NCBI GenBank assembly: GCA_900290255.1
Contig: OMOD01000159.1
Location: 1-64,000 of the forward strand
Origin: Candidatus Sulfotelmatobacter kueseliae
GTDB taxonomy: Bacteria > Acidobacteriota > Terriglobia > Terriglobales > Acidobacteriaceae
DNA length: 64,000 nucleotides
Direction of reading: 5' to 3'
In this document: positions 1 to 64,000 of the stretch, piece after piece
Numbering within the stretch: the stretch's first letter is position 1
Layout: the number at the start of each line of letters is the position of its first letter
Notes under the pieces: generated by a model
What the model was told of the DNA's origin: nothing
Databases searched by the model: none
Seen by the model: the letters and a program-made list of their open reading frames with translations, nothing else
Position numbers and translations under genes: made by a program

Positions 1-165
1 AAGGCCGCGGCGCGAGCCGTGGTCTTTCTGGTGCGTCTTGAAGTGCTCCGTCAACTGGCCAATACGCTCGCTAAGCAGCGCGATCTGCACCTCGGGACTG
101 CCGGTGTCGGTCGCGTGCGTGCGATTGTGGTCAATAACGGATTTCTTTTGCTCTCTGGCTAGCAC
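1..165 (-). CDS. rpsO: 30S ribosomal protein S15 (N-terminal 55 residues, cut by window edge)
   Basis: S15 binds the central domain of 16S rRNA and the S6/S18 complex in the small subunit. Translating the minus strand from position 165 gives an uninterrupted frame to the window edge. It contains the family signature DTGSPEVQ at residues 20-27, followed by [18 protein letters not shown] and SRRGL. The full protein is normally about 89 residues, so about 34 C-terminal residues lie to the left of the window. I chose a GTG start at 163-165 because the N-terminus then aligns with other S15 proteins and an AGGAG lies about 12 nt upstream. No in-frame ATG is present nearby. Confidence 0.93.
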
Positions 166-324
166 TCGCCTGATGTGCTCCTGTTCTTAATCGTTTGTCT
201 ATGTGACAGTTAGAAGGATATCACGGGGGATTGGAGAGCGTAAAGAAGCGGAATCCGATGGATAGTGGCCGGGCACGGAAAACGTCCCGCCTGTCCCCAG
301 GTTTTCCTACGAGCCGCCTGAGAT

Positions 325-624
325 CTACTCCTCTACCTTTTCCCAGCCGACGTACACCGCTGTTACTTTACCGCTGTCGTCCTTGACGGGTTCAACATGC
401 TTCTCAAAGTGACAGTATTTGTTGCCAAGGGGGGCTTTTTCCCACTCGCAGTCGTGGGGTTTCTCTTGGACGTAGACCTTTTCGGTCGCTACATCATATT
501 CGATGGAATATCTGTACTTGTTTGGCAAGAGCCAAAACCAGACCACTGCGCCAATCACGGCCAGTACTACGAGGCACCCGAATCCATAACCCGGTGACGC
601 CGTTTCGTCCTTCTTGTCTGTCAT
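325..624 (-). CDS. small single-pass membrane protein, unknown function
   Basis: This 99-residue protein has a short charged N-terminus, one transmembrane helix at about residues 16-33, and a hydrophilic tail rich in Lys, Glu and Val. Two cysteines in the tail (in HDCEW and KYCHF) could form a disulfide if the tail is periplasmic. I recognise no family. The amino-acid composition is that of a real protein, and it is the only convincing frame between rpsO and the repeat-rich segment downstream. Its function and its partners are unknown. Confidence 0.6.
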   Translation of the reverse strand: MTDKKDETASPGYGFGCLVVLAVIGAVVWFWLLPNKYRYSIEYDVATEKVYVQEKPHDCEWEKAPLGNKYCHFEKHVEPVKDDSGKVTAVYVGWEKVEE

Positions 625-689
625 AAAGCGTCATTATTGTACTTTCGGCCTTTTTGTGCGAGTTTTGAAATTGGCGCGTGGCCCACCCA

Positions 690-786
690 AAAATCCCCAC
701 CCCTTCGACTCCCCCTCGCCGTGCTCGGGGTTCGCTCAGGGCAGGCCCCAACGTCGCAAAAGGCGCGACGTTAGGACGGGGCACGC
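690..786 (+). repeat. variable-stem hairpin (VSH) copy 1, with nested spacer
   Basis: The outer frame is AATCCCCACC ... GGACGGGGCAC. The inner palindrome is AACGTCGC / GCGACGTT around a short A-rich loop. The left arm is separated from the hairpin by a cccttcgact...gctcagggcagg insert that recurs elsewhere in the window (see the copies at 2096 and 27328). No gene is seen between 625 and 1569. That stretch holds only this copy and the next three. Confidence 0.75.
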
Positions 787-1170
787 AGCATTGGGCCGCG
801 AGTCGCGTGTCTGATCTTAGTTCTTGCGTTCCCTAGGCGTCTTTGCTCCAATAACAGAAGGCGCTATCAGAAAGCTCAAGCCAAAACGGCGAATTACCCC
901 AGCTCCCTGATGGGGGTAGGGGGAGGGTTTATCAGACCTCTGATTCGCTGATCCACGAAACCAACAATCAACCAAAATGAAGCGGTTAGTAACTTGGCTC
1001 ATCGCGGCTGAGGTCGTAGTCCTTCACGTCTACGAACTTTGGCACCTGACCCGGGTGTTGTTCTTTAATATCGCTTGCCGGTAGATCGTTGCCGGTAGTT
1101 TGTTGTTCGACCCCTTGGGGTTTTCTTTCCTAGGGGATCACGGACTGCGCCCAACAAATGCGGCGGTGTG

Positions 1171-1262
1171 GCGGGTGGCCCACACGACCGGTTTGCGAGA
1201 ATCGGGGTCAAAATCCCCACCCTCCTTCGCGCAGGACGCGAAGGAAGGATGGGGCACCCGCG
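1171..1262 (+). repeat. VSH copy 2, long form
   Basis: The hairpin has stem CCTTCGCG / CGCGAAGG inside the CCCCACC ... GGATGGGGCACCCGCG frame. It is preceded by about 37 bp (gcgggtggcccacacgacc and following, through gagaatcgggg) that are also present before the copy at 1311. The two copies form a direct repeat of about 91 bp with only a few mismatches. Confidence 0.8.
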
Positions 1263-1310
1263 ATTCCGTTCTTCATGCTGCATCGTGCCCACCCTTCGAA
1301 AATCGCGAAG

Positions 1311-1402
1311 GGCGGGTGGCCCACACGACCGGTTTACGAGAATCGGGGTCAAATTCCCCACCCTCCTTCGCACAGAACGCGAAGGAAGGATGGGGCACCC
1401 GC
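1311..1402 (+). repeat. VSH copy 3, long form
   Basis: This is a near-identical direct repeat of 1171-1262, sharing the leader and the stem CCTTCGC(a). The loop differs (cacagaa against cgcagga). A third relative carrying the end of the leader (gaccggttcacgggaatcgg) lies at 2872-2950, so the leader belongs to the element and not to the site. Confidence 0.8.
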
Positions 1403-1425
1403 GCCGCCGCGATCACAGCAATTCT

Positions 1426-1487
1426 CGCGGGTGCCCCGTCCTTGTCCCTGCGGGCTTTGCAGGGACAGGGCGGGGATTTTGACTCTG
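1426..1487 (-). repeat. VSH copy 4, inverted orientation
   Basis: Read on the minus strand this gives the same frame (aaaatcCCCGCCC ... GGACGGGGCACCCGC), with stem TGTCCCTGC / GCAGGGACA. It is the only clearly inverted copy. It sits 83 bp upstream of the RAYT start. Confidence 0.75.
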
Positions 1488-1569
1488 ACCGTTCCCAATC
1501 CCGGAACCTTCACAACCAAATGTTCACAGATCACAGACCCCGGGTTCGATCTCGGAGTACCGTCGCGCT

Positions 1570-2190
1570 ATGCCGTGGGGACTCAAGCGCTTCCAGCGGG
1601 CGCGATGTCTGCATTTCGTGACCTTCAGTTGTTACAACCGTGCTCCCCTGCTCGCCACGCCGCGATCTCGCGAGATTTTCGAGGAAACACTGGAGCGGGT
1701 GCGGCGCTGGTACGGCTTCTACGTCGCCGGATACGTCGTCATGCCCGAGCATGTTCATCTGCTGATCACGGAGCCCGAGCGGGGCAAGCTCTCCCTGGCG
1801 CTTCAAATGTTGAAGCAGAATGTCGCACGGCAGTTGCGCTTGCCGGAGGGCGGACCGTTCTGGTTGGAGCGCTATTACGACCTTAACGTCTGGAGCGAGA
1901 AGAAGCACATCGAGAAGCTGCGCTACATCCATCGCAACCCGGTGCGCCGCGGACTGGTCTCATGTCCGGAGGATTGGCCGTGGAGCAGCTTCCGTCACTA
2001 TGTTTCGGGCGTTGAGGGTGCGGTGGAAATAGAGTCGCAATGGACCGCACGGAAACGAGAACAGCTCGGGCTCAGGCCGCCTTTGGTGCTTCAAGATCAA
2101 ACTCCCCGCCCCTTCGACTGCGCTCAGGGCAGGCTCTGTCTCCGCAGAAAACGCGGAGACAAGGACGGGGCACCCGCAGGGATGAGATAA
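1570..2190 (+). CDS. REP-associated tyrosine transposase (RAYT, Y1/HUH family)
   Basis: RAYTs are single-copy relatives of IS200/IS605 transposases. They are thought to nick and mobilise short palindromic (REP) sequences. The HUH motif is visible as PEHVHLL (His61, His63). The expected catalytic tyrosine is Tyr119 in LRYIHRNPV, followed by the family hallmark DWPWSSFRHY at 135-144. The catalytic fold spans about residues 5-170. The last 30 or so residues are translated out of a palindromic repeat (2096-2178) that abuts the gene and supplies its stop, so they are unlikely to be functional. Hairpins lie on both sides (1426-1487 upstream, 2096-2254 downstream), which is the arrangement expected for a RAYT and its substrates. 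An ATG at 1570 gives the normal N-terminus. Confidence 0.9.
   Translation: MPWGLKRFQRARCLHFVTFSCYNRAPLLATPRSREIFEETLERVRRWYGFYVAGYVVMPEHVHLLITEPERGKLSLALQMLKQNVARQLRLPEGGPFWLERYYDLNVWSEKKHIEKLRYIHRNPVRRGLVSCPEDWPWSSFRHYVSGVEGAVEIESQWTARKREQLGLRPPLVLQDQTPRPFDCAQGRLCLRRKRGDKDGAPAGMR
2096..2178 (+). repeat. VSH copy 5, overlapping the RAYT 3' end
   Basis: The stem is GTCTCcGC.. / GCGGAGAC in the usual CCCCGCC ... GGACGGGGCACCCGC frame. The left arm is extended by the same ccttcgactgcgctcagggcagg insert as in copy 1. It is read through by the transposase frame. A left half-copy (gtcaaactccccgcccgg) follows at about 2200-2218. Confidence 0.75.
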
Positions 2191-2224
2191 GGGACAGGAA
2201 GTCAAACTCCCCGCCCGGCCGAGA

Positions 2225-2254
2225 TTTTCGCGGGCAGGAGTGCCCGCGCCACAT
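2225..2254 (+). repeat. C-type hairpin (cgcgggcaggagtgcccgcg)
   Basis: Stem CGCGGGCA / TGCCCGCG with an ggag-type loop, followed by ccaca. It recurs at 11980-12006, and with a changed stem at 2954-2983. Confidence 0.75.
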
Positions 2255-2255
2255 C

Positions 2256-2756
2256 TTACTCGGGCGTGTGCGCGTACTCGAATAGTTCTGTCTTCCCGCC
2301 GGTGCGTTCGAGCAGGACTTCGAGGGTGTTCTGGCTGGTCGAGCGGAAGGTGATTTTGGTTTCCTTGTCGGGACGCTGGAAGACGGCCTCGTTCGGTTTC
2401 CAGCTGACGAGCGGATAACTGTTGGCTTGCGCTTTCTCTTCCCATCCCACGAGGCCGGGATCGAAGTGCTTGAGGCGCAGCACGGGACCGGTGGCGGTCT
2501 GCTCAATGGTGAGGAACTCGTACATCTGGGCCTTGCCGTTCTTGATCTGGCGGAACATGCCGATCATGGTGTCGCCGCCGACCTCGCTCCAGTGCTCGTC
2601 GATGATGGTGCCGTTGGACTCGCCGCGATTATGGCCGCAGATGAAGGAAAGATCGTCGAGCTTGACTTCCGCCGGAGGTTTCGACTGCGCCAGCCCCACC
2701 ACGCCCCACAGCAGCAGGAATGCAATGACGATGACGCTTGCCGGATGGAATCTCAC
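2256..2756 (-). CDS. exported DUF6265-like protein
   Basis: A signal peptide covers about residues 1-22 (hydrophobic core VIVIAFLLLWGVVGLAQ). A roughly 140-residue domain follows that resembles the DUF6265 type, with a Cys/His near the start of the domain, EHW followed by GGDTMIGMFR, and a lipocalin-like beta-strand pattern. That family has no firm function. I chose GTG at 2754-2756 because an AGGGAG lies a few bases upstream and it places the signal peptide at the N-terminus; an upstream extension to 2828 runs into non-coding sequence. The gene ends against the C-type hairpin that follows the RAYT. Confidence 0.7.
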   Translation of the reverse strand: MRFHPASVIVIAFLLLWGVVGLAQSKPPAEVKLDDLSFICGHNRGESNGTIIDEHWSEVGGDTMIGMFRQIKNGKAQMYEFLTIEQTATGPVLRLKHFDPGLVGWEEKAQANSYPLVSWKPNEAVFQRPDKETKITFRSTSQNTLEVLLERTGGKTELFEYAHTPE

Positions 2757-2871
2757 AATAATCTCCCTTGGCGGGATTCTAGCGCGGGCGTGGCGGCCTG
2801 CCACGTAACCAGTAAGGGACGTGGCCACGGGCGGCCCATCCTATCCGTCCCATCTATGGTCGCGAGATGAA

Positions 2872-2950
2872 TCGACCGGTTCACGGGAATCGGGGTCAAC
2901 ATCCCCACCCTCCTTCGCACAGGACGCGAAGGAAGGATGGGGCACCCGGC
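2872..2950 (+). repeat. VSH copy 6
   Basis: It has the partial leader (gaccggttcacgggaatcgg) and stem CCTTCGC / GCGAAGG in the standard frame. It lies between two minus-strand genes, directly followed by a C-type hairpin. Confidence 0.8.
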
Positions 2951-2953
2951 GAA

Positions 2954-2983
2954 TTTTCGCGGACACGAGTGTCCGCGCCACAC
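2954..2983 (+). repeat. C-type hairpin with changed stem
   Basis: Stem CGCGGACAC / GTGTCCGCG, compared with CGCGGGCA / TGCCCGCG in the other two copies. The paired bases changed together. Confidence 0.7.
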
Positions 2984-2986
2984 AGG

Positions 2987-4360
2987 CTACGGGTCGAGGC
3001 AGGATTCGGGCGATTGCAGGTCGCGGTGGAACGCCATCTTCAAAGGCTCGAGGCCCTTGTCGGTGTAGAGATAAGGCGCGATGGTGGTCGACGCAGTCGC
3101 GGGGGAATGAGCGCCGGAGGACTGGGTTTGATCAGACTGGATGTCGTAGGAATGGACGAGTAACTCCGCCCAGCCATCCGAATCGGCGTCGAATTCGTTG
3201 AGGATGGTCTGGAAATCGAGGCGGTCGCCGAGCGAAGCGGGAGCCTCGCCTTGGCGCATGGCTAACGACCAGCTGGAATCGGACCAGAGAAGAACGGGCT
3301 GAGTATCCGGTGAACCTGCTTTCTGGGATTCCGGCTTCGGCCACTCGGCCTGAAACCATGCCGTCATGAGGAACGCGGGAGCGTCGTTCAATTTCCATCG
3401 GGCGCGGACGTAGAGACGCGGTGCGCCATCGGGCGTGAGACGGTAGGCGTGAAGATCGTAGTCGAGGGTGCCTTCGCCGCGGGCCAGGCCCTGGTCGGCA
3501 TGGATCCACTCTTTCAAGCGCGGGCGGGCGTTGCCGACGGGCAATTCTGCTGCCGAGGCGCCGGGGCTGTGGGCGTTGGCCAGCAGGCGGGCGTCGATGT
3601 CGGAGACTTCCTGCTGCATGCGCTGGTTGAGTTGCTGCTCGATCTCGTGGGCAAGCGACGGCGGAGTTTTCCAATCCGGAAATTCGCCAATGTGTGCAGC
3701 GATGGGCGAGTCAACGGGCGCAACCGCGGCGTTACGAACCAGGAAATAGTCGTGGCCGGAGGCAGCGAAGGCGTGCTGTTGATCGGGCGGAATGGAAGCC
3801 AGAAAGCCCATGCCCAGCGAACATCCCGCGGGAGCGATCACGGTGCGCTCGATGGCGACGGGGATGGTGGTTGTGGCCGAGAGGCTGAGGATCCACTGCT
3901 CTCCCGGCTGCGTCTTCTGCACGATCGCAGGGAAGAAGTGCAGCGCCTGGGAATCGGGCTCCCACAATTCCTGGAGCCCGGCCAGTGGCGCGGCAGGATT
4001 GGCGGGCGCTGAGACTCTTGTGGGCTGGCCACCGGAGCGCATGAGGGGAGAAGCGGAGAATCTGGATTCAGTGTTGGTAGTGACCACAAAGACGATGTGG
4101 TTCTGGTCGTAACGCGCCGCTACGAATGCGGGCCCGGCGGCGTTGAGACGGGCCTCGGCGAGATGAGGCTGGGCCTTGGCGTATTCCTCGGCCTCCAGGG
4201 CGCGCCGCTCCTTGAATTTGCGCATCTCCTCGTGCTGGATGTGCTCGAGGATGGGGCCGTCGGCGGGGCGCTGGCCAATCGACCAACGATAGGCCGACCA
4301 CATCACGAGCAAATAAAGCCCAACGGCCATGGCTGCCCATTTGCGGTTCTTGCGGCGCAT
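2987..4360 (-). CDS. membrane-anchored protein of unknown function
   Basis: The protein has 457 residues. A basic N-terminus is followed by one transmembrane helix (about residues 9-25), then a short helical stretch rich in Glu/Lys/Ala (about 38-75) and a large presumably periplasmic domain with many beta-strand-like segments. Near the C-terminus FDADSDGWAELLVHSYD resembles a calcium-binding or FG-GAP-like Asp-rich loop. I recognise no family with confidence. The gene is a single clean frame with good composition and its own ATG. The next gene on the same strand (4663-5397) is 300 bp upstream, across a repeat-like spacer. Confidence 0.7.
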   Translation of the reverse strand: MRRKNRKWAAMAVGLYLLVMWSAYRWSIGQRPADGPILEHIQHEEMRKFKERRALEAEEYAKAQPHLAEARLNAAGPAFVAARYDQNHIVFVVTTNTESRFSASPLMRSGGQPTRVSAPANPAAPLAGLQELWEPDSQALHFFPAIVQKTQPGEQWILSLSATTTIPVAIERTVIAPAGCSLGMGFLASIPPDQQHAFAASGHDYFLVRNAAVAPVDSPIAAHIGEFPDWKTPPSLAHEIEQQLNQRMQQEVSDIDARLLANAHSPGASAAELPVGNARPRLKEWIHADQGLARGEGTLDYDLHAYRLTPDGAPRLYVRARWKLNDAPAFLMTAWFQAEWPKPESQKAGSPDTQPVLLWSDSSWSLAMRQGEAPASLGDRLDFQTILNEFDADSDGWAELLVHSYDIQSDQTQSSGAHSPATASTTIAPYLYTDKGLEPLKMAFHRDLQSPESCLDP

Positions 4361-4489
4361 CGTTTCTCCGACAGGGAACTATTTGAAATGTAACCCGGTC
4401 GCGGTCCGGGGCGGGAGTGACTTTGGTTTTGCGTAGTGGTTCAGTTTTGAGTTTTATCCTCCTGCAGGCGCCGTCCCGAAGGCCGCGCG

Positions 4490-4625
4490 CTTTCTCGGTA
4501 GACCCTCGGCTTCAGCCGGGGGCTCGCGAAGCGAGCGGGCCGAGGGATCTGGCGCGCACCACCGAGACGCCCCGCGCGAGATCCCTCGCTCCGCCTGAAA
4601 AGCGGCTGCGCTCGGGATGACGCCG
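4490..4625 (+). repeat. intergenic palindromic segment
   Basis: Nested inverted repeats are seen: ctcggcttcagccggggg, gctcgcgaagcgagc, and gatccctcgctccgcctg pairing with parts of cgagggatctggcgcgc. There is no coding signal. This is a typical dispersed intergenic element and fills most of 4361-4662. Confidence 0.5.
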
Positions 4626-4662
4626 TCGAGGAAGGTGAAGATGGTCAAAATTCAAACTGCGC

Positions 4663-5397
4663 CTAGAACTTGTAGCCAAAGCCGACGGAAATGATCGGAT
4701 ACTCCTTGAAGAAGCGCATGCTGTTGTTGATTTTGTTTTGCTCCGACAGGATATTGGCCTGAACCGTGGAGTCGCTGGCGATAGTGCGGCAGTTGGTGCC
4801 ATCGGTGTTGCACACGTTTCCCGCCAGATTCAATGCGGCTTTGGGAGAGCCCTGGAAGGCGACGCCGAGCTCAACCGGAATGCTGAAGTGTTTGGAAGAC
4901 TTGCGCGGAACCAGGTTGCCCCAGCCAATCGTGGCCATGGGCGCGGCCTGGTTGAACTTGATGTTTCCGTTGCCGGTGACGGGAACACTGAGGTCGCTAA
5001 GATAACTCGTTCCGCCCAGGCTGAAGGTCTGATTGCCGGGTACCGAGGCGTTGGCGGTGATGGGTGTGCCGGCATAGATCAGCACGCCGGGGCTGACATG
5101 GAAGGCGCCGGCAAAGGGGAAGATGTCGTAGTGCGCTTCCACGGTTTTGAAACTGAGCTGGCCGTCGTAGGCGACGCCGTCTTTGTTGAATGTGCGGCTG
5201 TAGCTGAACATATTGAAACCGGCGCGGACGTTGGTGCGATGGGTAACGCGCGCCGCCGCTTCGACGCCTCCGCCCAGAAGAGATCCCTTCACGCCGATAC
5301 CGAAGCTGCCTGAGTCTGCTTTGGACTGACCATAACTAACGGCTGCCAGCAGCACAGTGCACACGGAAATCCCACAGTGACGAACCACTTTCTTCAT
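4663..5397 (-). CDS. outer-membrane beta-barrel protein
   Basis: The protein has 244 residues with a signal peptide (about 1-23, ending SYGQ). Alternating hydrophobic strands follow, and the last residue is Phe (GFGYKF), the usual C-terminal signature for BamA-dependent insertion. A loop with two cysteines (NVCNTDGTNC) is probably extracellular. The strand number fits a small barrel of about 8-10 strands, but no specific family is recognised. The start is the ATG preceded by gaggagatgag. Function is unknown; porin-like or structural roles are both possible. Confidence 0.7.
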   Translation of the reverse strand: MKKVVRHCGISVCTVLLAAVSYGQSKADSGSFGIGVKGSLLGGGVEAAARVTHRTNVRAGFNMFSYSRTFNKDGVAYDGQLSFKTVEAHYDIFPFAGAFHVSPGVLIYAGTPITANASVPGNQTFSLGGTSYLSDLSVPVTGNGNIKFNQAAPMATIGWGNLVPRKSSKHFSIPVELGVAFQGSPKAALNLAGNVCNTDGTNCRTIASDSTVQANILSEQNKINNSMRFFKEYPIISVGFGYKF

Positions 5398-5564
5398 CTC
5401 ATCTCCTCAATTTGGTTGCATATTTCAAGAAAAGTGCCTGAAGCTAGCATTCGCTGAGTGAGAATGAAGATCAACGCACGAAAGTAATGGCTCGGGCACA
5501 AAAGGAGGAAAAGAGCGGGGGGCGATGCCGCGACTTGGCAGAGGCTGGAGAGCGCCGCAATCGC

Positions 5565-6413
5565 TCAGAGCGATTCGCTGTGCTGTTGCGTGAGAGTGAA
5601 GTTGACCTGAACTTGAGTCTCGACTTCGATCGCCTGGCCATTCAGCAAGAAAGGTTTGTACTTCCATTGCTTGACCCCTTCCATGGCGGCGGGAGCGAGC
5701 AGGGGATGGCCGCTGATGAGTTCGACGTGGTAAACGTTGCCTTCCTTGTCGATGTTCACTTTCAGCACGACCGTGCCTTGAATGTGTTGCTCGCGGGCTT
5801 CGGGCGGATATTGCGGAGCGACCTTGTTCTGGATGAGGGCCGCTTCAATGTTGGCGGAAACCCGTACGCGTCGCAGAGTCGCGGGGTGGTTGGCGTCGCC
5901 GGGAGTGGCTGGGGCGATGACGCCCCCGATCACGCCAGTTTGGACTCCTTGCAGAGGCTTGCTCCCCGGGATGCCGCCCGGGACTTGTCCCGGCCCGGTA
6001 CCGGGAGCGTTGTCGTCCGGTGCCGCCGGCGTGGGTTCGCCCTCGAGTTTGAAGATCACCTGGACGTTGGTCTCAACGTCGACCGGTTCGCCGTTCACCA
6101 GATAAGGCTGGTACTTCCATTGGCGCACGGCGTCCATAGCGGCGGGCGAAAGCATGGGATGGCCATTGACCAGTTGCACTTCGAAAACGTTTCCCGATTT
6201 GTCGATCACCACTTTCAGAATGACCGTGCCCTGGATACGCGCCTGCCGCGCCAGCGGAGGATAGACGGGCGCGACCCTTTTTACGAGCACGCCGCGCATT
6301 ACGTCGCCGGAGACCTGAATGTGCTCGGGAGCCGTTTCCTGAGGCGCAGCCAGCGACAGGCAGCAGCTCAGGACGATCAATGCAGGGAATAATGCAGCCA
6401 GCCGCAAAGTCAT
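5565..6413 (-). CDS. periplasmic protein with two tandem TonB C-terminal domains
   Basis: TonB C-terminal domains contact the TonB box of outer-membrane receptors. This 282-residue protein carries two, at about residues 28-125 and 185-275. Each has the motif YPPxARxxxIQGTVxLKVxIDKxGNV and ends with an AMDAVRQWKY/AMEGVKQWKY block. A Pro/Gly-rich linker joins them. The N-terminus looks like a cleavable signal peptide (LRLAALFPALIVLSCCLSLA), not the Pro-rich transmembrane anchor of a true TonB, so energy transduction through ExbBD is doubtful. The ATG at 6413 was chosen for its upstream GCGAGG and because it starts the signal peptide. No exbB/exbD is nearby. Confidence 0.8.
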   Translation of the reverse strand: MTLRLAALFPALIVLSCCLSLAAPQETAPEHIQVSGDVMRGVLVKRVAPVYPPLARQARIQGTVILKVVIDKSGNVFEVQLVNGHPMLSPAAMDAVRQWKYQPYLVNGEPVDVETNVQVIFKLEGEPTPAAPDDNAPGTGPGQVPGGIPGSKPLQGVQTGVIGGVIAPATPGDANHPATLRRVRVSANIEAALIQNKVAPQYPPEAREQHIQGTVVLKVNIDKEGNVYHVELISGHPLLAPAAMEGVKQWKYKPFLLNGQAIEVETQVQVNFTLTQQHSESL

Positions 6414-6527
6414 GGGAAACCTCGCCTTCAGTATGGGAAACAGCCGATCCAAGTTTGTCCCATACGAGTTAGCTCCAAAGGGCCTCGCAGATATCGTAAG
6501 CTATAAGTGTAGACATGAGGAGGTAGT

Positions 6528-7724
6528 GTGCGCTGCCCTCGTTGCGGCAATGAGAATCCGGCAACTCACCGCTTCTGCGGCATGTGCGGCACGTCGCTAT
6601 TGCAAGCGGCCGTCCCGGCCCCGGCTGGCCCGGCGGCAAAGCCTCCGGCCCCGGCGCCGGCGGCAGTGCCGACGGCGGCAAGTGCCGGACCATCTGCCGG
6701 TCCACCCGCCGTCTCACCCGCCGCTCCAGCGCAGCGGGTTCAGGCGGCGCCCTCGGCGGAGCCAGTCATCAGCGGGCCCTCGTTCCTCGGGCTGAACCAG
6801 CCCGCGCCTGCGGCACGGCGCACGAACCCACTGAGCATCGATCCGCATGCGGGGCCGAGCTCGAGCAATCTCGATTATTTGCTGCAAGACGACGAGGAGC
6901 CAAAACGCGGCGGGGCATGGAAGTTCGTTCTGATTGTGATCGCGCTGGCCCTGGCCGGCGGGTTTGGTTATCTGCACTGGAAGAATCAAAGTGTGCCGCA
7001 ATTGGGAGCGGGAGCGAATAAGCCAGCGGCTGCCGCGCAAAGCTCGGACGCGTCGGATAGCAGTTCGCCGGCACCATCTTCTTCGGCAGCATCTCCGGCT
7101 GCGGCCCCGAGCCAGCCGGCATCGGCGCCCGGAGGAACGGGGGCGGCTGGGGCTAGTCCTGCTGCTGCGGCCCCGGCGTCGGCTGCGCCGGCTTCTTCTG
7201 TAAGCCCAGCGGCGAACCCGGCGGCCACGAGCGCACAGCCGAATTCCGCACCGGATTCGGGCGCGAGCGGAGCCGGTGGCGCTGGTTCTGCCACGCCGCA
7301 ACCTGCCGCTGCGGGCGGTGCTGCGGCGAATACTCCGAATAGCGCACCGCCTGCGGGCGCGCCCGAGTCTGCTCCCGCCCAGCTGCCAGCCAAGCCACGC
7401 GCGACCATCCCGGCCAGAGTGACTGATCCGGTAGCCGAAGCACAGAAATACATCTACGGAAAAGGAATGCCGCAGGACTGCGATCGCGGCTTACGCATTT
7501 TGAAACCGGCAGTCAATCAGGGCAATCCCAAGGCCATGATCGAGATGGGCGCGCTGTACTCGGCGGGCTTGTGCACGCCGCGTGATCTTCCCACGGCGTA
7601 CCGCTGGTTTGCGCTGGCGCTGCGCAAGGATCCGAACAACGAGTCGCTGCAGGCGGATCTGAATAAGCTGTGGGGCGAAATGACGCAGCCGGAGCGGCAA
7701 CTGGCGATCAAGCTGAGCCAGTGA
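6528..7724 (+). CDS. zinc-ribbon, single-TM protein with C-terminal Sel1 repeats
   Basis: The protein has 398 residues. A zinc-ribbon lies at the N-terminus (CPRCGNENPATHRFCGMCG; Cys 3, 6, 17, 20), followed by an Ala/Pro-rich stretch. One transmembrane helix comes next (FVLIVIALALAGGFGYLHW, about residues 130-148), then a second long Ala/Ser/Pro-rich low-complexity linker. The C-terminus has Sel1-like repeats (AQKYIYGKGMPQDCDRGL, AMIEMGALYSAGLCTPRDLPTAYRWF). Sel1 repeats usually mediate protein-protein contacts. The GTG start at 6528 is set by a GAGGAGGT just upstream and by the zinc-ribbon. The topology suggests a cytoplasmic sensor head and a periplasmic scaffold, which is inference. Confidence 0.8.
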   Translation: MRCPRCGNENPATHRFCGMCGTSLLQAAVPAPAGPAAKPPAPAPAAVPTAASAGPSAGPPAVSPAAPAQRVQAAPSAEPVISGPSFLGLNQPAPAARRTNPLSIDPHAGPSSSNLDYLLQDDEEPKRGGAWKFVLIVIALALAGGFGYLHWKNQSVPQLGAGANKPAAAAQSSDASDSSSPAPSSSAASPAAAPSQPASAPGGTGAAGASPAAAAPASAAPASSVSPAANPAATSAQPNSAPDSGASGAGGAGSATPQPAAAGGAAANTPNSAPPAGAPESAPAQLPAKPRATIPARVTDPVAEAQKYIYGKGMPQDCDRGLRILKPAVNQGNPKAMIEMGALYSAGLCTPRDLPTAYRWFALALRKDPNNESLQADLNKLWGEMTQPERQLAIKLSQ

Positions 7725-7735
7725 GGAAAGCAAAC

Positions 7736-7787
7736 AATCCCCATCCTAACGTCGCAAAAAGCGCAACGTTAGGATGAGGCACCCGGC
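7736..7787 (+). repeat. VSH copy 7
   Basis: Stem CCTAACGTcGC / GCgcAACGTTAGG with a 2-nt bulge, loop aaaaa, and frame slightly decayed (GGATGAGGCACCCGG). It lies between the Sel1 protein and the HD-GYP gene. Confidence 0.7.
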
Positions 7788-7827
7788 GCGCTGCCGGACC
7801 GCGCTAGGCTGAAAAGGGGAGGTTAGG

Positions 7828-9024
7828 GTGCCCACAGAGCAGGATGTGCGAGAGTTGCTTGCGCGAAAGGCAGAGGGCAAGAATCTCGACTACAAACAGT
7901 CGATGAACTGGCTTATGGCAGCCGCAGATAGGAAGGCCGCGGTTGTGAAAGACGTCCTGGCCATGTCGAACACGGAGGATGGTGGCACGATAGTCTTTGG
8001 AGTGCGCGACGCTGATTTTGAGGCCACAGGCCTTACCGAGAGCGATTTCTTTTCATTCGATGCGACGCGGTTTGCTGACGTCGTGAATCGCTTTGCTGAT
8101 CCCTCACTGGGATGCGGCGTTCACAAGTTCATCATCGACGAGAGGCGGTTCGTAGCTATCGAGGTGCCGGAGTTCAGCGACATCCCAACTATCTGCAAGG
8201 CCGACCAAAATGACGCCAGCAATCGCCAGGTCCTTAAGCGGGGCGCGATATACATTCGAACCGACCGGGCGACATCTGAGGTAGTGCCGACAGCAGAAGT
8301 CATGCGCAATCTCATCGACCGAGCGGTCGTTAGACGCGGCGATCAGTTTGTGCGAACGATAGAACGCCTCGTAAGAAAGCGGCCAGAGAATACGAAAGAG
8401 CTTGCCGTAGCTCTCTCTAATCTGGAAAGGTCCTACGACATCACGCTCGAGTCCTTGGGCGACGCCCTTGATCTCAAGGGCGGTGCGCCGGAAGGACATT
8501 CTAAGCGTGTGACCGCCTTCACTATCGCTATTGCCCGTGCGATGGGAATGCCGAGGGACCGGATTCCACCGATTGCTCGGGGAGCCTTCCTACACGACAT
8601 CGGCAAAATGGCGGTCCCGAACGAGATTTTAACCAAAACTGGCCCTCTCACTCCCGAGGAGTTTGCGATCGTTAGGGAGCACTGCTCGCGGGGATACAAG
8701 ATACTCCACAAAATTCCATTCCTCTCCGATGCCGCCGAGATCGTCTATTCCCACCATGAGCGCTATGACGGAACCGGGTACCCGCGCGGGCTAAGAGAGA
8801 ACGAAATACCACTAGGTGCGAGAATTTTGGCGGTGGCAAACACTTTGGATGCGATCACGACCGATTTACCTTATCGCGAAGCACAGTCTCTCGACGCAGC
8901 ACGCGAAGAGATTCGGCGCTGTGCCGGTACTCAGTTTGACCCTAAGACCGTGGAGGTTTTTCTTGAGATGCCAACCAAAATCTTTTCTGACTTGGCGGGA
9001 GACATCCGGTCGCAGGGCCTATAG
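7828..9024 (+). CDS. AlbA_2 (Schlafen-type) domain fused to HD-GYP phosphodiesterase
   Basis: Residues about 10-165 match the AlbA_2/Schlafen nucleic-acid-binding fold: KNLDYKQS, AMSNTEDGGTIVFGVRD, RGAIYIRTDRATSE. Residues about 205-390 are an HD-GYP domain, which hydrolyses cyclic-di-GMP. The metal and catalytic set is complete: His224, His256-Asp257 in FLHDIGK, His284, HHE at 309-311 and GTGYP at 315-319. AlbA_2 is usually fused to ATPases or helix-turn-helix domains, so this pairing is unusual. The GTG start follows GGGGAGGT. The gene appears monocistronic, with a VSH hairpin upstream and murA convergent downstream. A role linking c-di-GMP turnover to nucleic-acid binding is inference. Confidence 0.88.
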   Translation: MPTEQDVRELLARKAEGKNLDYKQSMNWLMAAADRKAAVVKDVLAMSNTEDGGTIVFGVRDADFEATGLTESDFFSFDATRFADVVNRFADPSLGCGVHKFIIDERRFVAIEVPEFSDIPTICKADQNDASNRQVLKRGAIYIRTDRATSEVVPTAEVMRNLIDRAVVRRGDQFVRTIERLVRKRPENTKELAVALSNLERSYDITLESLGDALDLKGGAPEGHSKRVTAFTIAIARAMGMPRDRIPPIARGAFLHDIGKMAVPNEILTKTGPLTPEEFAIVREHCSRGYKILHKIPFLSDAAEIVYSHHERYDGTGYPRGLRENEIPLGARILAVANTLDAITTDLPYREAQSLDAAREEIRRCAGTQFDPKTVEVFLEMPTKIFSDLAGDIRSQGL

Positions 9025-9108
9025 GCTGGTAACTGCTGCAAAACCACCATCACACTCATTGCCTCTGCTCGCGCAAGCCCCAGCGGGCGCCCCCAGATAG
9101 CAGAAAGG

Positions 9109-10404
9109 TCATTTCACCGTCGCGGCCTTCTTGGGAAACATTTCTCCGATGCGGCGGATCTGTGCGCCGACTCCCTTGAGCTTTTCTTCGATGTGCTCGT
9201 ATCCGCGGTCAATGTGGTAGACGCGGTCAATGATAGTTTCGCCATCGGCGACCAAGGCGGCGAGTACCAGTGAAGCCGAGGCGCGCAGGTCGCTGGCGAG
9301 CACGGCGGCGGCGCTGAGCGGAGTCTTGCCGCGCACCACGGCGCGGCGGCCTTCAATTTTGATGTTGGCGCCCATGCGGACCAGTTCCAGCGCATGCATG
9401 AATCGGTTCTCAAAAATATTTTCGGTAATGATGGAAGTGCCTTCGGCCTGGGTGGCAAGCGCCATGAATTGCGCCTGACAATCGGTGGGGAAACCGGGAT
9501 ATTCCTCGGTGCTCATGTCGGCGGCGGCGAGAGGATTGTCGCCCATGACGCGGACCGAGTCAGCAGAAGACTTGGTCTTGACTCCGACTTCGTGAACCTT
9601 GCCGAGCAGCGCGCCGAGATGTGAGGGATCGCAAGCAGCGACGTTGAGATCGCCCCCGGTCATGGCGGCGGCAATGACAAAAGTGCCGGCCTCGATACGG
9701 TCGGGAATGATGCGGTGCTTCGCGCCTTTCAGCTTGCTCACGCCTTTCACTCGAATCGTGGGGGTGCCAGCGCCTTCGATCCTGGCTCCCATTTTGTTGA
9801 GCAGGGCGGCGAGATCGGCGACTTCCGGCTCGCGCGCGCAGTTCTGCAGGATGGTCTCGCCCTCGGCGAGCGTGGCGGCCATGAGCAGGTCTTCGGTACC
9901 GGTGACAGTGATCTTGTCGAAGACGACTTCGGCGCCTTTAAGGCGCTCGGCGCGGGCCTCGATGTAGCCGTGTTCCTGCGTGATCTTCGCGCCCAACTGC
10001 TCAAGCCCCTTCAGGTGGAGATCAATCGGGCGGGCACCGATGGCGCATCCACCGGGGAGCGAGACGCGAGCGTGGCCGCAACGCGCGACCAGCGGCCCGA
10101 GCACGAGGGTCGAGGCACGCATGGTCTTGACCAGTTCGTAAGAAGCTTCGGGGGCGGTGAGATTTTCGCAGTGGATGGTGGTGCGGTGGTGGGCACGTCC
10201 GTAGCCGAGTTCGACCTGGGCGCCCATGGCGGTGAGCAGGTTGCGCGTGGTTTGAATGTCGCGGACCTGGGGGATGTTTTCGAGGATGACCGGCTGATCG
10301 GTGAGCAGCGCGGCGGCCATGCAAGGCAGGGCGGCATTCTTCGCGCCGCTGACGCGGACCGTGCCGAGCAGGGGCTCTCCGCCGCGAATGACGAACTTGT
10401 CCAT
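9109..10404 (-). CDS. murA: UDP-N-acetylglucosamine 1-carboxyvinyltransferase
   Basis: MurA transfers enolpyruvate from PEP to UDP-GlcNAc, the first committed cytoplasmic step of peptidoglycan synthesis. The 431-residue length is typical. Visible landmarks are the N-terminal GGxPLxGTVRVSGAKNAALP block with Lys22-Asn23, and the catalytic-loop cysteine Cys120 in LPGGCAIGARP, the residue alkylated by fosfomycin. TEEYPGFPTDCQAQFMA and the C-terminal DRGYEHIEEKL block are also present. The presence of Cys, not Asp, at the loop predicts fosfomycin sensitivity. murQ lies upstream on the same strand, 160 bp away across a B-type hairpin. Confidence 0.97.
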   Translation of the reverse strand: MDKFVIRGGEPLLGTVRVSGAKNAALPCMAAALLTDQPVILENIPQVRDIQTTRNLLTAMGAQVELGYGRAHHRTTIHCENLTAPEASYELVKTMRASTLVLGPLVARCGHARVSLPGGCAIGARPIDLHLKGLEQLGAKITQEHGYIEARAERLKGAEVVFDKITVTGTEDLLMAATLAEGETILQNCAREPEVADLAALLNKMGARIEGAGTPTIRVKGVSKLKGAKHRIIPDRIEAGTFVIAAAMTGGDLNVAACDPSHLGALLGKVHEVGVKTKSSADSVRVMGDNPLAAADMSTEEYPGFPTDCQAQFMALATQAEGTSIITENIFENRFMHALELVRMGANIKIEGRRAVVRGKTPLSAAAVLASDLRASASLVLAALVADGETIIDRVYHIDRGYEHIEEKLKGVGAQIRRIGEMFPKKAATVK

Positions 10405-10500
10405 AACGTGATGAGTCCTTGAACGCTTTCATTCTAGCGAGGAATTGCGGAGACGGCAGGTAACCGGGAGGGCACGGACCAGTGGGCTGTTCAACCCCAT

Positions 10501-10550
10501 CTGTCGAGCTTCGCTCGACCGGACGGCCGAGGGCGGCCGTCCCCACATGG
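10501..10550 (+). repeat. B-type double hairpin copy 1
   Basis: Two adjoining palindromes: GTCGAGC ttcg GCTCGAC, then GGACGGCC gaggg GGCCGTCC, followed by ccacatgg. In the other copies the second stem is GGACAGCC / GGCTGTCC, so the T-A to C-G type change is compensated. It lies between murA and murQ. Confidence 0.75.
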
Positions 10551-10564
10551 TTCTTGCCGATCAC

Positions 10565-11491
10565 CTAAGATTCTGCCAGTGCGATGGCGTGGCGGACGTG
10601 GCCCTTCGACTTCTTCAGGGCGGCAGCAGCCTTTGCGCGAGTGACGCCCGCGGCCAGCATCACGACGGCGACGGGAGTTCGATTGCCGCTGGCTTTGAGG
10701 GTGCGGCGGGCCGCGTCGTGGCCGGCGCCGGTGGCTTGCTCGAGGATGCGAATGGCGCGCTCGGTAAGCTTCTCATTCTTGGTCCAGACATTGACCATCA
10801 GATTGCCGTAGACGTAGCCGAGGCGGCACATCGCGCCGGTAGAAATCATGTTGAGGACCATCTTGTGAGCGGTGCCGGCTTTCAAGCGGGAAGATCCGGC
10901 GAGGACTTCGGGGCCGACGTCGGTGACGATGGCAAAGCCGGCGGCGCGTTCGAGCGGGGAGTTGCGGTTGCAGGTCAGCGCGATGGTGCGGGCGCCGCGG
11001 CACCGGGCGTATTCGATGGCGGCGATGGTGAAGGGAGTGCGTCCGCTGGAAGCGATGCCGAGAACGACGTCATGCCGGCCGGGCTTGCGCTTTTTCATTT
11101 CGGCGACGGCGGGCGCGGGGTCGTCTTCGCTGGCTTCGGTGGAGGCAGCGAGGGCCTTGGGACCTCCCGCCATAACGAATTGCACGGTGTGAGGATCGGT
11201 GTTGAAAGTGGGCGGAATTTCTGAGGCGTCGAGAGCGCCGATACGGCCGCTGGTTCCGGCCCCGACGTAAATGAGGCTACCGCCGTGGCGAAGTGCGCCG
11301 GCGACGACATCAATGGCGCGTGCGATCTGGGGCAAGGCTCGACGAACAGCCCCTGCGACAGTCGCATCTTCACGGTTGATTAGGCGGACGATCTCGAGCG
11401 ACGACATGCGGTCGAGATTGCGTGCGGTGGGAAGGATCTGTTCGGTGGAGAGGCGGCGGAGGTCGATCTTTTTCTTGCGAGTGCGGGTCAA
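10565..11491 (-). CDS. murQ: N-acetylmuramic acid 6-phosphate etherase
   Basis: MurQ cleaves the lactyl ether of MurNAc-6-phosphate to give GlcNAc-6-phosphate and D-lactate, the key step of MurNAc recycling in the cytoplasm. The sequence shows the family opening LSTEQxLPTARNLDRMSSLEIVRLIN, then the SIS-fold sugar-phosphate site GAGTSGRIGALDASEIPPTF. SSGRTPF and GPEVLAGSSRLKAGTAHKMVLNM follow. I prefer the TTG at 11491 (AAAGG about 8 nt upstream), which gives a 308-residue protein. A longer frame to a TTG at 11548 lacks a Shine-Dalgarno. No murP or murR is in view, so uptake or phosphorylation of MurNAc must be encoded elsewhere. Confidence 0.93.
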   Translation of the reverse strand: MTRTRKKKIDLRRLSTEQILPTARNLDRMSSLEIVRLINREDATVAGAVRRALPQIARAIDVVAGALRHGGSLIYVGAGTSGRIGALDASEIPPTFNTDPHTVQFVMAGGPKALAASTEASEDDPAPAVAEMKKRKPGRHDVVLGIASSGRTPFTIAAIEYARCRGARTIALTCNRNSPLERAAGFAIVTDVGPEVLAGSSRLKAGTAHKMVLNMISTGAMCRLGYVYGNLMVNVWTKNEKLTERAIRILEQATGAGHDAARRTLKASGNRTPVAVVMLAAGVTRAKAAAALKKSKGHVRHAIALAES

Positions 11492-11656
11492 GTCTTGCGC
11501 CTTTCGAAAAGTGGTCGAGAGCAGTTCATTGTAGTACGTCGGGGGCAAACGCCCCAGCCAGGGCGGGTAGTCACAGCGGTGAAAGCGCTGCCCCTAGCGA
11601 AGTCGAGGGGCGCTGCCCCACCCCAAGGCCGTGTTTTACAGACTTCGGCCTGGAAG

Positions 11657-12844
11657 CTACACAATCTCGTTCAGAGCTTCGATCACAGCGTCGTGGAATT
11701 TCGGCCGGACTTGCTTGATGGCCTCGTTGGCGCAATCGGGCCAGGTGCGGTTGGTCAGGAGCGTGACAGAAAGTTGGCGCGCGGGGTCGATCCACAGCGA
11801 AGCTCCAGTGTAACCAAGATGGCCGAAAGAGGATGGGCCGAAATATTTTCCCGACTGCGAGGGGGAGGAAGGCGTGTCCCAGCCGAGGGCGCGAGAAGTG
11901 CCTGCGGGCGCGGCTTGGCGGCGCGTGAACAGCGCAATGGTCTCGGGGCGCAGGAGGGGATGATATGCCGCCGGCATTTCGCGGGCAGGAGTGCCCGCGC
12001 CACATTGGAGCATGGCATGGGCGAAGCGGGCGAGGTCTTCGGCGGTCGAGAACAGGCCGGCATGGGCGGCGACGCCGCCGAGGACGAAAGCGTTTTCGTC
12101 CTGCACTTCGCCCTGGATGATCCGGTTGCGGAAGGTACGCTCGTCTGCCGTGGGAGGAATTTGATCGCGCATTTCTGCGGGAGGGTTGAACGTGGTGTGT
12201 GACATTGACAGGGGGCCAAAGACTTCGCGCTGGCAGAAGCGGTCGAGCGATTCTTCGGCGATGCGATCGAGGGCCGCGCCCAGGATGATGAATCCGATGT
12301 CGCTGTATTCGGCGCGCGAACCGGGATCGGCGGAGAGCGGCGTGGTGAATGCGGCGTGAAGAAGTTCGTCGCGGGTGCGGGCCCTCAGGAACAGCTTCTC
12401 GTATGCCGGCAGACCGGAAGAGTGGGCGAGCAGCATGCGCAAGGTCACGTCGCTGCGGCGAGGATCAGAGGGGACGCGAAATTCAGGGATGGTGCCGACA
12501 ACGGGAGCATCGAGCTCCAGCAGGCCGCGTTCGTAGAGGATCATAGCCATGGTCGTGGTGGCGACCACTTTGGTGAGGGAGGCGAGGTCGAAGAGAGTGG
12601 CGGGGGCCACATCGGAATCAAAATCCCCACTTCTCGCAACCCCGGCGAGAAGTGGGGCACCCGCACCGGAATCAAAGTCCCCGCCCTGTCTCTGCAAAGA
12701 ACGCAGAGACAAGGACGGGGCACCCGCGGAATCTTCTTCATACGTGAAGTGGCCGAACGATTTCAGGGCCACCAACTGGCTGGCGTGCGTGACGGCTACA
12801 GACGCAGCTGGGAATGCGCGCTGGGCGATCGCTTCGCGCAGCAA
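11657..12844 (-). CDS. class-C beta-lactamase-like serine hydrolase with in-frame repeat insertions
   Basis: The protein resembles AmpC/AmiE-type serine hydrolases. The nucleophile motif is SLTK (Ser89, Lys92), then YSD in AEYSDIGFIILG, and GHLGYTG as the third motif. Just before the nucleophile, residues about 40-79 are encoded by two VSH hairpins (12617-12728) in frame. A further in-frame C-type hairpin (11980-12006) encodes CGAGTPAREM. No strong start is visible: the TTG at 12844 truncates the usual N-terminal helix, and the open frame extends upstream to about 12950 without ATG or GTG. By family and neighbourhood (murQ, NamZ fusion) it may act on cell-wall peptides, but true lactamase activity is not excluded. 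Whether the interrupted protein still folds is uncertain. Confidence 0.8.
   Translation of the reverse strand: MLREAIAQRAFPAASVAVTHASQLVALKSFGHFTYEEDSAGAPSLSLRSLQRQGGDFDSGAGAPLLAGVARSGDFDSDVAPATLFDLASLTKVVATTTMAMILYERGLLELDAPVVGTIPEFRVPSDPRRSDVTLRMLLAHSSGLPAYEKLFLRARTRDELLHAAFTTPLSADPGSRAEYSDIGFIILGAALDRIAEESLDRFCQREVFGPLSMSHTTFNPPAEMRDQIPPTADERTFRNRIIQGEVQDENAFVLGGVAAHAGLFSTAEDLARFAHAMLQCGAGTPAREMPAAYHPLLRPETIALFTRRQAAPAGTSRALGWDTPSSPSQSGKYFGPSSFGHLGYTGASLWIDPARQLSVTLLTNRTWPDCANEAIKQVRPKFHDAVIEALNEIV
11980..12006 (+). repeat. C-type hairpin inside a coding sequence
   Basis: It is identical in its core to the copy at 2225-2254, including the trailing ccaca. It lies in frame within the serine-hydrolase gene. 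Confidence 0.8.
12617..12665 (+). repeat. VSH copy 8, inside a coding sequence
   Basis: Stem CTTCTCGC / GCGAGAAG with loop aacccc. It is immediately followed by copy 9, and both are in frame with the serine-hydrolase gene on the opposite strand. Confidence 0.82.
12669..12728 (+). repeat. VSH copy 9, inside a coding sequence
   Basis: Stem TGTCTCTGC / GCAGAGACA with loop aaagaac. It is tandem with copy 8 but has a different stem. Confidence 0.82.
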
Positions 12845-13144
12845 CGAAAAGGCCGAGGAGAAACGTTCGTCCTGATTCTCGAAGGCCCGGAGCAGCGAGG
12901 CTGCGGCAGTTGGATTCAGGGCGTGCGCTCTGGCGAAGATATCGTGATCCTGTGCGGGTTATAGCAGAGTTAAAGGGCAGGGTAAAGTGATGCAACGTTG
13001 GGCAGCCACGGCCGACGGCCTTCGAGCATCTCAGGGGATTACTTGCGGTTATTGAGTTGGATGGCCTTGGTTGTGTAGAGTCAGAGAATCTTCTGTTCCG
13101 ATTCCAATTCGATAGTTTCCGGGTCAAATGAAAGCAAGAATCGA

Positions 13145-15721
13145 ATGAAAGCAAAAATCTTCTGGCTTGCCGAAGGTGTGTTGTGGCGCACAGGACTGAT
13201 GTGGTTGGTGGGTTCGACCCTTCTTGCCGCTGCAGTGGCGGCCCATGGCCCGGAGTCCTCGGCGGCAATGCCAGCGGCTTCTTCGGCTGATGCACCGCCG
13301 GTGCGGCTGGGAGCGGTGGATTCCATCATCCAGCAGGCGATTGCGAATGGGGATATTCCGGGTGCGGTGTTGGTTATCGGCCACGACGGTAAGGTTGTGT
13401 ATCGCAAGGCTTACGGCCAACGGGCGCTGGAGCCGCGGCGCGAGCCGATGACGCTGGACACGGTGTTCGATCTGGCGTCGCTCACCAAGGTGATCGCCAC
13501 GACGACCGCGGTGATGCAACTGGTGGAGCAGGGCAAGGTGCGGTTGAATGATCCGGTGGCAAAGTATCTGCCGGAGTTTGCGCAGAACGGCAAAGAAGAC
13601 ATCACGGTGCGGCAGTTGCTGACGCACTATTCGGGCCTGGAACCGGATCTGGATCTGAAGACGTTGTGGGAAGGCAAAGACACCGGATACAAAATGGCGT
13701 TTGCCGAAACGCCGGCCGAGGCGCCCGGTTCGCGATTTGTTTACAGCGACATTAATTTCATTGTGCTGGGCGCGCTGGTGGAGCGGGTGTCGGGCGAGAC
13801 GCTGGATGCGTATACGGAGCGGCATATTTTTGCTCCGCTGAAAATGACGCGGACGCGGTTTGTTCCTCCCGAGAAGTGGCGAGCGAAGATTGCGCCGACC
13901 CAATATGACGAGAACGAGAAAATGCTGCGCGGGGTGGTGCATGATCCGACGGCGCGGCGCATGGGCGGCGTAGCCGGGCATGCGGGATTGTTCTCGACGG
14001 CAGACGATCTGGCGAAGTTCGCGCAGGTGCTGCTGAATGGCGGCGATGGGATTTTGTCGGCGGTGACAGTGGAGAAGATGACGTCGCCGGAGACGCCTCC
14101 GGCAGCGCCCGTGCTGCGGGGCTTTGGCTGGGACATTGATTCTCCGTTTTCGTCGAACCGCGGCGACTTGTTGCCGGTGGGATCGTTTGGGCACACAGGG
14201 TTTACGGGAACATCGATGTGGATCGATCCGACTACCGAGACTTACATCATTCTGCTGACCAATGCGGTGCATCCACGCGGGAAGGGAACCGCGATCGCAT
14301 TGCGGTCGAAGGTAGCGACGGAAGTGGCGGCGGCCCTGAAGCTGAATCCCGCCGAAAAAGAAGCGCTGCGCTGGAAGACACTAACCGGCTACAACGAAGC
14401 GCAAAGCGCGGGGCGGCGCATGAGCGCGCGCAATGGGACGGTGAAGAATGGAATCGATGTGCTCGAGGAACACGGGTTTGATGTGCTGAAGCCGGCAGCG
14501 ACGGCGGACTCCGCGCCCACGCAACCGGCGGACGGGGCGTCCGCCGCTCCAGGGGCGTCCGCCGCTCCACGACCGGCGGACCAAGCAACGACGCAGCCGG
14601 CGGACGGGGCGTCCGCCGCTCCACAAGCCCAGCGTAAGAAGCGCATCGGGCTGGTGACCAACCAGACCGGGGTCGATGCCGACGGGCGGCGGACGATTGA
14701 CGTTCTGGCACAAGCTCCCGGAGTCGAGTTGGATGCGATTTTCAGTCCCGAGCACGGCGTAGCGGGCGTGATGGATTCGACTGACATCAGCAACTCCAAA
14801 GACGCAGCCACAGGCGTGACCGTCTACAGCGTGTACGGGGGCACGGACGCGGAGCGGCGCCCGCCGGAGGACGTGCTGAAAAACCTCGACGCGATCGTCT
14901 ACGACATTCAGGATGCCGGCGTGCGCTTTTATACCTACGAGACGACGCTGGGATATTTTCTGGAGGCGGCGGCCAAGGCCGGGATCGAAATGATTGTGCT
15001 CGACCGGCCGAATCCGATTACGGGATCGTTTGTGCAGGGTCCGGTGGCGGACGAGGGCCGCGAGAGTTTCACCAATTACTGGACCGTGCCGGTGCGGCAC
15101 GGCATGACGATAGGCGAACTGGCGAAGATGTTCAACAGCGAGCGCGACATCAACGCCAAGCTGACCGTGGTGCCGATGGATGGATGGGACCGGGGAGACT
15201 GGTTTGATTCGACGGGACTGGCGTGGGTAAATCCTTCGCCGAATTTGAGAAGTGTTACCGAGGCGGCGCTGTATCCGGGAGTGGCGCTGATTGAGGGCAC
15301 GAATGTTTCGGTAGGCCGGGGAACGGACGCTCCGTTTGAGTTGGTGGGTGCGCCATGGGTGAAGAGCAGGGAACTGGCGGCGTATTTGAATGCACGCGGG
15401 ATCGCGGGTGTGCGCTTCGTTCCGGTGACGTTCACGCCGGCGGGCAGCGTGTACAGCGGGCAGGCGTGCCAGGGAGTGAACATCGTCCTGACGGATCGGA
15501 ATGGACTTGACGTGCCCGAGTTGGGAATTGAGCTGGCAGCGGCCCTGCACAAGCTGTATGCGGCGGATTTCAAGATTGAGCGCATGACGGACTTGCTGGT
15601 GAACCAGAGTGCGTATGACGCGCTGGTGGCGGGCGAGGATCCGCGGCGGATCGCGCAGGATTGGCAGGAGGGTTTAGAGAAGTTTGAGAAGATCAGGGAG
15701 AAGTATTTGATTTACAAGTAA
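13145..15721 (+). CDS. serine hydrolase (AmiE/beta-lactamase-like) fused to NamZ-type exo-beta-N-acetylmuramidase (DUF1343)
   Basis: The protein has 858 residues and an N-terminal hydrophobic signal segment (about 13-33). Residues about 55-400 form a class-C-type serine hydrolase with SLTK (Ser112, Lys115), YSD in FVYSDINFIVLG, and GHTGFTG. Residues about 497-858 are a DUF1343/NamZ domain: GLVTNQTGVD, FSPEHGVAG, YDIQDAGVRFYTYETT, LDRPNPITG, NPSPNLRS and GRGTDAPFELVGAPW. NamZ releases MurNAc from the non-reducing ends of peptidoglycan fragments. In Bacillus subtilis AmiE and NamZ are separate genes of the mur recycling cluster; here they are one chain. The Ala/Pro-rich linker (about 458-497) is built from GC-rich repeats. 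The start was chosen because an upstream ATG at 13128 hits a stop after six codons. Confidence 0.88.
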   Translation: MKAKIFWLAEGVLWRTGLMWLVGSTLLAAAVAAHGPESSAAMPAASSADAPPVRLGAVDSIIQQAIANGDIPGAVLVIGHDGKVVYRKAYGQRALEPRREPMTLDTVFDLASLTKVIATTTAVMQLVEQGKVRLNDPVAKYLPEFAQNGKEDITVRQLLTHYSGLEPDLDLKTLWEGKDTGYKMAFAETPAEAPGSRFVYSDINFIVLGALVERVSGETLDAYTERHIFAPLKMTRTRFVPPEKWRAKIAPTQYDENEKMLRGVVHDPTARRMGGVAGHAGLFSTADDLAKFAQVLLNGGDGILSAVTVEKMTSPETPPAAPVLRGFGWDIDSPFSSNRGDLLPVGSFGHTGFTGTSMWIDPTTETYIILLTNAVHPRGKGTAIALRSKVATEVAAALKLNPAEKEALRWKTLTGYNEAQSAGRRMSARNGTVKNGIDVLEEHGFDVLKPAATADSAPTQPADGASAAPGASAAPRPADQATTQPADGASAAPQAQRKKRIGLVTNQTGVDADGRRTIDVLAQAPGVELDAIFSPEHGVAGVMDSTDISNSKDAATGVTVYSVYGGTDAERRPPEDVLKNLDAIVYDIQDAGVRFYTYETTLGYFLEAAAKAGIEMIVLDRPNPITGSFVQGPVADEGRESFTNYWTVPVRHGMTIGELAKMFNSERDINAKLTVVPMDGWDRGDWFDSTGLAWVNPSPNLRSVTEAALYPGVALIEGTNVSVGRGTDAPFELVGAPWVKSRELAAYLNARGIAGVRFVPVTFTPAGSVYSGQACQGVNIVLTDRNGLDVPELGIELAAALHKLYAADFKIERMTDLLVNQSAYDALVAGEDPRRIAQDWQEGLEKFEKIREKYLIYK
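14525..14624 (+). repeat. GC-rich palindromic repeat array forming the protein linker
   Basis: Units of ccggcggacggggcgtccgc followed by cgctccac occur at 14525-14551, 14552-14569 (partial), about 14573 (partial) and 14597-14624. Each full unit contains the palindrome GCGGACGgggCGTCCGC. In frame they encode PADGASAAP-type segments between the two enzyme domains. Confidence 0.75.
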
Positions 15722-15827
15722 ACGCTGCCGCTCGGGATAACTCTGTGCCCGCAAGAGTGCATCTTAGCGGCTAAGCCGTAGTAAGCTTGGATTTGACTGC
15801 GGGGCGCTTTGCCCTTGGAGGTGCAGG

Positions 15828-16649
15828 ATGCGCGCGATTTTGACATTGTTGCTGATTTCGGGGATGGCGTTCGCGCAGGCGGCGGAGACGGCAAAGCCGG
15901 CGGATACTCCGGTTCCGGCTGCGGGTGCGGCTCCGGCTCAATCCTCCGGTACGGCTGCGATGCCGGCACAGGCCACTGGTGCCGCCCCGGCGGCTGCCGC
16001 GACTCCGGCCCAAGCGGCCGAGCAACCGGCCGCATCGTCAAATCCTAACGCCGGGGTGATTCCCGCCGGGTCGAAGATTCCACTGTTGTTGAAGCAGGCG
16101 ATCTCGACCAAGAATGCGCGCGAGGGCGACGCGGTTTATGCCGAGACGGCGTTTCCGTTCGTTCTGAACGAGCGCGTCCTGGTGCCGGCAGGGACTTACA
16201 TCCAGGGCAGGATTGAGCACGCCGAGCCCGCGGGGCGATCGAAAAAGCGCGCGGAGATTCTGATTCACTTTACTTCGATGATCTATCCGAGCGGGTATAC
16301 CCTGATGCTGCCGGGGACGATCGAGAACACGCCGGGGGCGGACGACAAGGGAGTGAAAGACAGCGAAGGGACGATCCAGCAGGATAAGGATACGAGCAAG
16401 AGAGTTGAAGACGCGGCCAAGGGCGCGGCGGTGGGAGGCACGGTGGGGAGCATCGGCGGGGCAGCGGCCGGCGGCTTCAATGGGGCGCGGATCGGTGGAC
16501 TCGCCGGAATCGCGGGCGGAGTGGCTTGGGCGTTGCTCAAGCACGGTCCGGAGCTGAAGCTGGAGGTGGGCACCTCGATTGAAATGGAAATTCAACGCGA
16601 CATCCCCGTGGACATGAGCCGGACTCAGGTGGCAAGCGCACGGCCATAG
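15828..16649 (+). CDS. exported TrbI/VirB10-beta-domain-like protein
   Basis: The protein has 273 residues. A signal peptide (RAILTLLLISGMAFAQA) is followed by about 50 residues of Ala/Pro low complexity. A beta-rich module at about 75-165 (VIPAGSKIPLLLKQAISTKNAREGD, VPAGTYIQGRI) resembles the C-terminal barrel of TrbI/VirB10 proteins. A Gly/Ala-rich helical segment near 205-240 (GAAVGGTVGSIGGAAAGG) looks membrane-active or glycine-zipper-like. No conjugation or secretion genes are nearby, so a general envelope role is more likely than type IV secretion. An AGGTGCAGG-like Shine-Dalgarno precedes the ATG. Function is unknown. Confidence 0.7.
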   Translation: MRAILTLLLISGMAFAQAAETAKPADTPVPAAGAAPAQSSGTAAMPAQATGAAPAAAATPAQAAEQPAASSNPNAGVIPAGSKIPLLLKQAISTKNAREGDAVYAETAFPFVLNERVLVPAGTYIQGRIEHAEPAGRSKKRAEILIHFTSMIYPSGYTLMLPGTIENTPGADDKGVKDSEGTIQQDKDTSKRVEDAAKGAAVGGTVGSIGGAAAGGFNGARIGGLAGIAGGVAWALLKHGPELKLEVGTSIEMEIQRDIPVDMSRTQVASARP

Positions 16650-16680
16650 GGGCTCCCAAAATCCAAATTGTCGGCCAAGG

Positions 16681-16730
16681 CTGTCGAGCTGCGCTCGACC
16701 GGACAGCCGAGGGCGGCTGTCCCCACATGG
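16681..16730 (+). repeat. B-type double hairpin copy 2
   Basis: GTCGAGC tgcg GCTCGAC, then GGACAGCC gaggg GGCTGTCC, ending ccccacatgg. It lies between the TrbI-like gene and the slipin gene. Confidence 0.78.
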
Positions 16731-16866
16731 CATCCGCGACTACCCACTGTGATCCTCCCGCATCAAGCCAAGCAACCTGCCGGAGGCGATTTGCGCGCCG
16801 GCTTTTTGCGGCTGCTATACAATCCGCGATAGGGGCATTGTCGGCGCTCCCGAAGGGAAGGCATCC

Positions 16867-17658
16867 ATGCCGCAAGTATTAGGTGGATTCACCACAATCA
16901 TCATTGTCATCGTCGTCATTTACATCCTCAGTTCCATCAAGATTCTCGCCGAATATGAGCGCGGGGTGATTTTCCGGCTGGGGCGGCTGCTGCCTGCGGC
17001 CAAAGGACCGGGAATCATTCTGGTATTCGCTCCCATAGACCGCATGGTGCGAGTGTCGCTGCGGCAGGAGGCGCTGGAGGTGCCTCCGCAGGACATCATT
17101 ACCCGCGACAACGTCACGTTGAAAGTTAACGCCGTTATCTTCCTGCGCGTGATCGAGCCGCGCAAGGCGGTGGTGGAAGTTTCCAATTACGTTTACCAGA
17201 CGTCGCAGTTTGCGCAGACTACGCTGCGGTCGGTGCTGGGCGAGCAGGAACTCGACGAACTGCTGGCACATCGCGACAAGATCAATCTGCGGCTGCAGAG
17301 CATCCTTGATACGCACACTTCGCCGTGGGGCGTGAAAGTCACCAACGTCGAAGTCAAGCAGGTGGACCTGAACGAGACGATGGTCCGTGCCATGGCGAAG
17401 CAGGCCGAGGCGGAACGCGAAAAGCGCTCGAAGATCATCCATTCCGAAGGCGAATTCTCGGCGGCGCAGCGGCTGGTGGATGCAGCGCACCTGTTGTCGA
17501 GCGAGCCGGTCAGCGTGCAACTGCGTTACTTGCAGACTCTGACTGAGATCGGCGTGGAAAAGAATACGACGGTCGTGTTCCCGGTGCCGGTGGACTTTTT
17601 CTCAGGGATTCAGAAGCTGCTGGCGCCGCCCGCGGCTTCAACGACGCCGAAGGGGTAG
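16867..17658 (+). CDS. slipin (stomatin/prohibitin-type SPFH protein)
   Basis: The protein has 263 residues. An N-terminal membrane hairpin or helix (IIIVIVVIYILSSIKIL, about 10-27) is followed by an SPFH domain opening EYERGVIFRLGRL, with the conserved APIDRMVRVSLRQEALEVP and QDIITRDNVTLKVNAV blocks. A C-terminal helical stretch rich in Ala, Glu and Arg (about 175-215) should oligomerise. Slipins form membrane microdomain scaffolds and often pair with an NfeD protease-like partner. No NfeD gene is adjacent here. Length and sequence are typical of bacterial slipins (YbbK/SlpA type). Confidence 0.92.
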   Translation: MPQVLGGFTTIIIVIVVIYILSSIKILAEYERGVIFRLGRLLPAAKGPGIILVFAPIDRMVRVSLRQEALEVPPQDIITRDNVTLKVNAVIFLRVIEPRKAVVEVSNYVYQTSQFAQTTLRSVLGEQELDELLAHRDKINLRLQSILDTHTSPWGVKVTNVEVKQVDLNETMVRAMAKQAEAEREKRSKIIHSEGEFSAAQRLVDAAHLLSSEPVSVQLRYLQTLTEIGVEKNTTVVFPVPVDFFSGIQKLLAPPAASTTPKG

Positions 17659-17827
17659 GAAGGTTTCACGTTATCTCGCGGACGCGGTCCGGTCCGTCAG
17701 GGTGTCATTTCGAGCGGAACGGGGAATCTGCTTCTGGCCGCGAATGAAGGCCAGGTTTCTCGCGCCGGGGCGCTGGCATGACAAAGAGCGTTTTGCGTGG
17801 TTGCGCCGCCGAATTGGGATGTGAACT

Positions 17828-18442
17828 ATGACTTCGTCGGAAGATACTGAAATCACACTGGGAACCGGGAAGCTGCTGGCGTTGTTCTTTTCCCTGGTGG
17901 CAGTTTGCGCGGCGTTTTTCGCCATTGGCTATTCGCTGGGACGCAAGTCCGAACCGTCGATCGCCAATGCCAGCACGGCCGCAGTGCCGCAGCCGGCTCC
18001 GGTGGCGGGCAAAGCGGGTTCGTCCCCGACGGCAGCGCCGCCCATGACGTTCTACAAGGCGGTTGAGCAGAAGGACGCCAACCCTGAACTGGCGCCGGCG
18101 GCGCAAGCGAAACCAGAAACGACCGCCCCGCCCGCGAATGCGAATGCGGCTGCGAATTCGAATCCGGCGCAAACGCCGCCCGCGAACGCCGGGGACTCGA
18201 CGACAACTCTTCCAACCGGGGGATATCTGGTGCAGGTGGCCGCCGTCACCAAACAGGAGGACGCTGACGCCCTGGTGGATGCGCTGAAGAAGAAAGATTA
18301 TCCGGCCTTTGTGGCGGCGCAGCAGTCCACGAGCGACAAGTTTTTTCGCGTGCAGGTGGGGCCATATGCGGACATCAAGGACGCTGAAGCCATGCGCACG
18401 CGGCTGACCGGGGACGGGTACAACCCCATTGTGAAAAAATAA
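17828..18442 (+). CDS. SPOR-domain membrane protein
   Basis: The protein has 204 residues with a short cytoplasmic N-terminus and one transmembrane helix (about 13-35, ending GYSLGRK). A long Ala/Pro/Asn-rich periplasmic linker follows, then a SPOR domain at about 135-204 (GGYLVQVAAVTKQEDADALVDALKKKDYPAFV ... FFRVQVGPYADIKDAEAMRTRL). SPOR domains bind denuded septal glycan strands, so a division or cell-wall role is likely. The architecture matches FtsN/DedD-like proteins, without further recognisable domains. The ATG at 17828 gives the natural cytoplasmic leader. No operon partner is evident. Confidence 0.88.
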   Translation: MTSSEDTEITLGTGKLLALFFSLVAVCAAFFAIGYSLGRKSEPSIANASTAAVPQPAPVAGKAGSSPTAAPPMTFYKAVEQKDANPELAPAAQAKPETTAPPANANAAANSNPAQTPPANAGDSTTTLPTGGYLVQVAAVTKQEDADALVDALKKKDYPAFVAAQQSTSDKFFRVQVGPYADIKDAEAMRTRLTGDGYNPIVKK

Positions 18443-18450
18443 GGCTCCGC

Positions 18451-18484
18451 GGATTGGACAGCCGAGGGCGGCTGTCCCCACATC
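18451..18484 (+). repeat. B-type hairpin, second stem only
   Basis: GGACAGCC gaggg GGCTGTCC ccacat. The first palindrome is missing. It sits just after the SPOR gene stop. Confidence 0.65.
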
Positions 18485-18537
18485 AGGACTTCTCCCACAT
18501 TGACACCCATCAATTTCCGCGCTATTCCTAAGTTAAC

Positions 18538-18855
18538 ATGCCCGACGACGACTCATCGCTTAACCGGGCGCTCGACGCCATTGCCGATCGGACGCGGCGG
18601 CGGATTCTGCGGGCTCTGAAAGAGGGTCCCGTTGCCGCCCGGGGTGCCGCAAAGGGCAGCGCCATGGGGCCGTGTTTATGCGCCGGAGATATTGAAGAGC
18701 GGGTTCAACTTTCCCAGCCAACCATATCTCACCATATGGCCATTCTGACCAAGGCGGGGCTGGTCGAGGCGACCAAGCAAGGCCAGTGGCGCTGGTATCG
18801 GCGCAATGAGAAGGGCATCCGGCAGATGGTGAAAAGGCTGCGGGGCAAGCTGTAG
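18538..18855 (+). CDS. ArsR/SmtB-family transcriptional regulator
   Basis: The 105-residue winged-helix protein opens LNRALDAIADRTRRRILRALKEGP. The recognition helix is LSQPTISHHMAILTKAGLV and the wing is GQWRWYRRN. A segment between the first helices (VAARGAAKGSAMGPCLCAGDIEE) carries two cysteines (CLC) that could bind metal or act as a redox switch, but the classical CxCxxC arrangement is not present. It lies upstream of, and convergent with, the efflux operon at 19009-22806. No operator could be identified. Confidence 0.85.
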   Translation: MPDDDSSLNRALDAIADRTRRRILRALKEGPVAARGAAKGSAMGPCLCAGDIEERVQLSQPTISHHMAILTKAGLVEATKQGQWRWYRRNEKGIRQMVKRLRGKL

Positions 18856-18864
18856 GTTTTCCCT

Positions 18865-18995
18865 CAGCGGCTAAAGCCGCAAGCGAGAGGGGCGTTAATC
18901 GCAGCGCTGAAGCGCTGCGCCACCCAGAATCCCACCAGGGCTGAAGCCCAGAAGACTCGGGGGCTGACGCGGCGCTGAAGCGCCGCTCTTCCACG
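18865..18995 (+). repeat. cluster of GCxGAAGC-type palindromes
   Basis: Consecutive small hairpins are seen: agcggctaaagccgcaagc, agcgctgaagcgct, gggctgaagccc, ggcgctgaagcgcc. They fill the space between the ArsR gene and the TolC gene, which converge. They could terminate both transcripts, but there is no T-tract. Confidence 0.55.
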
Positions 18996-19008
18996 GATGT
19001 CCCCGGCG

Positions 19009-20364
19009 CTACGGTGTTTCCAGCGCCCACTTCTCCAAGTCTCCGGTGGAGCGAAGCAGGCCGAGTTGCGCCCGCTGCAACTGGAACGTCACGTCCTGCA
19101 AGGCGATGAAGCGCTCGCTGGCCTGGGAGCGGGCGTCGTCGAGATCATGGAGGTTGGCGGTACCGGCGCCCATGCGGGTGTGGACGGCGGCCAGGCTCTT
19201 CTGGGCGATTTCGTATTCCAGTTCCGCCACGTCGCGCGCGGCCTGCATCTGAGCTACGGAGCGCTGCCAGCGCAGAGTCTCCTCCGAGACCTGGTTCTTG
19301 GCGGCTTCGGCCTGCTTGCTGGCTTTCAGGGCGTCGGCGTCGGCGGCCTGGGCGCGGGCGCGTTGCGCGGCGCTGAAGAACGGAAAGCGGATGGACACGC
19401 CGATAGTGGCGTTGTTCTGGTGGAAGCTGCCGGTTGGACAAAGGAATGTCCCCAACGACACCGTGCAGGGCTTCTCCGGGATGTAATAGTTCTGGAAGTT
19501 GTTGAAGGTGGAGAGCAGAGCATACTGCGCAGCGAAATCGAAGCTGGGCCAGAAGGCGCGGTGCTCTCCCTGGGCACGCAGGTATTGCGCGCGGGCGTGC
19601 TCCACGGCCGCCTGAACGGAGGGATTCGCGTCAGTGGCGCGGGTTGAGACGGAGTCGTCCTGAGGCAAAGCGGGAAAGCCGGGCAGACCATCGGGTTCGG
19701 TCTGAATGTCGGCCGCAGGAAGGCCGGTAAGCTTGGAGAGATGTTCGCGCAGCACGTCGGCTGAACCTTGCGCCTCGACCACGCGCTCGTGGATGCGCGC
19801 CACTGAGAGGCGGGCGCGGGTTCCGTCCAGTTCGCTGTCGACCCCCTCTTTCACGCGTTCGGCAACGGCGGTCTGCATCTTGCCGGCTTCCGCTTCGGTT
19901 TCCTGCAGCCGGGAGAGGCGCTGTTCCCACTTGGCGAGGTCGGCGTAGCTCAGAACTGCATCCTGGATGATCTGGTTGCGCTCGTCTTTCTTTTTGAGAG
20001 ACGCGACGGTGGATTCGATTTGTGCTGCTTTCAGGAAGCCGCTCAGTCCGGGATTGAACAAGACAGATTGCGTGTTGAGATTGAACAGCGACGGCGCCGA
20101 GCCCTCGAGTCCGAGAGGAAAGCCGTAGGAATATCCAATACCTGCACCGGTGGACAGCTGGGGGATGTAGTTATTGCGCAATTCGCGATAGCCGGCGGCG
20201 GCGCGCTGCTCGTCGGCGGCCGCAATGGCGGAGCCGGTGGCATGAACCAAAGCAAGCTCGACGATCCGTTTGAGAGAGACAGGTTCGGCCACGAGTGAAG
20301 AGGGAACTAACAGGACCGTCAGAATCCATTTAGCGCGGTGCGCACCACGGCAGGGGTTTTTCAT
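19009..20364 (-). CDS. TolC-family outer-membrane efflux protein
   Basis: The protein has 451 residues with a signal peptide (about 9-27, ending SLVAEP). The sequence then shows the repeated long alpha-helical coiled-coil segments of outer-membrane efflux ducts. The first repeat is LKRIVELALVHATGSAIAAADEQRAAAGYRELRNNYIPQLSTGAGIGYSYG and the second is LRAQGEHRAFWPSFDFAAQYALL ... VSIRFPFFSAAQRARAQAADADALKAS. It forms a trimeric channel working with an adaptor and an inner-membrane pump. The ATG at 20364 was preferred over an upstream frame extension because GGAAGGG lies 6 nt upstream and the signal peptide begins there. It is the last gene of the adaptor-TPR-TolC operon. Confidence 0.88.
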   Translation of the reverse strand: MKNPCRGAHRAKWILTVLLVPSSLVAEPVSLKRIVELALVHATGSAIAAADEQRAAAGYRELRNNYIPQLSTGAGIGYSYGFPLGLEGSAPSLFNLNTQSVLFNPGLSGFLKAAQIESTVASLKKKDERNQIIQDAVLSYADLAKWEQRLSRLQETEAEAGKMQTAVAERVKEGVDSELDGTRARLSVARIHERVVEAQGSADVLREHLSKLTGLPAADIQTEPDGLPGFPALPQDDSVSTRATDANPSVQAAVEHARAQYLRAQGEHRAFWPSFDFAAQYALLSTFNNFQNYYIPEKPCTVSLGTFLCPTGSFHQNNATIGVSIRFPFFSAAQRARAQAADADALKASKQAEAAKNQVSEETLRWQRSVAQMQAARDVAELEYEIAQKSLAAVHTRMGAGTANLHDLDDARSQASERFIALQDVTFQLQRAQLGLLRSTGDLEKWALETP

Positions 20365-20435
20365 TGCGTCCCTTCCAAAGTGATCTGGAAATGATCTGAA
20401 CAATTAAATGCCAGCTCGATTCTAAATGCGAAGCT

Positions 20436-20485
20436 TCTCCCACCCTAACGTCGCAAAGAACGCGACGTTAGGATGGGGCACCCGC
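20436..20485 (+). repeat. VSH copy 10
   Basis: Stem CTAACGTCGC / GCGACGTTAG with loop aaagaac. Tandem with copy 11. Confidence 0.82.
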
Positions 20486-20558
20486 CAAAATCCCCACTTC
20501 TCGCAAAACCGGCGAGAAGTGGGGCACCCACGCGGACGTTACGGTGTGGGGCACCCGC
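20486..20558 (+). repeat. VSH copy 11 plus a right half-copy
   Basis: Stem CTTCTCGC / GCGAGAAG, loop aaaacc. A right arm only (gtgtggggcacccgcc) follows at 20543-20558. The array separates the TolC and TPR genes. Confidence 0.8.
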
Positions 20559-20571
20559 CTTTGCAGCAGGA

Positions 20572-21564
20572 TCAAGGCTCGACTCGTTTCAAGTCCTCCT
20601 GGGCGCGGGCGTAGTTGTGAGCGAGGGCCAGAGCGGCACGGTATTCTGCAGCGGCGGCGGCGCGGTCTCCCTGCTTTTCCAGTAACTCGCCCAGCAGATC
20701 ATGCGCCTTGAACGCAGGTCCCTCTTCGACCGGAGACGAAAGATAACGGCGCAGCAGGCGTATCGCAAGGGGAAAGTCGCGGCCGGCGCGCAGCAGCACG
20801 CTGGCGCTGTCCCGCAAGGCCTCGCGCTGTTCGAGCGGAACCGATTCGAAGTTATGCAAAACTCGCTCCATATCGTCCAGGCGGTTGTTGCGGAGAAGAA
20901 GACCAGCGAGGTCAACCCAGGAGCGGCCCAGAGACTGATTGGCAGCGATGGCGGCGCGATATTCGCGTTCCGCCGAAGCGATGTCATGGTTTTTCGCGGC
21001 AATGCGAGCGGCAATCCAATGCGCCATAGCGGGATTGAGTGGCGCGATGGCATCGGCCTGGGCACGAGCCTTATCCTGGCCGCCGCCGACAATGCCCGGC
21101 GCTTCGAGATAGAACTCGGCGAGGTCGGCGCGAGCTCCCCAGTTTTGGGAATCTAATTCCACCGCTCGCTCAAAGGCGGTGCGGACTTTTTTCGCCAAGC
21201 CTGCTGCGGACCAGACTCCGGCGTGGTCGGCTTTTTCTCCGTAAATTCGCCCTAGCCAGAGCTGATAAAGGCTGCTCTCGGGAGCAAGATTGCGAGCGCG
21301 CTCGCAGGCGGGAATACCACGGTCCCATTCTTCCAGCATGAAGTAGGCGCGGCAGAGCAGATTGAATGAGGCTGCGTCGGTGGGGGAGTGGCTGAGCTGC
21401 TGCTCGAGAGTTTGAATGGCGTCGTCCACGCGGCCAGCCGCCAGCAATTCTTTGGGCGAGGGAGTCGCAGACACTGGGCCGAGCGCAAGGGCGATAAACA
21501 CCGCCGGAAGCAACCACCGCCTGAACCAAAAGCAGCGCCCCGATTGCACCGCGGACCTCATCAC
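20572..21564 (-). CDS. exported TPR-repeat protein in an efflux operon
   Basis: The protein has 330 residues. An N-terminal signal or anchor (WLLPAVFIALALGPVSATP) is followed by TPR-type helical pairs across about residues 38-325, such as ASFNLLCRAYFMLEEWDRGIPACERARNLAPES and ASAEREYRAAIAANQSLGRSWVDLAGLLL. Its start codon overlaps the stop of the upstream adaptor gene, so the two are translationally coupled. It stands where an ABC or RND inner-membrane component would be expected. TPR proteins act as scaffolds; a role in assembling the efflux complex is inference. No enzymatic motif is seen. Confidence 0.8.
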   Translation of the reverse strand: MMRSAVQSGRCFWFRRWLLPAVFIALALGPVSATPSPKELLAAGRVDDAIQTLEQQLSHSPTDAASFNLLCRAYFMLEEWDRGIPACERARNLAPESSLYQLWLGRIYGEKADHAGVWSAAGLAKKVRTAFERAVELDSQNWGARADLAEFYLEAPGIVGGGQDKARAQADAIAPLNPAMAHWIAARIAAKNHDIASAEREYRAAIAANQSLGRSWVDLAGLLLRNNRLDDMERVLHNFESVPLEQREALRDSASVLLRAGRDFPLAIRLLRRYLSSPVEEGPAFKAHDLLGELLEKQGDRAAAAAEYRAALALAHNYARAQEDLKRVEP

Positions 21565-22806
21565 TCAGGGCACCACCTTGACTGCGGCACCATCGAACAG
21601 AGGCTTGGACTCTTCGGCCGGTAAAGCGACTTCCGCGCCCTCCTCGAGACCGGCAGTGATTTCCACCAGGGTGAGATTCTGCAGCGAGATCTCGACCGGT
21701 TGGCGTTTCAGGTGGTCACCAACGATCCGGTAGACATAGGTCTTATTGTCGTCAGTATGGAGGGCGTCGCGCCGCAGGGTCAGGACTCCGGCGTGCTCGG
21801 CGGCTACGATGGTAACTCCGACATTGACGTTGGGCAGCAAGCGCAAATCGTGGTTATCCACGGTGCAGGTGATCTCGCCGACATTTCTGGAAAGATGCAG
21901 CTTGACGGTCGAGGGAACGGTGGTCACGGTGGCGGTCCAGACGCGTCCAGGGACAGCGTCCCAGGTGACCTCGACCTTTTCTCCGGGCTGGAGGCGGCCG
22001 ATATCAGGTTCGTCCACGTAAGCGCGAACCAGCACGCGAGAAAGATCCGCTTCCTGCAAAAGCAAGTCGCCGGCCTGGACGAAGGCTCCCGCCTTGACGG
22101 GCAGGGAATAGACGATGCCGTCGAAAGGCGCGCGGACGTTGGATTTGAGCAGGGCATCTTCGGCGGCATCATAGGCCGCCTCCGCTTCCGTGGTTTGGGA
22201 TTGGATCTTGGCAACTTCCGGCGGAGAGTAGCGGTCTTTCTTTTTTTGTTCGGCGAGGTGAAGGTCGGCTTGGGCACGGCGCAGAGTATCTTCCGCGACG
22301 CGAACCTCGCCGGGCGAGGAGGCGCCTTCCTGTTGCAAGTGGCGGAGGGCATCGAGATTCCGCTGAGCTGCATCGCGCGCGCTGCGGGCCTTCACCAGTT
22401 GCGCGTTCAGGGTGAGGACCTCTTCTTGTGTGCCCCCGGTTTTCAGTTCGGACTGATCGGCTTGGGCGGCTTTGATCTGGGCCTGCGCCTTGGCTGCCTG
22501 GGAGCGGATGTCGGCGTCGTCGAGTTGCAGCAGGAGTTGGCCCTTGCGCACGTGGTCGCCTTCCTTCACCAGCAGGCGTTTCACGGTGGTCGCGATGGGC
22601 GCGTGCGCCTCGAAATTCAGAATGGGCTCAATCTTGCCGTTGGTCGAGACCAGACTGCGAATAGGACCGCGCTCGACTTTGGCTGCGTACACCTTCAGAG
22701 GAGGAGTGTGGAACAGGGAATAAAGCAGGGCCACGACCAGCACGGCGAGCACGGGCCAAATCCATCGCCGGCGGGACGGTGGGTTCGAATTGTTGGTCAA
22801 GGCCAA
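21565..22806 (-). CDS. HlyD/RND-type periplasmic adaptor (membrane fusion protein)
   Basis: The protein has 413 residues. An N-terminal anchor (WIWPVLAVLVVALLYSLF, about 15-32) is followed by a first lipoyl half (EAHAPIATTVKRLLVKEGDHVRKGQLLLQLDD). A long coiled-coil hairpin comes next (about 100-200, rich in Ala/Gln/Lys), then the second lipoyl half (NVRAPFDGIVYSLPVKAGAFVQAGDLLLQ), a beta-barrel domain and a membrane-proximal domain. It links an inner-membrane transporter to TolC. It is the first gene of a three-gene minus-strand operon with the TPR and TolC genes, but no permease or ATPase is present up to the divergent queF. Confidence 0.9.
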   Translation of the reverse strand: MALTNNSNPPSRRRWIWPVLAVLVVALLYSLFHTPPLKVYAAKVERGPIRSLVSTNGKIEPILNFEAHAPIATTVKRLLVKEGDHVRKGQLLLQLDDADIRSQAAKAQAQIKAAQADQSELKTGGTQEEVLTLNAQLVKARSARDAAQRNLDALRHLQQEGASSPGEVRVAEDTLRRAQADLHLAEQKKKDRYSPPEVAKIQSQTTEAEAAYDAAEDALLKSNVRAPFDGIVYSLPVKAGAFVQAGDLLLQEADLSRVLVRAYVDEPDIGRLQPGEKVEVTWDAVPGRVWTATVTTVPSTVKLHLSRNVGEITCTVDNHDLRLLPNVNVGVTIVAAEHAGVLTLRRDALHTDDNKTYVYRIVGDHLKRQPVEISLQNLTLVEITAGLEEGAEVALPAEESKPLFDGAAVKVVP

Positions 22807-22962
22807 CCGGTTGTCTTTCAGGGTGCGGCAGGGATAAGTGTAAGTTGTAATTTACCACTGCCAGGGCTGCGGCAGATACAGGATGACGCGCCGGGCATGG
22901 TGCCTGTCTGGATGCGGACGGCCGGCTTCGGCGGCATGGGCGCTACCCGCTACAATAGCGGC

Positions 22963-23361
22963 ATGGCCAAATCCCCTCGTTACACGCCTCAACATGCGGC
23001 TGCCGGCCTCGATGCGAAATTTCCGGAAATCGAAACTTGGCCCAACCAGTTCCCGGGTTACGAAATCGTGGTGGACGATCCGGAGTTCACCTCGGTGTGT
23101 CCGAAGACCGGACTGCCGGATTTTGGCGTGCTGACGATTCGCTACATGCCCGATCAACACTGCCTGGAGTTGAAGTCGCTGAAGGAGTATCTGCACGCGT
23201 ATCGGAATCTGGGGATCTTTCAGGAGAACGTGGTGAACCGCGTTCTGGAAGATGTGGTGAAGTGGGCGAAACCGGTGTGGGCGGAAGTGAAGGGGGAGTT
23301 CCGGCCGCGGGGCGGAATCTCGACCACGATCGTGGCGAAGTGGCCGAGGCCAAAGAGCTGA
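22963..23361 (+). CDS. queF: NADPH-dependent 7-cyano-7-deazaguanine reductase (preQ0 reductase)
   Basis: QueF reduces the nitrile of preQ0 to preQ1 in queuosine biosynthesis, in the cytoplasm. The 132-residue length is that of the short, type I (YkvM-like) enzyme. The catalytic cysteine is in FTSVCPKTGLPDFG, and the QueF motif is seen as ELKSLKEYLHAYRN. C-terminal GGISTTIVAKWP is the usual ending. The same frame is open upstream to 21700 but that part is antisense to the adaptor gene. I chose the ATG at 22963, while the ATG at 22936 is an alternative. Neither has a clear Shine-Dalgarno. Other queuosine genes are not in the window. Confidence 0.93.
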   Translation: MAKSPRYTPQHAAAGLDAKFPEIETWPNQFPGYEIVVDDPEFTSVCPKTGLPDFGVLTIRYMPDQHCLELKSLKEYLHAYRNLGIFQENVVNRVLEDVVKWAKPVWAEVKGEFRPRGGISTTIVAKWPRPKS

Positions 23362-23491
23362 CCTCAGACCTCGGACTTCCGACCATAAGAATTCTGAGTC
23401 TTCTTCAGTCTTCGTTGACCACCGTCGACGTTCTGACTGAGGTCTGAGGTCCGACGGCTGAAGTCTCCTCCATGCTATATTCACTCGACCT

Positions 23492-24793
23492 GTGAACCCG
23501 TCCGATCTCCAACCGCGCACCGCATTGCTCGTCCTGACAGCGCTGAACCTGTTGAACTATGTGGACCGGAATGTGCTGTTCGCGGTGCAGCCGCTGGTGC
23601 AGGATGAATTTCACCTGAGCAACGCGCAGATTGGATATCTGACCAGCGCGTTTCTCGGCTTTTACATGATCGCCGCGCCGTTTGTAGGGCCGCTGGCGGA
23701 TCGCTACTCGCGCAAGCGGATTATCGTGGTGGGCGCGCTTTTCTGGAGCGGGCTGACGCTGCTCACGGCCGTGACGCACAACTACAGGGAATTGCTGGTC
23801 CGGCACACGCTGGTGGGGGTAGGCGAGGCGACGTTTGTCACGATTGCGCCCACTTTTGTAGCCGATCTGTTCCACGAGAACGTGCGCGGGCGAATTCTCG
23901 GTGTGTTTTATCTGGCGATCCCCGTGGGGTCGGCGGGGGGATATTTACTGGGCGGGTATCTGGCTCCGCACTATGGATGGAGATTTCCATTTTATATTGC
24001 GGCAGCTCCGGGGTTCGCGCTGGCCATAGCGGTTTTGTTCTTAAAGGAGCCGGAGCGGGGGCAATTTGATTCGACGAAAGACGTTGCAGAGGGTGATCTG
24101 CTGCCCGAAGGCTATAGAGCTAGCCTGGCGACGGCATTATTCCTCCGCATTTTCCTCTATGTGAGAAAGCTGCTTCTGCTGATCTTTGCTTTGCTGCGCA
24201 ATCCCGCGTTTCTGACCGCGACGCTGGGCATGGCGGCGATGACGTTCTCGCTGGGCGGCATTCAGGTGTGGATGCCGAAATTTCTGTTCAGCGAGCGGCA
24301 TTACACACTCGAAGCAGCCAATTTTGCTTTCGGCATCATCATCGTGGCGGATGGCATTCTGGCGGCGCTGGCCGGAGGATGGCTGGGCGACTATTTGCTG
24401 CCGCGCATGAAGAGTTCCTATTACCTGGTCTCGGCGGCCAGCATGCTGCTGGGCGTACCGATCATGATCGTGGCGCTGTTTGCCAGAGGATCAGCGATGA
24501 TGCCGGCGATCGCCGTGGCGGCGTTCTTTTTGCTGCTGAACACTGCTCCCCTGAATGCGGCGGTGATCAACTCCGTGGGAGCGCACATTCGCGCCACCGC
24601 CCTGGCGGTGAATATTTTCATCATCCACATTCTCGGCGACGTGCCTTCTCCGACCATGATGGGATGGGTGGCCGATAAGCGGTCGCTGCAGGCGGCGTTC
24701 ATTCTGCCCGTCATCGCCATGGGGATTTCGTCCGCCATACTGTTTTATGGGATGAAATTCGCGCCACCGGTGAAGCTTGGAGATGCGGGCTAA
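23492..24793 (+). CDS. MFS transporter (spinster-like)
   Basis: The 433-residue integral membrane protein has about 12 predicted helices. The MFS signature between helices 2 and 3 is visible as GPLADRYSRKRIIVVGALFWS. The N-terminal NLLNYVDRNVLFAVQPLVQDEF block is characteristic of the spinster-like subgroup, which includes organic-anion and sphingolipid transporters. A short cytoplasmic loop near residues 185-210 carries charged residues (KEPERGQFDSTKD). The start at 23492 is a non-ATG codon (GTG) just after a ctcgacct stretch. The substrate cannot be told from sequence. Confidence 0.9.
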   Translation: MNPSDLQPRTALLVLTALNLLNYVDRNVLFAVQPLVQDEFHLSNAQIGYLTSAFLGFYMIAAPFVGPLADRYSRKRIIVVGALFWSGLTLLTAVTHNYRELLVRHTLVGVGEATFVTIAPTFVADLFHENVRGRILGVFYLAIPVGSAGGYLLGGYLAPHYGWRFPFYIAAAPGFALAIAVLFLKEPERGQFDSTKDVAEGDLLPEGYRASLATALFLRIFLYVRKLLLLIFALLRNPAFLTATLGMAAMTFSLGGIQVWMPKFLFSERHYTLEAANFAFGIIIVADGILAALAGGWLGDYLLPRMKSSYYLVSAASMLLGVPIMIVALFARGSAMMPAIAVAAFFLLLNTAPLNAAVINSVGAHIRATALAVNIFIIHILGDVPSPTMMGWVADKRSLQAAFILPVIAMGISSAILFYGMKFAPPVKLGDAG

Positions 24794-24800
24794 GACAACA

Positions 24801-24941
24801 TCCACCACGGAGCCACGGAGGCACAGAGAACACCGGGGACCTCGCAAAAACAACCGATGCCGTCGGCGGTTTTCGCAAGCGTTCGCTTTCTCCGTGACGG
24901 AGCTTGCCCTGAGCCTAGTCGAAGGGTGACTCCGTGGTAGG
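24801..24941 (+). repeat. ccacggag-type inverted-repeat element
   Basis: The left end ccaccacggagccacggagg pairs with ttctccgtgacgg and ctccgtggtagg at the right end. A cccttcgac-tag-gctcagggcaag insert (inverted, 24903-24926) is nested near the right arm. It fills the MFS-glycosyltransferase spacer. Confidence 0.65.
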
Positions 24942-24964
24942 GTTTCGTGGGCGCAGGCACCTGA

Positions 24965-26167
24965 ATGACTTTCTTTCACTGGATTGCGGGAACGATTCTG
25001 GCGCTGGCGTGGTTTTCGCGCATTGTGGATGCGGCCCTCGGCATGCCCAGCGTGGCGGACGTTTCGCGTCCGGAGTGGGATCGCAATCCGGTTTCGCGGG
25101 AGGGAAATCCTCGCGTTTCCATCATCGTTCCGGCGCGAAATGAAGAGGACTCCATTGAACCGGCGGTGAACACCCTGCTCACGCTCGAATATGACAATTA
25201 TGAAGTGATTGTGGTCAACGACCGGTCGACCGATCGGACAGGCGAGATTCTGGAGCGGTTAAGTCAAAATCCCCACCCTGTCGCACAAAACGCGACAAGG
25301 GTGGGGCACCCTCCGCTTCGGGTTATTCATCACGCGGAACTCCCTTCGGGCTGGCTGGGAAAAACCCATGCCATGTGGACGGGGGCAAATCAGGCGACCG
25401 GGGAATGGCTGCTTTTCACCGATGCCGACGTTCTGTTCAAGCCCGACTCGCTGCGCCGGGCGCTGGCGTATGCCGAGGCCGTGTCCGCGGATCATTTGGT
25501 GCTGTTCCCCCGGATGATCATGAAGAGGCCGGGCGAGTACATGATGATCGCGTTCTTCCAGACCATGTTTCTGTTCGGCCACCGGCCGTGGAGAGTGGCC
25601 GATCCCAGCACCGACGATCACATGGGCGTGGGCGCGTTCAACCTGGTCCGGCGGAGCGTGTATGAGAAGGTGGGGACGTATGCGGCGCTGCGCATGGAAG
25701 TGCTCGACGACATGAAGCTGGGCAAGGTGGTGAAGAACGCCGGGTTCCGGCAACGCAATGTTTTCGGCGGCGATTTGATTTCGATCCGCTGGGCGCGCGG
25801 GGCCATGGGGGTGGTCAACAATCTGACCAAGAATTTCTTCGCCATCTTGTCGTTTCAGTGGTGGCGCACGCTGATCTCGGCGTTGGGGCTGGCGTTCATA
25901 AATCTAGGGCCGTTTCTTGGCCTCTGCCTGGCGCAGGGATGGGCGCGCCTGCCCTATGCGGTCGCGCTGGGGTCGATGTTCCTGGTTTACGTTGGCATGT
26001 CGTGGTACTCGACCGTGCCGGTGTATTACTTCCTGCTGCATCCGGTGAGCGCAGCGCTGTTTGTCTACATTCTGTTGCGCTCGATGGTGTTGACGCTGTG
26101 GAATGACGGAATTGAATGGCGAGGAACGAAGTATCCGCTGGCGGAACTGCGGAAGGGGATGGTGTGA
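24965..26167 (+). CDS. membrane glycosyltransferase, family 2
   Basis: The protein has 400 residues. An N-terminal helix (about 3-20) is followed by a GT-A domain opening RVSIIVPARNEEDSIEPAVNTLL. The nucleotide-binding Asp is in VVNDRSTDRT, the DxD metal site is LLFTDADVLF, and a late ED-like acidic motif occurs in MEVLDDMKLG. Three or four C-terminal transmembrane helices (about 295-385) follow. The arrangement resembles HpnB/CrtQ-type lipid glycosyltransferases, but the acceptor is unknown. A VSH hairpin (25263-25312) is inserted in frame after ERL, adding about 16 residues in a surface position between two strands of the GT-A fold. Confidence 0.87.
   Translation: MTFFHWIAGTILALAWFSRIVDAALGMPSVADVSRPEWDRNPVSREGNPRVSIIVPARNEEDSIEPAVNTLLTLEYDNYEVIVVNDRSTDRTGEILERLSQNPHPVAQNATRVGHPPLRVIHHAELPSGWLGKTHAMWTGANQATGEWLLFTDADVLFKPDSLRRALAYAEAVSADHLVLFPRMIMKRPGEYMMIAFFQTMFLFGHRPWRVADPSTDDHMGVGAFNLVRRSVYEKVGTYAALRMEVLDDMKLGKVVKNAGFRQRNVFGGDLISIRWARGAMGVVNNLTKNFFAILSFQWWRTLISALGLAFINLGPFLGLCLAQGWARLPYAVALGSMFLVYVGMSWYSTVPVYYFLLHPVSAALFVYILLRSMVLTLWNDGIEWRGTKYPLAELRKGMV
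25263..25312 (+). repeat. VSH copy 12, inside the glycosyltransferase gene
   Basis: Stem TGTCGC / GCGACA with loop acaaaac, frame CCCCACCC ... GGGTGGGGCACC. It is read in frame and encodes SQNPHPVAQNATRVGHPP. Confidence 0.85.
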
Positions 26168-26169
26168 GG

Positions 26170-26679
26170 TTAGTCCGGTGGGTCGTCGCCCTGCACGTCA
26201 TAGGTAGCGGTGGGGTTGGGCGTGGGCTTGGTCTTCGCGGGTTTCTTGCTGGGGCGGAGGCGGCCGGCGCTGTAGTGGCCGCGGTTTTCCACGTCGTAAT
26301 TCTTGGGCAGCGGCGGAATCAGGGCCGCGCCTCCGGTGATCTGGCTGATGCGGTTCAGGATAATTTCTGCGCGGCCGTCGTAGAGTTTGACGGGACCGTG
26401 AATTTCAATGGTGCGGCCTGCCAGGCGGCGCACGTCGCCGACATCTTTCAGATCGTGGGGAAATATGACGACGGTGAAGGGGCAGGCCATCTGATCTTCG
26501 CAGAAGTCGAGGAAGTGAACGCCGGTCGCGCTGACTTTAAGGCGCAGAACTCTGCCGGTCACGCAAGTGGTTTCGCCGACATGGTGGGCGGCCTCGTTGA
26601 TGGGGATGCAATCGGAGGCGGCGGAGAAGCTAGACAAACCACAAACCGCGACAACAAGCAGCAGTCGCCGGGTGATCAT
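26170..26679 (-). CDS. exported OB-fold protein, unknown function
   Basis: The protein has 169 residues with a signal peptide (RRLLLVVAVCGLSSFSAA). A compact domain at about 25-120 has the strand pattern and the GRVLRLKVSATGVHFLDF, AGRTIEIHGPVKLYDGRAEIILN blocks typical of bacterial OB-fold nucleic-acid-binding-like proteins (tRNA-anti or YdeI-like). Cysteines in SDCIPI, TTCVTG, DFCEDQMACPF could form disulfides. The C-terminus is Lys/Pro-rich and disordered. It ends 2 bp from the stop of the convergent glycosyltransferase gene. OB-folds in exported proteins often bind small ligands; no function is claimed. Confidence 0.75.
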   Translation of the reverse strand: MITRRLLLVVAVCGLSSFSAASDCIPINEAAHHVGETTCVTGRVLRLKVSATGVHFLDFCEDQMACPFTVVIFPHDLKDVGDVRRLAGRTIEIHGPVKLYDGRAEIILNRISQITGGAALIPPLPKNYDVENRGHYSAGRLRPSKKPAKTKPTPNPTATYDVQGDDPPD

Positions 26680-26731
26680 CCATCCATTTTACGAACGACG
26701 CAACACGGAGTCAGTGAGCGGGCAAAGAAAT

Positions 26732-26908
26732 CTATGCCCGTAGTTCCAGTATGAAACTCCCAGAGGCGCCCGCCAGGGCCACTTCTACTGCCCTATCTGG
26801 GTGCAGGACGTGGACGCGCTGACCATTTTTGTCCCCGATATTGACCCACTGCTCGGAGCCTAGGGGTCCGCGGGAGCTATCGCCATAAACGGTGGCGGAT
26901 ACGGGCAT
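26732..26908 (-). CDS. possible 58-residue ORF overlapping the next gene
   Basis: A minus-strand frame from ATG at 26908 to a TAG at 26732-26734 reads WVNIGDKNGQRVHVLHP and ends ASGSFILELRA. It has well-balanced, protein-like composition, unlike the other frames of this gap. It overlaps the end of the 26860-27165 gene in another frame. It may be a real small protein, or the frameshifted tail of that upstream gene. I recognise no family. Confidence 0.3.
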   Translation of the reverse strand: MPVSATVYGDSSRGPLGSEQWVNIGDKNGQRVHVLHPDRAVEVALAGASGSFILELRA

Positions 26909-27165
26909 TTGATGACGAAGGGTTGAGTCGTCAGGTTGTACTGCGCTGGCGGCAGATCAACGAACCAGAAGACCGGGAGCGGAGTCACCGTGGTAGGCGA
27001 AGCCGAAAAAGTGCCGGTTGCGACGAGCTGAGTCTGCCCGCCGGTAATAGTTGCATTGATGGTGATGGATTGCAGCCGGCGGCCGTTTCCGCTTCCGCAG
27101 CTCAGGGTGCAGCAGGCCAATGCCAGAACCGGAATCAGGGGAGATGCGAGGCGGGCGATCTTCAT
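26860..27165 (-). CDS. putative lipoprotein with short Ig-like segment
   Basis: The protein is about 101 residues. The N-terminus (KIARLASPLIPVLALACC, then TLSCGSG) is a lipoprotein-type signal with a plausible lipobox cysteine (LACC or LSC). The rest, LQSITINATITGGQTQLVATGTFSASPTTVTPLPVFW, matches the repeated Ig-like, bacterial-Ig-2-style strands common in acidobacterial surface proteins. One such domain would usually be longer, so the protein may be truncated. The ATG at 27165 was chosen over one two codons upstream because a GGAGGTGG lies just before. Confidence 0.6.
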   Translation of the reverse strand: MKIARLASPLIPVLALACCTLSCGSGNGRRLQSITINATITGGQTQLVATGTFSASPTTVTPLPVFWFVDLPPAQYNLTTQPFVIKCPYPPPFMAIAPADP

Positions 27166-27263
27166 AGCCACCTCCTTGGTGTTTTAGAGCCCCTCCGGCA
27201 ACCGAGAAGTTGCCTTCCAGCGACAGTATGACTTCGGCGGAGGCAAGAGCGGCACCGGGAAAG

Positions 27264-27311
27264 GGCAAAGTCCCCACTTCTCGCAAAGAAAGCGAGAAAT
27301 GGGGCGCCCGA
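27264..27311 (+). repeat. VSH copy 13
   Basis: Stem CTTCTCGC / GCGAGAAa with loop aaagaaa. The right frame has decayed to tggggcgcccg. Confidence 0.75.
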
Positions 27312-27327
27312 TGACGTGTCGTCGAAC

Positions 27328-27399
27328 CGTCGAGCTGGGCTCGACCGGACAGCCGGGAGCCTGCCCTGAGCTTGTCGAAGGGGCGGCTGTCCCCACGCG
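27328..27399 (+). repeat. B-type double hairpin copy 4, with nested insert
   Basis: GTCGAGC tggg GCTCGAC, then GGACAGCC and GGCTGTCC separated by gcctgccctgagcttgtcga agg. This is the same insert that interrupts VSH copies 1 and 5, here in inverted orientation. Confidence 0.75.
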
Positions 27400-27405
27400 A
27401 TTCTC

Positions 27406-27750
27406 TTATTTGAACGACTTGACCGCCCCGGCTTCGTCGTCTTTCACGTCAAAGACGGTGTAGAGCTTCGTAATCTGGAGGAGGTCGTTGACCTTCTTGG
27501 TCAGATTCAGCAGTTTCAGCTCGCCGCCCTGATTTTTCGTAGTGGTGAAAGCGCTGACCAGCTCGCCTATGCCGGAGCTGTCAATGTAGTTCACTTCCCC
27601 CAGGTTCAACACGATTTTCTTGTTGCCCTTGGAAAGCAGGTCGCGCACCATATCGCGGAGAATGACGCTGCCTTCGCCGAGCGTGATACGCCCGCTGCAA
27701 TCCACAATCGTGACTCCATCCACCTGCCGACTGCCAACCTTCATGGTCAC
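27406..27750 (-). CDS. STAS-domain anti-sigma factor antagonist
   Basis: The 114-residue single STAS domain has the phosphorylation-site segment [16 protein letters not shown] with the conserved Asp-Ser-Ser (second Ser is the usual kinase target). These proteins bind, and are inactivated by, an anti-sigma kinase. The start overlaps the stop of the upstream kinase gene by four bases (ATGA), so the two are co-translated. No sigma factor is adjacent, so the pair probably acts in trans on a partner-switch regulator elsewhere. Confidence 0.92.
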
Positions 27751-28199
27751 TGAGAAGCCTCCTTGCCGTCCGCGGTTGGTCCGTGGACGTGCTTGATCAA
27801 TTTAAGTTCGGTGCCCGTCTGGGAGGGGCGAATTTCGACCACATCCATGAACGAGCGCATCAGAAAAATTCCGCGCCCCGAGGTCTTGAGCAGATTCTCC
27901 GGCGCCAGGGGGTTGGGGATTTTGCTCAGGTCCATGCCTTTGCCCTGGTCGCAAATGGTAATGACCAGGTTGCCGCCGGTGTGCTCAAAAGCGAGGATGA
28001 CTTTCTTGTCCGGGGCATAGCCGTTGCCATGCAACACGGCGTTGACCGCACCCTCGCGCACCGCCATGGAAATCTGCATGACCTCGTCCTCGGCAAAGCC
28101 GAGATCGGCAGCAATCCGGGTCGCCTTCTCTTCGGCGCAGTCAATCGTCTCCAATGAGGAGTCGAGGGTGTAGGAAACCCGTTGCTCGGTCATGGCCAT
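27747..28199 (-). CDS. anti-sigma regulatory factor, RsbW-type serine kinase
   Basis: The protein is about 150 residues with a GHKL ATPase fold. The N-box is [13 protein letters not shown], the G1 box [11 protein letters not shown] and the G2 region [14 protein letters not shown], in the usual order. It phosphorylates its STAS antagonist, encoded immediately downstream with a 4-bp overlap. ATG codons at 28199 and 28193 are both possible, and neither has a good Shine-Dalgarno. The longer open frame to 28277 reads through probable promoter sequence. Confidence 0.9.
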
Positions 28200-28368
28200 G
28201 GATAAATCTATGTCTGAGTATAAGGCTGGAGGGCCAAATCTGCCTCTGGACCGCCCCCCGGCGCTCGCCAGAAGCATTTCCCGGCGAATGCGGTAGTTTG
28301 CCTGTGGGACGGGGTTTTGTCAACGCTGACAGGATAGCCCATCAGTTTAGTGGCTCGGACGGACTGCG

Positions 28369-28419
28369 CCGTCGAGCTTCGCTCGACCGGACAGCCGGGG
28401 GCGGCTGTCCCCACATGGT
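28369..28419 (+). repeat. B-type double hairpin copy 5
   Basis: GTCGAGC ttcg GCTCGAC, then GGACAGCC ggggg GGCTGTCC, ccccacatgg. It lies between divergent genes (the anti-sigma pair and the small membrane protein). Confidence 0.8.
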
Positions 28420-28490
28420 TGTTTCTGCGAACCGAGACATTACCGATGAGGCGATGGCAGGGAGCGGCGTAGGGCTATAATTTCAGCTTC

Positions 28491-28811
28491 GTGAGCCCGC
28501 TTCCCAGGCAAAACCTCAGAACTCGGCTGCGGCGGATCTTCCTGACCGCGATCCTCTCGGTTGTGGGCGCGGCGGCGATCGCCTTCGCTCTGGACTACGC
28601 GGCTTTTCGGGTACGCGCTGCCACCAACCGCAACGCCTTCGGCTCGGTCATGGTGCGGCACTACTACGCGGTGCTGCAGAAAAACGGCAAGACGGTATTC
28701 ATGTTTGATCCGCCACAACCCTGGACTTGCTCTAACTCTTTTTTTCCCCACGCAGGATACTTACCTTGCTGGTATCTGCGGCGGCATCCGGAGCAGAGAA
28801 CCGACATTTGA
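28491..28811 (+). CDS. small single-pass membrane protein, unknown function
   Basis: The protein has 106 residues. The basic N-terminus is followed by a helix (IFLTAILSVVGAAAIAFALDYAAF, about 16-39). A conserved-looking periplasmic part follows: SVMVRHYYAVLQKNGKTVFMFDPPQPWTC and FPHAGYLPCWYL, with two cysteines positioned to pair. I recall no named family. The GTG start at 28491 is inferred from the short basic leader. The following 180 bp hold only repeat fragments (cctgccctgagcgac... and a gggctttagccc palindrome). Confidence 0.6.
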   Translation: MSPLPRQNLRTRLRRIFLTAILSVVGAAAIAFALDYAAFRVRAATNRNAFGSVMVRHYYAVLQKNGKTVFMFDPPQPWTCSNSFFPHAGYLPCWYLRRHPEQRTDI

Positions 28812-28997
28812 GACGGGAACTGCACAACCCGGGAAGGGCACGAGTTTACTTTTTGAGCCTGCCCTGAGCGACCCCGAGGGAAACGAGGGGGAGCCGAAGG
28901 GTGCCGCAAACGGCCCATAAAGACAACGGGCTTTAGCCCCGGAGGGCCGGTGGCATAGAATGCTCATCAGACTTAGCGACTCACTTGGAGAAAATGC

Positions 28998-30428
28998 ATG
29001 CGGATGAGGCTCAGGCACGGTATCTGCGTCTTCTTGCTCATGGTAACGGCTGGGGCATTGGCGGAGAACGGCGCCCCGCCCGCCGGCAGGCTGCAGAAGG
29101 CGTATCGCTTCCAGAAGGGCGGCTGGACGTACGTTCATCTGGAAGGCTCGCCGTCCGACATCGGATTCCAGCACGGGTATCTGTTGGCGCCGGAGATTGC
29201 CGACGCGCTGGATGCGGTCAAACTGGTCGACACGCGCGAAACGAAGCGCGACTGGGAATTTTTCCGCACCACGGCGCGGCAAATGCTCTGGCCTCGCATT
29301 GACGCCGAATACCAGCAGGAGTTACAGGGCATTGCCGATGGCGTGAAGGCGCACGGAGTGGATCTTGATGTGGATGACATCGTGGCGCTCAATGCTATGG
29401 AGGAAGTGGCTGACTATTACGTGCCCTGGTTGAACAAACAACAAAAGTCGGAGAAAAATCCGAAACTGGCCGCGCCCGGCAACTGCAGCGCATTTATCGC
29501 CACGGGCAGTATGACCAAAGACCACCAGATCGTCATCGCCCACAACAACTGGACGAGCTACCTGACGGGCGAGCGCTGGGTGATTATTTTTGACATCCAG
29601 CCACAGGACGGCAACCGCATTCTGATGGACGGCTTCCCCGGCGTCATCACCAGCGACGACGATTTCGGCGTAAACGCAGCCGGCATCATGATCACGGAAA
29701 CGACGATCACGCAGTTCGAAGGATGGGACCCGGAGGGCAAGCCGGAATTCATGCGCTCGCGCAAGGCACTGCAATATGCCGCGAGCATTGACGACTATGT
29801 GCGCATCATCAAGGAAGGCAACAACGGCGGTTATGCCAACGACTGGCTCATTGGCGATCGCAAGACCGGCGAGATCGCATATCTGGAACTGGGGCTGAAG
29901 AACACGCCGCTGTGGCGCACAAAAGATGGATATTTTGTGAGTTCGAATTTTGCCCGCGATCCCAAGCTGATTAAAGAAGAGACTAGCGGATTTGATCCGA
30001 ACGATGCGTCGTCATCGCCGAATGCCCGGCACGCCCGCTGGGAAGAACTGATGAGTCAGGCCAAAGGGAAGATTGATGTGTCGATGGCAGAGCAGTTCTT
30101 GTCGGATCATGTCGATAGTTACGAGAAGAAAGAAGACGCGAATGAGCGCTCGCTGTGCGGGCACGTGGATGCGTCTTCGCGAGGCATAAAGGAATGGGCG
30201 TGGGATGCCTATAACCCCGGCGGCGCAGTGCAGGGAAAAGCCGCCGACAGCGCGATGACGGCCAAGATGAGTTTTGTGGCGCGGGCGGGGCATCCCTGCG
30301 GAGCGGATTTTCTGGCGGCAGACTTTCTGGAGCGCCATCCTGAATATGCCTGGCAGAAACCGCTGCTGCGCGACATGAAGGCGGGTCCGTGGACGGTGTT
30401 TACCGCCGGGGATAAAGAAGAGAAGTAG
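28998..30428 (+). CDS. exported Ntn-hydrolase, peptidase C45 / phospholipase-B-like
   Basis: The protein has 476 residues with a signal peptide (RHGICVFLLMVTAGALA). The predicted nucleophile is the Cys of GNCSAFIATGSMTKD, followed by HNNW. The preceding DDIVALNAMEEVADYY and the EGSPSDIGFQHGYLLAPEI segment match the C45/phospholipase-B superfamily. These enzymes self-cleave before the Cys and then hydrolyse amide or ester bonds. The substrate cannot be assigned. Upstream is a gap of about 180 bp with repeats; downstream a perfect palindrome separates it from a convergent gene. Confidence 0.82.
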   Translation: MRMRLRHGICVFLLMVTAGALAENGAPPAGRLQKAYRFQKGGWTYVHLEGSPSDIGFQHGYLLAPEIADALDAVKLVDTRETKRDWEFFRTTARQMLWPRIDAEYQQELQGIADGVKAHGVDLDVDDIVALNAMEEVADYYVPWLNKQQKSEKNPKLAAPGNCSAFIATGSMTKDHQIVIAHNNWTSYLTGERWVIIFDIQPQDGNRILMDGFPGVITSDDDFGVNAAGIMITETTITQFEGWDPEGKPEFMRSRKALQYAASIDDYVRIIKEGNNGGYANDWLIGDRKTGEIAYLELGLKNTPLWRTKDGYFVSSNFARDPKLIKEETSGFDPNDASSSPNARHARWEELMSQAKGKIDVSMAEQFLSDHVDSYEKKEDANERSLCGHVDASSRGIKEWAWDAYNPGGAVQGKAADSAMTAKMSFVARAGHPCGADFLAADFLERHPEYAWQKPLLRDMKAGPWTVFTAGDKEEK

Positions 30429-30451
30429 TGCTGAAAATTATGGTCCACCGC

Positions 30452-30482
30452 CCCACTCAAGCTAAAAGCGGGCTTGAGTGGG
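30452..30482 (+). terminator. perfect 11-bp palindrome between convergent genes
   Basis: CCCACTCAAGC taaaagcgg GCTTGAGTGGG begins 24 nt after the stop of the C45-type gene and before the stop of the converging gene at 30573. It may act as a bidirectional terminator, but there is no T-tract. Its CCCC/GGG edges resemble a reduced VSH hairpin without the cacccgc tail. Confidence 0.45.
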
Positions 30483-30572
30483 CCAGTCGCGGATTGGGGC
30501 GCTTTTACACTCAGTCCTGGGGCAACTCGGGACCGGATTTTCAGTCTTGAATCCGCTCCTCCCGCGGCAGGT

Positions 30573-31112
30573 CTACTTATGCCCGACAAAGTACGGCGCC
30601 CGGAAGTCTGGCTCGACATCTGGAGGTTTCTGGACCGAAGCTAGGTTTCCGATCTCCAGCAACCAAAAATCTTTTCTTCGCCTAGCCTGCAATGAATATT
30701 CTTTGGCACGACCGTTTTCGACGGTGGCATACCATTCAATTGAATCAAACCCCGTCGTTTTGTCGCAATAGAGACGACCAGCCCATATCTTTGGCGTATC
30801 GAGAACCAAATTCTGGTATGCATTATTATGGCGCCTTTCAGGAATCGCGAATTTCCTGACGTCCGCCCGCGACCACCGTTTTTCTAATAAAGCGGTAACT
30901 TCCTCAGGCGAATTGAAACCTGGTTTCGCATTCGGCGGATATTTGGCAAAAATTGCATGCGGGGGCCAAGTCGGATTGGCGCAATTTATAGGCTGTGATT
31001 GCAGAGCAGGAGACCCTAGTTCCTTCGTCGACTGCTGTGATTGACCCGCTCCGACCATCACTATCGTAGCGATGATCAGTACTAGTGAAGTTTTTTGTGT
31101 CCTAGCGTTCAT
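30573..31112 (-). CDS. exported protein of unknown function
   Basis: The protein has 179 residues with an N-terminal signal (SLVLIIATIVMVGAGQS). A domain with many aromatic and charged residues follows (EEVTALLEKRWSRADVRKFAIPERR, WAGRLYCDKTTGFDSIEWYATVENGRAKEY). Cysteines in INCANPTW and LYCDKTT may pair. The composition is less GC-biased than that of its neighbours. I recognise no family. The ATG at 31112 was chosen because it opens the signal peptide and is preceded by GGGGGAACAGG. Confidence 0.6.
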   Translation of the reverse strand: MNARTQKTSLVLIIATIVMVGAGQSQQSTKELGSPALQSQPINCANPTWPPHAIFAKYPPNAKPGFNSPEEVTALLEKRWSRADVRKFAIPERRHNNAYQNLVLDTPKIWAGRLYCDKTTGFDSIEWYATVENGRAKEYSLQARRRKDFWLLEIGNLASVQKPPDVEPDFRAPYFVGHK

Positions 31113-31411
31113 CCTGTTCCCCCGGCAGAAAATCCTCACCCGCGTGGCTAACTATCTATGCCAACTGCATGGATTAGAGAGCGGCATTTACGCCAGCCGC
31201 GCCGTCCCTCTTCAAACTGACCTATTCGGGAATCTTCGGGATGACCGGGGGCTGGCCCACCTTGCCAGCCTCAATTGTAACGGGGGCTGCCCCACCCCTT
31301 CGACTACGCTCAGGGCAGGCTCTTCGCGGTTTTCGATGGGTGGGCATCGGCATTCCCGTGGAGCACTTATGCGCCTGCGGGAATTTTCGACCTCGGTTCA
31401 CAGGACCCGCC

Positions 31412-31891
31412 TCAGGCGGGCTGCGCCTTCCCTAAGTAGTCTCTGACGACCGCGGCGCAAGCTTCCACAAAGTCTTTTTCGGGCCTGATGAACGTGCCGG
31501 GGAAATAGCTCTCGATATCAAGTTCACCTGCGAGCTTTCCTTTCACCGAAATGGGGACAACAATCTCACTGATCACCATGGACGAGCCGGGAAGATAGCG
31601 CGGATCCTGGTTGACATCATCCACGACCACGGTGTGGCCACCGGTGGCCGCGGCCCCGCAGAGCCCCGTGTCGAGAGGAATGCGCACGTTGGGTGAAAAG
31701 CTGCCGGCATAGGGTCCCACCACGAGAAAGCCCGGGTCGGCCGGATCGACGAGATAAAAACCTACCCAGTTGTAACGGGCCTTGGTTTCATGCAGGCGCT
31801 GGGCGATATGTTTCATGAGGATTTGAGCCGTGGGAGCGCCCGAGGCGAACTTATGAAATTCCTGGAGGAGTTCTTCATGCACCGCGATCAT
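31412..31891 (-). CDS. GAF-domain protein
   Basis: The protein has 159 residues, almost all of them one GAF domain: YNWVGFYLVDPADPGFLVVGPYAGSFSPNVRIPL, then GLCGAAATGGHTVVVDDVNQDPRYL and SEIVVPISVKGKLAGELDIESYF. It is close to the free-methionine-(R)-sulfoxide reductase fold. It keeps only the first of that enzyme's three cysteines (GLCG); the ACD cysteine region reads SSM. It is therefore more likely a ligand sensor than a reductase. It is not in an operon. The glycan island begins 150 bp away. Confidence 0.82.
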   Translation of the reverse strand: MIAVHEELLQEFHKFASGAPTAQILMKHIAQRLHETKARYNWVGFYLVDPADPGFLVVGPYAGSFSPNVRIPLDTGLCGAAATGGHTVVVDDVNQDPRYLPGSSMVISEIVVPISVKGKLAGELDIESYFPGTFIRPEKDFVEACAAVVRDYLGKAQPA

Positions 31892-32040
31892 GTCTTAATC
31901 CCTCGTGCACAGCGTCAGGATACTATGTGACGCTCGACAGTCAACTCCGTCGCTACCAGTGTACGCAGGCATCGCCATTTCAAGAATGACGTTATCGATA
32001 CATGCGGCCATGTCCACTTCCGTTTGAGAAGAAGTGGCGG

Positions 32041-35000
32041 TTACGGAGCGAGCGTCATGGCGAGGACCAACACATTCCGGTTGTCCGGCAGGCTGACGCT
32101 GCGGACTACCTTGTTCCTGTCGAGCGCGAAGGAGTAGGCATAGGCATGGAATGTACGGCTGTCCTTCGATCCGTCTGCGGTCAGGCGATAGGGCGTGCTC
32201 ACCGCCACGGACTCACCGGGAAAGGTCCTTGGCGCGACCCAGTCGCTCAGGCTCTGCGTGAAGGGAGAAGATGTGCCGTCGGCGTAGGTGACGGCGAAAG
32301 TCTGCAGCTCCTGCCCGCCGTTGACCGCGGTGGCGAGGATTTTGAGGCTAGTGAACTTGCCGGCCGGCAGAGCGACCGTCTGGCTGGTAACCGCGTCCGG
32401 CGCATTGGCCGGTCCGAGTTTGAAAACCACGCCGTCTCCTCCCTGCTCGGAGCCTATCTGTTGCTCAGAAAAGGAGTAGCCGACTTCGTCCAGACTCGCG
32501 TCCCGTGCGAACGTGGAACCGTCGTTGTAAATGCCGGTGACGTTGTAGGCCGAGGAGAGATCGACCGGTACCGTCCCGGTCAAGACCGCAGTGACGGTGA
32601 CTGTGCTGGTGATGCGATGGGACACATTGCCGGAAACGCCGGTGATGGTGACGGTCGCAGTTATGGGAGCTGCCGAACCGGCCGCGGTTAGCGTCATCGT
32701 GCTGGACCCGGCAGTGCTGGCCGGACTGAAGGACGCGGTCACTCCTGGCGGTAGACCCGATGCACTCAGATCGACGCTGCCATGGAAACTACCCCACGGG
32801 ATCACCATGACCCCAGTGGTGGCACTTCTGCCCTGCGTGATCGACAGATTCGACGAAGATGCCGAGAGCGTGAAGTCGCTCGGCCCGGGGTTCGCGGAAG
32901 GAAGCACATCGTACAGGGGCTGTGCTGGCTTTACTTCCGGATTCTCATCGGCGACGGAGATGGCCAGAATGCGGATCCTGTCATTGTCCGGGAGCCTGAG
33001 GGTCGTCGCACCGGACGGCAGATCGACGGCATAGCCGAACAGATAGGAATACGAGTAAGCGACGTTCTTGCCCGCGGCGTCGTGATGATGATCGCAGTAC
33101 CAGGCCAGGTCGGCGCGCTTAATGTAGCCCGGCTTGAGGCCGACCATGTCACCATAGTCGTCGTTCGAAGTGTCCTTCGAAGTCCACAGCCGGTCATCCC
33201 ACTGTCCGATGAATCCGCCCCAGTCTTGAATATTGAGGTCGACTTTTCTCGATCCTATTGCGAACGTGGCTTTCTGATCGCCATCCGACGATGCCGCGAG
33301 TAGGTAGACGCGATTGTAGGAACCGTTGGGCAGAGCGATCGTCTGACCCTTGGCGACTATTGCATTGGGCACGCCGGTCTTGGCCGGAGCAAGTTGAAAG
33401 CGCACGCCGTTGAAGGTGATCTCGACCGGAAGCATCTCGGCGGCGAATGCGTTGCCTTTGCCGTCAAACCCGGCATCAGTGCGGGCGCCGTCGTTGCTGG
33501 CAGTCGCCAGGTCGTAGGACAGTGCCACGGGGACGGAGCGCACTCCCGCGGTTTTGGTGGACGCACCGGCCAGCCGGACCGCGAACGTGCGCGGCTGATA
33601 CGCGCTGAACGAAGTTACCAGCACACCACCAGTTACGGTCGCCGGGCCAACCGGCTGCTCCTGCCCGTTTACTTCTCTGGCTGCCATGATCGGCGCGGCA
33701 AACGATACGCGGACGCCGGGTTGCGGCCTGCCATCGAGCTCCACCAGGCGCACGATGGTCTCGTCGCTTTCTTCGGCTTTCTTTAGCGCCAGCACCCGTA
33801 TCCGCGGGTTGCTGACTTTCAGCAGCGAAAACGCGCGGCCCAGAGCACCTGTGTGCTTAGCAGTTTCGAAAGCGATGAGGAGAGCGTTCAGTCGTTGCGC
33901 TTGCCAGTCGGTTTGTGCGTCGCGCCAGCCGGCGGCATGTCCGGTAAGCCCGTAAACGAACTCGTGGTGTCCAATATCTTGCGTGGCCTGGTCGGCATAG
34001 CCTCCGGCTATCCCGGGAGTTCGGATGAGTGTGAGGCGGATCGTGTTGTCGGTCGGCTTGTCGGATCCATTCCTGCAATCGGTAAGGATGGTCGCACCGA
34101 ACTCGCCGCTCATGTCGGTCAGATCGATCCACTGATGGGATGGCACTTCGAATTTCTTCGGCTCCGCCGTGGGACGCTCGATGGTGCCGATGTCCCAGTT
34201 ATAGGTGGCCATATGGTTCGACGCAGTGAGCGGGAAAGTTGCCTTGAGGTTCGATTCGCGCGTGTTCCAGTCGATGACGTTGCCGAACTCGACACGTTTT
34301 CCCGCGTCGCCCGCCGTGAGCCGGATGGTCTGAATGAATCGCGAGCCGGCCGTTTCGCGCGAAACTTCCACCGCCACGCGTGCCGCGCCGTCTTCGACCA
34401 CTCGAACCTGCGTCGCCCCTGCGACGAATGCCTTGGGCGCCGCTTGTTCCTGCTCCCAGTCCATGTTCCATGCCGGCCACTGCGCGGGATTATCGTAGGA
34501 GATGGCGAGGCGTGCCGGGGCCGACAGTAGTTCTCTGCCGATTGTCTTGTCGAAGATGCTGGCGACATCGCCATCGGCATTCAGTTTGACGCGGTAATAC
34601 TGATTCTCGAGTCCCTGGTTCGACACTCGCAACGGCGATTGGGCCTGGGATGCAGCAGCAGCGGGCTCGACATCGTAAACGGCGTAGCCCACGGAAGGCA
34701 TGCTGGCCACGAAGATCACATTGCCGCCTGAAACCTGTGCCGGAACCTCCTTGCCATCCGGACCGGTCACACGAACCGCCTTCGGCATGCCGCCCGGGAA
34801 ATCAATCTTCGCTTCCACAACATCTTCGCGGGCCACATTCAGCGGGTTGAATATGACCAGAGGCACGCCCTTGGTTTGGGTGTCCAGTGCCGCGGCGACT
34901 CCTTCGGTGGCATTGGTGAGCACGCCGGCGAACTGGTTCATGGCGATTACGTCGTCGTTCCACGCGAACTCGTACGATTTGGGGGTAGCGGTTCCGGCCG

Positions 35001-35835
35001 CGATGTCGTGGAAGTGTCCGCCCATCTCCAGAGTCCAGGCATCGTTCAGGCGGGGCAACGGATACGGCCGGGCGCCCATCCACTCCGCTGTGACGGAGGC
35101 CTTTTCTGCGGCATCGGCCAGCAACTCCTCCTTGCGCAGCCAGCGTTTCTGATATGCCTGCGACGTCAGCGAACCCGCCGAGTGATTTGTCAGTTCCATC
35201 TCGCCGGTGTAGCGTGGAAGGCCGGTTGCTTGCGCCGGTGTGATATCGAGAAACATCTGGTCCGCTTTCGCGGAAATGACGTGAACGGGGCCATCGCCCA
35301 CCTTGACCGCAGGCCACTCCGGATGCGGCCTCCCAGGAACATCGAATTCCCCCGGCGGCGGCAGGCTGATGGTTGCCTTGGTCACAATGGCTTCGAGGCG
35401 CTTCACCGATTCTTCCTCGGGAGTTCCACCGATATCGCCGGTGCCGTAGTAGTGATAATCCGTGAAGACGCCGCTCACTTTGCCGTTCTGGGCAACGCGC
35501 GCAGCCCAATTGTCCTGGTAGCGATCCAACTCGCTCTCCTGCCGGGCTCGCGTGAGTGCATCACGCTGGGTTCGCAGAGCGTAGTATTCGTGGAGTTCTT
35601 TCGGATCGAGCTTTCCACTCCGATCTTCCTGCTCCAGCTTTTGTCGCAGTTCCTGCACGTTCTTGCGCAGCTTCTCCAGCGCGGCGTCGGGCGGATGGGG
35701 CGGCAGCGGCTGGCTGAGATCGTTCTCGATACTGGAGCCATAGCCTCCGGGATTGAGACAGCGGCTGGCTGAGATCGTTCTCGATACTGGAGCCATAGCC
35801 TCCGGGATTGAGACCGGCGAGAACGCCCTCGCCAT
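32041..35835 (-). pseudogene. GH38 alpha-mannosidase, C-terminal part (frame-shifted from N-terminal part)
   Basis: This carries the GH38 middle and C-terminal domains after the catalytic aspartate region: PRLNDAWTLEMGGHFHDIAAGT and a large beta-sandwich assembly (about residues 330-790). Two NPCBM-like segments (LPNGSYNRVYLLAASSDGDQ and a second copy near the C-terminus) flank an Ig-like domain (DFTLSASSSNLSITQGRS). The first 15 or so residues of this frame are an artefact of the duplicated 55 bp. Removing one repeat copy restores a single frame with the N-terminal part (35561-36481), giving an enzyme of about 1,470 residues. Thus the gene is either broken, phase-variable or misassembled. 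Confidence 0.85.
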
Positions 35836-36481
35836 CGGGTCCGACCCAGACGCCCACGTTGAACGGAGTTCCTTCCGGCGTTCTCTCCGGCGACTGCGGG
35901 CCTCCGCCCGGGGCCGATGAACCCCACACCAGCTTCTGGGTGGAGAAGCCCTTCACCCCGGAGTGCGCCAGGATGGTCGGCAGGGATGCGGGAAATCCGA
36001 AACAATCCGGCAGCATATATTCCGCGCTGGCCTTGCCGAACTCCCTGCGGAACCAGTTATTGCCGTACAGAATCTGCCGGATAATCGCCTCGGCGCTGGG
36101 CGCGTTGACGTCACCTTCTTCCATCGACGATCCTGCCGGGTACCAGCGGCCCTCGTCCACATACGTTTTCAGCCTCGCATAATCGGCCGGGAAGTACTCC
36201 TTCATGAAGCGATAGCGGTTGGCCCCGCTGAAATTGAAAACATAGTGAGGATACTTGTCGAATAGCTTGAAGTTATCCTCCATGGTCTTGCGGATGTATT
36301 CGTCGATGACCTGGGGATACTCCCAACGCCACTCCGTATCGAGGTGGGCATAACCGACGACATAAAGCGTCGGGTCTTTACTTAGGTCAGGCGGGTTCGG
36401 GGGTTGAGTCTGAGCACCGCAGAGCAGGGAAGACGAAACCAACAAGATCGGGAGCAGATTGAGGCAGATTCGTGGCGTCAT
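35561..36481 (-). pseudogene. GH38 alpha-mannosidase, N-terminal part with signal peptide
   Basis: A signal peptide (NLLPILLVSSSLLCGAQ) is followed by the GH38 zinc-binding opening VVGYAHLDTEWRWEYPQ (His46, Asp48), SSMEEGDVNAPSAEAIIRQ, and the catalytic region LPDCFGFPASLPTIL. GH38 enzymes remove alpha-mannose from N-glycans with retention, using Zn. After about 220 residues the frame runs into the 55-bp repeat, repeats LNPGGYGSSIEND in one frame and SQSRRLW in another, and ends out of frame. The ATG at 36481 is preferred to the longer open frame because the signal peptide starts there. A TonB receptor and a GH47 follow on the same strand. Confidence 0.85.
35706..35815 (+). repeat. 55-bp perfect tandem duplication inside the GH38 gene
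   Basis: Copies at 35706-35760 and 35761-35815 differ only at the last base. Because 55 is not a multiple of three, the second copy shifts the reading frame of the mannosidase by one base. Confidence 0.95.
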
Positions 36482-36655
36482 AAATTTCTCGTTCTTGGGC
36501 AACGGCTTATAAATTTTTACAGATACGGTATGAGACGATTCTCCCTTGGGCGGCGGGAGTGCAAGTACTTTCCGGTCATCAGCAAAGCAAGACGTTAAGG
36601 AACGTAGCCGGGCCCTTATAGAAATCGACTGATCCCGCAAATAGCCCATCAGCTG

Positions 36656-39600
36656 CTAAAAAAGGAACTTGAGCGCGACCTGCATTCTCCTTGGGAAATT
36701 CAGCTGCTGAGTGGTGTCGATGTTTCCATAGCCGGTGCATTCCGGAGCACCATTCGGTGTGGGACTGCAAGTGGGAACATCGCTGGGCGTGGTGTCGGGT
36801 CCGTTGTAAAGGCGATTATTGAACACGTTGAACACATCCCAGCGCAGCTCAAGCCGCTTCGATTCCGTGATGGGAAAATTCTTTGCCAGCGTTAGATCGA
36901 GGTTGGGGATCGACGGGTTTCGCACCCCCGAGTAAAAGTCTCTCAAGTAGCCGATTCCCCACGGCGAAACTGCGGAATCGTAGACCCACGCCGTTGGGAT
37001 CCCCTGCGCAGGGCAACCGGGCGTCCCGGTGCTGCAGCCCAGCGGGAAGCCGTCATTGTTCCATACCCATTGCGTGTAGGAGGGTCCGCCCTCAGGCTTA
37101 AGCGAGTGGCTGGAAACATAATTCCATCCGCTGGTCGACGGCAGCCTTACCGGGTTGCCCGAGCTGTATGCGAATATCCCACTTAGGCTCCAGTTATTCA
37201 CGACATAGCCGAGCCCGGCCGGGGGACTTGCCAACAGAGGCTTGCCTTTCCCGAATGGCAATTCCCAGGTTGCCGTCGTGGCCAGCATGTGCGTGCGATC
37301 GTAGTCCGAGACCTCGTGGGTGGGATTGGGGAACTGCCATGGCCACTCTCCGGCGCTATAGGGGTTATCGCCATAGCCGTTGGCCGGGCCAACCCCGTTG
37401 TAGCTCGTGGCCTGCATGGTCTTCGAGTAGGTGTAGGCGACATTGAAGGTCAAACCATTTCCCGCCCGCTTGGTGAGTTTCACTTCCAGAGCGTTGTACC
37501 AGGTTTTGCCGACAGGAAGGTTCCATTGGTACTCGCCGCCGGAACAATACTGGCTGAGCGGGGCCAGCAGATAGATGGCCGGGACCGTTTGCTCGTACCC
37601 GCAGCCAGTATTCGCGAAAGCCGGCACGTTGTAGTAAGGGTTCGGTACCTGTGTTACCCAATTATCAGTCTGACCGGCTGCGTCTGCCGCGATGTGTTGT
37701 TGCACCTCCTCCAGCGTGGCGAAGTTGTTGACGGTGTTGTAGACACGCAGACGGCTGGCGAAATTGCCTGAGTAGCGCGCATCCACAACAATGCTCTGTG
37801 GCAGTTCGCGTTGAATGCCCACAGACATAATCATGGTTTTGGGAATTTTCCGCCCCGGGAAATCCATGGCCCAACCACTGCCAATATTGGTAAGCATGCC
37901 GAGCGTGGTGGTCTGTGGATGGATCACACCTGAGTACGGAGTGCCGCTGGCGAAGGAATAGCCGTTGTAGTCGGCGCCATAGCCCGGAGCGTTGGGAAGA
38001 GCACCGAAATCGACCGATGAAATATAACCAGTGCTCGCCGTGTAACCGTATGTTGTTCCGCCTTCCAAGCCGCCGCCGAACATGTAACCCCATCCGCCGC
38101 GGATTACCGTCTTGGGGTTTAGGGAAAAGGCGAACCCGACTCGAGGCGCAATGTTCGACCAGTCGGTGTTGTATCCATCCCGCGACTGGCCGTTAATGCC
38201 GGCATATTGAATGCCGCCGAGAACCGAGGTGAGGCTGGCCGGATTGACGCCGGCAGCCGTCCACGCAGCCTGGTTCGCTGTGCTCGCCACGTTTGCCTGA
38301 TAGGTCGGATCGCTGCTGACGGGGTTGACGCAAGTGAAGCAGACTCCACGGTTCAAGGCGTTGTGACGTTCCCGCAGGCCTCGCTGTACGTCGTAGCGTA
38401 TGCCTAGATTCAGGGTGAGCCGATGATTTACTTTCCAGTCGTCCTGCGCATAGAGCGCCCACGCCGGTTGGCCCTCCATGATGGTGTAGTTGTAATCAAC
38501 GTGACCGCCGTCGGGATAGCCCAGCAGCATATCGGCCAAACCTAAGCCGTTCGGCAGCGGTGTCCCGGCCGTGCAGGGAATGGCGGTAACCGGCCAGCAA
38601 TAACCGTTCGTGCCGTTGTATTGCGTGGCCGCGGAGCCAAAATTGAATTGCCCGTTGGCGTTGCCCACCGACTGCGGATCGCCGTATTGGAACTCGGCAT
38701 ACACGCCTCCAAAGTGGATGCTATGAGCTCCTTTGGTCTTGGTGAAGTCGGCGTCCAGAATGACATTGGTCGTCGCGTCATTGGTTATGGCGTTGCCGAT
38801 GATGTTGGTGAAGCCTCCTGTGCCGCTCGCCCCGGCATTGCCCACGCTGTTGATCTCCGGTAAGTCCTTGAAGGTCGTAGTGGGTATGTCCGGCATGCTG
38901 AAGCCGGCGCCGAAGAACGTACTGGCGTTCACCGCCGCGCCGAAGTCCCCGTCCGGAGAATGATCGGCAAAGCGGGAGAAGGAGACTTTGAAGTCTGCCA
39001 GAAAAGTCGGCGAGAACATGTGGGTCATGTCCTGCGCCGCGGTCCAGCTCTTTCTCGTGTGATCCACGTTGCCATTCTCGGCCAGCCCAAGGAGCCCGTT
39101 GGTGCTTCGGTTCTCACTGCCCGGTTGATATTCATAAAAGCTGTACCACTTGGTTTTGTCGCTGGTGTTGTAATCCACCCGGACCATGTATTGGTTGTAA
39201 GAATAGATATCGGGGGTGTTGGCGAAGTAGTTGTTGGTCAGCGAATTCTGCCGTCCGGGAACGTTCGGCAAAGGGTAAAGCGTCAGCAACTTGAGTGCGT
39301 ATTGGTTCATCGCACTGGCCGGCATCGTGTCATTGGGAAATTCGCTGCGAACCAGATCGTTCGGGCTGGCGCAACTGTCCACGCCAGCCAGGCCCGGTGC
39401 TGCTCCAGTCTCGTTGCAGTACGTGGTCGAGGGGTCAAAAACGGCAACGCCATTAGGGAAGTCCTGAGGATCGTTTTGCTGAATCAGTCCAAAGTTCACC
39501 CCGGAATTGCCGTTATAGCCTGGGAGTAAGTAGGCCGGAGGCACTGCCGTCAGAACGTTACCGGCGATGGATTCGCGGTAACCCTCATAGCTGCCGAAGA

Positions 39601-40609
39601 AAAAGAGCTTGTTCTTGATGATGGGCCCGCCGAAGGTTCCGCCGAATTGGTTTTGCGTCATGCCTTGGCGAGGGATAGAACGGTCGATGTTCTGGACAAA
39701 GTTGGCGTTGAAAAGGGCGCCTTCATAAAACTCAAAGAGATCCCCGTGAAACCGGTTGGTGCCGTTCTTGGTGACGATGTTGATCGTACCGCCGCCGGTG
39801 CGGCTGTAACGGGCGTCGTAGGTAGAAGCCATGACGTTGACTTCCTGAATCGCATCCACGTTCGGAGCGACGTTCCAGGCCCCGGCATTCTGGTTGTTGT
39901 AGGTGGTCTGCTGGGTGATGTTGGTGCCATCCAGCGTGAACTGGTTGTATCCGCCTAAAGCGCCGGTAAAGTTCCCGGTCGGGGCGCCGCCGCCGATGAT
40001 GTAGGCATTTGTGTTGTCCCAGCCACGGGTTCCGGAATATCCGCCGGGGCCAAATGTGGTTTGAGTGAATTGAGAGCCGGGGGTGGTGCCGATCAGCATG
40101 TAAACCTGGCGGCCGTCGAGAGGCATCCCGGTGACGGTCTTCTCATCGAGGATCGTGCCGCCCGATCCATTGGCCGTTTCGATCATGGGCGGCGCTGCCG
40201 TCACTTCCACGGTTTCGTGGAACGCGCCCACTTCCAGTTTGAAATCCTGCCCGAAATACTTGCCCGCCAGCAGTTCGACTTTGTCCTGCACCGCAGTCTT
40301 GAACCCAGCGGCGGTGGCCTTCACCGTATAGGTGCCGGGCACCACGTACGGAATGTAGTAGACGCCGGCATTGCTGGTCTGGGCTGTGTAGGTTGATTTC
40401 GTGTCATTGTTGATGGCGGTGACGGTGGCCCCGACCACGGCTCTCCCGTCAGGGTCGGTGACGTCTCCGGTCAAAATGGCGCGGAATTCCTGGGCCAGCG
40501 AGCGCTCCGAAGACGCGAGCAGCATAAGGCAGGCCGCTAATCCGAGAGCAATCCTGAAGCGGTGTGTCCAGCGACGATCACAATACTTAGAGTCGGGCAG
40601 AGCCTTCAT
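36656..40609 (-). CDS. Oar-like TonB-dependent outer-membrane receptor 1
   Basis: The protein has about 1,317 residues. A signal peptide (about 18-36, ending RSLAQ) is followed by a carboxypeptidase-regulatory-like beta-sandwich (ILTGDVTDPDGRAVVGATVTAINNDTKS, about 40-120) and a plug domain (TGMPLDGRQVYML, GGTINIVTKNGTNRFHGDLFEFYEGALFNA). A very long barrel ends in Phe (ALKFLF). Such receptors import oligosaccharides or peptides. An AGGAGGT sits five bases before the ATG at 40609; longer upstream frame was rejected. It is flanked by GH38 and GH47 mannosidase genes on the same strand, which points to a mannose-rich glycan as ligand (inference). Confidence 0.93.
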   Translation of the reverse strand: MKALPDSKYCDRRWTHRFRIALGLAACLMLLASSERSLAQEFRAILTGDVTDPDGRAVVGATVTAINNDTKSTYTAQTSNAGVYYIPYVVPGTYTVKATAAGFKTAVQDKVELLAGKYFGQDFKLEVGAFHETVEVTAAPPMIETANGSGGTILDEKTVTGMPLDGRQVYMLIGTTPGSQFTQTTFGPGGYSGTRGWDNTNAYIIGGGAPTGNFTGALGGYNQFTLDGTNITQQTTYNNQNAGAWNVAPNVDAIQEVNVMASTYDARYSRTGGGTINIVTKNGTNRFHGDLFEFYEGALFNANFVQNIDRSIPRQGMTQNQFGGTFGGPIIKNKLFFFGSYEGYRESIAGNVLTAVPPAYLLPGYNGNSGVNFGLIQQNDPQDFPNGVAVFDPSTTYCNETGAAPGLAGVDSCASPNDLVRSEFPNDTMPASAMNQYALKLLTLYPLPNVPGRQNSLTNNYFANTPDIYSYNQYMVRVDYNTSDKTKWYSFYEYQPGSENRSTNGLLGLAENGNVDHTRKSWTAAQDMTHMFSPTFLADFKVSFSRFADHSPDGDFGAAVNASTFFGAGFSMPDIPTTTFKDLPEINSVGNAGASGTGGFTNIIGNAITNDATTNVILDADFTKTKGAHSIHFGGVYAEFQYGDPQSVGNANGQFNFGSAATQYNGTNGYCWPVTAIPCTAGTPLPNGLGLADMLLGYPDGGHVDYNYTIMEGQPAWALYAQDDWKVNHRLTLNLGIRYDVQRGLRERHNALNRGVCFTCVNPVSSDPTYQANVASTANQAAWTAAGVNPASLTSVLGGIQYAGINGQSRDGYNTDWSNIAPRVGFAFSLNPKTVIRGGWGYMFGGGLEGGTTYGYTASTGYISSVDFGALPNAPGYGADYNGYSFASGTPYSGVIHPQTTTLGMLTNIGSGWAMDFPGRKIPKTMIMSVGIQRELPQSIVVDARYSGNFASRLRVYNTVNNFATLEEVQQHIAADAAGQTDNWVTQVPNPYYNVPAFANTGCGYEQTVPAIYLLAPLSQYCSGGEYQWNLPVGKTWYNALEVKLTKRAGNGLTFNVAYTYSKTMQATSYNGVGPANGYGDNPYSAGEWPWQFPNPTHEVSDYDRTHMLATTATWELPFGKGKPLLASPPAGLGYVVNNWSLSGIFAYSSGNPVRLPSTSGWNYVSSHSLKPEGGPSYTQWVWNNDGFPLGCSTGTPGCPAQGIPTAWVYDSAVSPWGIGYLRDFYSGVRNPSIPNLDLTLAKNFPITESKRLELRWDVFNVFNNRLYNGPDTTPSDVPTCSPTPNGAPECTGYGNIDTTQQLNFPRRMQVALKFLF

Positions 40610-40621
40610 AGAGACCTCCTC

Positions 40622-40657
40622 AAGATTTCGGGATGCGTAAAGATTTCGGGATGCGTG
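40622..40657 (+). repeat. 18-bp tandem repeat upstream of receptor 1
   Basis: aagatttcgggatgcgta / aagatttcgggatgcgtg, just upstream of the receptor Shine-Dalgarno and so within its leader or promoter. It may be an operator or a slippage product. Confidence 0.8.
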
Positions 40658-40963
40658 TCGGTGCGAAACTGCAAAACGCGACAGGGCGTAGCCGGAGTCT
40701 GGTAAACACGGGGAGAATGGGCCATGCGCACCGTGCGCAAGTGTTGCTTGAGCCATCATTTGGCGGCAAAGTCTGCGCCCGTAGGCCGCGCCAGTCAATG
40801 CACCGGGATGTTATCTGTACATTCCCCGCTATCCGGTTGATCAGAAAGCGGTTAGAAATAGTTGTGGCGGGTGTCACAGGCCCAGTTTCAGGCGGTCTTG
40901 GGGCACGCCCGGCAAGGTAGCCTGGCAGGAGAGGGAAGCGCAGGCGGTTATTCACCCATCATG

Positions 40964-42403
40964 TTACCAGTTTCGCCGGATTGGGTGGGCTTCGGTGTTG
41001 AAGACGACTTGGGTCAAGTCCAACGTCGCGGGCGGAGCAAAGAGCAGGTAGAGATATTTCAAGGTTTCCGCCAGGAAATAGCTCTCCATCTCATCCTTCT
41101 TTTCCTTCGTTTCCACGTTCTTCAGCGCGGCGTAGGCGATGTCAGTGCGGCAATATTTCACCAGGCTGTCAAAGAACGTGTGCCCCATGTCGAGATAGCG
41201 GGAATCATTGGTAAAGCGATAGAGGTAGAAAGCCGATTCGATGATCTCAGGTTGGAGCGGATATCCGTCGTAAGCAATCTTCATCCTGGAATAGTCCAAC
41301 TCCTGCGGCTCGACGCCAAAGGCGGTCCACATTTTGAAACAGGATTCTTCCAGCCGGCGAGCGCGGTCGAGATCGCCGGATAGAGCGAGAGTGCCGGGAA
41401 AGAACGCATCCAGCGAACCAAAAATCGTCCCCACCCGCGCGCCCGTATTCATGTTTACTTCGCCGTACCAGAGTCCAGCCGGGCCATCGTCGGCAACATA
41501 CTTGTTCACGGCCTCGATGCTCGATTGCCACATCCGTTCACAGTCGCTGTCGCCAAACAGCAACCAGCACTTCAGCAGATATTCGTAATAGGAATCGATT
41601 CCCCCGCCGATGAAGCTGGCGGGGTCAGTCCAGGCGCCGGTTCTGATGTTGATTCCCGCTCCGACCAACCCGATCGAGGATCTGCGATTGTAAAGTTCGA
41701 CTACTGCGCGCTTGGCCTTGTCATAGTAGGCTGGGTTCCCGGTCAATTTGCTCAGGGCGCCAAACTCCACCAGAAGCGTGCCAACTTCGGCTGGATTGGT
41801 TTGTTCGCCCCGAACTGCGCCGCTCCTCAGGTTCACGTTCACATAAGGCATGCCGGTGGGAGAATTGAAAACCGGCAGCAGCCGGTTTCCGAGATCCTGC
41901 GCTAACTCCAGCAGACGCTTATCGCCACTGAGTTGATAGCTGCTGAGCAGGCCGCCCAACACCCGGATCGTGATCTCGAAGTTCTTTACGTAGATATCGC
42001 GATCGAAGGTCAAGTTGTGGACGATGAATTCCCGAGTGCTGGCCGCCTCGGCGTTAAGCCCCATCAAGATCATCGTGTCCAGCGCGTCCACCTGCGTCAG
42101 ATAGAGCGGTGCGGCATACCAGTCGTGATAGCTCTTGCTCAAGGGCCTGAGCTGATCGTGCCCCCAGGCAAATTGTTTGTAGCCGTTCCAGGCGTGCAGA
42201 AACTCCTGGCGCACGCGGTCCGCCATGGCCTGATCGCCGGCGGAACGAATCGGCTTTTGCGGCGGCACAACTGATTTGTCCGCTGTCGAGAGCCATCGCG
42301 GAGTTGCTAAAGTGATGCTTCCCAGGCCGCCAAGTCCGATTGTGCGCAAGAAGTGGCGCCGGGAAAACGGGGACGATCTGACTTGGGATGGAGCGGGCAG
42401 CAT
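40964..42403 (-). CDS. GH47 alpha-1,2-mannosidase, Tat-exported
   Basis: Class I (Ca2+-dependent, inverting) mannosidases trim terminal alpha-1,2-mannose from high-mannose N-glycans. The 479-residue protein has the usual (alpha/alpha)7 barrel blocks: PLYLTQVDALDTMILMGL, FEITIRVLGGLLSSYQLSGD, GDKRLLELAQDLGNRLLPVF, FIGGGIDSYYEYLLKCW, and the C-terminal NTEAHP with the calcium-ligand threonine (Thr470). The N-terminus is a twin-arginine signal (SRRHFLRTIGLGG), so it is folded before export. It is divergent from the wHTH/TPR regulator gene and upstream of the receptor-1 gene on the same strand. GH47 enzymes are scarce in bacteria compared with eukaryotes. Confidence 0.9.
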   Translation of the reverse strand: MLPAPSQVRSSPFSRRHFLRTIGLGGLGSITLATPRWLSTADKSVVPPQKPIRSAGDQAMADRVRQEFLHAWNGYKQFAWGHDQLRPLSKSYHDWYAAPLYLTQVDALDTMILMGLNAEAASTREFIVHNLTFDRDIYVKNFEITIRVLGGLLSSYQLSGDKRLLELAQDLGNRLLPVFNSPTGMPYVNVNLRSGAVRGEQTNPAEVGTLLVEFGALSKLTGNPAYYDKAKRAVVELYNRRSSIGLVGAGINIRTGAWTDPASFIGGGIDSYYEYLLKCWLLFGDSDCERMWQSSIEAVNKYVADDGPAGLWYGEVNMNTGARVGTIFGSLDAFFPGTLALSGDLDRARRLEESCFKMWTAFGVEPQELDYSRMKIAYDGYPLQPEIIESAFYLYRFTNDSRYLDMGHTFFDSLVKYCRTDIAYAALKNVETKEKKDEMESYFLAETLKYLYLLFAPPATLDLTQVVFNTEAHPIRRNW

Positions 42404-42660
42404 AGCAATCTCTGGCGGCCGGGGGATGGCGAGTTAGTTTTCCGGCTTCTGGCTGAGGATGTCAATGCACTCGGATGTCATCTGCGTGCTCCCGTCCATG
42501 TGATTGATGCCACGGTAGTTGTGGAATCTTATTCCCGGCCGTCTGGGGTGGACGGATTCCCCCAATTTCTTTTCTGCCCACCGTGAAGGGAATTCTTGAT
42601 AGACAACGGTACTACGTGCTAACTTCGCGGATCGAGTGAACCACCCGTCCGGCGCCCGCT

Positions 42661-45378
42661 ATGGAAGCTGTCTCTCCAACTCAGGCTCACCGCACGCTAC
42701 GCTTCGGCGTTTTTGAGGTGGATCTCCGCACCGCTGAACTGCGCAAGTACGGGGTTCGAATCCGGCTGGAAGAACAACCCTTTCATATTCTGGCTCTTTT
42801 GCTGGAGTCCCCCGGCGAGCTGGTGACGCGGGAGGACCTTCGCCGGAAACTCTGGTCGGCCGATACGTTTGTGGATTTCGACCGCAGTCTCAACAAGTCC
42901 ATGAGCAAGCTGCGCCTGGCGCTGGGGGATTCCTCGGAGAACCCACGCTTTATTGAGACCCTGCACCGGCGTGGGTACCGCTTTATCGCACCGGTTCATG
43001 ATCATGATGAAAATGGCGTAAGGCCGGCGGCGGCGCACGCATCAGATCCCGATCTGCAGTCACCGCGGCAGGAGCCGGCGACAACGCCAAGCCTGGCTCA
43101 AGCCGGTGCGCGCGCCCGGTGGTGGCTGAGTTGGCAGGCAATGGTTGTGGTCCCAGTGCTGAGCGTTGCTGTGGCTGCAGCTTATTATTTCCTTCCGCGA
43201 CCAAACGCATCCGTGGCGCCTGTGGTGGTACCTCGCCGCTCGGTGGCGGTTCTCGGTTTCAGGAACTTGTCGGGGCGCTCGGACCAGGCCTGGATTTCAA
43301 CCGCCTTGTCGGATTGGCTGACCACCGAACTCTCGGCCGGCGAACAGCTGCGCACCGTGCCCGAAGAGAGTGTGGCGCGGAGCAGAATTGAGCTCTCTCT
43401 TCCGGATGTCGACAGCCTGGAAAAAGACAGTCTGGCCAGGATCGGCAAGAACCTCAACGCCGATTACGTGGTCGTCGGCTCGTACGCCAGTCTCGGGAAG
43501 GATTCCGGAGATCAGGTGCGCATGGACCTGTTGCTGCAAGGCACTCGCGATGGCGAAACCATGGCCGCCATGTCGGAGACCGGAACTGAGGCTCATCTCT
43601 TCGATCTGGTTTCACGCGCCGGCGAACAGTTACGCGCCAAGCTTGGGGTTCAGGCGGTCACGCGCCGGGAAGCAGCCGAAGTTGCGGTGGCGTTGCCCTC
43701 GAACCACGACGCCGCGCGTCTCTACTCGGAGGGATTGGCCAAGCTGCGGGTGTTTGATGCCTTGTCGGCCCGCGACTCTTTGCAGAAGGCGGTCGCTTTC
43801 GAACCGGATTACGCCCCGTCCCATTCTGCATTAGCCACGGCCTGGGCCACCCTAGGGTACGACGAAAACGCCAGAATAGAAGCCAGACGAGCCTTCGAAC
43901 TTTCGGCCAACCTGCCACGGGCCGAGCGTCTGCTGGTGGAGGGGCGTTACCAGGAGATGTCGAAGAATTGGGAGAAGGCAATCGACACCTACCGGGCTCT
44001 CTTCGCGTTTTTCCCCGACAGCCTGGACTACGGGTTGGCCTTGGCTCATGCGCAGGTCAGTGCAGGCAAAGGGAAAGATGCGCTCGAAACCGTGGAAGCT
44101 TTGCAGAAACTGCCGCCTCCGCTGAACGACGATCCGCGCATTGACCTCGCCGAGGCACGCGCGGCCGAATCTCTTGGAGACTACAAGCGGGATGAAGCCT
44201 CGTGTGTACGGGCTGCCGCGAAAGCGCAAGCTTCGGGAGCATCCATCCTGTTTGCTGAGGCTCGCACAGACGAGGCCTGGGCGCTTTCCAATCTTGGCCA
44301 GTCGGATGAAGCCATTCGGGCAGCCGCCGAAAGTAAGCAGATCTACGAGGCAACCCACGACCAGAGAGGAGTTGCCAGAGCCATCAACTTCAGCGGAATT
44401 GCGTTGGAAAACAAGGGCGATACGGTGGGGGCCAAGCGAATGTACGAGCAAGCTCTCGCTACTTTCCGCCAGATTGGAAACAAGCTGGGCGTGGCCAACG
44501 AACTTGATGATCTGGGCGACGTTTTGCTTGCCTTGGGCGATCTGAAGGGCGCGCGCCAGAAGTACGAAGAATCCATGGCCGCAGACCAGGAAATCGAGAA
44601 CCCTGACGGAATCGCGCTGGCCGAAGGTGCGCTCGGAGTGGTGTTGCTTGCCACCGGAGACCACGAAGCGGCAAAGAAGGCCGATCAGGAATCGGTCGAC
44701 CTGTGTCGTCGCATCGGCGACCGGGAAAAGGCAGCCATCGGCCTCGCCGGGTTGGGGAACGCGGTCCGGATGGAAGGCAGCCTGGAACAGGCCCGTAAGT
44801 ACGAGTCGGAAGCGGTTGCCATTTTTGATGAGATCGGGGATAAGCAAAGTTCCAATCGCTTTCAACTGGATCTGGCGGAACTCGCCATCGATGAACACGA
44901 CGCTGCTTCTGCCGAGGCCATCGCCAGCCGGGTGGCCGACGAATTTGCCAGAGAGAACGCGCTCCGCGATGAGTCCCTGGCAAACGCGGTTTTATCCCGA
45001 GCCTTGCTCGAACAAGGGAAAACTGACGACGCCAAAAAGGCCATCGATCAAGCCCAGGGTCTCGCGGAGAAGTATCATGACCGCGAGGTCGAATTTTTCG
45101 TCGCGGTAACTGCGGCCCGGGTGCGTGCAGCTGCCAACACCCCAGCCGCCAGAACTGCCGCCGCTACTCGTCTGCAGCGGGTTATCGCCGAAGCTACCAG
45201 AACTGGATTCGTGACCAACGCGCTTGAGGCACGCCTGGCGCTGGCTGAGATCGAGATGATATCAGGCAACCGATCCAGTGGCTTCGCCCATCTGGAATCC
45301 TTGCGCAAAGAGGCAGGCGATCGCGGTCTCGGACTGATTGCCCAACAGGCGGCGGCTGTAATGAAACGTAGTTCCTAG
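42661..45378 (+). CDS. CadC-like transmembrane regulator with winged helix and TPR repeats
   Basis: The protein has 905 residues. An OmpR/PhoB-type winged helix (about 12-105) contains GELVTREDLRRKLWSADTFVDFDRSLNKSMSKLRLAL and ETLHRRGYRFI. A transmembrane helix (about 158-178) is followed by a FlgO-like segment (RRSVAVLGFRNLSGRSDQAW, about 195-310). A long array of TPR units covers about 345-890. This architecture lets a periplasmic or cytoplasmic TPR sensor control DNA binding at the membrane. It is divergent from the GH47/receptor-1/GH38 genes and is the likely regulator of that block. Two cysteines are scattered, with no disulfide pair typical of CadC. Confidence 0.9.
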   Translation: MEAVSPTQAHRTLRFGVFEVDLRTAELRKYGVRIRLEEQPFHILALLLESPGELVTREDLRRKLWSADTFVDFDRSLNKSMSKLRLALGDSSENPRFIETLHRRGYRFIAPVHDHDENGVRPAAAHASDPDLQSPRQEPATTPSLAQAGARARWWLSWQAMVVVPVLSVAVAAAYYFLPRPNASVAPVVVPRRSVAVLGFRNLSGRSDQAWISTALSDWLTTELSAGEQLRTVPEESVARSRIELSLPDVDSLEKDSLARIGKNLNADYVVVGSYASLGKDSGDQVRMDLLLQGTRDGETMAAMSETGTEAHLFDLVSRAGEQLRAKLGVQAVTRREAAEVAVALPSNHDAARLYSEGLAKLRVFDALSARDSLQKAVAFEPDYAPSHSALATAWATLGYDENARIEARRAFELSANLPRAERLLVEGRYQEMSKNWEKAIDTYRALFAFFPDSLDYGLALAHAQVSAGKGKDALETVEALQKLPPPLNDDPRIDLAEARAAESLGDYKRDEASCVRAAAKAQASGASILFAEARTDEAWALSNLGQSDEAIRAAAESKQIYEATHDQRGVARAINFSGIALENKGDTVGAKRMYEQALATFRQIGNKLGVANELDDLGDVLLALGDLKGARQKYEESMAADQEIENPDGIALAEGALGVVLLATGDHEAAKKADQESVDLCRRIGDREKAAIGLAGLGNAVRMEGSLEQARKYESEAVAIFDEIGDKQSSNRFQLDLAELAIDEHDAASAEAIASRVADEFARENALRDESLANAVLSRALLEQGKTDDAKKAIDQAQGLAEKYHDREVEFFVAVTAARVRAAANTPAARTAAATRLQRVIAEATRTGFVTNALEARLALAEIEMISGNRSSGFAHLESLRKEAGDRGLGLIAQQAAAVMKRSS

Positions 45379-45519
45379 GGCACGCCGACGGGCTGTTTCG
45401 GCCAGACGGAAGAGTTGATCGGCGCAGCCACTGATCTCGCTTCCGATGCAGCTTCGTTCGTAACAGGGCAGGTTCTTGTTGTCGACGGGGGCTTCTTGGC
45501 AAGCGGTGTGAACCAATGA
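45379..45519 (+). pseudogene. C-terminal tail of a short-chain dehydrogenase (remnant)
   Basis: The plus frame begins at the stop of the regulator gene and reads [20 protein letters not shown], then [20 protein letters not shown] and a stop at 45517. This is the standard C-terminal end of SDR oxidoreductases (sugar-acid type such as gluconate 5-dehydrogenase or mannonate oxidoreductase). The roughly 200 preceding residues with the NAD site and YxxxK motif are absent. It marks a deletion or recombination joint directly behind the regulator gene. Confidence 0.85.
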
Positions 45520-45539
45520 TGGCGGAGAGGGAGGGATTC

Positions 45540-46139
45540 GATTACCGCCGTTTCTAGCAAGTCCTGGTGATTCCTACACATAGCGATAATACCCTGTGTT
45601 TGTGATGGTTTCAAGCACATTCTCGACTTAGGGTCTGTTGCCTCCGGCGACCTCTAACGACCTGCATTGACCATAAAAACGGTATCACTAGTATCACTTT
45701 CGCACAGGTCTCTCCGCGCGCATTCGTTTACGTTGTAAATTCGTCCGATCGATGAATGCCTCCAAACTCTATGGCGTACGCCAAAGCGAACTCCGCGTTT
45801 TGAGGTGACTGATGGCGGTCCGCCATAGCACACGTGCCGTTACTGCGGTGTGCTTACTGTGAGCTCGCTCGACTGGGCGAGAACAAGGCAGCGGTCGATG
45901 TGCTCCCTTGCTCTAGAAAATCGTTGCCCCACTATCAAGATGATGGATGCTCAAACTGAATAAGCATTTTCTGGGGGCGTACCAAAATCCTCCCTTCTGA
46001 TCCTGTGCACCCTTACTGAATACACAGTGATTCCGTCGGCAGATTCCACATTTTACCCTTGTGCCGAAATCTACAGTTTTTGAACGCGCAGGATCGCAAC
46101 CCGCAATAACGAAGTCTGGGCAAGTTTCATTGCAGTCGG
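45540..46139 (+). other. 600 bp without a recognised gene
   Basis: No convincing coding sequence. GC content drops. At about 46034-46072 two short directly repeated blocks (read on the minus strand TGTAGATTTCGGCAC and TGTGGAATCTGCCGAC) lie 24 bp apart, a pattern seen at ends of IS21-like elements. This is only a guess. A 101-codon frame on the minus strand (45913-46218) reads into the group II intron and is not credible as a gene. Confidence 0.4.
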
Positions 46140-46192
46140 GTCGGAGGAGGCGCGCTTGCACGCTGGCCTCCGTCGGCCTCCGTCCGCCGCTC

Positions 46193-46227
46193 AAACTGCA
46201 CGTGCGGGTTTCCCGCATGCAGCTTTC
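46193..46227 (-). ncRNA. group II intron domain V-like hairpin
   Basis: On the minus strand the AGC triad region (aaAGCtgcatgcggg) is followed by a GAAA tetraloop and cccgcacgtgcagttt. This is the expected 34-35-nt catalytic hairpin. The maturase stop overlaps its first bases, as is common for ORFs in domain IV. A GC-rich hairpin immediately downstream (about 46140-46180) would be domain VI. Confidence 0.78.
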
Positions 46228-47170
46228 ACAAAGATTTAGTCGCGCCGGGTGAGAGAGAAGGTATTAAATCGAATAAGCGAACAAGCTCGTACTCACCGTA
46301 AAGCTGAGTCATAGGCAGCTGCGTCCAGCCCGCGTTACGCCAATGCTTACAGCGATGCGACCAGATCCGTCGTCGGATCCAGTGATCGAGACGATGAAAG
46401 AGCCTGCGAACGTTGGCGCGCTTATAGTACTCGCCCCAACCCCGCAAGAGTGGGTTAAGCGCCGTAATCAGCTCTGGGGTGGACAGAGGGATAGTTCGCT
46501 TGGTTCGCTGCCGAACCTCATCCTTGAAACGCTGGATCGACTTCGCCTTGGGGTACGCGTAGAGCGCACCATGCCGGACACGGCTACGAATCTTGCTTGC
46601 GGGAAGATCCAACGGTGTCTTCGCGCGCTTGATTAGGTAGCCGAGAAACTCGAAGCCTTGTTGGACATGGACAATCCGCGTCTTTTGCGGATGTAACTCC
46701 ACGCCCAGTTGTTTCAGGATTCGGCGTGCCGTCTCTACCGCGGAACGTGCCTCCGCTGCCGATTTACAGGTAACCACCCAGTCGTCGGCAAACCTCGTCA
46801 GCTGATATCCTCTCAGTCGCATCTCCCGATCGAACGGCGTCAGAAGAATGTTACTGAGCAGGGGCGAAACCACGCCACCTTGCGGCGTCCCACGCTCGCT
46901 AGGAAAGAGCCGCCCTTTGCCGTAGCTTCCCGCTTTGAGCATCGCCCTGATGAGGCGAAGCACGCGGCCGTCGGCTACTCGCTGAGCTACCAGCGTGAGG
47001 AGTTTCTCGTGTTCCGCGGACCCGAAAAAGTCTCGGAGATCCGCATCCACGATCCACTCCGACCCACCTTGAATTTCTTTCCAGAGCTTGCGTAGTGCGT
47101 CCTTCGTCGATCGCCCTCGCCGATACCCAAAGCTGGCATCATCGAATATCGGCTCGAAGATAGGCTCCAA
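46226..47170 (-). CDS. group II intron reverse transcriptase/maturase (N-terminally truncated)
   Basis: The 314-residue frame has RT3 FVDADLRDFFG-type sequence (WIVDADLRDFF), RT4 GTPQGGVVSPLLSNILL and RT5 FADDW, the YADD-type catalytic aspartates. A thumb/maturase X domain follows (LLRGWGEYYKRANVRRLF ... LDHWIRRRIWSHRCKHW). Homology continues a few codons upstream of the listed TTG (QQALLNRL) to the breakpoint at about 47195, so the first 100 or so residues with RT0 and RT1 are gone. No HNH endonuclease is present. It is probably inactive. Confidence 0.88.
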   Translation of the reverse strand: MEPIFEPIFDDASFGYRRGRSTKDALRKLWKEIQGGSEWIVDADLRDFFGSAEHEKLLTLVAQRVADGRVLRLIRAMLKAGSYGKGRLFPSERGTPQGGVVSPLLSNILLTPFDREMRLRGYQLTRFADDWVVTCKSAAEARSAVETARRILKQLGVELHPQKTRIVHVQQGFEFLGYLIKRAKTPLDLPASKIRSRVRHGALYAYPKAKSIQRFKDEVRQRTKRTIPLSTPELITALNPLLRGWGEYYKRANVRRLFHRLDHWIRRRIWSHRCKHWRNAGWTQLPMTQLYGEYELVRLFDLIPSLSPGATKSL

Positions 47171-47194
47171 CCGATTGAGTAGCGCTTGCTGACA

Positions 47195-47808
47195 TCGGTT
47201 GGTGGAGTTGGACCGTCTACTATGGCGCCATCAACGAAGGCGAGACCTTGGCCAATGCCGACTGGCAAGCCGAACATCTGAAGTAATCTGAAGTCATTGG
47301 GTTATAAGTATTTCCAAATTTATGAAGGCTATCAGTACGCCCGCGAGAATATACAACTCCCAATGCGACACAATTTCCGGATGGTTTGCGGTTTGTCGGG
47401 CATTACCTTATCGGAGAGGGCCTGACATTCGGCTTATGGACTGCGCCGTTTGAGGTGACAAGCCGAGCGTGGATCTACGAGTACCACAAGGACTGGCTGG
47501 CGCACAATGCCAAGGGCCAGCCGGTTCCCATTGGCGACGTCTGGGACCAGAAGACGGATGTGCTTTACGCCCTGGACACAACCCATCCGGGAGCGCAGGA
47601 GTATATGCGCCAGACTTGCCGGACACTCGTTCGCGAATGGGGGGGCCGGTTCATCAAACTCGACTTCATGGATAGCACGGCGAATCGAGGGTCACCGTTA
47701 CCGCCCCAACACGACAGCCATGGAAGCCCAACGCATTGGCCTCCAAGTAATCCGCGATGCTGTCTTGCAATCTACTTGCAACCCAGTCCATCGAGTTTAA
47801 CCGGACAG
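47195..47808 (+). pseudogene. GH36-type alpha-galactosidase fragment with several frameshifts
   Basis: Homologous to the central part of the intact gene at 61097-63616. It opens GWWSWTVYY, then has a frame change after WQAEHLK. GYKYFQIYEGYQYAREN is read in another frame, where the intact enzyme has DYFHIDEGY; note the Asp to Tyr change. Then PNATQFPDGLRFVGHYL follows in the first frame, FGLWTAPFEVTSRAWIYEYHKDWL, and FIKLDFMDSTA with the catalytic Asp. A further shift leads to GHRYRPNTTAMEAQRIGLQVIRDAV. The N-terminal domain, acid/base region and C-terminus are missing. The left end is cut by the group II intron and the right end merges with the PIG-L gene. Confidence 0.9.
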
Positions 47809-49250
47809 CCGTGTTGGCGCCGGATCGAGATGGAACCGGCACCCCATCCGGCCCTGGAATCCTCTGCATTCAACAAAATTTTGACTATTACGGAACCTAC
47901 GGTCTGGCCTCTGGATTCAGCTCGCCACGTAATCTGCTGCCAGTTGCCTCCGTTTTCCGTGGGAGCGGTGAGAACGAACCACACAGGATAGACATCCTGC
48001 GGCCGCACCGAATACTGCGTAGCAGCGGCCTTCTCGGTCCAGCCGGATGGAAGGTCAGCGCTCAAGTTAATTGTCTGAAGTTGATCCGTGTCGTTATGGA
48101 GCAAAAAAGGCAGCTCCAGTGTGCCACCCGGGTCGACTCCTATCTCCGGCACTTTCATCAAATCGGCAAGGTGTCCAATGCCGTGAGCAGGCCAGAATTT
48201 CCGGTAAAAGGCCCAAGGGTCTCCCAGTTCGATGGAGATCCCCTCGCGGGCTTGCGGACGATAGCCGCAAACGGGCGCAAATGGGATGGGCCCCCGAACG
48301 GCGCCCTCAAAAATATCCCCGGCGACGGCGCCACCCACCAGCGATTTGCCAAGAATGAATCGATCAGGAAGCTGAAAGTACTTGAAATTTCCGGTTGCAA
48401 GAGCGGCCTTCGCCGCCTGCCCTGTTTCGCCCTGGGTCAAATAGTAGGACTCTTCCAGGACCGCGGCCCGGTAGTAGGGCATATGAAGGGACGGAGAAAC
48501 ATCCATCGCGGAATAGACTGGACCTTGTTCCTTCATAAACGCCATCTGCGACGCATCAGAGAAGAAATAAAGCTTTTCGGGCTGCCACGGGCGCAGTCCC
48601 TCGGTAAGGTTACCGATCCCCTTGCGGTCGCGTGGAAAGGAAACCTGTTCCGGAAATGCGGTCGGATCCCCCGCCATGTCAAAGGCTTCCGTGGCGATCA
48701 CAGCGGAAGCCTGATGATCGCCATGATTTTCTCCTACTACAAAATGAGGCAACCATGTGAGGATGACTTCCGGGCGAGTGAGCCGGACAATGCGCACTGC
48801 CTCCTCGAGCGCCGCACCGTGGCCCCAGGTTTCGAGCGAGCGCAGAACATTGTCGCCGGGCGTGTCGGTGGTGCCGCTCATGAACCAGACGTTGAAGACG
48901 CCGATCGAAGCCAGCGCCCGGCGCGCCTCAATTTCCCGGACTTCCCCGATCGCAGCGGCCTGTTCGTAACCCACTTCATTGCCGCCCCCTTGGCTGCGCG
49001 TTCCCTCGAGGACGGCCACCCGTTTGTGCTGATCGGCGATGGCCCTGATCAGATAACCGGCCGGTTCATCGTCGGAATGGGCGACGATGACAAGAATGTC
49101 CGCCTTGTAGCGGTCGTCTGGAAGCGGGCTGGCGGTGGTGGCCTGAGGAGCAAGTTGTCCGATCATTGCAGTGGGCCATACGCCCATCAAGAGGAGAAGC
49201 AAACATCCGATCGGGTTCGGTCGGACAGGAAATGCGGTGCGCTGCTGCAT
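47772..49250 (-). CDS. PIG-L/LmbE family N-deacetylase
   Basis: The protein has 492 residues with an N-terminal signal-like helix (CLLLLLMGVWPTAMI). The zinc-dependent PIG-L fold opens with VIVAHSDDEPAGY, where the usual AHPDDE is AHSDDE (residues 57-62); the second metal site is HGDHQAS. Such enzymes remove N-acetyl groups from GlcNAc-type sugars. A long C-terminal beta-rich extension (about 340-480) follows. The last 15-35 residues overlap the GH36 remnant and look non-native, so the C-terminus may have been remade at the breakpoint. The substrate in this glycan island is unknown; a GlcNAc-containing oligosaccharide is plausible. Confidence 0.85.
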   Translation of the reverse strand: MQQRTAFPVRPNPIGCLLLLLMGVWPTAMIGQLAPQATTASPLPDDRYKADILVIVAHSDDEPAGYLIRAIADQHKRVAVLEGTRSQGGGNEVGYEQAAAIGEVREIEARRALASIGVFNVWFMSGTTDTPGDNVLRSLETWGHGAALEEAVRIVRLTRPEVILTWLPHFVVGENHGDHQASAVIATEAFDMAGDPTAFPEQVSFPRDRKGIGNLTEGLRPWQPEKLYFFSDASQMAFMKEQGPVYSAMDVSPSLHMPYYRAAVLEESYYLTQGETGQAAKAALATGNFKYFQLPDRFILGKSLVGGAVAGDIFEGAVRGPIPFAPVCGYRPQAREGISIELGDPWAFYRKFWPAHGIGHLADLMKVPEIGVDPGGTLELPFLLHNDTDQLQTINLSADLPSGWTEKAAATQYSVRPQDVYPVWFVLTAPTENGGNWQQITWRAESRGQTVGSVIVKILLNAEDSRAGWGAGSISIRRQHGCPVKLDGLGCK

Positions 49251-49362
49251 GATAAGACTCCCTTCTTAGCACAGACCGTGATTGCAACTGCGATTCGCAT
49301 TATGCAGGAGAATGAAAATCTCAGTATTTTGGAGGAACGTGTTCAATCTAAGCCACGATAAT

Positions 49363-50409
49363 TCACTGTCCAAGGACTTCCTTATACGCTTCGCCCAGAG
49401 TCCGCCACGCGTTGATGGGCTCGGGCGCGGACAAGATCGTTCCGAAGCCAGCGCGATAGGTCCATGAAAAGATCGACTCGACGCCGCTATCGGCATAGGT
49501 GCGGGCGATCTGCCGTATAAAATCGATATCGACGGGAGACTCTAAATAACTCATGATCCATCGTTGTGGAATTTTCTTGTACTTGCGCGCCAGGGCTACT
49601 GTCTTCTCGGCGAGGCGCTGATGAGTAGCTAAGGGGGCGTCGTAACTCGTAACAATTGAAGTCGAAAAGATGTCGTATTCGGGAAACGCGGCTACCTGTT
49701 CCCAATCATCGTAGCCTCGCTCGTACGAGAGATAATAATTATTCTCAGCGGGAAGACTACACTGCGTGACTAGCCACTCTGGACGGAGTAGCCACTCTGG
49801 ACGGATCGATTTCGCGAGCTGGCTCGCGGACTGCAAGATCTGGCGGGCTTTCCGCCTGCGGAATCTCTTCACCTGATCTGTGAGCACTTTCGGCATCGTG
49901 TAGCCATATTCCTGCTCGAATAGTTTTTGACATACTGAGCAGCGGCACGTCCAATCTGCGGTGCTCTGATAGCCAACCGGGTAGATGGGCATTGCGAAAT
50001 GAGGCTCGTCCCAGAATATCCCTTGGGCATCACAGGATCGCGCCAACTTCTCAACCAGTTCGAGAAAGTACTCTTGAAATGCTGGCGTATTAAAGCAAGC
50101 TGCCGCCACAGGTTCACCGGTAAGAGCGGTAATTTGCCGATTCTGAATATTCTCCTGGAGAAAGAGGCTGGGAGGCTCTCCTCCGAAAAACTTACCGACC
50201 CCCCAAGTATCCAGGTAGACGTCAAGCCCCTGGTTCCGGGCCTCTTCGACAATTTTCGGTATATTCGGAAACCAGAAGAATACATCGAACTCACTGAGCG
50301 CCAGCAACACTGCGGTGCAGTGGTGAGCCCGCATTTCGGTAAAGTCTCGTGCTGCATGCTCTGGATAGCTGATTCCGTAATAGCTAACGCCCGTTTCTTT
50401 TACAGCCAT
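49363..50409 (-). CDS. unassigned TIM-barrel-like hydrolase
   Basis: The 348-residue cytoplasmic protein (no signal) has strand-helix alternation: VSYYGISYPEH, CTAVLLALSEFDVFFWF, GLDVYLDTWGVGKFFGGEPP, a likely catalytic block GIFWDEPHF (Asp134, Glu135), and a metal-like CRCSVC (Cys155, 157, 160). SWTYRAGFGTILSAPEP lies at the end. This is the pattern of uncharacterised glycoside-hydrolase-like barrels. I cannot place it in a CAZy family. It is 12 bp downstream of, and co-transcribed with, a SIS-domain gene. A tandem 18-bp duplication repeats RPEWLL as RPEWLLRPEWLV (residues 203-214). Confidence 0.72.
   Translation of the reverse strand: MAVKETGVSYYGISYPEHAARDFTEMRAHHCTAVLLALSEFDVFFWFPNIPKIVEEARNQGLDVYLDTWGVGKFFGGEPPSLFLQENIQNRQITALTGEPVAAACFNTPAFQEYFLELVEKLARSCDAQGIFWDEPHFAMPIYPVGYQSTADWTCRCSVCQKLFEQEYGYTMPKVLTDQVKRFRRRKARQILQSASQLAKSIRPEWLLRPEWLVTQCSLPAENNYYLSYERGYDDWEQVAAFPEYDIFSTSIVTSYDAPLATHQRLAEKTVALARKYKKIPQRWIMSYLESPVDIDFIRQIARTYADSGVESIFSWTYRAGFGTILSAPEPINAWRTLGEAYKEVLGQ
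49771..49806 (+). repeat. 18-bp in-frame tandem duplication in the unassigned hydrolase
   Basis: tagccactctggacggag / tagccactctggacggat, differing only at the last base. It adds six residues without breaking the frame. Confidence 0.9.
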
Positions 50410-50421
50410 GTCGTTTTCTCC

Positions 50422-51204
50422 TCACAGAAACTTGACTCGACTGTTGTATTTGGCGCGAAGTTCAGAATTGTACTGATCCCCTCCCGAAATATTCGCGGAG
50501 CGCCACACGCGAGGCACGACGCCCCGGCGGACGCATTCTTTGACGCACTCGATCTCAAGCCGGTGGGCAATATAGAAATCAACTGTGCTTGAAATCCCCG
50601 TGATTGGCTGATCGAATCCTTCAACCGAAATCACCGTATCGCCATAGGGTACATAGTCGTCGATGCAGATATCGGTGAGGTCGAACAGTGTCTTGCCACT
50701 GCGATGGCGAAGTGGAAAATCCTTAGGAACGTTGCAGTGCCAGGCCTTTGAAGAAATTCCGATTGTCCTAGCTTTCCGACGCTGGCACTCCAGGGCTGCG
50801 TCAATTGTTGGCGCGTTGAATCCGTAACTATGGAACAACAAGACCACGTCATCCTGGGAGACGCCGTAGTAGGACACAATGTGATTGCCGACATCATGCA
50901 AGCGCTCGTGACCGAGATACATGTAGGCAGGAGTAACAGGGTGAATGGAAAAATCAATCATAGGACAAAGGTTTGCTAACCCGCCCGCACGCCAAAACAG
51001 TTCCTGCATGACAAGGCAAGTGTGGCCGCCACCCCCGAACAGATAAATCAGACGATCTTGTTCGCAGGCGTCTGCCATCCACTGGGCAGCGAGAAGCAAA
51101 TTCGTCTGTTGCTCGTTCTCGAATTGACGGATCAGCCCAATGAGCGTCTCCAGTAAGCGAGTGTCGACCCCTTGGCTGATCAATAATGCCGATGACATGG
51201 TCAC
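50422..51204 (-). CDS. SIS-domain sugar isomerase/phosphosugar-binding protein
   Basis: The 260-residue SIS fold includes LIYLFGGGGHTCLVMQELFWRAGGLANLCPMID, YYGVSQDDVVLLFHSYGFNAPTIDAALECQRRKARTIGIS, and TVDFYIAHRLEIECVKECVRRG. It resembles the UPF0309-type SIS proteins. A basic Lys/Arg-rich tail (residues 245-260) follows. SIS domains bind phosphosugars and act as isomerases or regulators; here it probably handles an amino-sugar phosphate produced by the downstream hydrolase, which is inference. The start at 51204 is supported by gaGTGACC-type spacing (aggagtgacc). The neighbouring gene begins 12 bp after its stop. Confidence 0.8.
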   Translation of the reverse strand: MTMSSALLISQGVDTRLLETLIGLIRQFENEQQTNLLLAAQWMADACEQDRLIYLFGGGGHTCLVMQELFWRAGGLANLCPMIDFSIHPVTPAYMYLGHERLHDVGNHIVSYYGVSQDDVVLLFHSYGFNAPTIDAALECQRRKARTIGISSKAWHCNVPKDFPLRHRSGKTLFDLTDICIDDYVPYGDTVISVEGFDQPITGISSTVDFYIAHRLEIECVKECVRRGVVPRVWRSANISGGDQYNSELRAKYNSRVKFL

Positions 51205-51509
51205 TCCTATTGAAAATCGTGCACCGTTTGATGATATGGCTAATGCTTTTGTAAGACGTTCGCTCGGATACTCAGTACGAAATCGAATCCCCGGCGGGTT
51301 TGAGAACGGTCGTGTTTAAGGCCGATAAATAGCCGGAAAAGGATCGTGACGGCTGTCGGCATCTTGTCGTGCTGCGCTCCTAATATTGAGAAACTCCCTC
51401 CATCATGCTGACCATTCCGCTGGGACTGGTCGCGATTTGTTATCTGGGTGCTGGCTTTCGTGCGTGGATCGCCAGGTCAGGGGTTCTACGCGTGGCTCGT
51501 TGATGCTGC

Positions 51510-51790
51510 ACTCTGTGAAGCGCAGAAGCGCAGCGCCATCATCTTTGCGCTCGGCATCTTTCTGTATGCCTACCCAGCGCTTGATCCGCACACCATGCGC
51601 ATCCGGCGTGCTGCAACGGATCGCCGTGGTGTACCTGATCTCGTCGGCGATTGTGCTCTACTGCGGCCGAAAAGCGCGGTGGGTGATCGCGGCGGTGCTG
51701 TTGCTCGGATATTGGGCGCTGATGGAGCTCTATCCGGTTCCTGTATACGGTCCCGGCGTGCTCACGATGGATGGTGGCAGCCATCATTTT
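51510..51790 (+). pseudogene. fragment of an HGSNAT/DUF5009-type membrane acyltransferase
   Basis: Two frames must be joined. SAIIFALGIFLYAYPALDPH in one is followed by SGVLQRIAVVYLISSAIVLY, RWVIAAVLLLGYWALMELY and PVPVYGPGVLTMDGG in the next. The PGVLQRI-type motif and the repeated hydrophobic helices match the central part of heparan-glucosaminide acetyltransferase-like proteins, a different branch from the intact gene at 56015-57136. Possible earlier pieces (LTIPLGLVAICYLGAGF) begin near 51404 in other frames. The start and the C-terminal half are lacking. Confidence 0.75.
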
Positions 51791-52091
51791 AACGATTTGA
51801 AAGAAAGGAGTGGGTTTCGACGCCAAACAATTGCATCGGCAAGCAGCTTGCTGCCAAGCTCACAAGCTGCCGAAAACTCACCTTGAAAGTGTTCCAGAAA
51901 AAGGGGGACCGGTCACACCTAACCCGGATTGAGCCATCATCCCCCGGGACCTTCGACTTCCTGCGCAATATGGCCATACGTGCAAAATAGCGATTCCTGA
52001 GATGAACACTGGGACCAGAATCTAAATGGATTCTCGTGCCGTGACCACCAGCCAAACCTCCAACTCACGAAATTCAATGAGCTGTCAGATG

Positions 52092-55000
52092 TCAGAATGT
52101 AATGCGTACAGCTAGCTGAATGATCCTTGGATCGTATGTGGTCGTAATCTCTCCGAATGTTGAAGAACCAATGTCGTAATTCGGCACACCGAACTGCGCG
52201 GAATTGAAAATATTGAAAAAGTCGACAATGAACTGGCCCTGCACTTTATCTTTGGCCACGCTGAATTGCTTGGCTACCTCAACATCCGTGTCTGCATACG
52301 TAGGTCCGCGGAAGAAATTGCGCGGCAAGGTTCCATATGTGTAAGAGGTAGGCGGTGTAACAAGGGCAGCGTTTTGCAAATTCTGCAGTCGCGCATTGGA
52401 AAAAGTCGCCTGCTGGAAATATACAGAGCCGACTCCATCGGGGCCTACCTCACGATACGGACTCTGCGTAGTCACCTTGGTGCCCACAAGATCAGCACGA
52501 ACCAGTTCTTGATCACCGGCACCAGACGGCCCGGGATCGTTGCCAAGATTACGCGATAACCCCGCCAACACGTCCAACGCAAATCCACTTCTCCATGAAG
52601 AGATAGGCGATACTCTCCAACCCTTGGTAACTACCTTAGGGGCACTCTCGATCCATTTATCGAATGGAACATACCACGTTCCAGAGATAACAACGTTGTT
52701 GGGTACATCCGTATCGGAGTCGGCATAAAACTGCCTCCGGTTATAGTAGGGGACTTCATAGTTTCTTTCCCGGAATCCCGAGACGTTATCCAGGTTTTTC
52801 GAATGCGTATAGGCAAAGGTGAAAGTCATGGGGCCTACGACCGGGGCCTCGGTCAAGTGTTTCGTCAGACGGACTTGCAGACTGTTGTAGTTTGCATATG
52901 TAACATTGTCAAACGTATCCAACCATGAGTAATTACTGTTGTTTCCTGGAGCATATCCGTTCGACAACGAGTACCTCATGTTATAGGTTCCCAAGACGTA
53001 CGGGTTGTAATCAACCGGCGACGTGAGCCCATGCGAAGTGTTGCCGACATACGCTAAGTCGAAGGCCATACCCTGGGGTAAGTCACGCTGCACATCAAGG
53101 TTGTACTGGTAGATGTATGGAGTCTTAAGATGATTTCTCACAAAGTAATTTGCACTTGACCCGTAGGGAAGATACGGTGCAAAACTTACCGTGCTGGTTG
53201 GAGGCTTGGACGGAAATGGATTGATTGTTCCCGTTGCTACATACGGGTTGCTCAAATAATTCAGCGCTGTGGTCTGTCCACCAGGCAGCGGGGCATAGGA
53301 CAGAAATGCTGTGGAGTAGAACGGGGGCAGGCCATTGAACTGCAGATTGGCGTCGCCCGACAAGATGTCGTAGAAGATGCCGAATCCGCCTCGTATACTG
53401 GTCTTTCCGTCTCCTGCTGCATCTAAAGCAAAACCAAAACGCGGCGCCCAGTTTGTGTAATCTGGAAAGCTCACTCCTTCAGGTGCCCCACGATCTCCGG
53501 GAAATACAAGACCAACGGGTGCATTCACAAAGCGGGTTGACTGTTCGCCCGGAATCAGGCTATACGTTCTTCCCTCTGTGTCCCGCCTTGGGGAGTTGTA
53601 TTCGTACCGCAATCCGTAGTTCACCGTCAGGCGGCTCGTGGCCTTATATCCATCCTGCGCATAGGCGGAATATGAGTTAGTCCGAATATTGGAAAGGGCC
53701 CCTGCACCTTGGTAAAAAGAATCCGGGGCTCCAAAAAGTAGATCGGCATACGGATTGCCAGATGCGACACTACTGCCCGGCTGAAAGTTTCCATACAAGT
53801 AGAACCCGCCGTCCACAAAATAGTCATAGGTTGTGTTGTTTTGATATGGCGAGAATCCAACTCCATACTTCATTAGGTGCTTGCCTTTGGTCCATGATAG
53901 AGAGTCCTTATACTCAGATGTGTTGTTGATAAATGAGAGTGGTCCTTGTCCTGTGTAGCCTACGGTAAACAGCGAAGATGCGAAAGTGATGATCGTCGGC
54001 CCCGTTGTAACGTCCGGTGTAATTCCAATTCCAAGAGCGCTTGGTCCGGCAGGATTACCAATTGGTTGATACGCCAGGTTGTTGGCGCGCTGCGCAACAA
54101 CGCGCAACTCGTTCAGCAGGTGTGCCGTAAATGTTCTGGTATAAGCAATTGCAAGGTACGAAATATGGTTCTGGTTTGTTACTGGAAACGGAATGGTAGA
54201 ACCATCAAATGGGCTTAAGATCCGTTCATCCTGGTATGCCAAGGTTGTTGTAAGTAAGTCTGAGTTAGTAATATGAAAATCGACGCGCCCGTGGTACTGG
54301 TTATAGTTGTCTGTGGCCGTGCCCGTGGACAACAAGAACCCATTAGGGCTGGAAGGTATGTAATTCTTTGCAATATAAGCTTTCGTTATTGGATCAATCG
54401 TTGTTGGATCGATAATGCCCGCCACCGCCGACTGCGGATTGGCCTGATAGTACGGATGCGCCTGCAGGAACGCCGCCACCGCTCCATTGGGATCAGTCCC
54501 GGGTGCTGAAAAATCACCGTTCAACTCCGCCGTTGTATAAACCTGCTGGCCGCCATTGTTGAGCGTTGAAGACTCCTTCTGCCCCTGATATGCGAAGAAG
54601 AAGAAGAATCTGTCTTTCCCATTCACCAGTTGTGGAAACACAATTGGCCCGCCTACCGTGCCACCGTATTGCTGGCGCTTCAAATTATCGCGGGGTATTA
54701 TTGGATTGGCGCGTTTGTTGTAGAATCTGTTGGCATCAAATGCCTCATTCCGGGCGTAGTCAAATAGGCTTCCGTGCAGCCTGTTGGTGCCAGATTTTGT
54801 CACAATGCTGATCTGGCCACCTCCGTTCCGTCCGTACTCAGCGGAATAATTGCTCTGTAAAATACGGAACTCCTCAACTGCATCTGGATTCGGCGTAAAA
54901 ACCACGGCGTTAAAGAGGAGATTGTTGTTATCGCCACCGTCCAGTAGATAGCCGACACTATCCGAGCGTCCACCGGCAAGTGACTGGTGATTGGTGCCAT

Positions 55001-55517
55001 CGTCGACCGATCCAGGATTATTTGCATTGGTAACGCCGGGCTGCAACTCTGCCAGGTCCAGTGGATCGCGGCCATTCAGCGGCATTTCGGTAATCGCTGC
55101 ACCCGTCACCGAGTAGCCCACAGTTGAGGTGACGGTATCGATCCGGGCCGCTTGCACTCCTACAGTCACGGTTTGCGTGCTGCCCGCTACTGTCATCTTG
55201 AAGTCGATGCGTTCGGATTGATTGATCTCCAACTTGTATTCCTGTGATGTCAGCGGATTGAATCCAGCATGCTCTGCCGTTACCTGGTATCGCCCAATTT
55301 GCAAATCTATTGCCTGGTAGTCTCCAGATGCATTCGTCATGATCGTCTTAATGACCCCGGTTGCAGTGTTCATGACGGTTATTTTTGCCCCGGGGATTAC
55401 TGCACCCGTTTGGTCGGTAACTGTTCCTAAAATTGACGCTGTCGTATCTTGAGCTTTGAGAAGAGGTACAACCGTAAACAAAAATAGCGCCACCACTCCT
55501 ATGCGAACTTTTTTCAT
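52092..55517 (-). CDS. Oar-like TonB-dependent outer-membrane receptor 2
   Basis: The protein has 1,141 residues with a signal peptide (RIGVVALFLFTVVPLLKAQ). An N-terminal carboxypeptidase-regulatory-like domain (SILGTVTDQTGAVIPGAKITVMNTATGV) and a plug (ITEMPLNGRDPLDLAEL, GGQISIVTKSGTNRLHGSLFDYARNEAF) follow, then a long barrel ending VRITF. It is shorter than receptor 1 (1,317 residues) and only distantly similar to it. GGAGGT stands very close (3 bp) to the ATG. The DNA just upstream is an IS1380 remnant, so the native promoter seems lost. A 96-bp near-copy of its plug region lies inverted at 55889-55984. Confidence 0.93.
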   Translation of the reverse strand: MKKVRIGVVALFLFTVVPLLKAQDTTASILGTVTDQTGAVIPGAKITVMNTATGVIKTIMTNASGDYQAIDLQIGRYQVTAEHAGFNPLTSQEYKLEINQSERIDFKMTVAGSTQTVTVGVQAARIDTVTSTVGYSVTGAAITEMPLNGRDPLDLAELQPGVTNANNPGSVDDGTNHQSLAGGRSDSVGYLLDGGDNNNLLFNAVVFTPNPDAVEEFRILQSNYSAEYGRNGGGQISIVTKSGTNRLHGSLFDYARNEAFDANRFYNKRANPIIPRDNLKRQQYGGTVGGPIVFPQLVNGKDRFFFFFAYQGQKESSTLNNGGQQVYTTAELNGDFSAPGTDPNGAVAAFLQAHPYYQANPQSAVAGIIDPTTIDPITKAYIAKNYIPSSPNGFLLSTGTATDNYNQYHGRVDFHITNSDLLTTTLAYQDERILSPFDGSTIPFPVTNQNHISYLAIAYTRTFTAHLLNELRVVAQRANNLAYQPIGNPAGPSALGIGITPDVTTGPTIITFASSLFTVGYTGQGPLSFINNTSEYKDSLSWTKGKHLMKYGVGFSPYQNNTTYDYFVDGGFYLYGNFQPGSSVASGNPYADLLFGAPDSFYQGAGALSNIRTNSYSAYAQDGYKATSRLTVNYGLRYEYNSPRRDTEGRTYSLIPGEQSTRFVNAPVGLVFPGDRGAPEGVSFPDYTNWAPRFGFALDAAGDGKTSIRGGFGIFYDILSGDANLQFNGLPPFYSTAFLSYAPLPGGQTTALNYLSNPYVATGTINPFPSKPPTSTVSFAPYLPYGSSANYFVRNHLKTPYIYQYNLDVQRDLPQGMAFDLAYVGNTSHGLTSPVDYNPYVLGTYNMRYSLSNGYAPGNNSNYSWLDTFDNVTYANYNSLQVRLTKHLTEAPVVGPMTFTFAYTHSKNLDNVSGFRERNYEVPYYNRRQFYADSDTDVPNNVVISGTWYVPFDKWIESAPKVVTKGWRVSPISSWRSGFALDVLAGLSRNLGNDPGPSGAGDQELVRADLVGTKVTTQSPYREVGPDGVGSVYFQQATFSNARLQNLQNAALVTPPTSYTYGTLPRNFFRGPTYADTDVEVAKQFSVAKDKVQGQFIVDFFNIFNSAQFGVPNYDIGSSTFGEITTTYDPRIIQLAVRITF

Positions 55518-55530
55518 ACCACCTCCAAAA

Positions 55531-55841
55531 GACCGAGCAGTTCATCCGCCTCTGCGGCGAGCAAGTCCGCCAGCGCGGCGAGATCCTACTCGATCTCGAT
55601 TTCACCGATCTACCCACGGCCAGCAGCAACTCAGCTTCTTCGACGGCGCCTACGGCAAGCATATTTTTCATCCCATGCTGGTCTTTGAGCGCCATACCAG
55701 TTGCTTGCTGGCCGCGCGCTTTCGGCCGGGAAACGCCTCCAGTCAGGCCCGCATCGTGCCCATGCTGTTGCGTCTGATGCCACGTTTGCAGGCAGCCTTT
55801 GTCAGGGTGAAGATCAGACTGCGCGGCGAAGGCGGTTTTCC
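55531..55841 (+). pseudogene. IS1380-family transposase remnant
   Basis: The plus-strand frames read EQFIRLCGEQVRQRGEILLD, then a single-base shift to HGQQQLSFFDGAYGKHIFHP, and MLVFERHTSCLLAARFRPGN, IVPMLLRLMPRLQAAF, VKIRLRGEGGF. These are successive blocks of the IS1380 DDE transposase, including the first catalytic aspartate region (LDLDFTD). The N-terminus and the other catalytic acids are missing. It begins only 14 bp upstream of receptor-2's start codon. Confidence 0.85.
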
Positions 55842-55870
55842 TTAACCACTTATCTACCAGTTCTGTCAAA

Positions 55871-55902
55871 CGAAATCTGGCACCAACGAAATCTGGCACC
55901 AA
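55871..55902 (+). repeat. 16-bp perfect tandem repeat
   Basis: cgaaatctggcaccaa twice in direct contact, at the left edge of the receptor fragment. It suggests slippage or a repair joint. Confidence 0.85.
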
Positions 55903-55984
55903 CAGGCTGCACGGAAGCCTATTTGACTACGCCCGGAATGAGGCATTTGATGCCAACAGATTCTACAAGAAACGCCCCAATCCA
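55889..55984 (+). pseudogene. 96-bp fragment of a TonB receptor plug, inverted relative to receptor 2
   Basis: The plus frame reads TNRLHGSLFDYARNEAFDAN, then RFYKKRPNP. The same DNA with few mismatches occurs on the minus strand at 54702-54797 inside receptor 2 (RFYNKRANP). The pair forms an inverted repeat about 1.1 kb apart that encloses the receptor N-terminus and the IS1380 remnant. Confidence 0.88.
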
Positions 55985-56014
55985 ACTGGAAAAAGGTGCA
56001 CAGCGTAACCGCTT

Positions 56015-57136
56015 CTACGCGCGAATGAAAATTTTGTGCTGGTACAGCCAATAAGACAGGTACCAGATCACAGCCAGAACCGCACAAGCCTGCGCTACAG
56101 GAGCAAGTTCCCCAATGTAGAGGAACCGGCCTGTGAGCACTCCCACGGATTGGTCAAGCCAGCCGTGAAGTATCTCGCCCACGCAGTAGACGAACAGCGA
56201 ATTCATTCCTACGACCACCAGGAAAAACATAGGCCGCCGAATGTTGAAGATCTCGACAAGCAAGTAAAAAAGAATTAATCCGAAAATCGCCCATCCGCTT
56301 GTGTAGAGGGCATACGACGCAGTCCACAACCACTTGTTGATCGGCACGATGGGGGAAAGGGCCAGTCCTGCTGCAAAAGCAATCAGCATTCCGCCGATCA
56401 TCCACTTGAATTTTTCCGACAGACTCCGCGGGCTCCGAAGCAGATTGCCAATCCAAATACCGATCAGCACATTCACCACTTCCGGGATCGTGTTGAGATT
56501 CACGCACGGCGCCATCCGGTAGTTGTGCCCCATAATTCCTCGATCGAGAACAGCCCCGAAATTCGTAACCCGCTGGAAGGCGCCGTCGGGTCCCGGGAAA
56601 ATCAAATACAGCGATGAATGAAATGCAAGAAGCAGTACCGCCGCGCCCATCTGATACGAGAACGGCAACTGCATGAGGAAAAAGCAGACCAAAGAAGTCG
56701 CAGCCACCTGGATCAGAACGTTATGGGCCTGTAGATGGAGGTGATTCGTCTCGACCGAGATAATGATCCAGCTCGTAACGGTGAGGATCCCTGCGCGTTT
56801 TACAAGGTGTCGAAGGAGTTTACTCCGGTCAGCGCCTTCTTCTATGCGGCGACCGAACGAATACGTCATCGCCACGCCCACCATAAAAAGAAAAGCTGGC
56901 ATGACTAGATCCCAGAACACCGCTCCGCCCCAATCCCTATGGTCAAACTGGCGCGCGATCGCTTGATAGGCCGGGTGATTCGATAGCTTGGTAAATCCGA
57001 AGCCCTCCGAAACGAGCAGAAGCATAATGAACCCGCGGTAGGCGTCTAAGGCGAGATCGCGCGGGGCTGGCTTCGTCTCGGGCGATTGGTTCGCCGGGCC
57101 GGGCTCAACGAACACTGCTGAAATCGTGGAACTCAT
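56015..57136 (-). CDS. HGSNAT-like (DUF5009/DUF1624) membrane acyltransferase
   Basis: The 373-residue protein has about 10-11 transmembrane helices and a cytoplasmic N-terminus of about 30 residues (PAPRDLALDAYRGF). The ALDAYRGF opening and the DWGGAVFWDLVMPAFLFMVGVAMTYSF block, followed by LVKRAGIL, are hallmarks of the heparan-alpha-glucosaminide N-acetyltransferase family. In human lysosomes this enzyme acetylates terminal alpha-glucosamine using cytosolic acetyl-CoA, so NAGLU can then remove it. A GH89 gene lies 1.3 kb away, divergent, with only the AraC regulator in between. Bacterial members have no proven substrate. Confidence 0.82.
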   Translation of the reverse strand: MSSTISAVFVEPGPANQSPETKPAPRDLALDAYRGFIMLLLVSEGFGFTKLSNHPAYQAIARQFDHRDWGGAVFWDLVMPAFLFMVGVAMTYSFGRRIEEGADRSKLLRHLVKRAGILTVTSWIIISVETNHLHLQAHNVLIQVAATSLVCFFLMQLPFSYQMGAAVLLLAFHSSLYLIFPGPDGAFQRVTNFGAVLDRGIMGHNYRMAPCVNLNTIPEVVNVLIGIWIGNLLRSPRSLSEKFKWMIGGMLIAFAAGLALSPIVPINKWLWTASYALYTSGWAIFGLILFYLLVEIFNIRRPMFFLVVVGMNSLFVYCVGEILHGWLDQSVGVLTGRFLYIGELAPVAQACAVLAVIWYLSYWLYQHKIFIRA

Positions 57137-57309
57137 AACAGTCGCAATGGTGCATTAGTTACCACTGATGGAGAATCAGATGCTTTCAATGCGGAAGCGC
57201 GATACGAAATCGAACATCGACGGGATCTACAGACAGGCGAACCTCGAGCTCAAGCGGGAGGGTATGTGGTCTTCTATTTTACGCTTCTCGCTAGAAGCGG
57301 AAGCTACAG

Positions 57310-58236
57310 TTACACTCCGCCATCCCGAAGGGGAAGCGTGAAATTCCCCCTACTGGCACGGAACTGCACTGGCGTCGTATGCGTGAAACGCTTGAACGCG
57401 GTCGCGAAATACTGGGATGAACTGAAACCGAACCGCATCGCTACATCGGTGATTGCGAGTTTCTCGTGAAGGAGTGCCTGCTTTGCGGCACCAATTCGCG
57501 TGCGCAATACAAACTCGTGAGGGCCGACACCCAACTCAGATTTGAACCTAGCTTTGAACCGTGACAAGGAGAGATCAGCTTTTTCTGCGAGTTCCTCCAG
57601 CGAAAACTCCTCTTCCGCTGAGGACTGGATGAACTCAACAATCCTTTGAATCTCCGGAGAGCAGCGACGCTGAAAATGCTGATTACTGCAGTCCAGAATT
57701 TCCAAAATGCAACATAATAACTGATTGACCACACGGATCCGCTTCAATGGACTCGATGGCTCATCGTAGATCTCAAAGAGTTGGTTAAAGAACTGCTTCA
57801 GGGCAGGACGCCCCGGAAACTGACGCTCCGGAAAGTGCGACAAACGATCGGCAAGCACGGCACCGTCATTAGGCGGCAGCATCACAAAAGACTCACTCTC
57901 CCTAGGCATCTGCAGGAGGAGCCAGTAAAGTATGCCGCAATCTTCCGGCTGTCCTCCTGTATCGTGAGATTCACCCGGTGCCGTCACAAAAAGGTCGCCC
58001 CCGACCAGTCGATATTCGCGTCCGCCCGCGCGATAAATCTGACATCCTCTCTCTAGATAACAAATCTCGACCGCATTGGGATGAGAATGCGTCGCCAGTC
58101 CCAGCTTTACGGCGTGGTATTCGTAGCGTCCCAGCGCCACAACGGGCAAGATACCGAGACAATTGAAATTGATGATGCGACGCTCGGGAGCTCGCTGGAG
58201 ACGATTTTTTCGGTCGAGATCAGCCTTCGAATTCAT
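57310..58236 (-). CDS. AraC-family transcriptional regulator
   Basis: The protein is about 308 residues. An N-terminal cupin sensor (LATHSHPNAVEICYLERGCQIYRAGGREYRLVGGDLFVTAPGESHDT, about 45-95) is followed by a C-terminal pair of helix-turn-helices (SLEELAEKADLSLSRFKARFK; AITDVAMRFGFSSSQYFATAFKRFTHTTPVQF, about 215-295). The cupin in this group usually senses a sugar. It is divergent from the GH89 gene across 200 bp (58237-58437) that should hold both promoters and the operator; no clear palindrome was found there. ATG at 58236 was chosen over an upstream TTG at 58257. Confidence 0.9.
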   Translation of the reverse strand: MNSKADLDRKNRLQRAPERRIINFNCLGILPVVALGRYEYHAVKLGLATHSHPNAVEICYLERGCQIYRAGGREYRLVGGDLFVTAPGESHDTGGQPEDCGILYWLLLQMPRESESFVMLPPNDGAVLADRLSHFPERQFPGRPALKQFFNQLFEIYDEPSSPLKRIRVVNQLLCCILEILDCSNQHFQRRCSPEIQRIVEFIQSSAEEEFSLEELAEKADLSLSRFKARFKSELGVGPHEFVLRTRIGAAKQALLHEKLAITDVAMRFGFSSSQYFATAFKRFTHTTPVQFRASRGNFTLPLRDGGV

Positions 58237-58437
58237 GGGGGTAGCATATCCTTCCAACTATTCTCAAGCAACCGGAAGCCGGTCACGGAGGAGTACGATC
58301 CCGTATCACGGTGCCCGCTTGAAAGACATGAACAGTCGCGACTGATCTAACGTTGGTAGTCTTTCGCCGGGCCTGTTAGGCTGTGAAGGCGTCGCGGCTG
58401 ATACCGTTACTTTTCAGAGGCTAGAGAGAATTAATCC

Positions 58438-60708
58438 ATGATGACTAGACGCGAATTCTTGGCAGTAGGGTCTTGTGCCGTAGGCAGTGTCCTTATCGGC
58501 GGTGAAAGCGATCCTTCCCTCGCAATGCAAATGGCGACGTTGGATTTAGACGCAGTCTCCGCTAGTCGCTCGGTTTTGAACCGATTCCTCGGAGACCGTT
58601 CAGCCGAATTCGATTTGCAGCAGATTCCACTAGACAACGGACTAGAAGTCTACGTTCTCTCTTGTACCGGAGGCCGGGCCCGAGTCCAAGGAAGCAGCGC
58701 AGTCGCGTTATGTAGAGGTGTATATGCATATCTCCGGGAAATTGGAGCCGTCATGGTGTGCTGGAGTGGGCGACGCGTGTCACTTCCTGTACGCCTTCCC
58801 GACCGGTCGGAGAGAAAAGTAGTTTCTCCCTACCGATTCGTCCAGTACTACAACGTGTGTACCTATGGCTACACCACCGCATTCTGGGATTGGAATCGGT
58901 GGGAACGTGAGCTTGACTGGATGGCTCTGCACGGCATCAACATGCCTCTGGCCATGGAGGGTCAGGAGGCAATCTGGCAGCGCGTTTGGAAGAGCTTTGG
59001 CATAACCCAAGCCGAGCTCGACCGCTATTTTACCGGTCCTGCTTATCTCCCTTGGCACCGGATGGGGAATATCGACTACTACGAGGGACCCTTGCCCCAA
59101 GGTTGGATCGATCAGAAATGCACACTGCAGAAGAAGATCATGGATCGAATGCGGGAACTGGGCATGTGCCCTGTCGTTCCGGCATTTGCGGGATCTGTAC
59201 CGGAGGCATTCAAGCGTATTCATCCGCAAGCGAGGCTATTCACGGAACTCTGGTCGTCAGAGATGCCTCGGCAGTCGAAGTCGCTGATCCTTCATCCCGG
59301 TGAGACGGATCTCTATTGTGAGATTGGCGAGCGTTTCATTCTCGAATATCGCAAAGAGTTTGGGCCAGCACACTATTACCTGGCTGACACTTTTAACGAG
59401 ATGAGCGTGCCAGTCGGCCCCCAACCGGAACAGGACTTGGCCCGATTCGCGAGCACGGTTTACCGGAGCATACAGGCCGGCGATCCCGACGGGGTTTGGG
59501 TCATGCAAGGGTGGCTGTTCCGCAACGATCCGAATTTTTGGAACAATCGCGCCATCGCTGCTTTTCTTTCGAGTGTACCGAACGAACGAATGGTGATACT
59601 GGATTACTCCAATGACTTCAATGCTAGCCAGAAAGACGCCGATCCGACATCACACAATGAATGGAAGGATCACGAGTCATTTTTTGGCAAGCAATGGATC
59701 AATGGCATGATCCATACATTCGGTGGCAACAACAATGTAAAGGGAAATCTAGCCCTGATCACCTCCCAACCAGCAGTGGTTCTGGCGAGCCCGAAGAGGA
59801 AGAACCTCGTGGGTTGGGGCATGGACCCCGAGGGAACCGAAAACAACGAAGTTGTTTACGAATTGATGACCGACATCGGCTGGTCTGAACAGAAGATCGA
59901 TCTGGATGATTGGATTCCGGCATACTGCCGCGCTCGATATGGCGACTGCCCTTCAGCCATCGCTGAGGCGTGGCGACTCCTGCGAGCGAGCGCCTATTCC
60001 TGGCACTCCACCTGGAATACCCGCCATGCCTGGCAATCGCGTCCCAGTTTAGAGCCGCAGTCCGTTGGGGTAGACACAACGCCCGAATTCCACCAGGCGG
60101 TGGAGCGTTTTGTTGAGAGTGGAGGCTCGCTGCAATCGAATGTGCTATATCGCAATGACCTAATCGAACTTGTGACCCAATCTATCGGTGGCCGTGTCGA
60201 TGAGCAACTCATAAAGGCTTGCCGAGCCCACAAGGCCCAACTCGGAGAATTGCGGGATAAGTGTGCCAAGAGAGCTCTAGATATGTTGCTGCGGGTTGAC
60301 GCGCTAATGAATCAGCGACCTGATCGGAGACTCGAAACGTGGATCAGCGCGGCACAAAATTGGGCCGTCGGGGATGACGACAAATCTTATTACGATCGGG
60401 ACTGCCGCCGCCTGATCACTTATTGGGGATGGCCCGAACTCAACGATTACGGTTCCCGCGTCTGGTCCGGGCTGATTCGTGACTACTACGTGGGCAGATG
60501 GCGTGTATTCTTCGAAGCTTTGCAGGCACGGCGTCACCCGAGCCTGGAGATTTGGGAAGAAGGATGGCTCCTCTCTCCGTATGTGGCAAGCACACCATTG
60601 CTGGTATCTGACCTTTTGGCGGAAGCTCGTAGCATGCTGGCAGAGTGCCAGCGGTGGGATTCGAAGGATTCGATGACCTCATCAGTGCTCCTCGGGCCTT
60701 TCAGCTGA
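58438..60708 (+). CDS. GH89 alpha-N-acetylglucosaminidase (NAGLU-like)
   Basis: The enzyme hydrolyses terminal alpha-linked GlcNAc, as in heparan sulfate or GlcNAc-alpha-1,4-Gal of mucins. The 756-residue protein begins with a Tat-type signal (TRREFLAVGSCAVGSVLIGG). The N-terminal domain (about 35-115) is followed by a (beta/alpha)8 barrel with YYNVCTYGYTTAFWDWNRWERELDWMALHGINMPLAMEGQE, MGNIDYYEGPLPQ, and the expected acid/base Glu321 in ADTFNEMS. The nucleophile candidate is Glu465 in MDPEGTENNEVVYEL. A C-terminal all-alpha domain completes the family layout. It is divergent from the AraC gene and upstream of the GH36 gene, 390 bp away on the same strand. Confidence 0.95.
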   Translation: MMTRREFLAVGSCAVGSVLIGGESDPSLAMQMATLDLDAVSASRSVLNRFLGDRSAEFDLQQIPLDNGLEVYVLSCTGGRARVQGSSAVALCRGVYAYLREIGAVMVCWSGRRVSLPVRLPDRSERKVVSPYRFVQYYNVCTYGYTTAFWDWNRWERELDWMALHGINMPLAMEGQEAIWQRVWKSFGITQAELDRYFTGPAYLPWHRMGNIDYYEGPLPQGWIDQKCTLQKKIMDRMRELGMCPVVPAFAGSVPEAFKRIHPQARLFTELWSSEMPRQSKSLILHPGETDLYCEIGERFILEYRKEFGPAHYYLADTFNEMSVPVGPQPEQDLARFASTVYRSIQAGDPDGVWVMQGWLFRNDPNFWNNRAIAAFLSSVPNERMVILDYSNDFNASQKDADPTSHNEWKDHESFFGKQWINGMIHTFGGNNNVKGNLALITSQPAVVLASPKRKNLVGWGMDPEGTENNEVVYELMTDIGWSEQKIDLDDWIPAYCRARYGDCPSAIAEAWRLLRASAYSWHSTWNTRHAWQSRPSLEPQSVGVDTTPEFHQAVERFVESGGSLQSNVLYRNDLIELVTQSIGGRVDEQLIKACRAHKAQLGELRDKCAKRALDMLLRVDALMNQRPDRRLETWISAAQNWAVGDDDKSYYDRDCRRLITYWGWPELNDYGSRVWSGLIRDYYVGRWRVFFEALQARRHPSLEIWEEGWLLSPYVASTPLLVSDLLAEARSMLAECQRWDSKDSMTSSVLLGPFS

Positions 60709-61096
60709 GCTTTGCCGCCAATGTCCAGCAGATCGCACATAAAGATTAGAGATGATGGGGCAGATCAACGATGGAATTTAGATCACCTCCTGGCTCGAAG
60801 ACCTCTTTACGCAGTTGTTTCAACCCCCTCATTTTCTGGTGTTCCTTCATTGCATTGTATCGTTTTACTTACGAACAATCGACAACCGTCCTGTAAGGTA
60901 AGAGGTACATTAATGCTGTGCAGCCACCGCAGAAAATCGAGGCCAGTATCACCGCAAATACCGCAAATAATGATATTGACTGTGCCCCGGTCTCGGACCC
61001 ACATGTCTCTTGACATCGGAACAACAACAAGCGTATTAGCTTGACTTAGGTGAAACGTTTCATCATTTGCATTTAGGATTGGCTGAGGAGCCACAG
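60709..61096 (+). other. intergenic region, GH89 to GH36
   Basis: 388 bp with no gene. It is more AT-rich than the flanks, and a palindrome-like acatgtctcttgacatcgg lies near 61002. It probably carries the GH36 promoter. The GH36 ribosome-binding site (GAGGAG) lies at its end. Confidence 0.5.
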
Positions 61097-63616
61097 ATGA
61101 TTGCACAACGATGGCACAAACTTGTGTTCAGTGCAAGCTTGGCTGTCATTACTCTCTCTATTTCAGCGGTTTGCCAGACCGCTTCGTCACTGCAGAACAA
61201 ATGGTTGGCTGTCTCTGTGCGTAGATCGGACGGCTCGTTTGAAGTGCGGGCTGAGGGACTGCGGGATCCAGTGCTGAGCGCCCGAGTCGGCGCTGAAACT
61301 AATCACAAATGGATTTTTTCGAACGAGTATTCCAAACATGAGGTATCGGAATCGGATTTCCATGATGCCTTGGGCGAGGGTCGCCAAGTTACAGTTTCAT
61401 TCATTGGAGTAAAGGGAAAGCCCAACTTGAGATACGTGCTGCAGTTGTACAACGACCGGCCATACGGGGGCGTGAAGGTCCAAATCGAGAACACTGAGGG
61501 CCAGCCGTTGAAGATTCAAAGCATCCGCATGATTGATGCGGTCGGTAGTCCCCGTGTCAACTTAGGGGGACCCGAGGACGCTGATCGCGTACTCTCTGAC
61601 AGTTACAGTGAGGATCGTCCGCCGCTTCAGATTTTTGATCTTGGCAAAGCTCCGGTTTATTTAGGGCGAGATGAATACGGAAGAGATCTGAGCAACTTGC
61701 ATCTCGCAGTCGGTAGCCAGCTGATTTACAACCGACAGAGTAAGGTCAGCCTCCTTCTCGCAGCGCTTAGCTCAGATCGCTGGCTGACGATCATGCACCT
61801 ACGAACCGCAAGCCCAGGAACTGCCCACATTTCCTCTTACACGGTCGATTCGACCGGCACGACTGAGATCATGAAGAAGGAATCGATACGCGACGACCCC
61901 GCTTCAGACCAGATCGAGCTGAGCGTCCCCTTGCCGCCAGGGAAGACGATTTCTTCAGAGAAGCTGACCTTTTCGGTTAGCAAGGACTATCACGCACAGC
62001 TCGAAAATTATGGCGAAGCCATCCGCCTGCTAAACAAGGCGCGCATTCCTGCTACTGCCCCTTGGGGCTGGTGGAGCTGGACAGCCTATTACTTTGGGCT
62101 TTCGCAAGGAACCGCTGTCACTAACGCAGAATGGCTATCGGAACATTTTAAGGATCTGGGATTCGACTACTTTCACATCGACGAAGGATATGCATACGAT
62201 GACGGCGAGTTCTTGACTCCCAATGCCACTAGCTGGCCAGATGGGCTGCAATCATTTGGCCGCCATGTCTGCCACCTGGGGTTGAAATTTGGCATGTGGG
62301 TTGCACCATTCCGCGTTGGACAGAAGGCCTGGGTTTACGAGAAGCACAAGGACTGGTTGGTTCATAATTCTCAAGGCAAACCCATCCAGATCGGATTCAT
62401 TGATTCAAGCCGTGGCCCGATCTATGTGCTGGACCCAACCCATCCTGGGGCACAGGAGTATCTTCGCCGCACTTTCGAAATTCTGAGCCGCGATTGGGGA
62501 GCGCGTTATTTCAAGCTCGATTTTATGGATGATACAGCGATCGAGGGCTACCGTTATAGGCCCGACGTAACGGCTCTCGGGGCACAGCGCATGGGCTTGC
62601 AGATCATTCGGGATGCGGTCGGCGATGATGTGCTCCTTGATAAAGATGGAAGTCCGATGCTCAACGCCGTAGGCCTGACCGAATTGGGACGAATTTCCGC
62701 CGACACCGGCCACTCATTTGCGGGAACTAAGGAAGATGCCGTTGGAATTGCAGCACGCTACTACATGAATAACAATTTTTATGCTGCCGACCCGGACGCG
62801 TTCACCGTGGCAAGACAGTTGATAACTGATCAAATCTGGCGCCAGTCTAAAACGCCGCTGACCCTTGATGAGGCCGAAGTATCGATCACGCTGGCAGCCA
62901 TAGCTGGAGGCATGTTCGAGTTGGGGGATGATCTGCCGACTTTAGCTGCGGATCCCGATCGCGTCAACTTAGTTCGCAACCGCGACTTGCTCGAGATGGT
63001 GCGCTTGCGCCGAGCGGCCAAGCCATTGGACCTGATGACGTACTTGCCGGAGGACGAGCAACCAAGCGTCTTTCTTCTCCATGAAGATAAGCGTCAATCT
63101 ATGCTGGTGGTTTTCAACTGGACGGAGAGCTTTCGCTCACATGAATTCACGGTCAGCGAATTGGGCATGAAAGAAAACGATTCTCTTGTTGCGTCCGACG
63201 TGCTCCACCAGGATCGGTCGGTTAACTTTGCCCAAGGTACGTTGCGAATTAATGATCAAACTCCTCATTCTGTTCGAGTGATCAAGATTGTCGACAATTC
63301 AATAGCGCCAAGCAACCCTGTCGTTAAGTTGGAGGCTCCAAGCCACGCTCAACTCGGGGTCCCCGTACATGTTTCGTGTGTGGTCGACACCAGCTCTGTA
63401 CCAGTGCTGGCCTACAACTGGGATTTTGGTGATGGGGTTTCTAGTCAGGGGCCTTCGGCTGATCACGCATACACGCGGAATGGCGTTTACAAGATTTTGC
63501 TGAAAGTTGAGGGCATCAATGCCGTGTCCGCGACCCAGGCGACCTCAATTACGATCCTAGGAACCACGCAAACGACTTACGATGCCGAGCACTCGCGCAG
63601 ATACAAGGAACGTTGA
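61097..63616 (+). CDS. exported GH36-type alpha-galactosidase-like enzyme with PKD domain
   Basis: The protein is about 839 residues. A signal peptide (LVFSASLAVITLSISAVCQ) is followed by an N-terminal beta-sandwich (about 30-300) and a catalytic barrel with APWGWWSWTAYYFG, DYFHIDEGYAYDDG, KFGMWVAPFRVG, and YFKLDFMDD with the nucleophile Asp475. The acid/base is likely Asp536 in ISADTG. A beta C-terminal domain is followed by a PKD-type domain (about 740-830; YNWDFGDGVSSQGPSADHAYTRNGVYKILLKV) that probably binds polysaccharide. The ATG at 61097 follows GAGGAG; a 10-codon upstream extension is unlikely. GH36 also contains alpha-N-acetylgalactosaminidases, so the sugar is open. It shares the locus with a broken paralogue at 47195-47808. 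Confidence 0.92.
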   Translation: MIAQRWHKLVFSASLAVITLSISAVCQTASSLQNKWLAVSVRRSDGSFEVRAEGLRDPVLSARVGAETNHKWIFSNEYSKHEVSESDFHDALGEGRQVTVSFIGVKGKPNLRYVLQLYNDRPYGGVKVQIENTEGQPLKIQSIRMIDAVGSPRVNLGGPEDADRVLSDSYSEDRPPLQIFDLGKAPVYLGRDEYGRDLSNLHLAVGSQLIYNRQSKVSLLLAALSSDRWLTIMHLRTASPGTAHISSYTVDSTGTTEIMKKESIRDDPASDQIELSVPLPPGKTISSEKLTFSVSKDYHAQLENYGEAIRLLNKARIPATAPWGWWSWTAYYFGLSQGTAVTNAEWLSEHFKDLGFDYFHIDEGYAYDDGEFLTPNATSWPDGLQSFGRHVCHLGLKFGMWVAPFRVGQKAWVYEKHKDWLVHNSQGKPIQIGFIDSSRGPIYVLDPTHPGAQEYLRRTFEILSRDWGARYFKLDFMDDTAIEGYRYRPDVTALGAQRMGLQIIRDAVGDDVLLDKDGSPMLNAVGLTELGRISADTGHSFAGTKEDAVGIAARYYMNNNFYAADPDAFTVARQLITDQIWRQSKTPLTLDEAEVSITLAAIAGGMFELGDDLPTLAADPDRVNLVRNRDLLEMVRLRRAAKPLDLMTYLPEDEQPSVFLLHEDKRQSMLVVFNWTESFRSHEFTVSELGMKENDSLVASDVLHQDRSVNFAQGTLRINDQTPHSVRVIKIVDNSIAPSNPVVKLEAPSHAQLGVPVHVSCVVDTSSVPVLAYNWDFGDGVSSQGPSADHAYTRNGVYKILLKVEGINAVSATQATSITILGTTQTTYDAEHSRRYKER

Positions 63617-63866
63617 TCTTGACTTTGTCGACAGGAACGAAATTAACAGCTCACTCAAGTTTCGTCGAAGAATCTTCAGATCGGTAAGAGAAAAAAATCG
63701 CGGACCGAGTCCACCTTGGCCACACGGACTTCAGTCGAATCTGCCGCATTGGAACCAGATGGAATGCGTGGGCGCCGGGAGCGGGAGTCTTGTAGGATTT
63801 CGCTGCCTTTCCAGGCTGCGAGCAGGAGCGTTTTCTCCGTGAGCGGCGCCTGGCGGGGAGGGAGAA

Positions 63867-64000
63867 ATGGAGATTTCGTGCCTGATGGGTGAGTGGAGCT
63901 GTGGTGGTCGTGGGTCACGAATGGATCCTCGTTTCGCGTGGAAGACACTGGCGCACAGACTAGGCTGCGTGCTCCTGACATTATCGCTGGGAGGCGTGGC
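63867..64000 (+). CDS. start of an exported protein (cut by window edge)
   Basis: An ATG preceded by GGGAGGGAGAA opens a frame to the window end (44 codons). It reads SRMDPRFAWKTLAHRLG followed by a hydrophobic segment (CVLLTLSLGGV) that looks like a signal peptide. An internal ATG at 63921 is the alternative start. Nothing more can be said. The 250 bp before it hold no recognised gene. Confidence 0.45.
   Translation, partial: MEISCLMGEWSCGGRGSRMDPRFAWKTLAHRLGCVLLTLSLGGV

Follow-up and report, generated by a model that had tools for sequence, protein, structure and literature searches.

A divergent HGSNAT-like acyltransferase gene near a GH89 α-N-acetylglucosaminidase gene in Candidatus Sulfotelmatobacter kueseliae, compared with recurrent GH89–HGSNAT-type gene pairs of other bacteria

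GH89 enzymes target α-GlcNAc ends, and free-amine α-GlcN ends should therefore block them. Loss of the acetyltransferase HGSNAT causes Sanfilippo C. Bacterial homologues of HGSNAT were proposed in 2022 as transmembrane glucosamine acetylases, under the name NagX, a proposal backed by fitness data in five bacteria (Price et al.; PMC9007349). DUF5009 proteins have been suggested as HGSNAT orthologues (PMC12423673), and a Bacteroides GH89 that cleaves heparosan oligosaccharides has been described (PMC8225759). Among the matches listed in a search of open-access titles and the opening lines of abstracts, we found no report of GH89 paired with HGSNAT-, NagX- or DUF-type genes. A preliminary description of the locus presented here had called an acetylation route of this kind new to bacteria; the acetylation step had already been proposed as NagX, and it is only for the GH89 pairing that the open-access papers listed gave no precedent.

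The window, that is, the whole 64,000-nucleotide stretch of Ca. Sulfotelmatobacter kueseliae DNA that was analyzed, contains the following features around the HGSNAT-like gene:

47772–49250, minus strand: PIG-L/LmbE-type deacetylase (Pfam), with a weak NEW3-domain match
49363–50409, minus strand: protein of no recognized family
50422–51204, minus strand: SIS-domain sugar isomerase-like protein (Pfam)
51386–51886, plus strand: apparent remnant of a canonical-type HGSNAT gene (TTG ORF), core at about 51605–51790
52092–55517, minus strand: TonB-dependent/Oar-like outer-membrane protein (OMP_b-brl_4, 3.3e-173), downstream of the HGSNAT-like gene
56015–57136, minus strand: HGSNAT/NagX-like transmembrane acyltransferase of a divergent subfamily, 373 aa, keeping D31xxR34, H66 and D76
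57310–58257, minus strand: AraC-family regulator (HTH_18, 8.3e-20) with an AraC_binding domain (7.4e-11)
58438–60708, plus strand: GH89 α-N-acetylglucosaminidase (NAGLU), 756 aa (Pfam domains, PDB match)
61067–63616, plus strand: melibiase-like glycosidase with a PKD domain (Pfam)

The Pfam matches bear out the NAGLU, PIG-L and SIS proteins and the AraC regulator with its ligand-binding domain, all named in the preliminary description. Pfam and PDB sequence searches with the 49363–50409 protein gave no match, and the melibiase-like glycosidase is presumably of the GH36 type. The HGSNAT-like and NAGLU genes lie on opposite strands, 1301 bp apart, with the AraC gene intervening, and do not show the direct, same-strand neighbourhood of other bacteria. 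The order TonB–HGSNAT–AraC–NAGLU is common to one near relative, the fen_85 MAG (L081; DNA identity 93–97.5%), in which the two genes are likewise on opposite strands with AraC between them. Collinearity with this MAG stops at 60664, and the region of the melibiase-like gene is not collinear.

The window NAGLU matched all three Pfam NAGLU domains (N-terminal, TIM-barrel and C-terminal; best E 3.3e-125), and its nearest solved structure was 4xwh (E 1.4e-129), which we take to be human α-N-acetylglucosaminidase. Residues E321 and E465, presumably the catalytic glutamate pair, correspond in the alignment to the glutamates of the FNEM and PEG motifs of 4xwh; both were invariant across 11 GH89s. 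The enzyme is predicted to be active, and its twin-arginine-like N-terminus suggests that it is exported.

The HGSNAT-like protein aligned with the NCBIfam NagX model (NF046061) over residues 26–372 (E 2.8e-40; 138.6 bits, not reaching the cut-off of 480) and matched HGSNAT among the PDB sequences (E 6e-10). No Pfam family matched at E ≤ 0.01, so the DUF5009/DUF1624 labels that it had been given are without Pfam backing. An AlphaFold model, generated with an alignment of 16 relatives, had a pTM of 0.80 and a mean pLDDT of 77.9. When this model was analyzed by Foldseek, the 15 best chains were all HGSNAT (E 2e-10 to 4e-8, TMq 0.69–0.73) and the next match was GWT1. The predicted structure has the transmembrane HGSNAT fold, in agreement with the original assignment of an HGSNAT-like gene next to NAGLU.

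Ten positions of human HGSNAT were compared (D272, R275, M282, N286, H297, D307, R345, R372, R379 and E499). The catalytic His297–Asp307 dyad is kept as H66 and D76, the histidine being the residue chosen beforehand as the test that could refute the proposal. The DxxR motif is kept as D31xxR34, and R345 is also kept, while M282, N286, R372, R379 and E499 are all replaced. The acetyl-carbonyl-binding N286 is aligned with E, but a one-residue shift is possible because an alignment gap adjoins the position, and an ungapped alignment puts G, not E, there. The glucosamine-binding R372 is replaced by Q and E499 by R, and the DPEG motif is absent. By sequence, the window copy is a divergent cousin with altered sugar-binding residues.

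Recurrence of the HGSNAT–GH89 association in other genomes, the second test set in advance, was confirmed, in the form of a tight gene pair. An HGSNAT-type gene directly adjoined NAGLU on the same strand in 44 of 115 NAGLU loci (a set that includes a few duplicates). These 44 comprise 37 of a first 99 loci, where the same-strand gene was required to be no more than 200 bp away, and 7 of 16 loci added from Acidobacteriota. Adjacent pairs were found in Acidobacteriota, Pseudomonadota, Bacteroidota and Planctomycetota. Almost all of the paired proteins (42/44) were identical to human HGSNAT at all ten compared residues, and within-protein distances of the HGSNAT-type and NAGLU proteins were correlated over the 44 pairs (r 0.81, uncorrected for shared descent). 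No adjacent same-strand HGSNAT-type gene was present in 71 of the 115 loci, which is an upper bound because contig ends cut some stretches; GH89 therefore often works without one.

A bacterial two-step is likely in the canonical pairs of these other genomes. Most likely, the membrane enzyme would take an acetyl group from cytosolic acetyl-CoA through its pore and N-acetylate a terminal glucosamine exposed to the periplasm. The exported GH89 would then cut off the α-GlcNAc, an order of steps that we infer.

The second, broken HGSNAT-type gene noted earlier was also recovered. When 17 HGSNAT-type queries were compared with it, 12 hit the core (E ≤ 2e-7), namely all ten NAGLU-paired queries, a paralogue from the same genome (C139) and L078, which was the best (6.5e-12). 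The window-type relatives L072–L074 gave no match in the core at E < 5. Upstream of the core, similar sequence seemingly continues in another frame, as judged by eye. With the 17 queries, the catalytic-His region was not convincingly recognizable and the C-terminal part was reached by no match. By these matches, the fragment resembles the canonical HGSNAT type.

In the tree, the window protein fell outside the clade comprising human HGSNAT and 42 of the 44 paired genes (branch support 100/98). No window-type gene was found beside NAGLU in 396 Acidobacteriota genomes except its own (matches at E ≤ 1e-25), and such a gene near NAGLU was seen solely here and in the near-identical L081 MAG. Our tentative reading, plausible if somewhat short of probable, is that the window holds a derived, rearranged version of the recurrent bacterial GH89 and HGSNAT-type module. 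The canonical-type HGSNAT gene would be left only as the nearby fragment, with a divergent TmAT-fold acyltransferase located beyond the AraC gene. Because the His–Asp dyad and some CoA-side residues are kept, this protein probably still moves acetyl across the membrane, but onto an acceptor that it binds in another way than HGSNAT binds glucosamine. The two-step acetylation route originally proposed is thus upheld in part: the recurrent canonical pairs argue for it, but it is uncertain for the window's own copy, which lies outside the clade and lacks N286, R372 and E499.

It is also a real possibility that the window protein has abandoned N-acetylation of glucosamine and acylates some other extracytoplasmic acceptor, such as a lipid, a different sugar or a glycan of the envelope; it would then lie near NAGLU by an accident confined to one lineage. 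The replacement of N286, R372, R379 and E499, the separate clade and the lack of other window-type genes beside NAGLU all fit such a switch, as do the mixed neighbours of the relatives of the window protein: an MFS transporter with SIS, GH116 with a MocA-type oxidoreductase, a protein kinase, PMT_2 and MBOAT. However, the retained dyad argues against it, as do two divergent-side members of the tree that directly adjoin NAGLU (L097 and L129) and a divergent paralogue in the same genome that sits between GH123-like and α-galactosidase genes. Another relative, L074, adjoins genes for GH20, a ROK kinase and an EamA transporter, consistent with an amino-sugar setting.

We consider it rather unlikely that the pairs reflect salvage of the NagX type, in which free periplasmic glucosamine is acetylated, GlcNAc uptake and NagK/NagA follow, no glycan ends are acetylated, and GH89 is paired merely since both enzymes feed the GlcNAc pool. 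GlcNAc kinases belong to the BadF/BcrA-type kinase family, and in two Asticcacaulis loci a kinase of this type comes immediately after the pair. This fits the two-step as well as salvage; the fitness data of Price et al. (PMC9007349) favour salvage. HGSNAT-type genes were present in 95 of 150 genomes of the family and NAGLU in 17, so most act without NAGLU. The C139 paralogue (L076), which is not NAGLU-paired, keeps R372 and E499, and these residues are therefore no proof that glycan ends are the acceptor. Salvage alone, however, leaves the same-strand GH89 neighbourhood in 44 of 115 NAGLU loci unexplained.

Where an HGSNAT-type gene was present, 14 of 40 loci had a GH2 cluster, versus 2 of 59 where it was not, and the cluster spanned Acidobacteriota and Pseudomonadota; the locus rows are related and the counts not independent, L055 and L086 being a single genome. 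In pooled Pfam scans, 7 of the 88 proteins neighbouring HGSNAT-type loci contained GH2; for the remaining loci, with 96 neighbours scanned, GH2 is missing from the list of 25 families, and so occurs in at most one of these neighbours. The two GH2 neighbours tested matched β-galactosidases best and β-glucuronidases more weakly, suggesting that a β-galactosidase-like GH2 is the glycosidase recurring near the pair. TonB-type proteins, which were excluded from the pooled scans, were also recurrent near the loci.

GH115 α-glucuronidase was rejected as a general partner. Its cluster occurred in 6 of the 40 HGSNAT-type loci and in 2 of the 59 others; all but one of the eight were from Sphingomonas (Pfam check on one cluster member). 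A test of 12 carrier genomes revealed GH115 in 8. It looks lineage-bound, since most of its loci are from Sphingomonas and it is absent from the Ca. Sulfotelmatobacter kueseliae genome. Inositol genes were likewise rejected: iolC/D/E/B-like genes accompanied the pair in a single locus, L131 of Asticcacaulis, and the iolC-like gene of L131 had one further homologue, in an unpaired locus (L101).

Sulfatases and heparin lyases had been suggested as neighbours to look for. The heparinase II/III domain PF07940, the single Pfam lyase family searched, was absent from this genome; no sulfatase or heparinase was among the families matched by at least two of the 88 neighbours of HGSNAT-type loci, and no sulfatase among the 13 window proteins (a subset of the window genes) and seven L077 proteins scanned. 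A heparan-like substrate is therefore not indicated. Although the same two enzyme types act in the lysosome, a heparosan-cutting Bacteroides GH89 is described (PMC8225759) and a sulfatase-fold protein lies near L195, a relative of the window protein that is not NAGLU-paired, these results and the closeness of the two GH2 neighbours to β-galactosidases make a lysosome-like locus for heparan or heparosan degradation highly improbable, and we rejected it.

A broader scheme, speculative and on balance improbable, is that bacteria living on plants and in soil uncap α-GlcN-capped glycans in two steps, HGSNAT-type acetylation through the inner membrane followed by GH89 cleavage. Instead of heparan, the natural substrate would be the GlcN/GlcNAc–GlcA–inositol headgroup of plant glycosylinositol phosphorylceramides or the related GlcN–inositol of GPI anchors. 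The bacterial module would then be the older one, with the lysosomal pair of humans among its uses, and divergent subfamilies (that of the window and the GH123-linked one) would be tuned to other amino sugars. Among the papers listed when the literature was searched for bacteria that degrade inositol sphingolipids of plants, a single one was relevant, and it dealt with a fungal phospholipase C. If the pairing functions as proposed, the acetyltransferase would relieve the α-GlcN block in bacteria as in lysosomes, the canonical bacterial pairs would offer small models of the enzyme lost in Sanfilippo C, and an overlooked environmental substrate would be hinted at. The window gene, with its dyad kept and its glucosamine pocket changed, would be a natural variant useful for the question of acceptor choice.

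Compared with the GH89 NAGLU structures (4xwh; 2vc9), the window enzyme has the same three domains and both catalytic glutamates, but differs as an exported bacterial protein, judging from its N-terminus. The HGSNAT-like protein shares length and the histidine with NagX (NF046061), but scores 138.6 versus 480 bits and has changed glucosamine-site residues; it belongs to the same fold superfamily as the DUF5009 proteins, but the Pfam search did not match it to DUF5009 at E ≤ 0.01. Relative to human HGSNAT (PDB 8vlg, 8jkv and 8tu9), to which it is ~20% identical by structural alignment, it is too short at 373 aa for the luminal domain and M282, N286, R372, R379 and E499 are replaced, but it has the same predicted TmAT/TNAT fold, the H297–D307 dyad, the DxxR motif and R345.

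All the genes named in the preliminary description are present: the HGSNAT-like acetyltransferase, AraC, NAGLU, PIG-L, SIS and a broken HGSNAT-type gene. The two central ones are as follows.

58438-60708, + strand: NAGLU, a complete GH89 that has both glutamates of the catalytic pair.
56015-57136, - strand: HGSNAT-like gene, matching the NagX model at 2.8e-40, below the model's curated cut-off, and HGSNAT in PDB at 6e-10.

The AraC gene sits between them, a TonB-type outer-membrane protein gene comes next after the HGSNAT-like gene, and the broken fragment, SIS and PIG-L genes lie ≈4–8 kb away. The TonB-to-NAGLU unit is collinear in a near-identical fen_85 MAG (L081; 93-97.5% DNA identity), the similarity ending inside the final 44 bases of NAGLU. 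The TonB-type gene, whole in the window, occupies two overlapping frames in L081 (133-3556). Near the PIG-L gene is a reverse transcriptase of group II intron type with a maturase domain (46226-47170). The window also encodes a Phospholipase B-like protein (28998-30428) and a member of GH47 (40964-42403), a family better known from N-glycan processing in eukaryotes.

NAGLU was present in 17 of 150 family genomes and an HGSNAT-type gene in 95. We compared 99 NAGLU loci. NAGLU-bearing family genomes supplied 19 stretches (the window's own excluded); a species-wide collection gave 555 relatives, of which the best 80 were taken, a choice that biases these 80 towards the window's GH89. An HGSNAT-type gene occurred somewhere in 40 stretches, and in 37 it lay ≤200 bp from NAGLU on the same strand; the other three were L081, L092 and L138. 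It was upstream of NAGLU in 4 of the 37 and downstream in the rest, and in many its frame overlapped that of GH89, these overlaps being upper bounds because starts were set at the first possible codon. Among further phylum NAGLU loci, the close same-strand arrangement was found in 7/16 and not in 9/16. The HGSNAT–GH89 association thus recurs in other genomes, with 44 of 115 NAGLU loci paired (L055/L086 and L058/L082, judged by the length and position of their contigs, are each one contig counted twice, and L070/L071 are probably a single gene split by contig ends). Given ≤6 HGSNAT-type matches per listed genome, we infer that adjacency by chance would be <1%. Carriers include Xanthomonas, Sphingomonas, Asticcacaulis and Granulicella. 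Partner protein distances correlated (r 0.81 for 44 pairs; 0.83 without L086, L097 and L129), as is also expected under shared descent. Thirteen Bacteroidota loci (L089, L091, L093, L095, L096, L098, L099, L110, L111, L115, L116, L118 and L145) have tandem GH89 genes, in stretches without an HGSNAT-type gene.

The window's own copy is the odd member among these pairings. Ten human HGSNAT positions were compared in a single alignment: D272, R275, M282, N286, H297, D307, R345, R372, R379 and E499. Roles for R275, M282, N286, H297, D307, R345, R372 and E499 were taken from PMC11199644 and the DxxR motif from PMC12423673; R379 is our own addition, with no role drawn from these papers. All ten were identical to human HGSNAT in 42 of the 44 paired proteins, the exceptions being L097 and L129. 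In the window protein these places hold D R L E H D R Q Q R, so that 5/10 are kept, including the His-Asp dyad and hence the catalytic His. The acidic residue at the N286 place need not abolish activity, since N286D had a much milder effect than N286Q or N286A in human HGSNAT (PMC11199644). Its predicted model (mean pLDDT 77.9, pTM 0.80) matched human HGSNAT chains in the top 15 hits, followed by GWT1; residues 61-71, including the catalytic His, have low model confidence. The acceptor of the window copy is doubtful, and a gene of the canonical type has decayed at this locus.

A 64-row maximum-likelihood tree, given a midpoint root only for drawing, has a branch with support 100/98 that sets the window protein and its relatives, together with the C43 paralogue, L078, L097 and L129, apart from human HGSNAT, the 42 paired genes, L092, L138 and the C139 paralogue of the own genome; the exact place of human HGSNAT is unsure because its branch is long. 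The window protein shares 41-51% identity with three close relatives. One (L073) neighbours MFS and SIS genes and another (L074) GH20, ROK and EamA genes; among four neighbour genes scanned at the third (L072), none was a recognised sugar gene. A search of 396 genomes of the phylum found a window-type gene (E≤1e-25) next to NAGLU in none but the window's own genome; two further genomes (G404, G492) have both, but on different contigs or >300 kb apart. Locus L075, on C43 of the own genome, has at 8006-12034 a second divergent HGSNAT-like gene, directly flanked by a Melibiase_2 alpha-galactosidase gene and a weakly GH123-like gene, all on one strand; this arrangement could be a version of the HGSNAT–GH89 idea for amino sugars. 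L079 has counterparts (77-78% identical) of the HGSNAT-like, GH123-like and TonB genes; none was found there for the alpha-galactosidase.

Gene content, fold match, residues and adjacency were observed directly, and for the paired canonical genes the simplest reading is a two-step route of acetylation followed by GH89 cleavage. By analogy with HGSNAT, acetyl-CoA would come in on the cytosolic side, the His would activate the amine on the opposite side of the membrane, and an exported GH89 would next remove alpha-GlcNAc. The GH89 N-terminus is twin-arginine-like. Because the unpaired C139 paralogue likewise has R372 and E499, these residues do not discriminate between glycan ends and free glucosamine as the acceptor, and NagX-type action on free glucosamine, as proposed in PMC9007349, is therefore a live rival.

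Plant glycosylinositol headgroups are a speculative candidate substrate, put forward because they share heparan's alpha-1,4 linkage to GlcA. Neighbours of the pair include a BadF/BcrA-type kinase and GH2 genes, the two tested resembling beta-galactosidases of two kinds. A GH115 cluster lies by the pair in Sphingomonas and one Asticcacaulis; a different one, A. solisilvae (L131, 15488-21984), carries an RpiR/SIS regulator and iolC-, iolD-, iolE- and iolB-like genes, named from Pfam domains, ≈2–9 kb downstream of the pair. The idea stays speculative because the GH115 and inositol genes seem tied to particular lineages, and a search of the own genome for GH115 found none.

The preliminary description regarded the route as undescribed in bacteria. 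The literature searched contained no report of a GH89 gene paired with an HGSNAT-type gene; HGSNAT-type acetylation in bacteria had already been proposed (PMC9007349).
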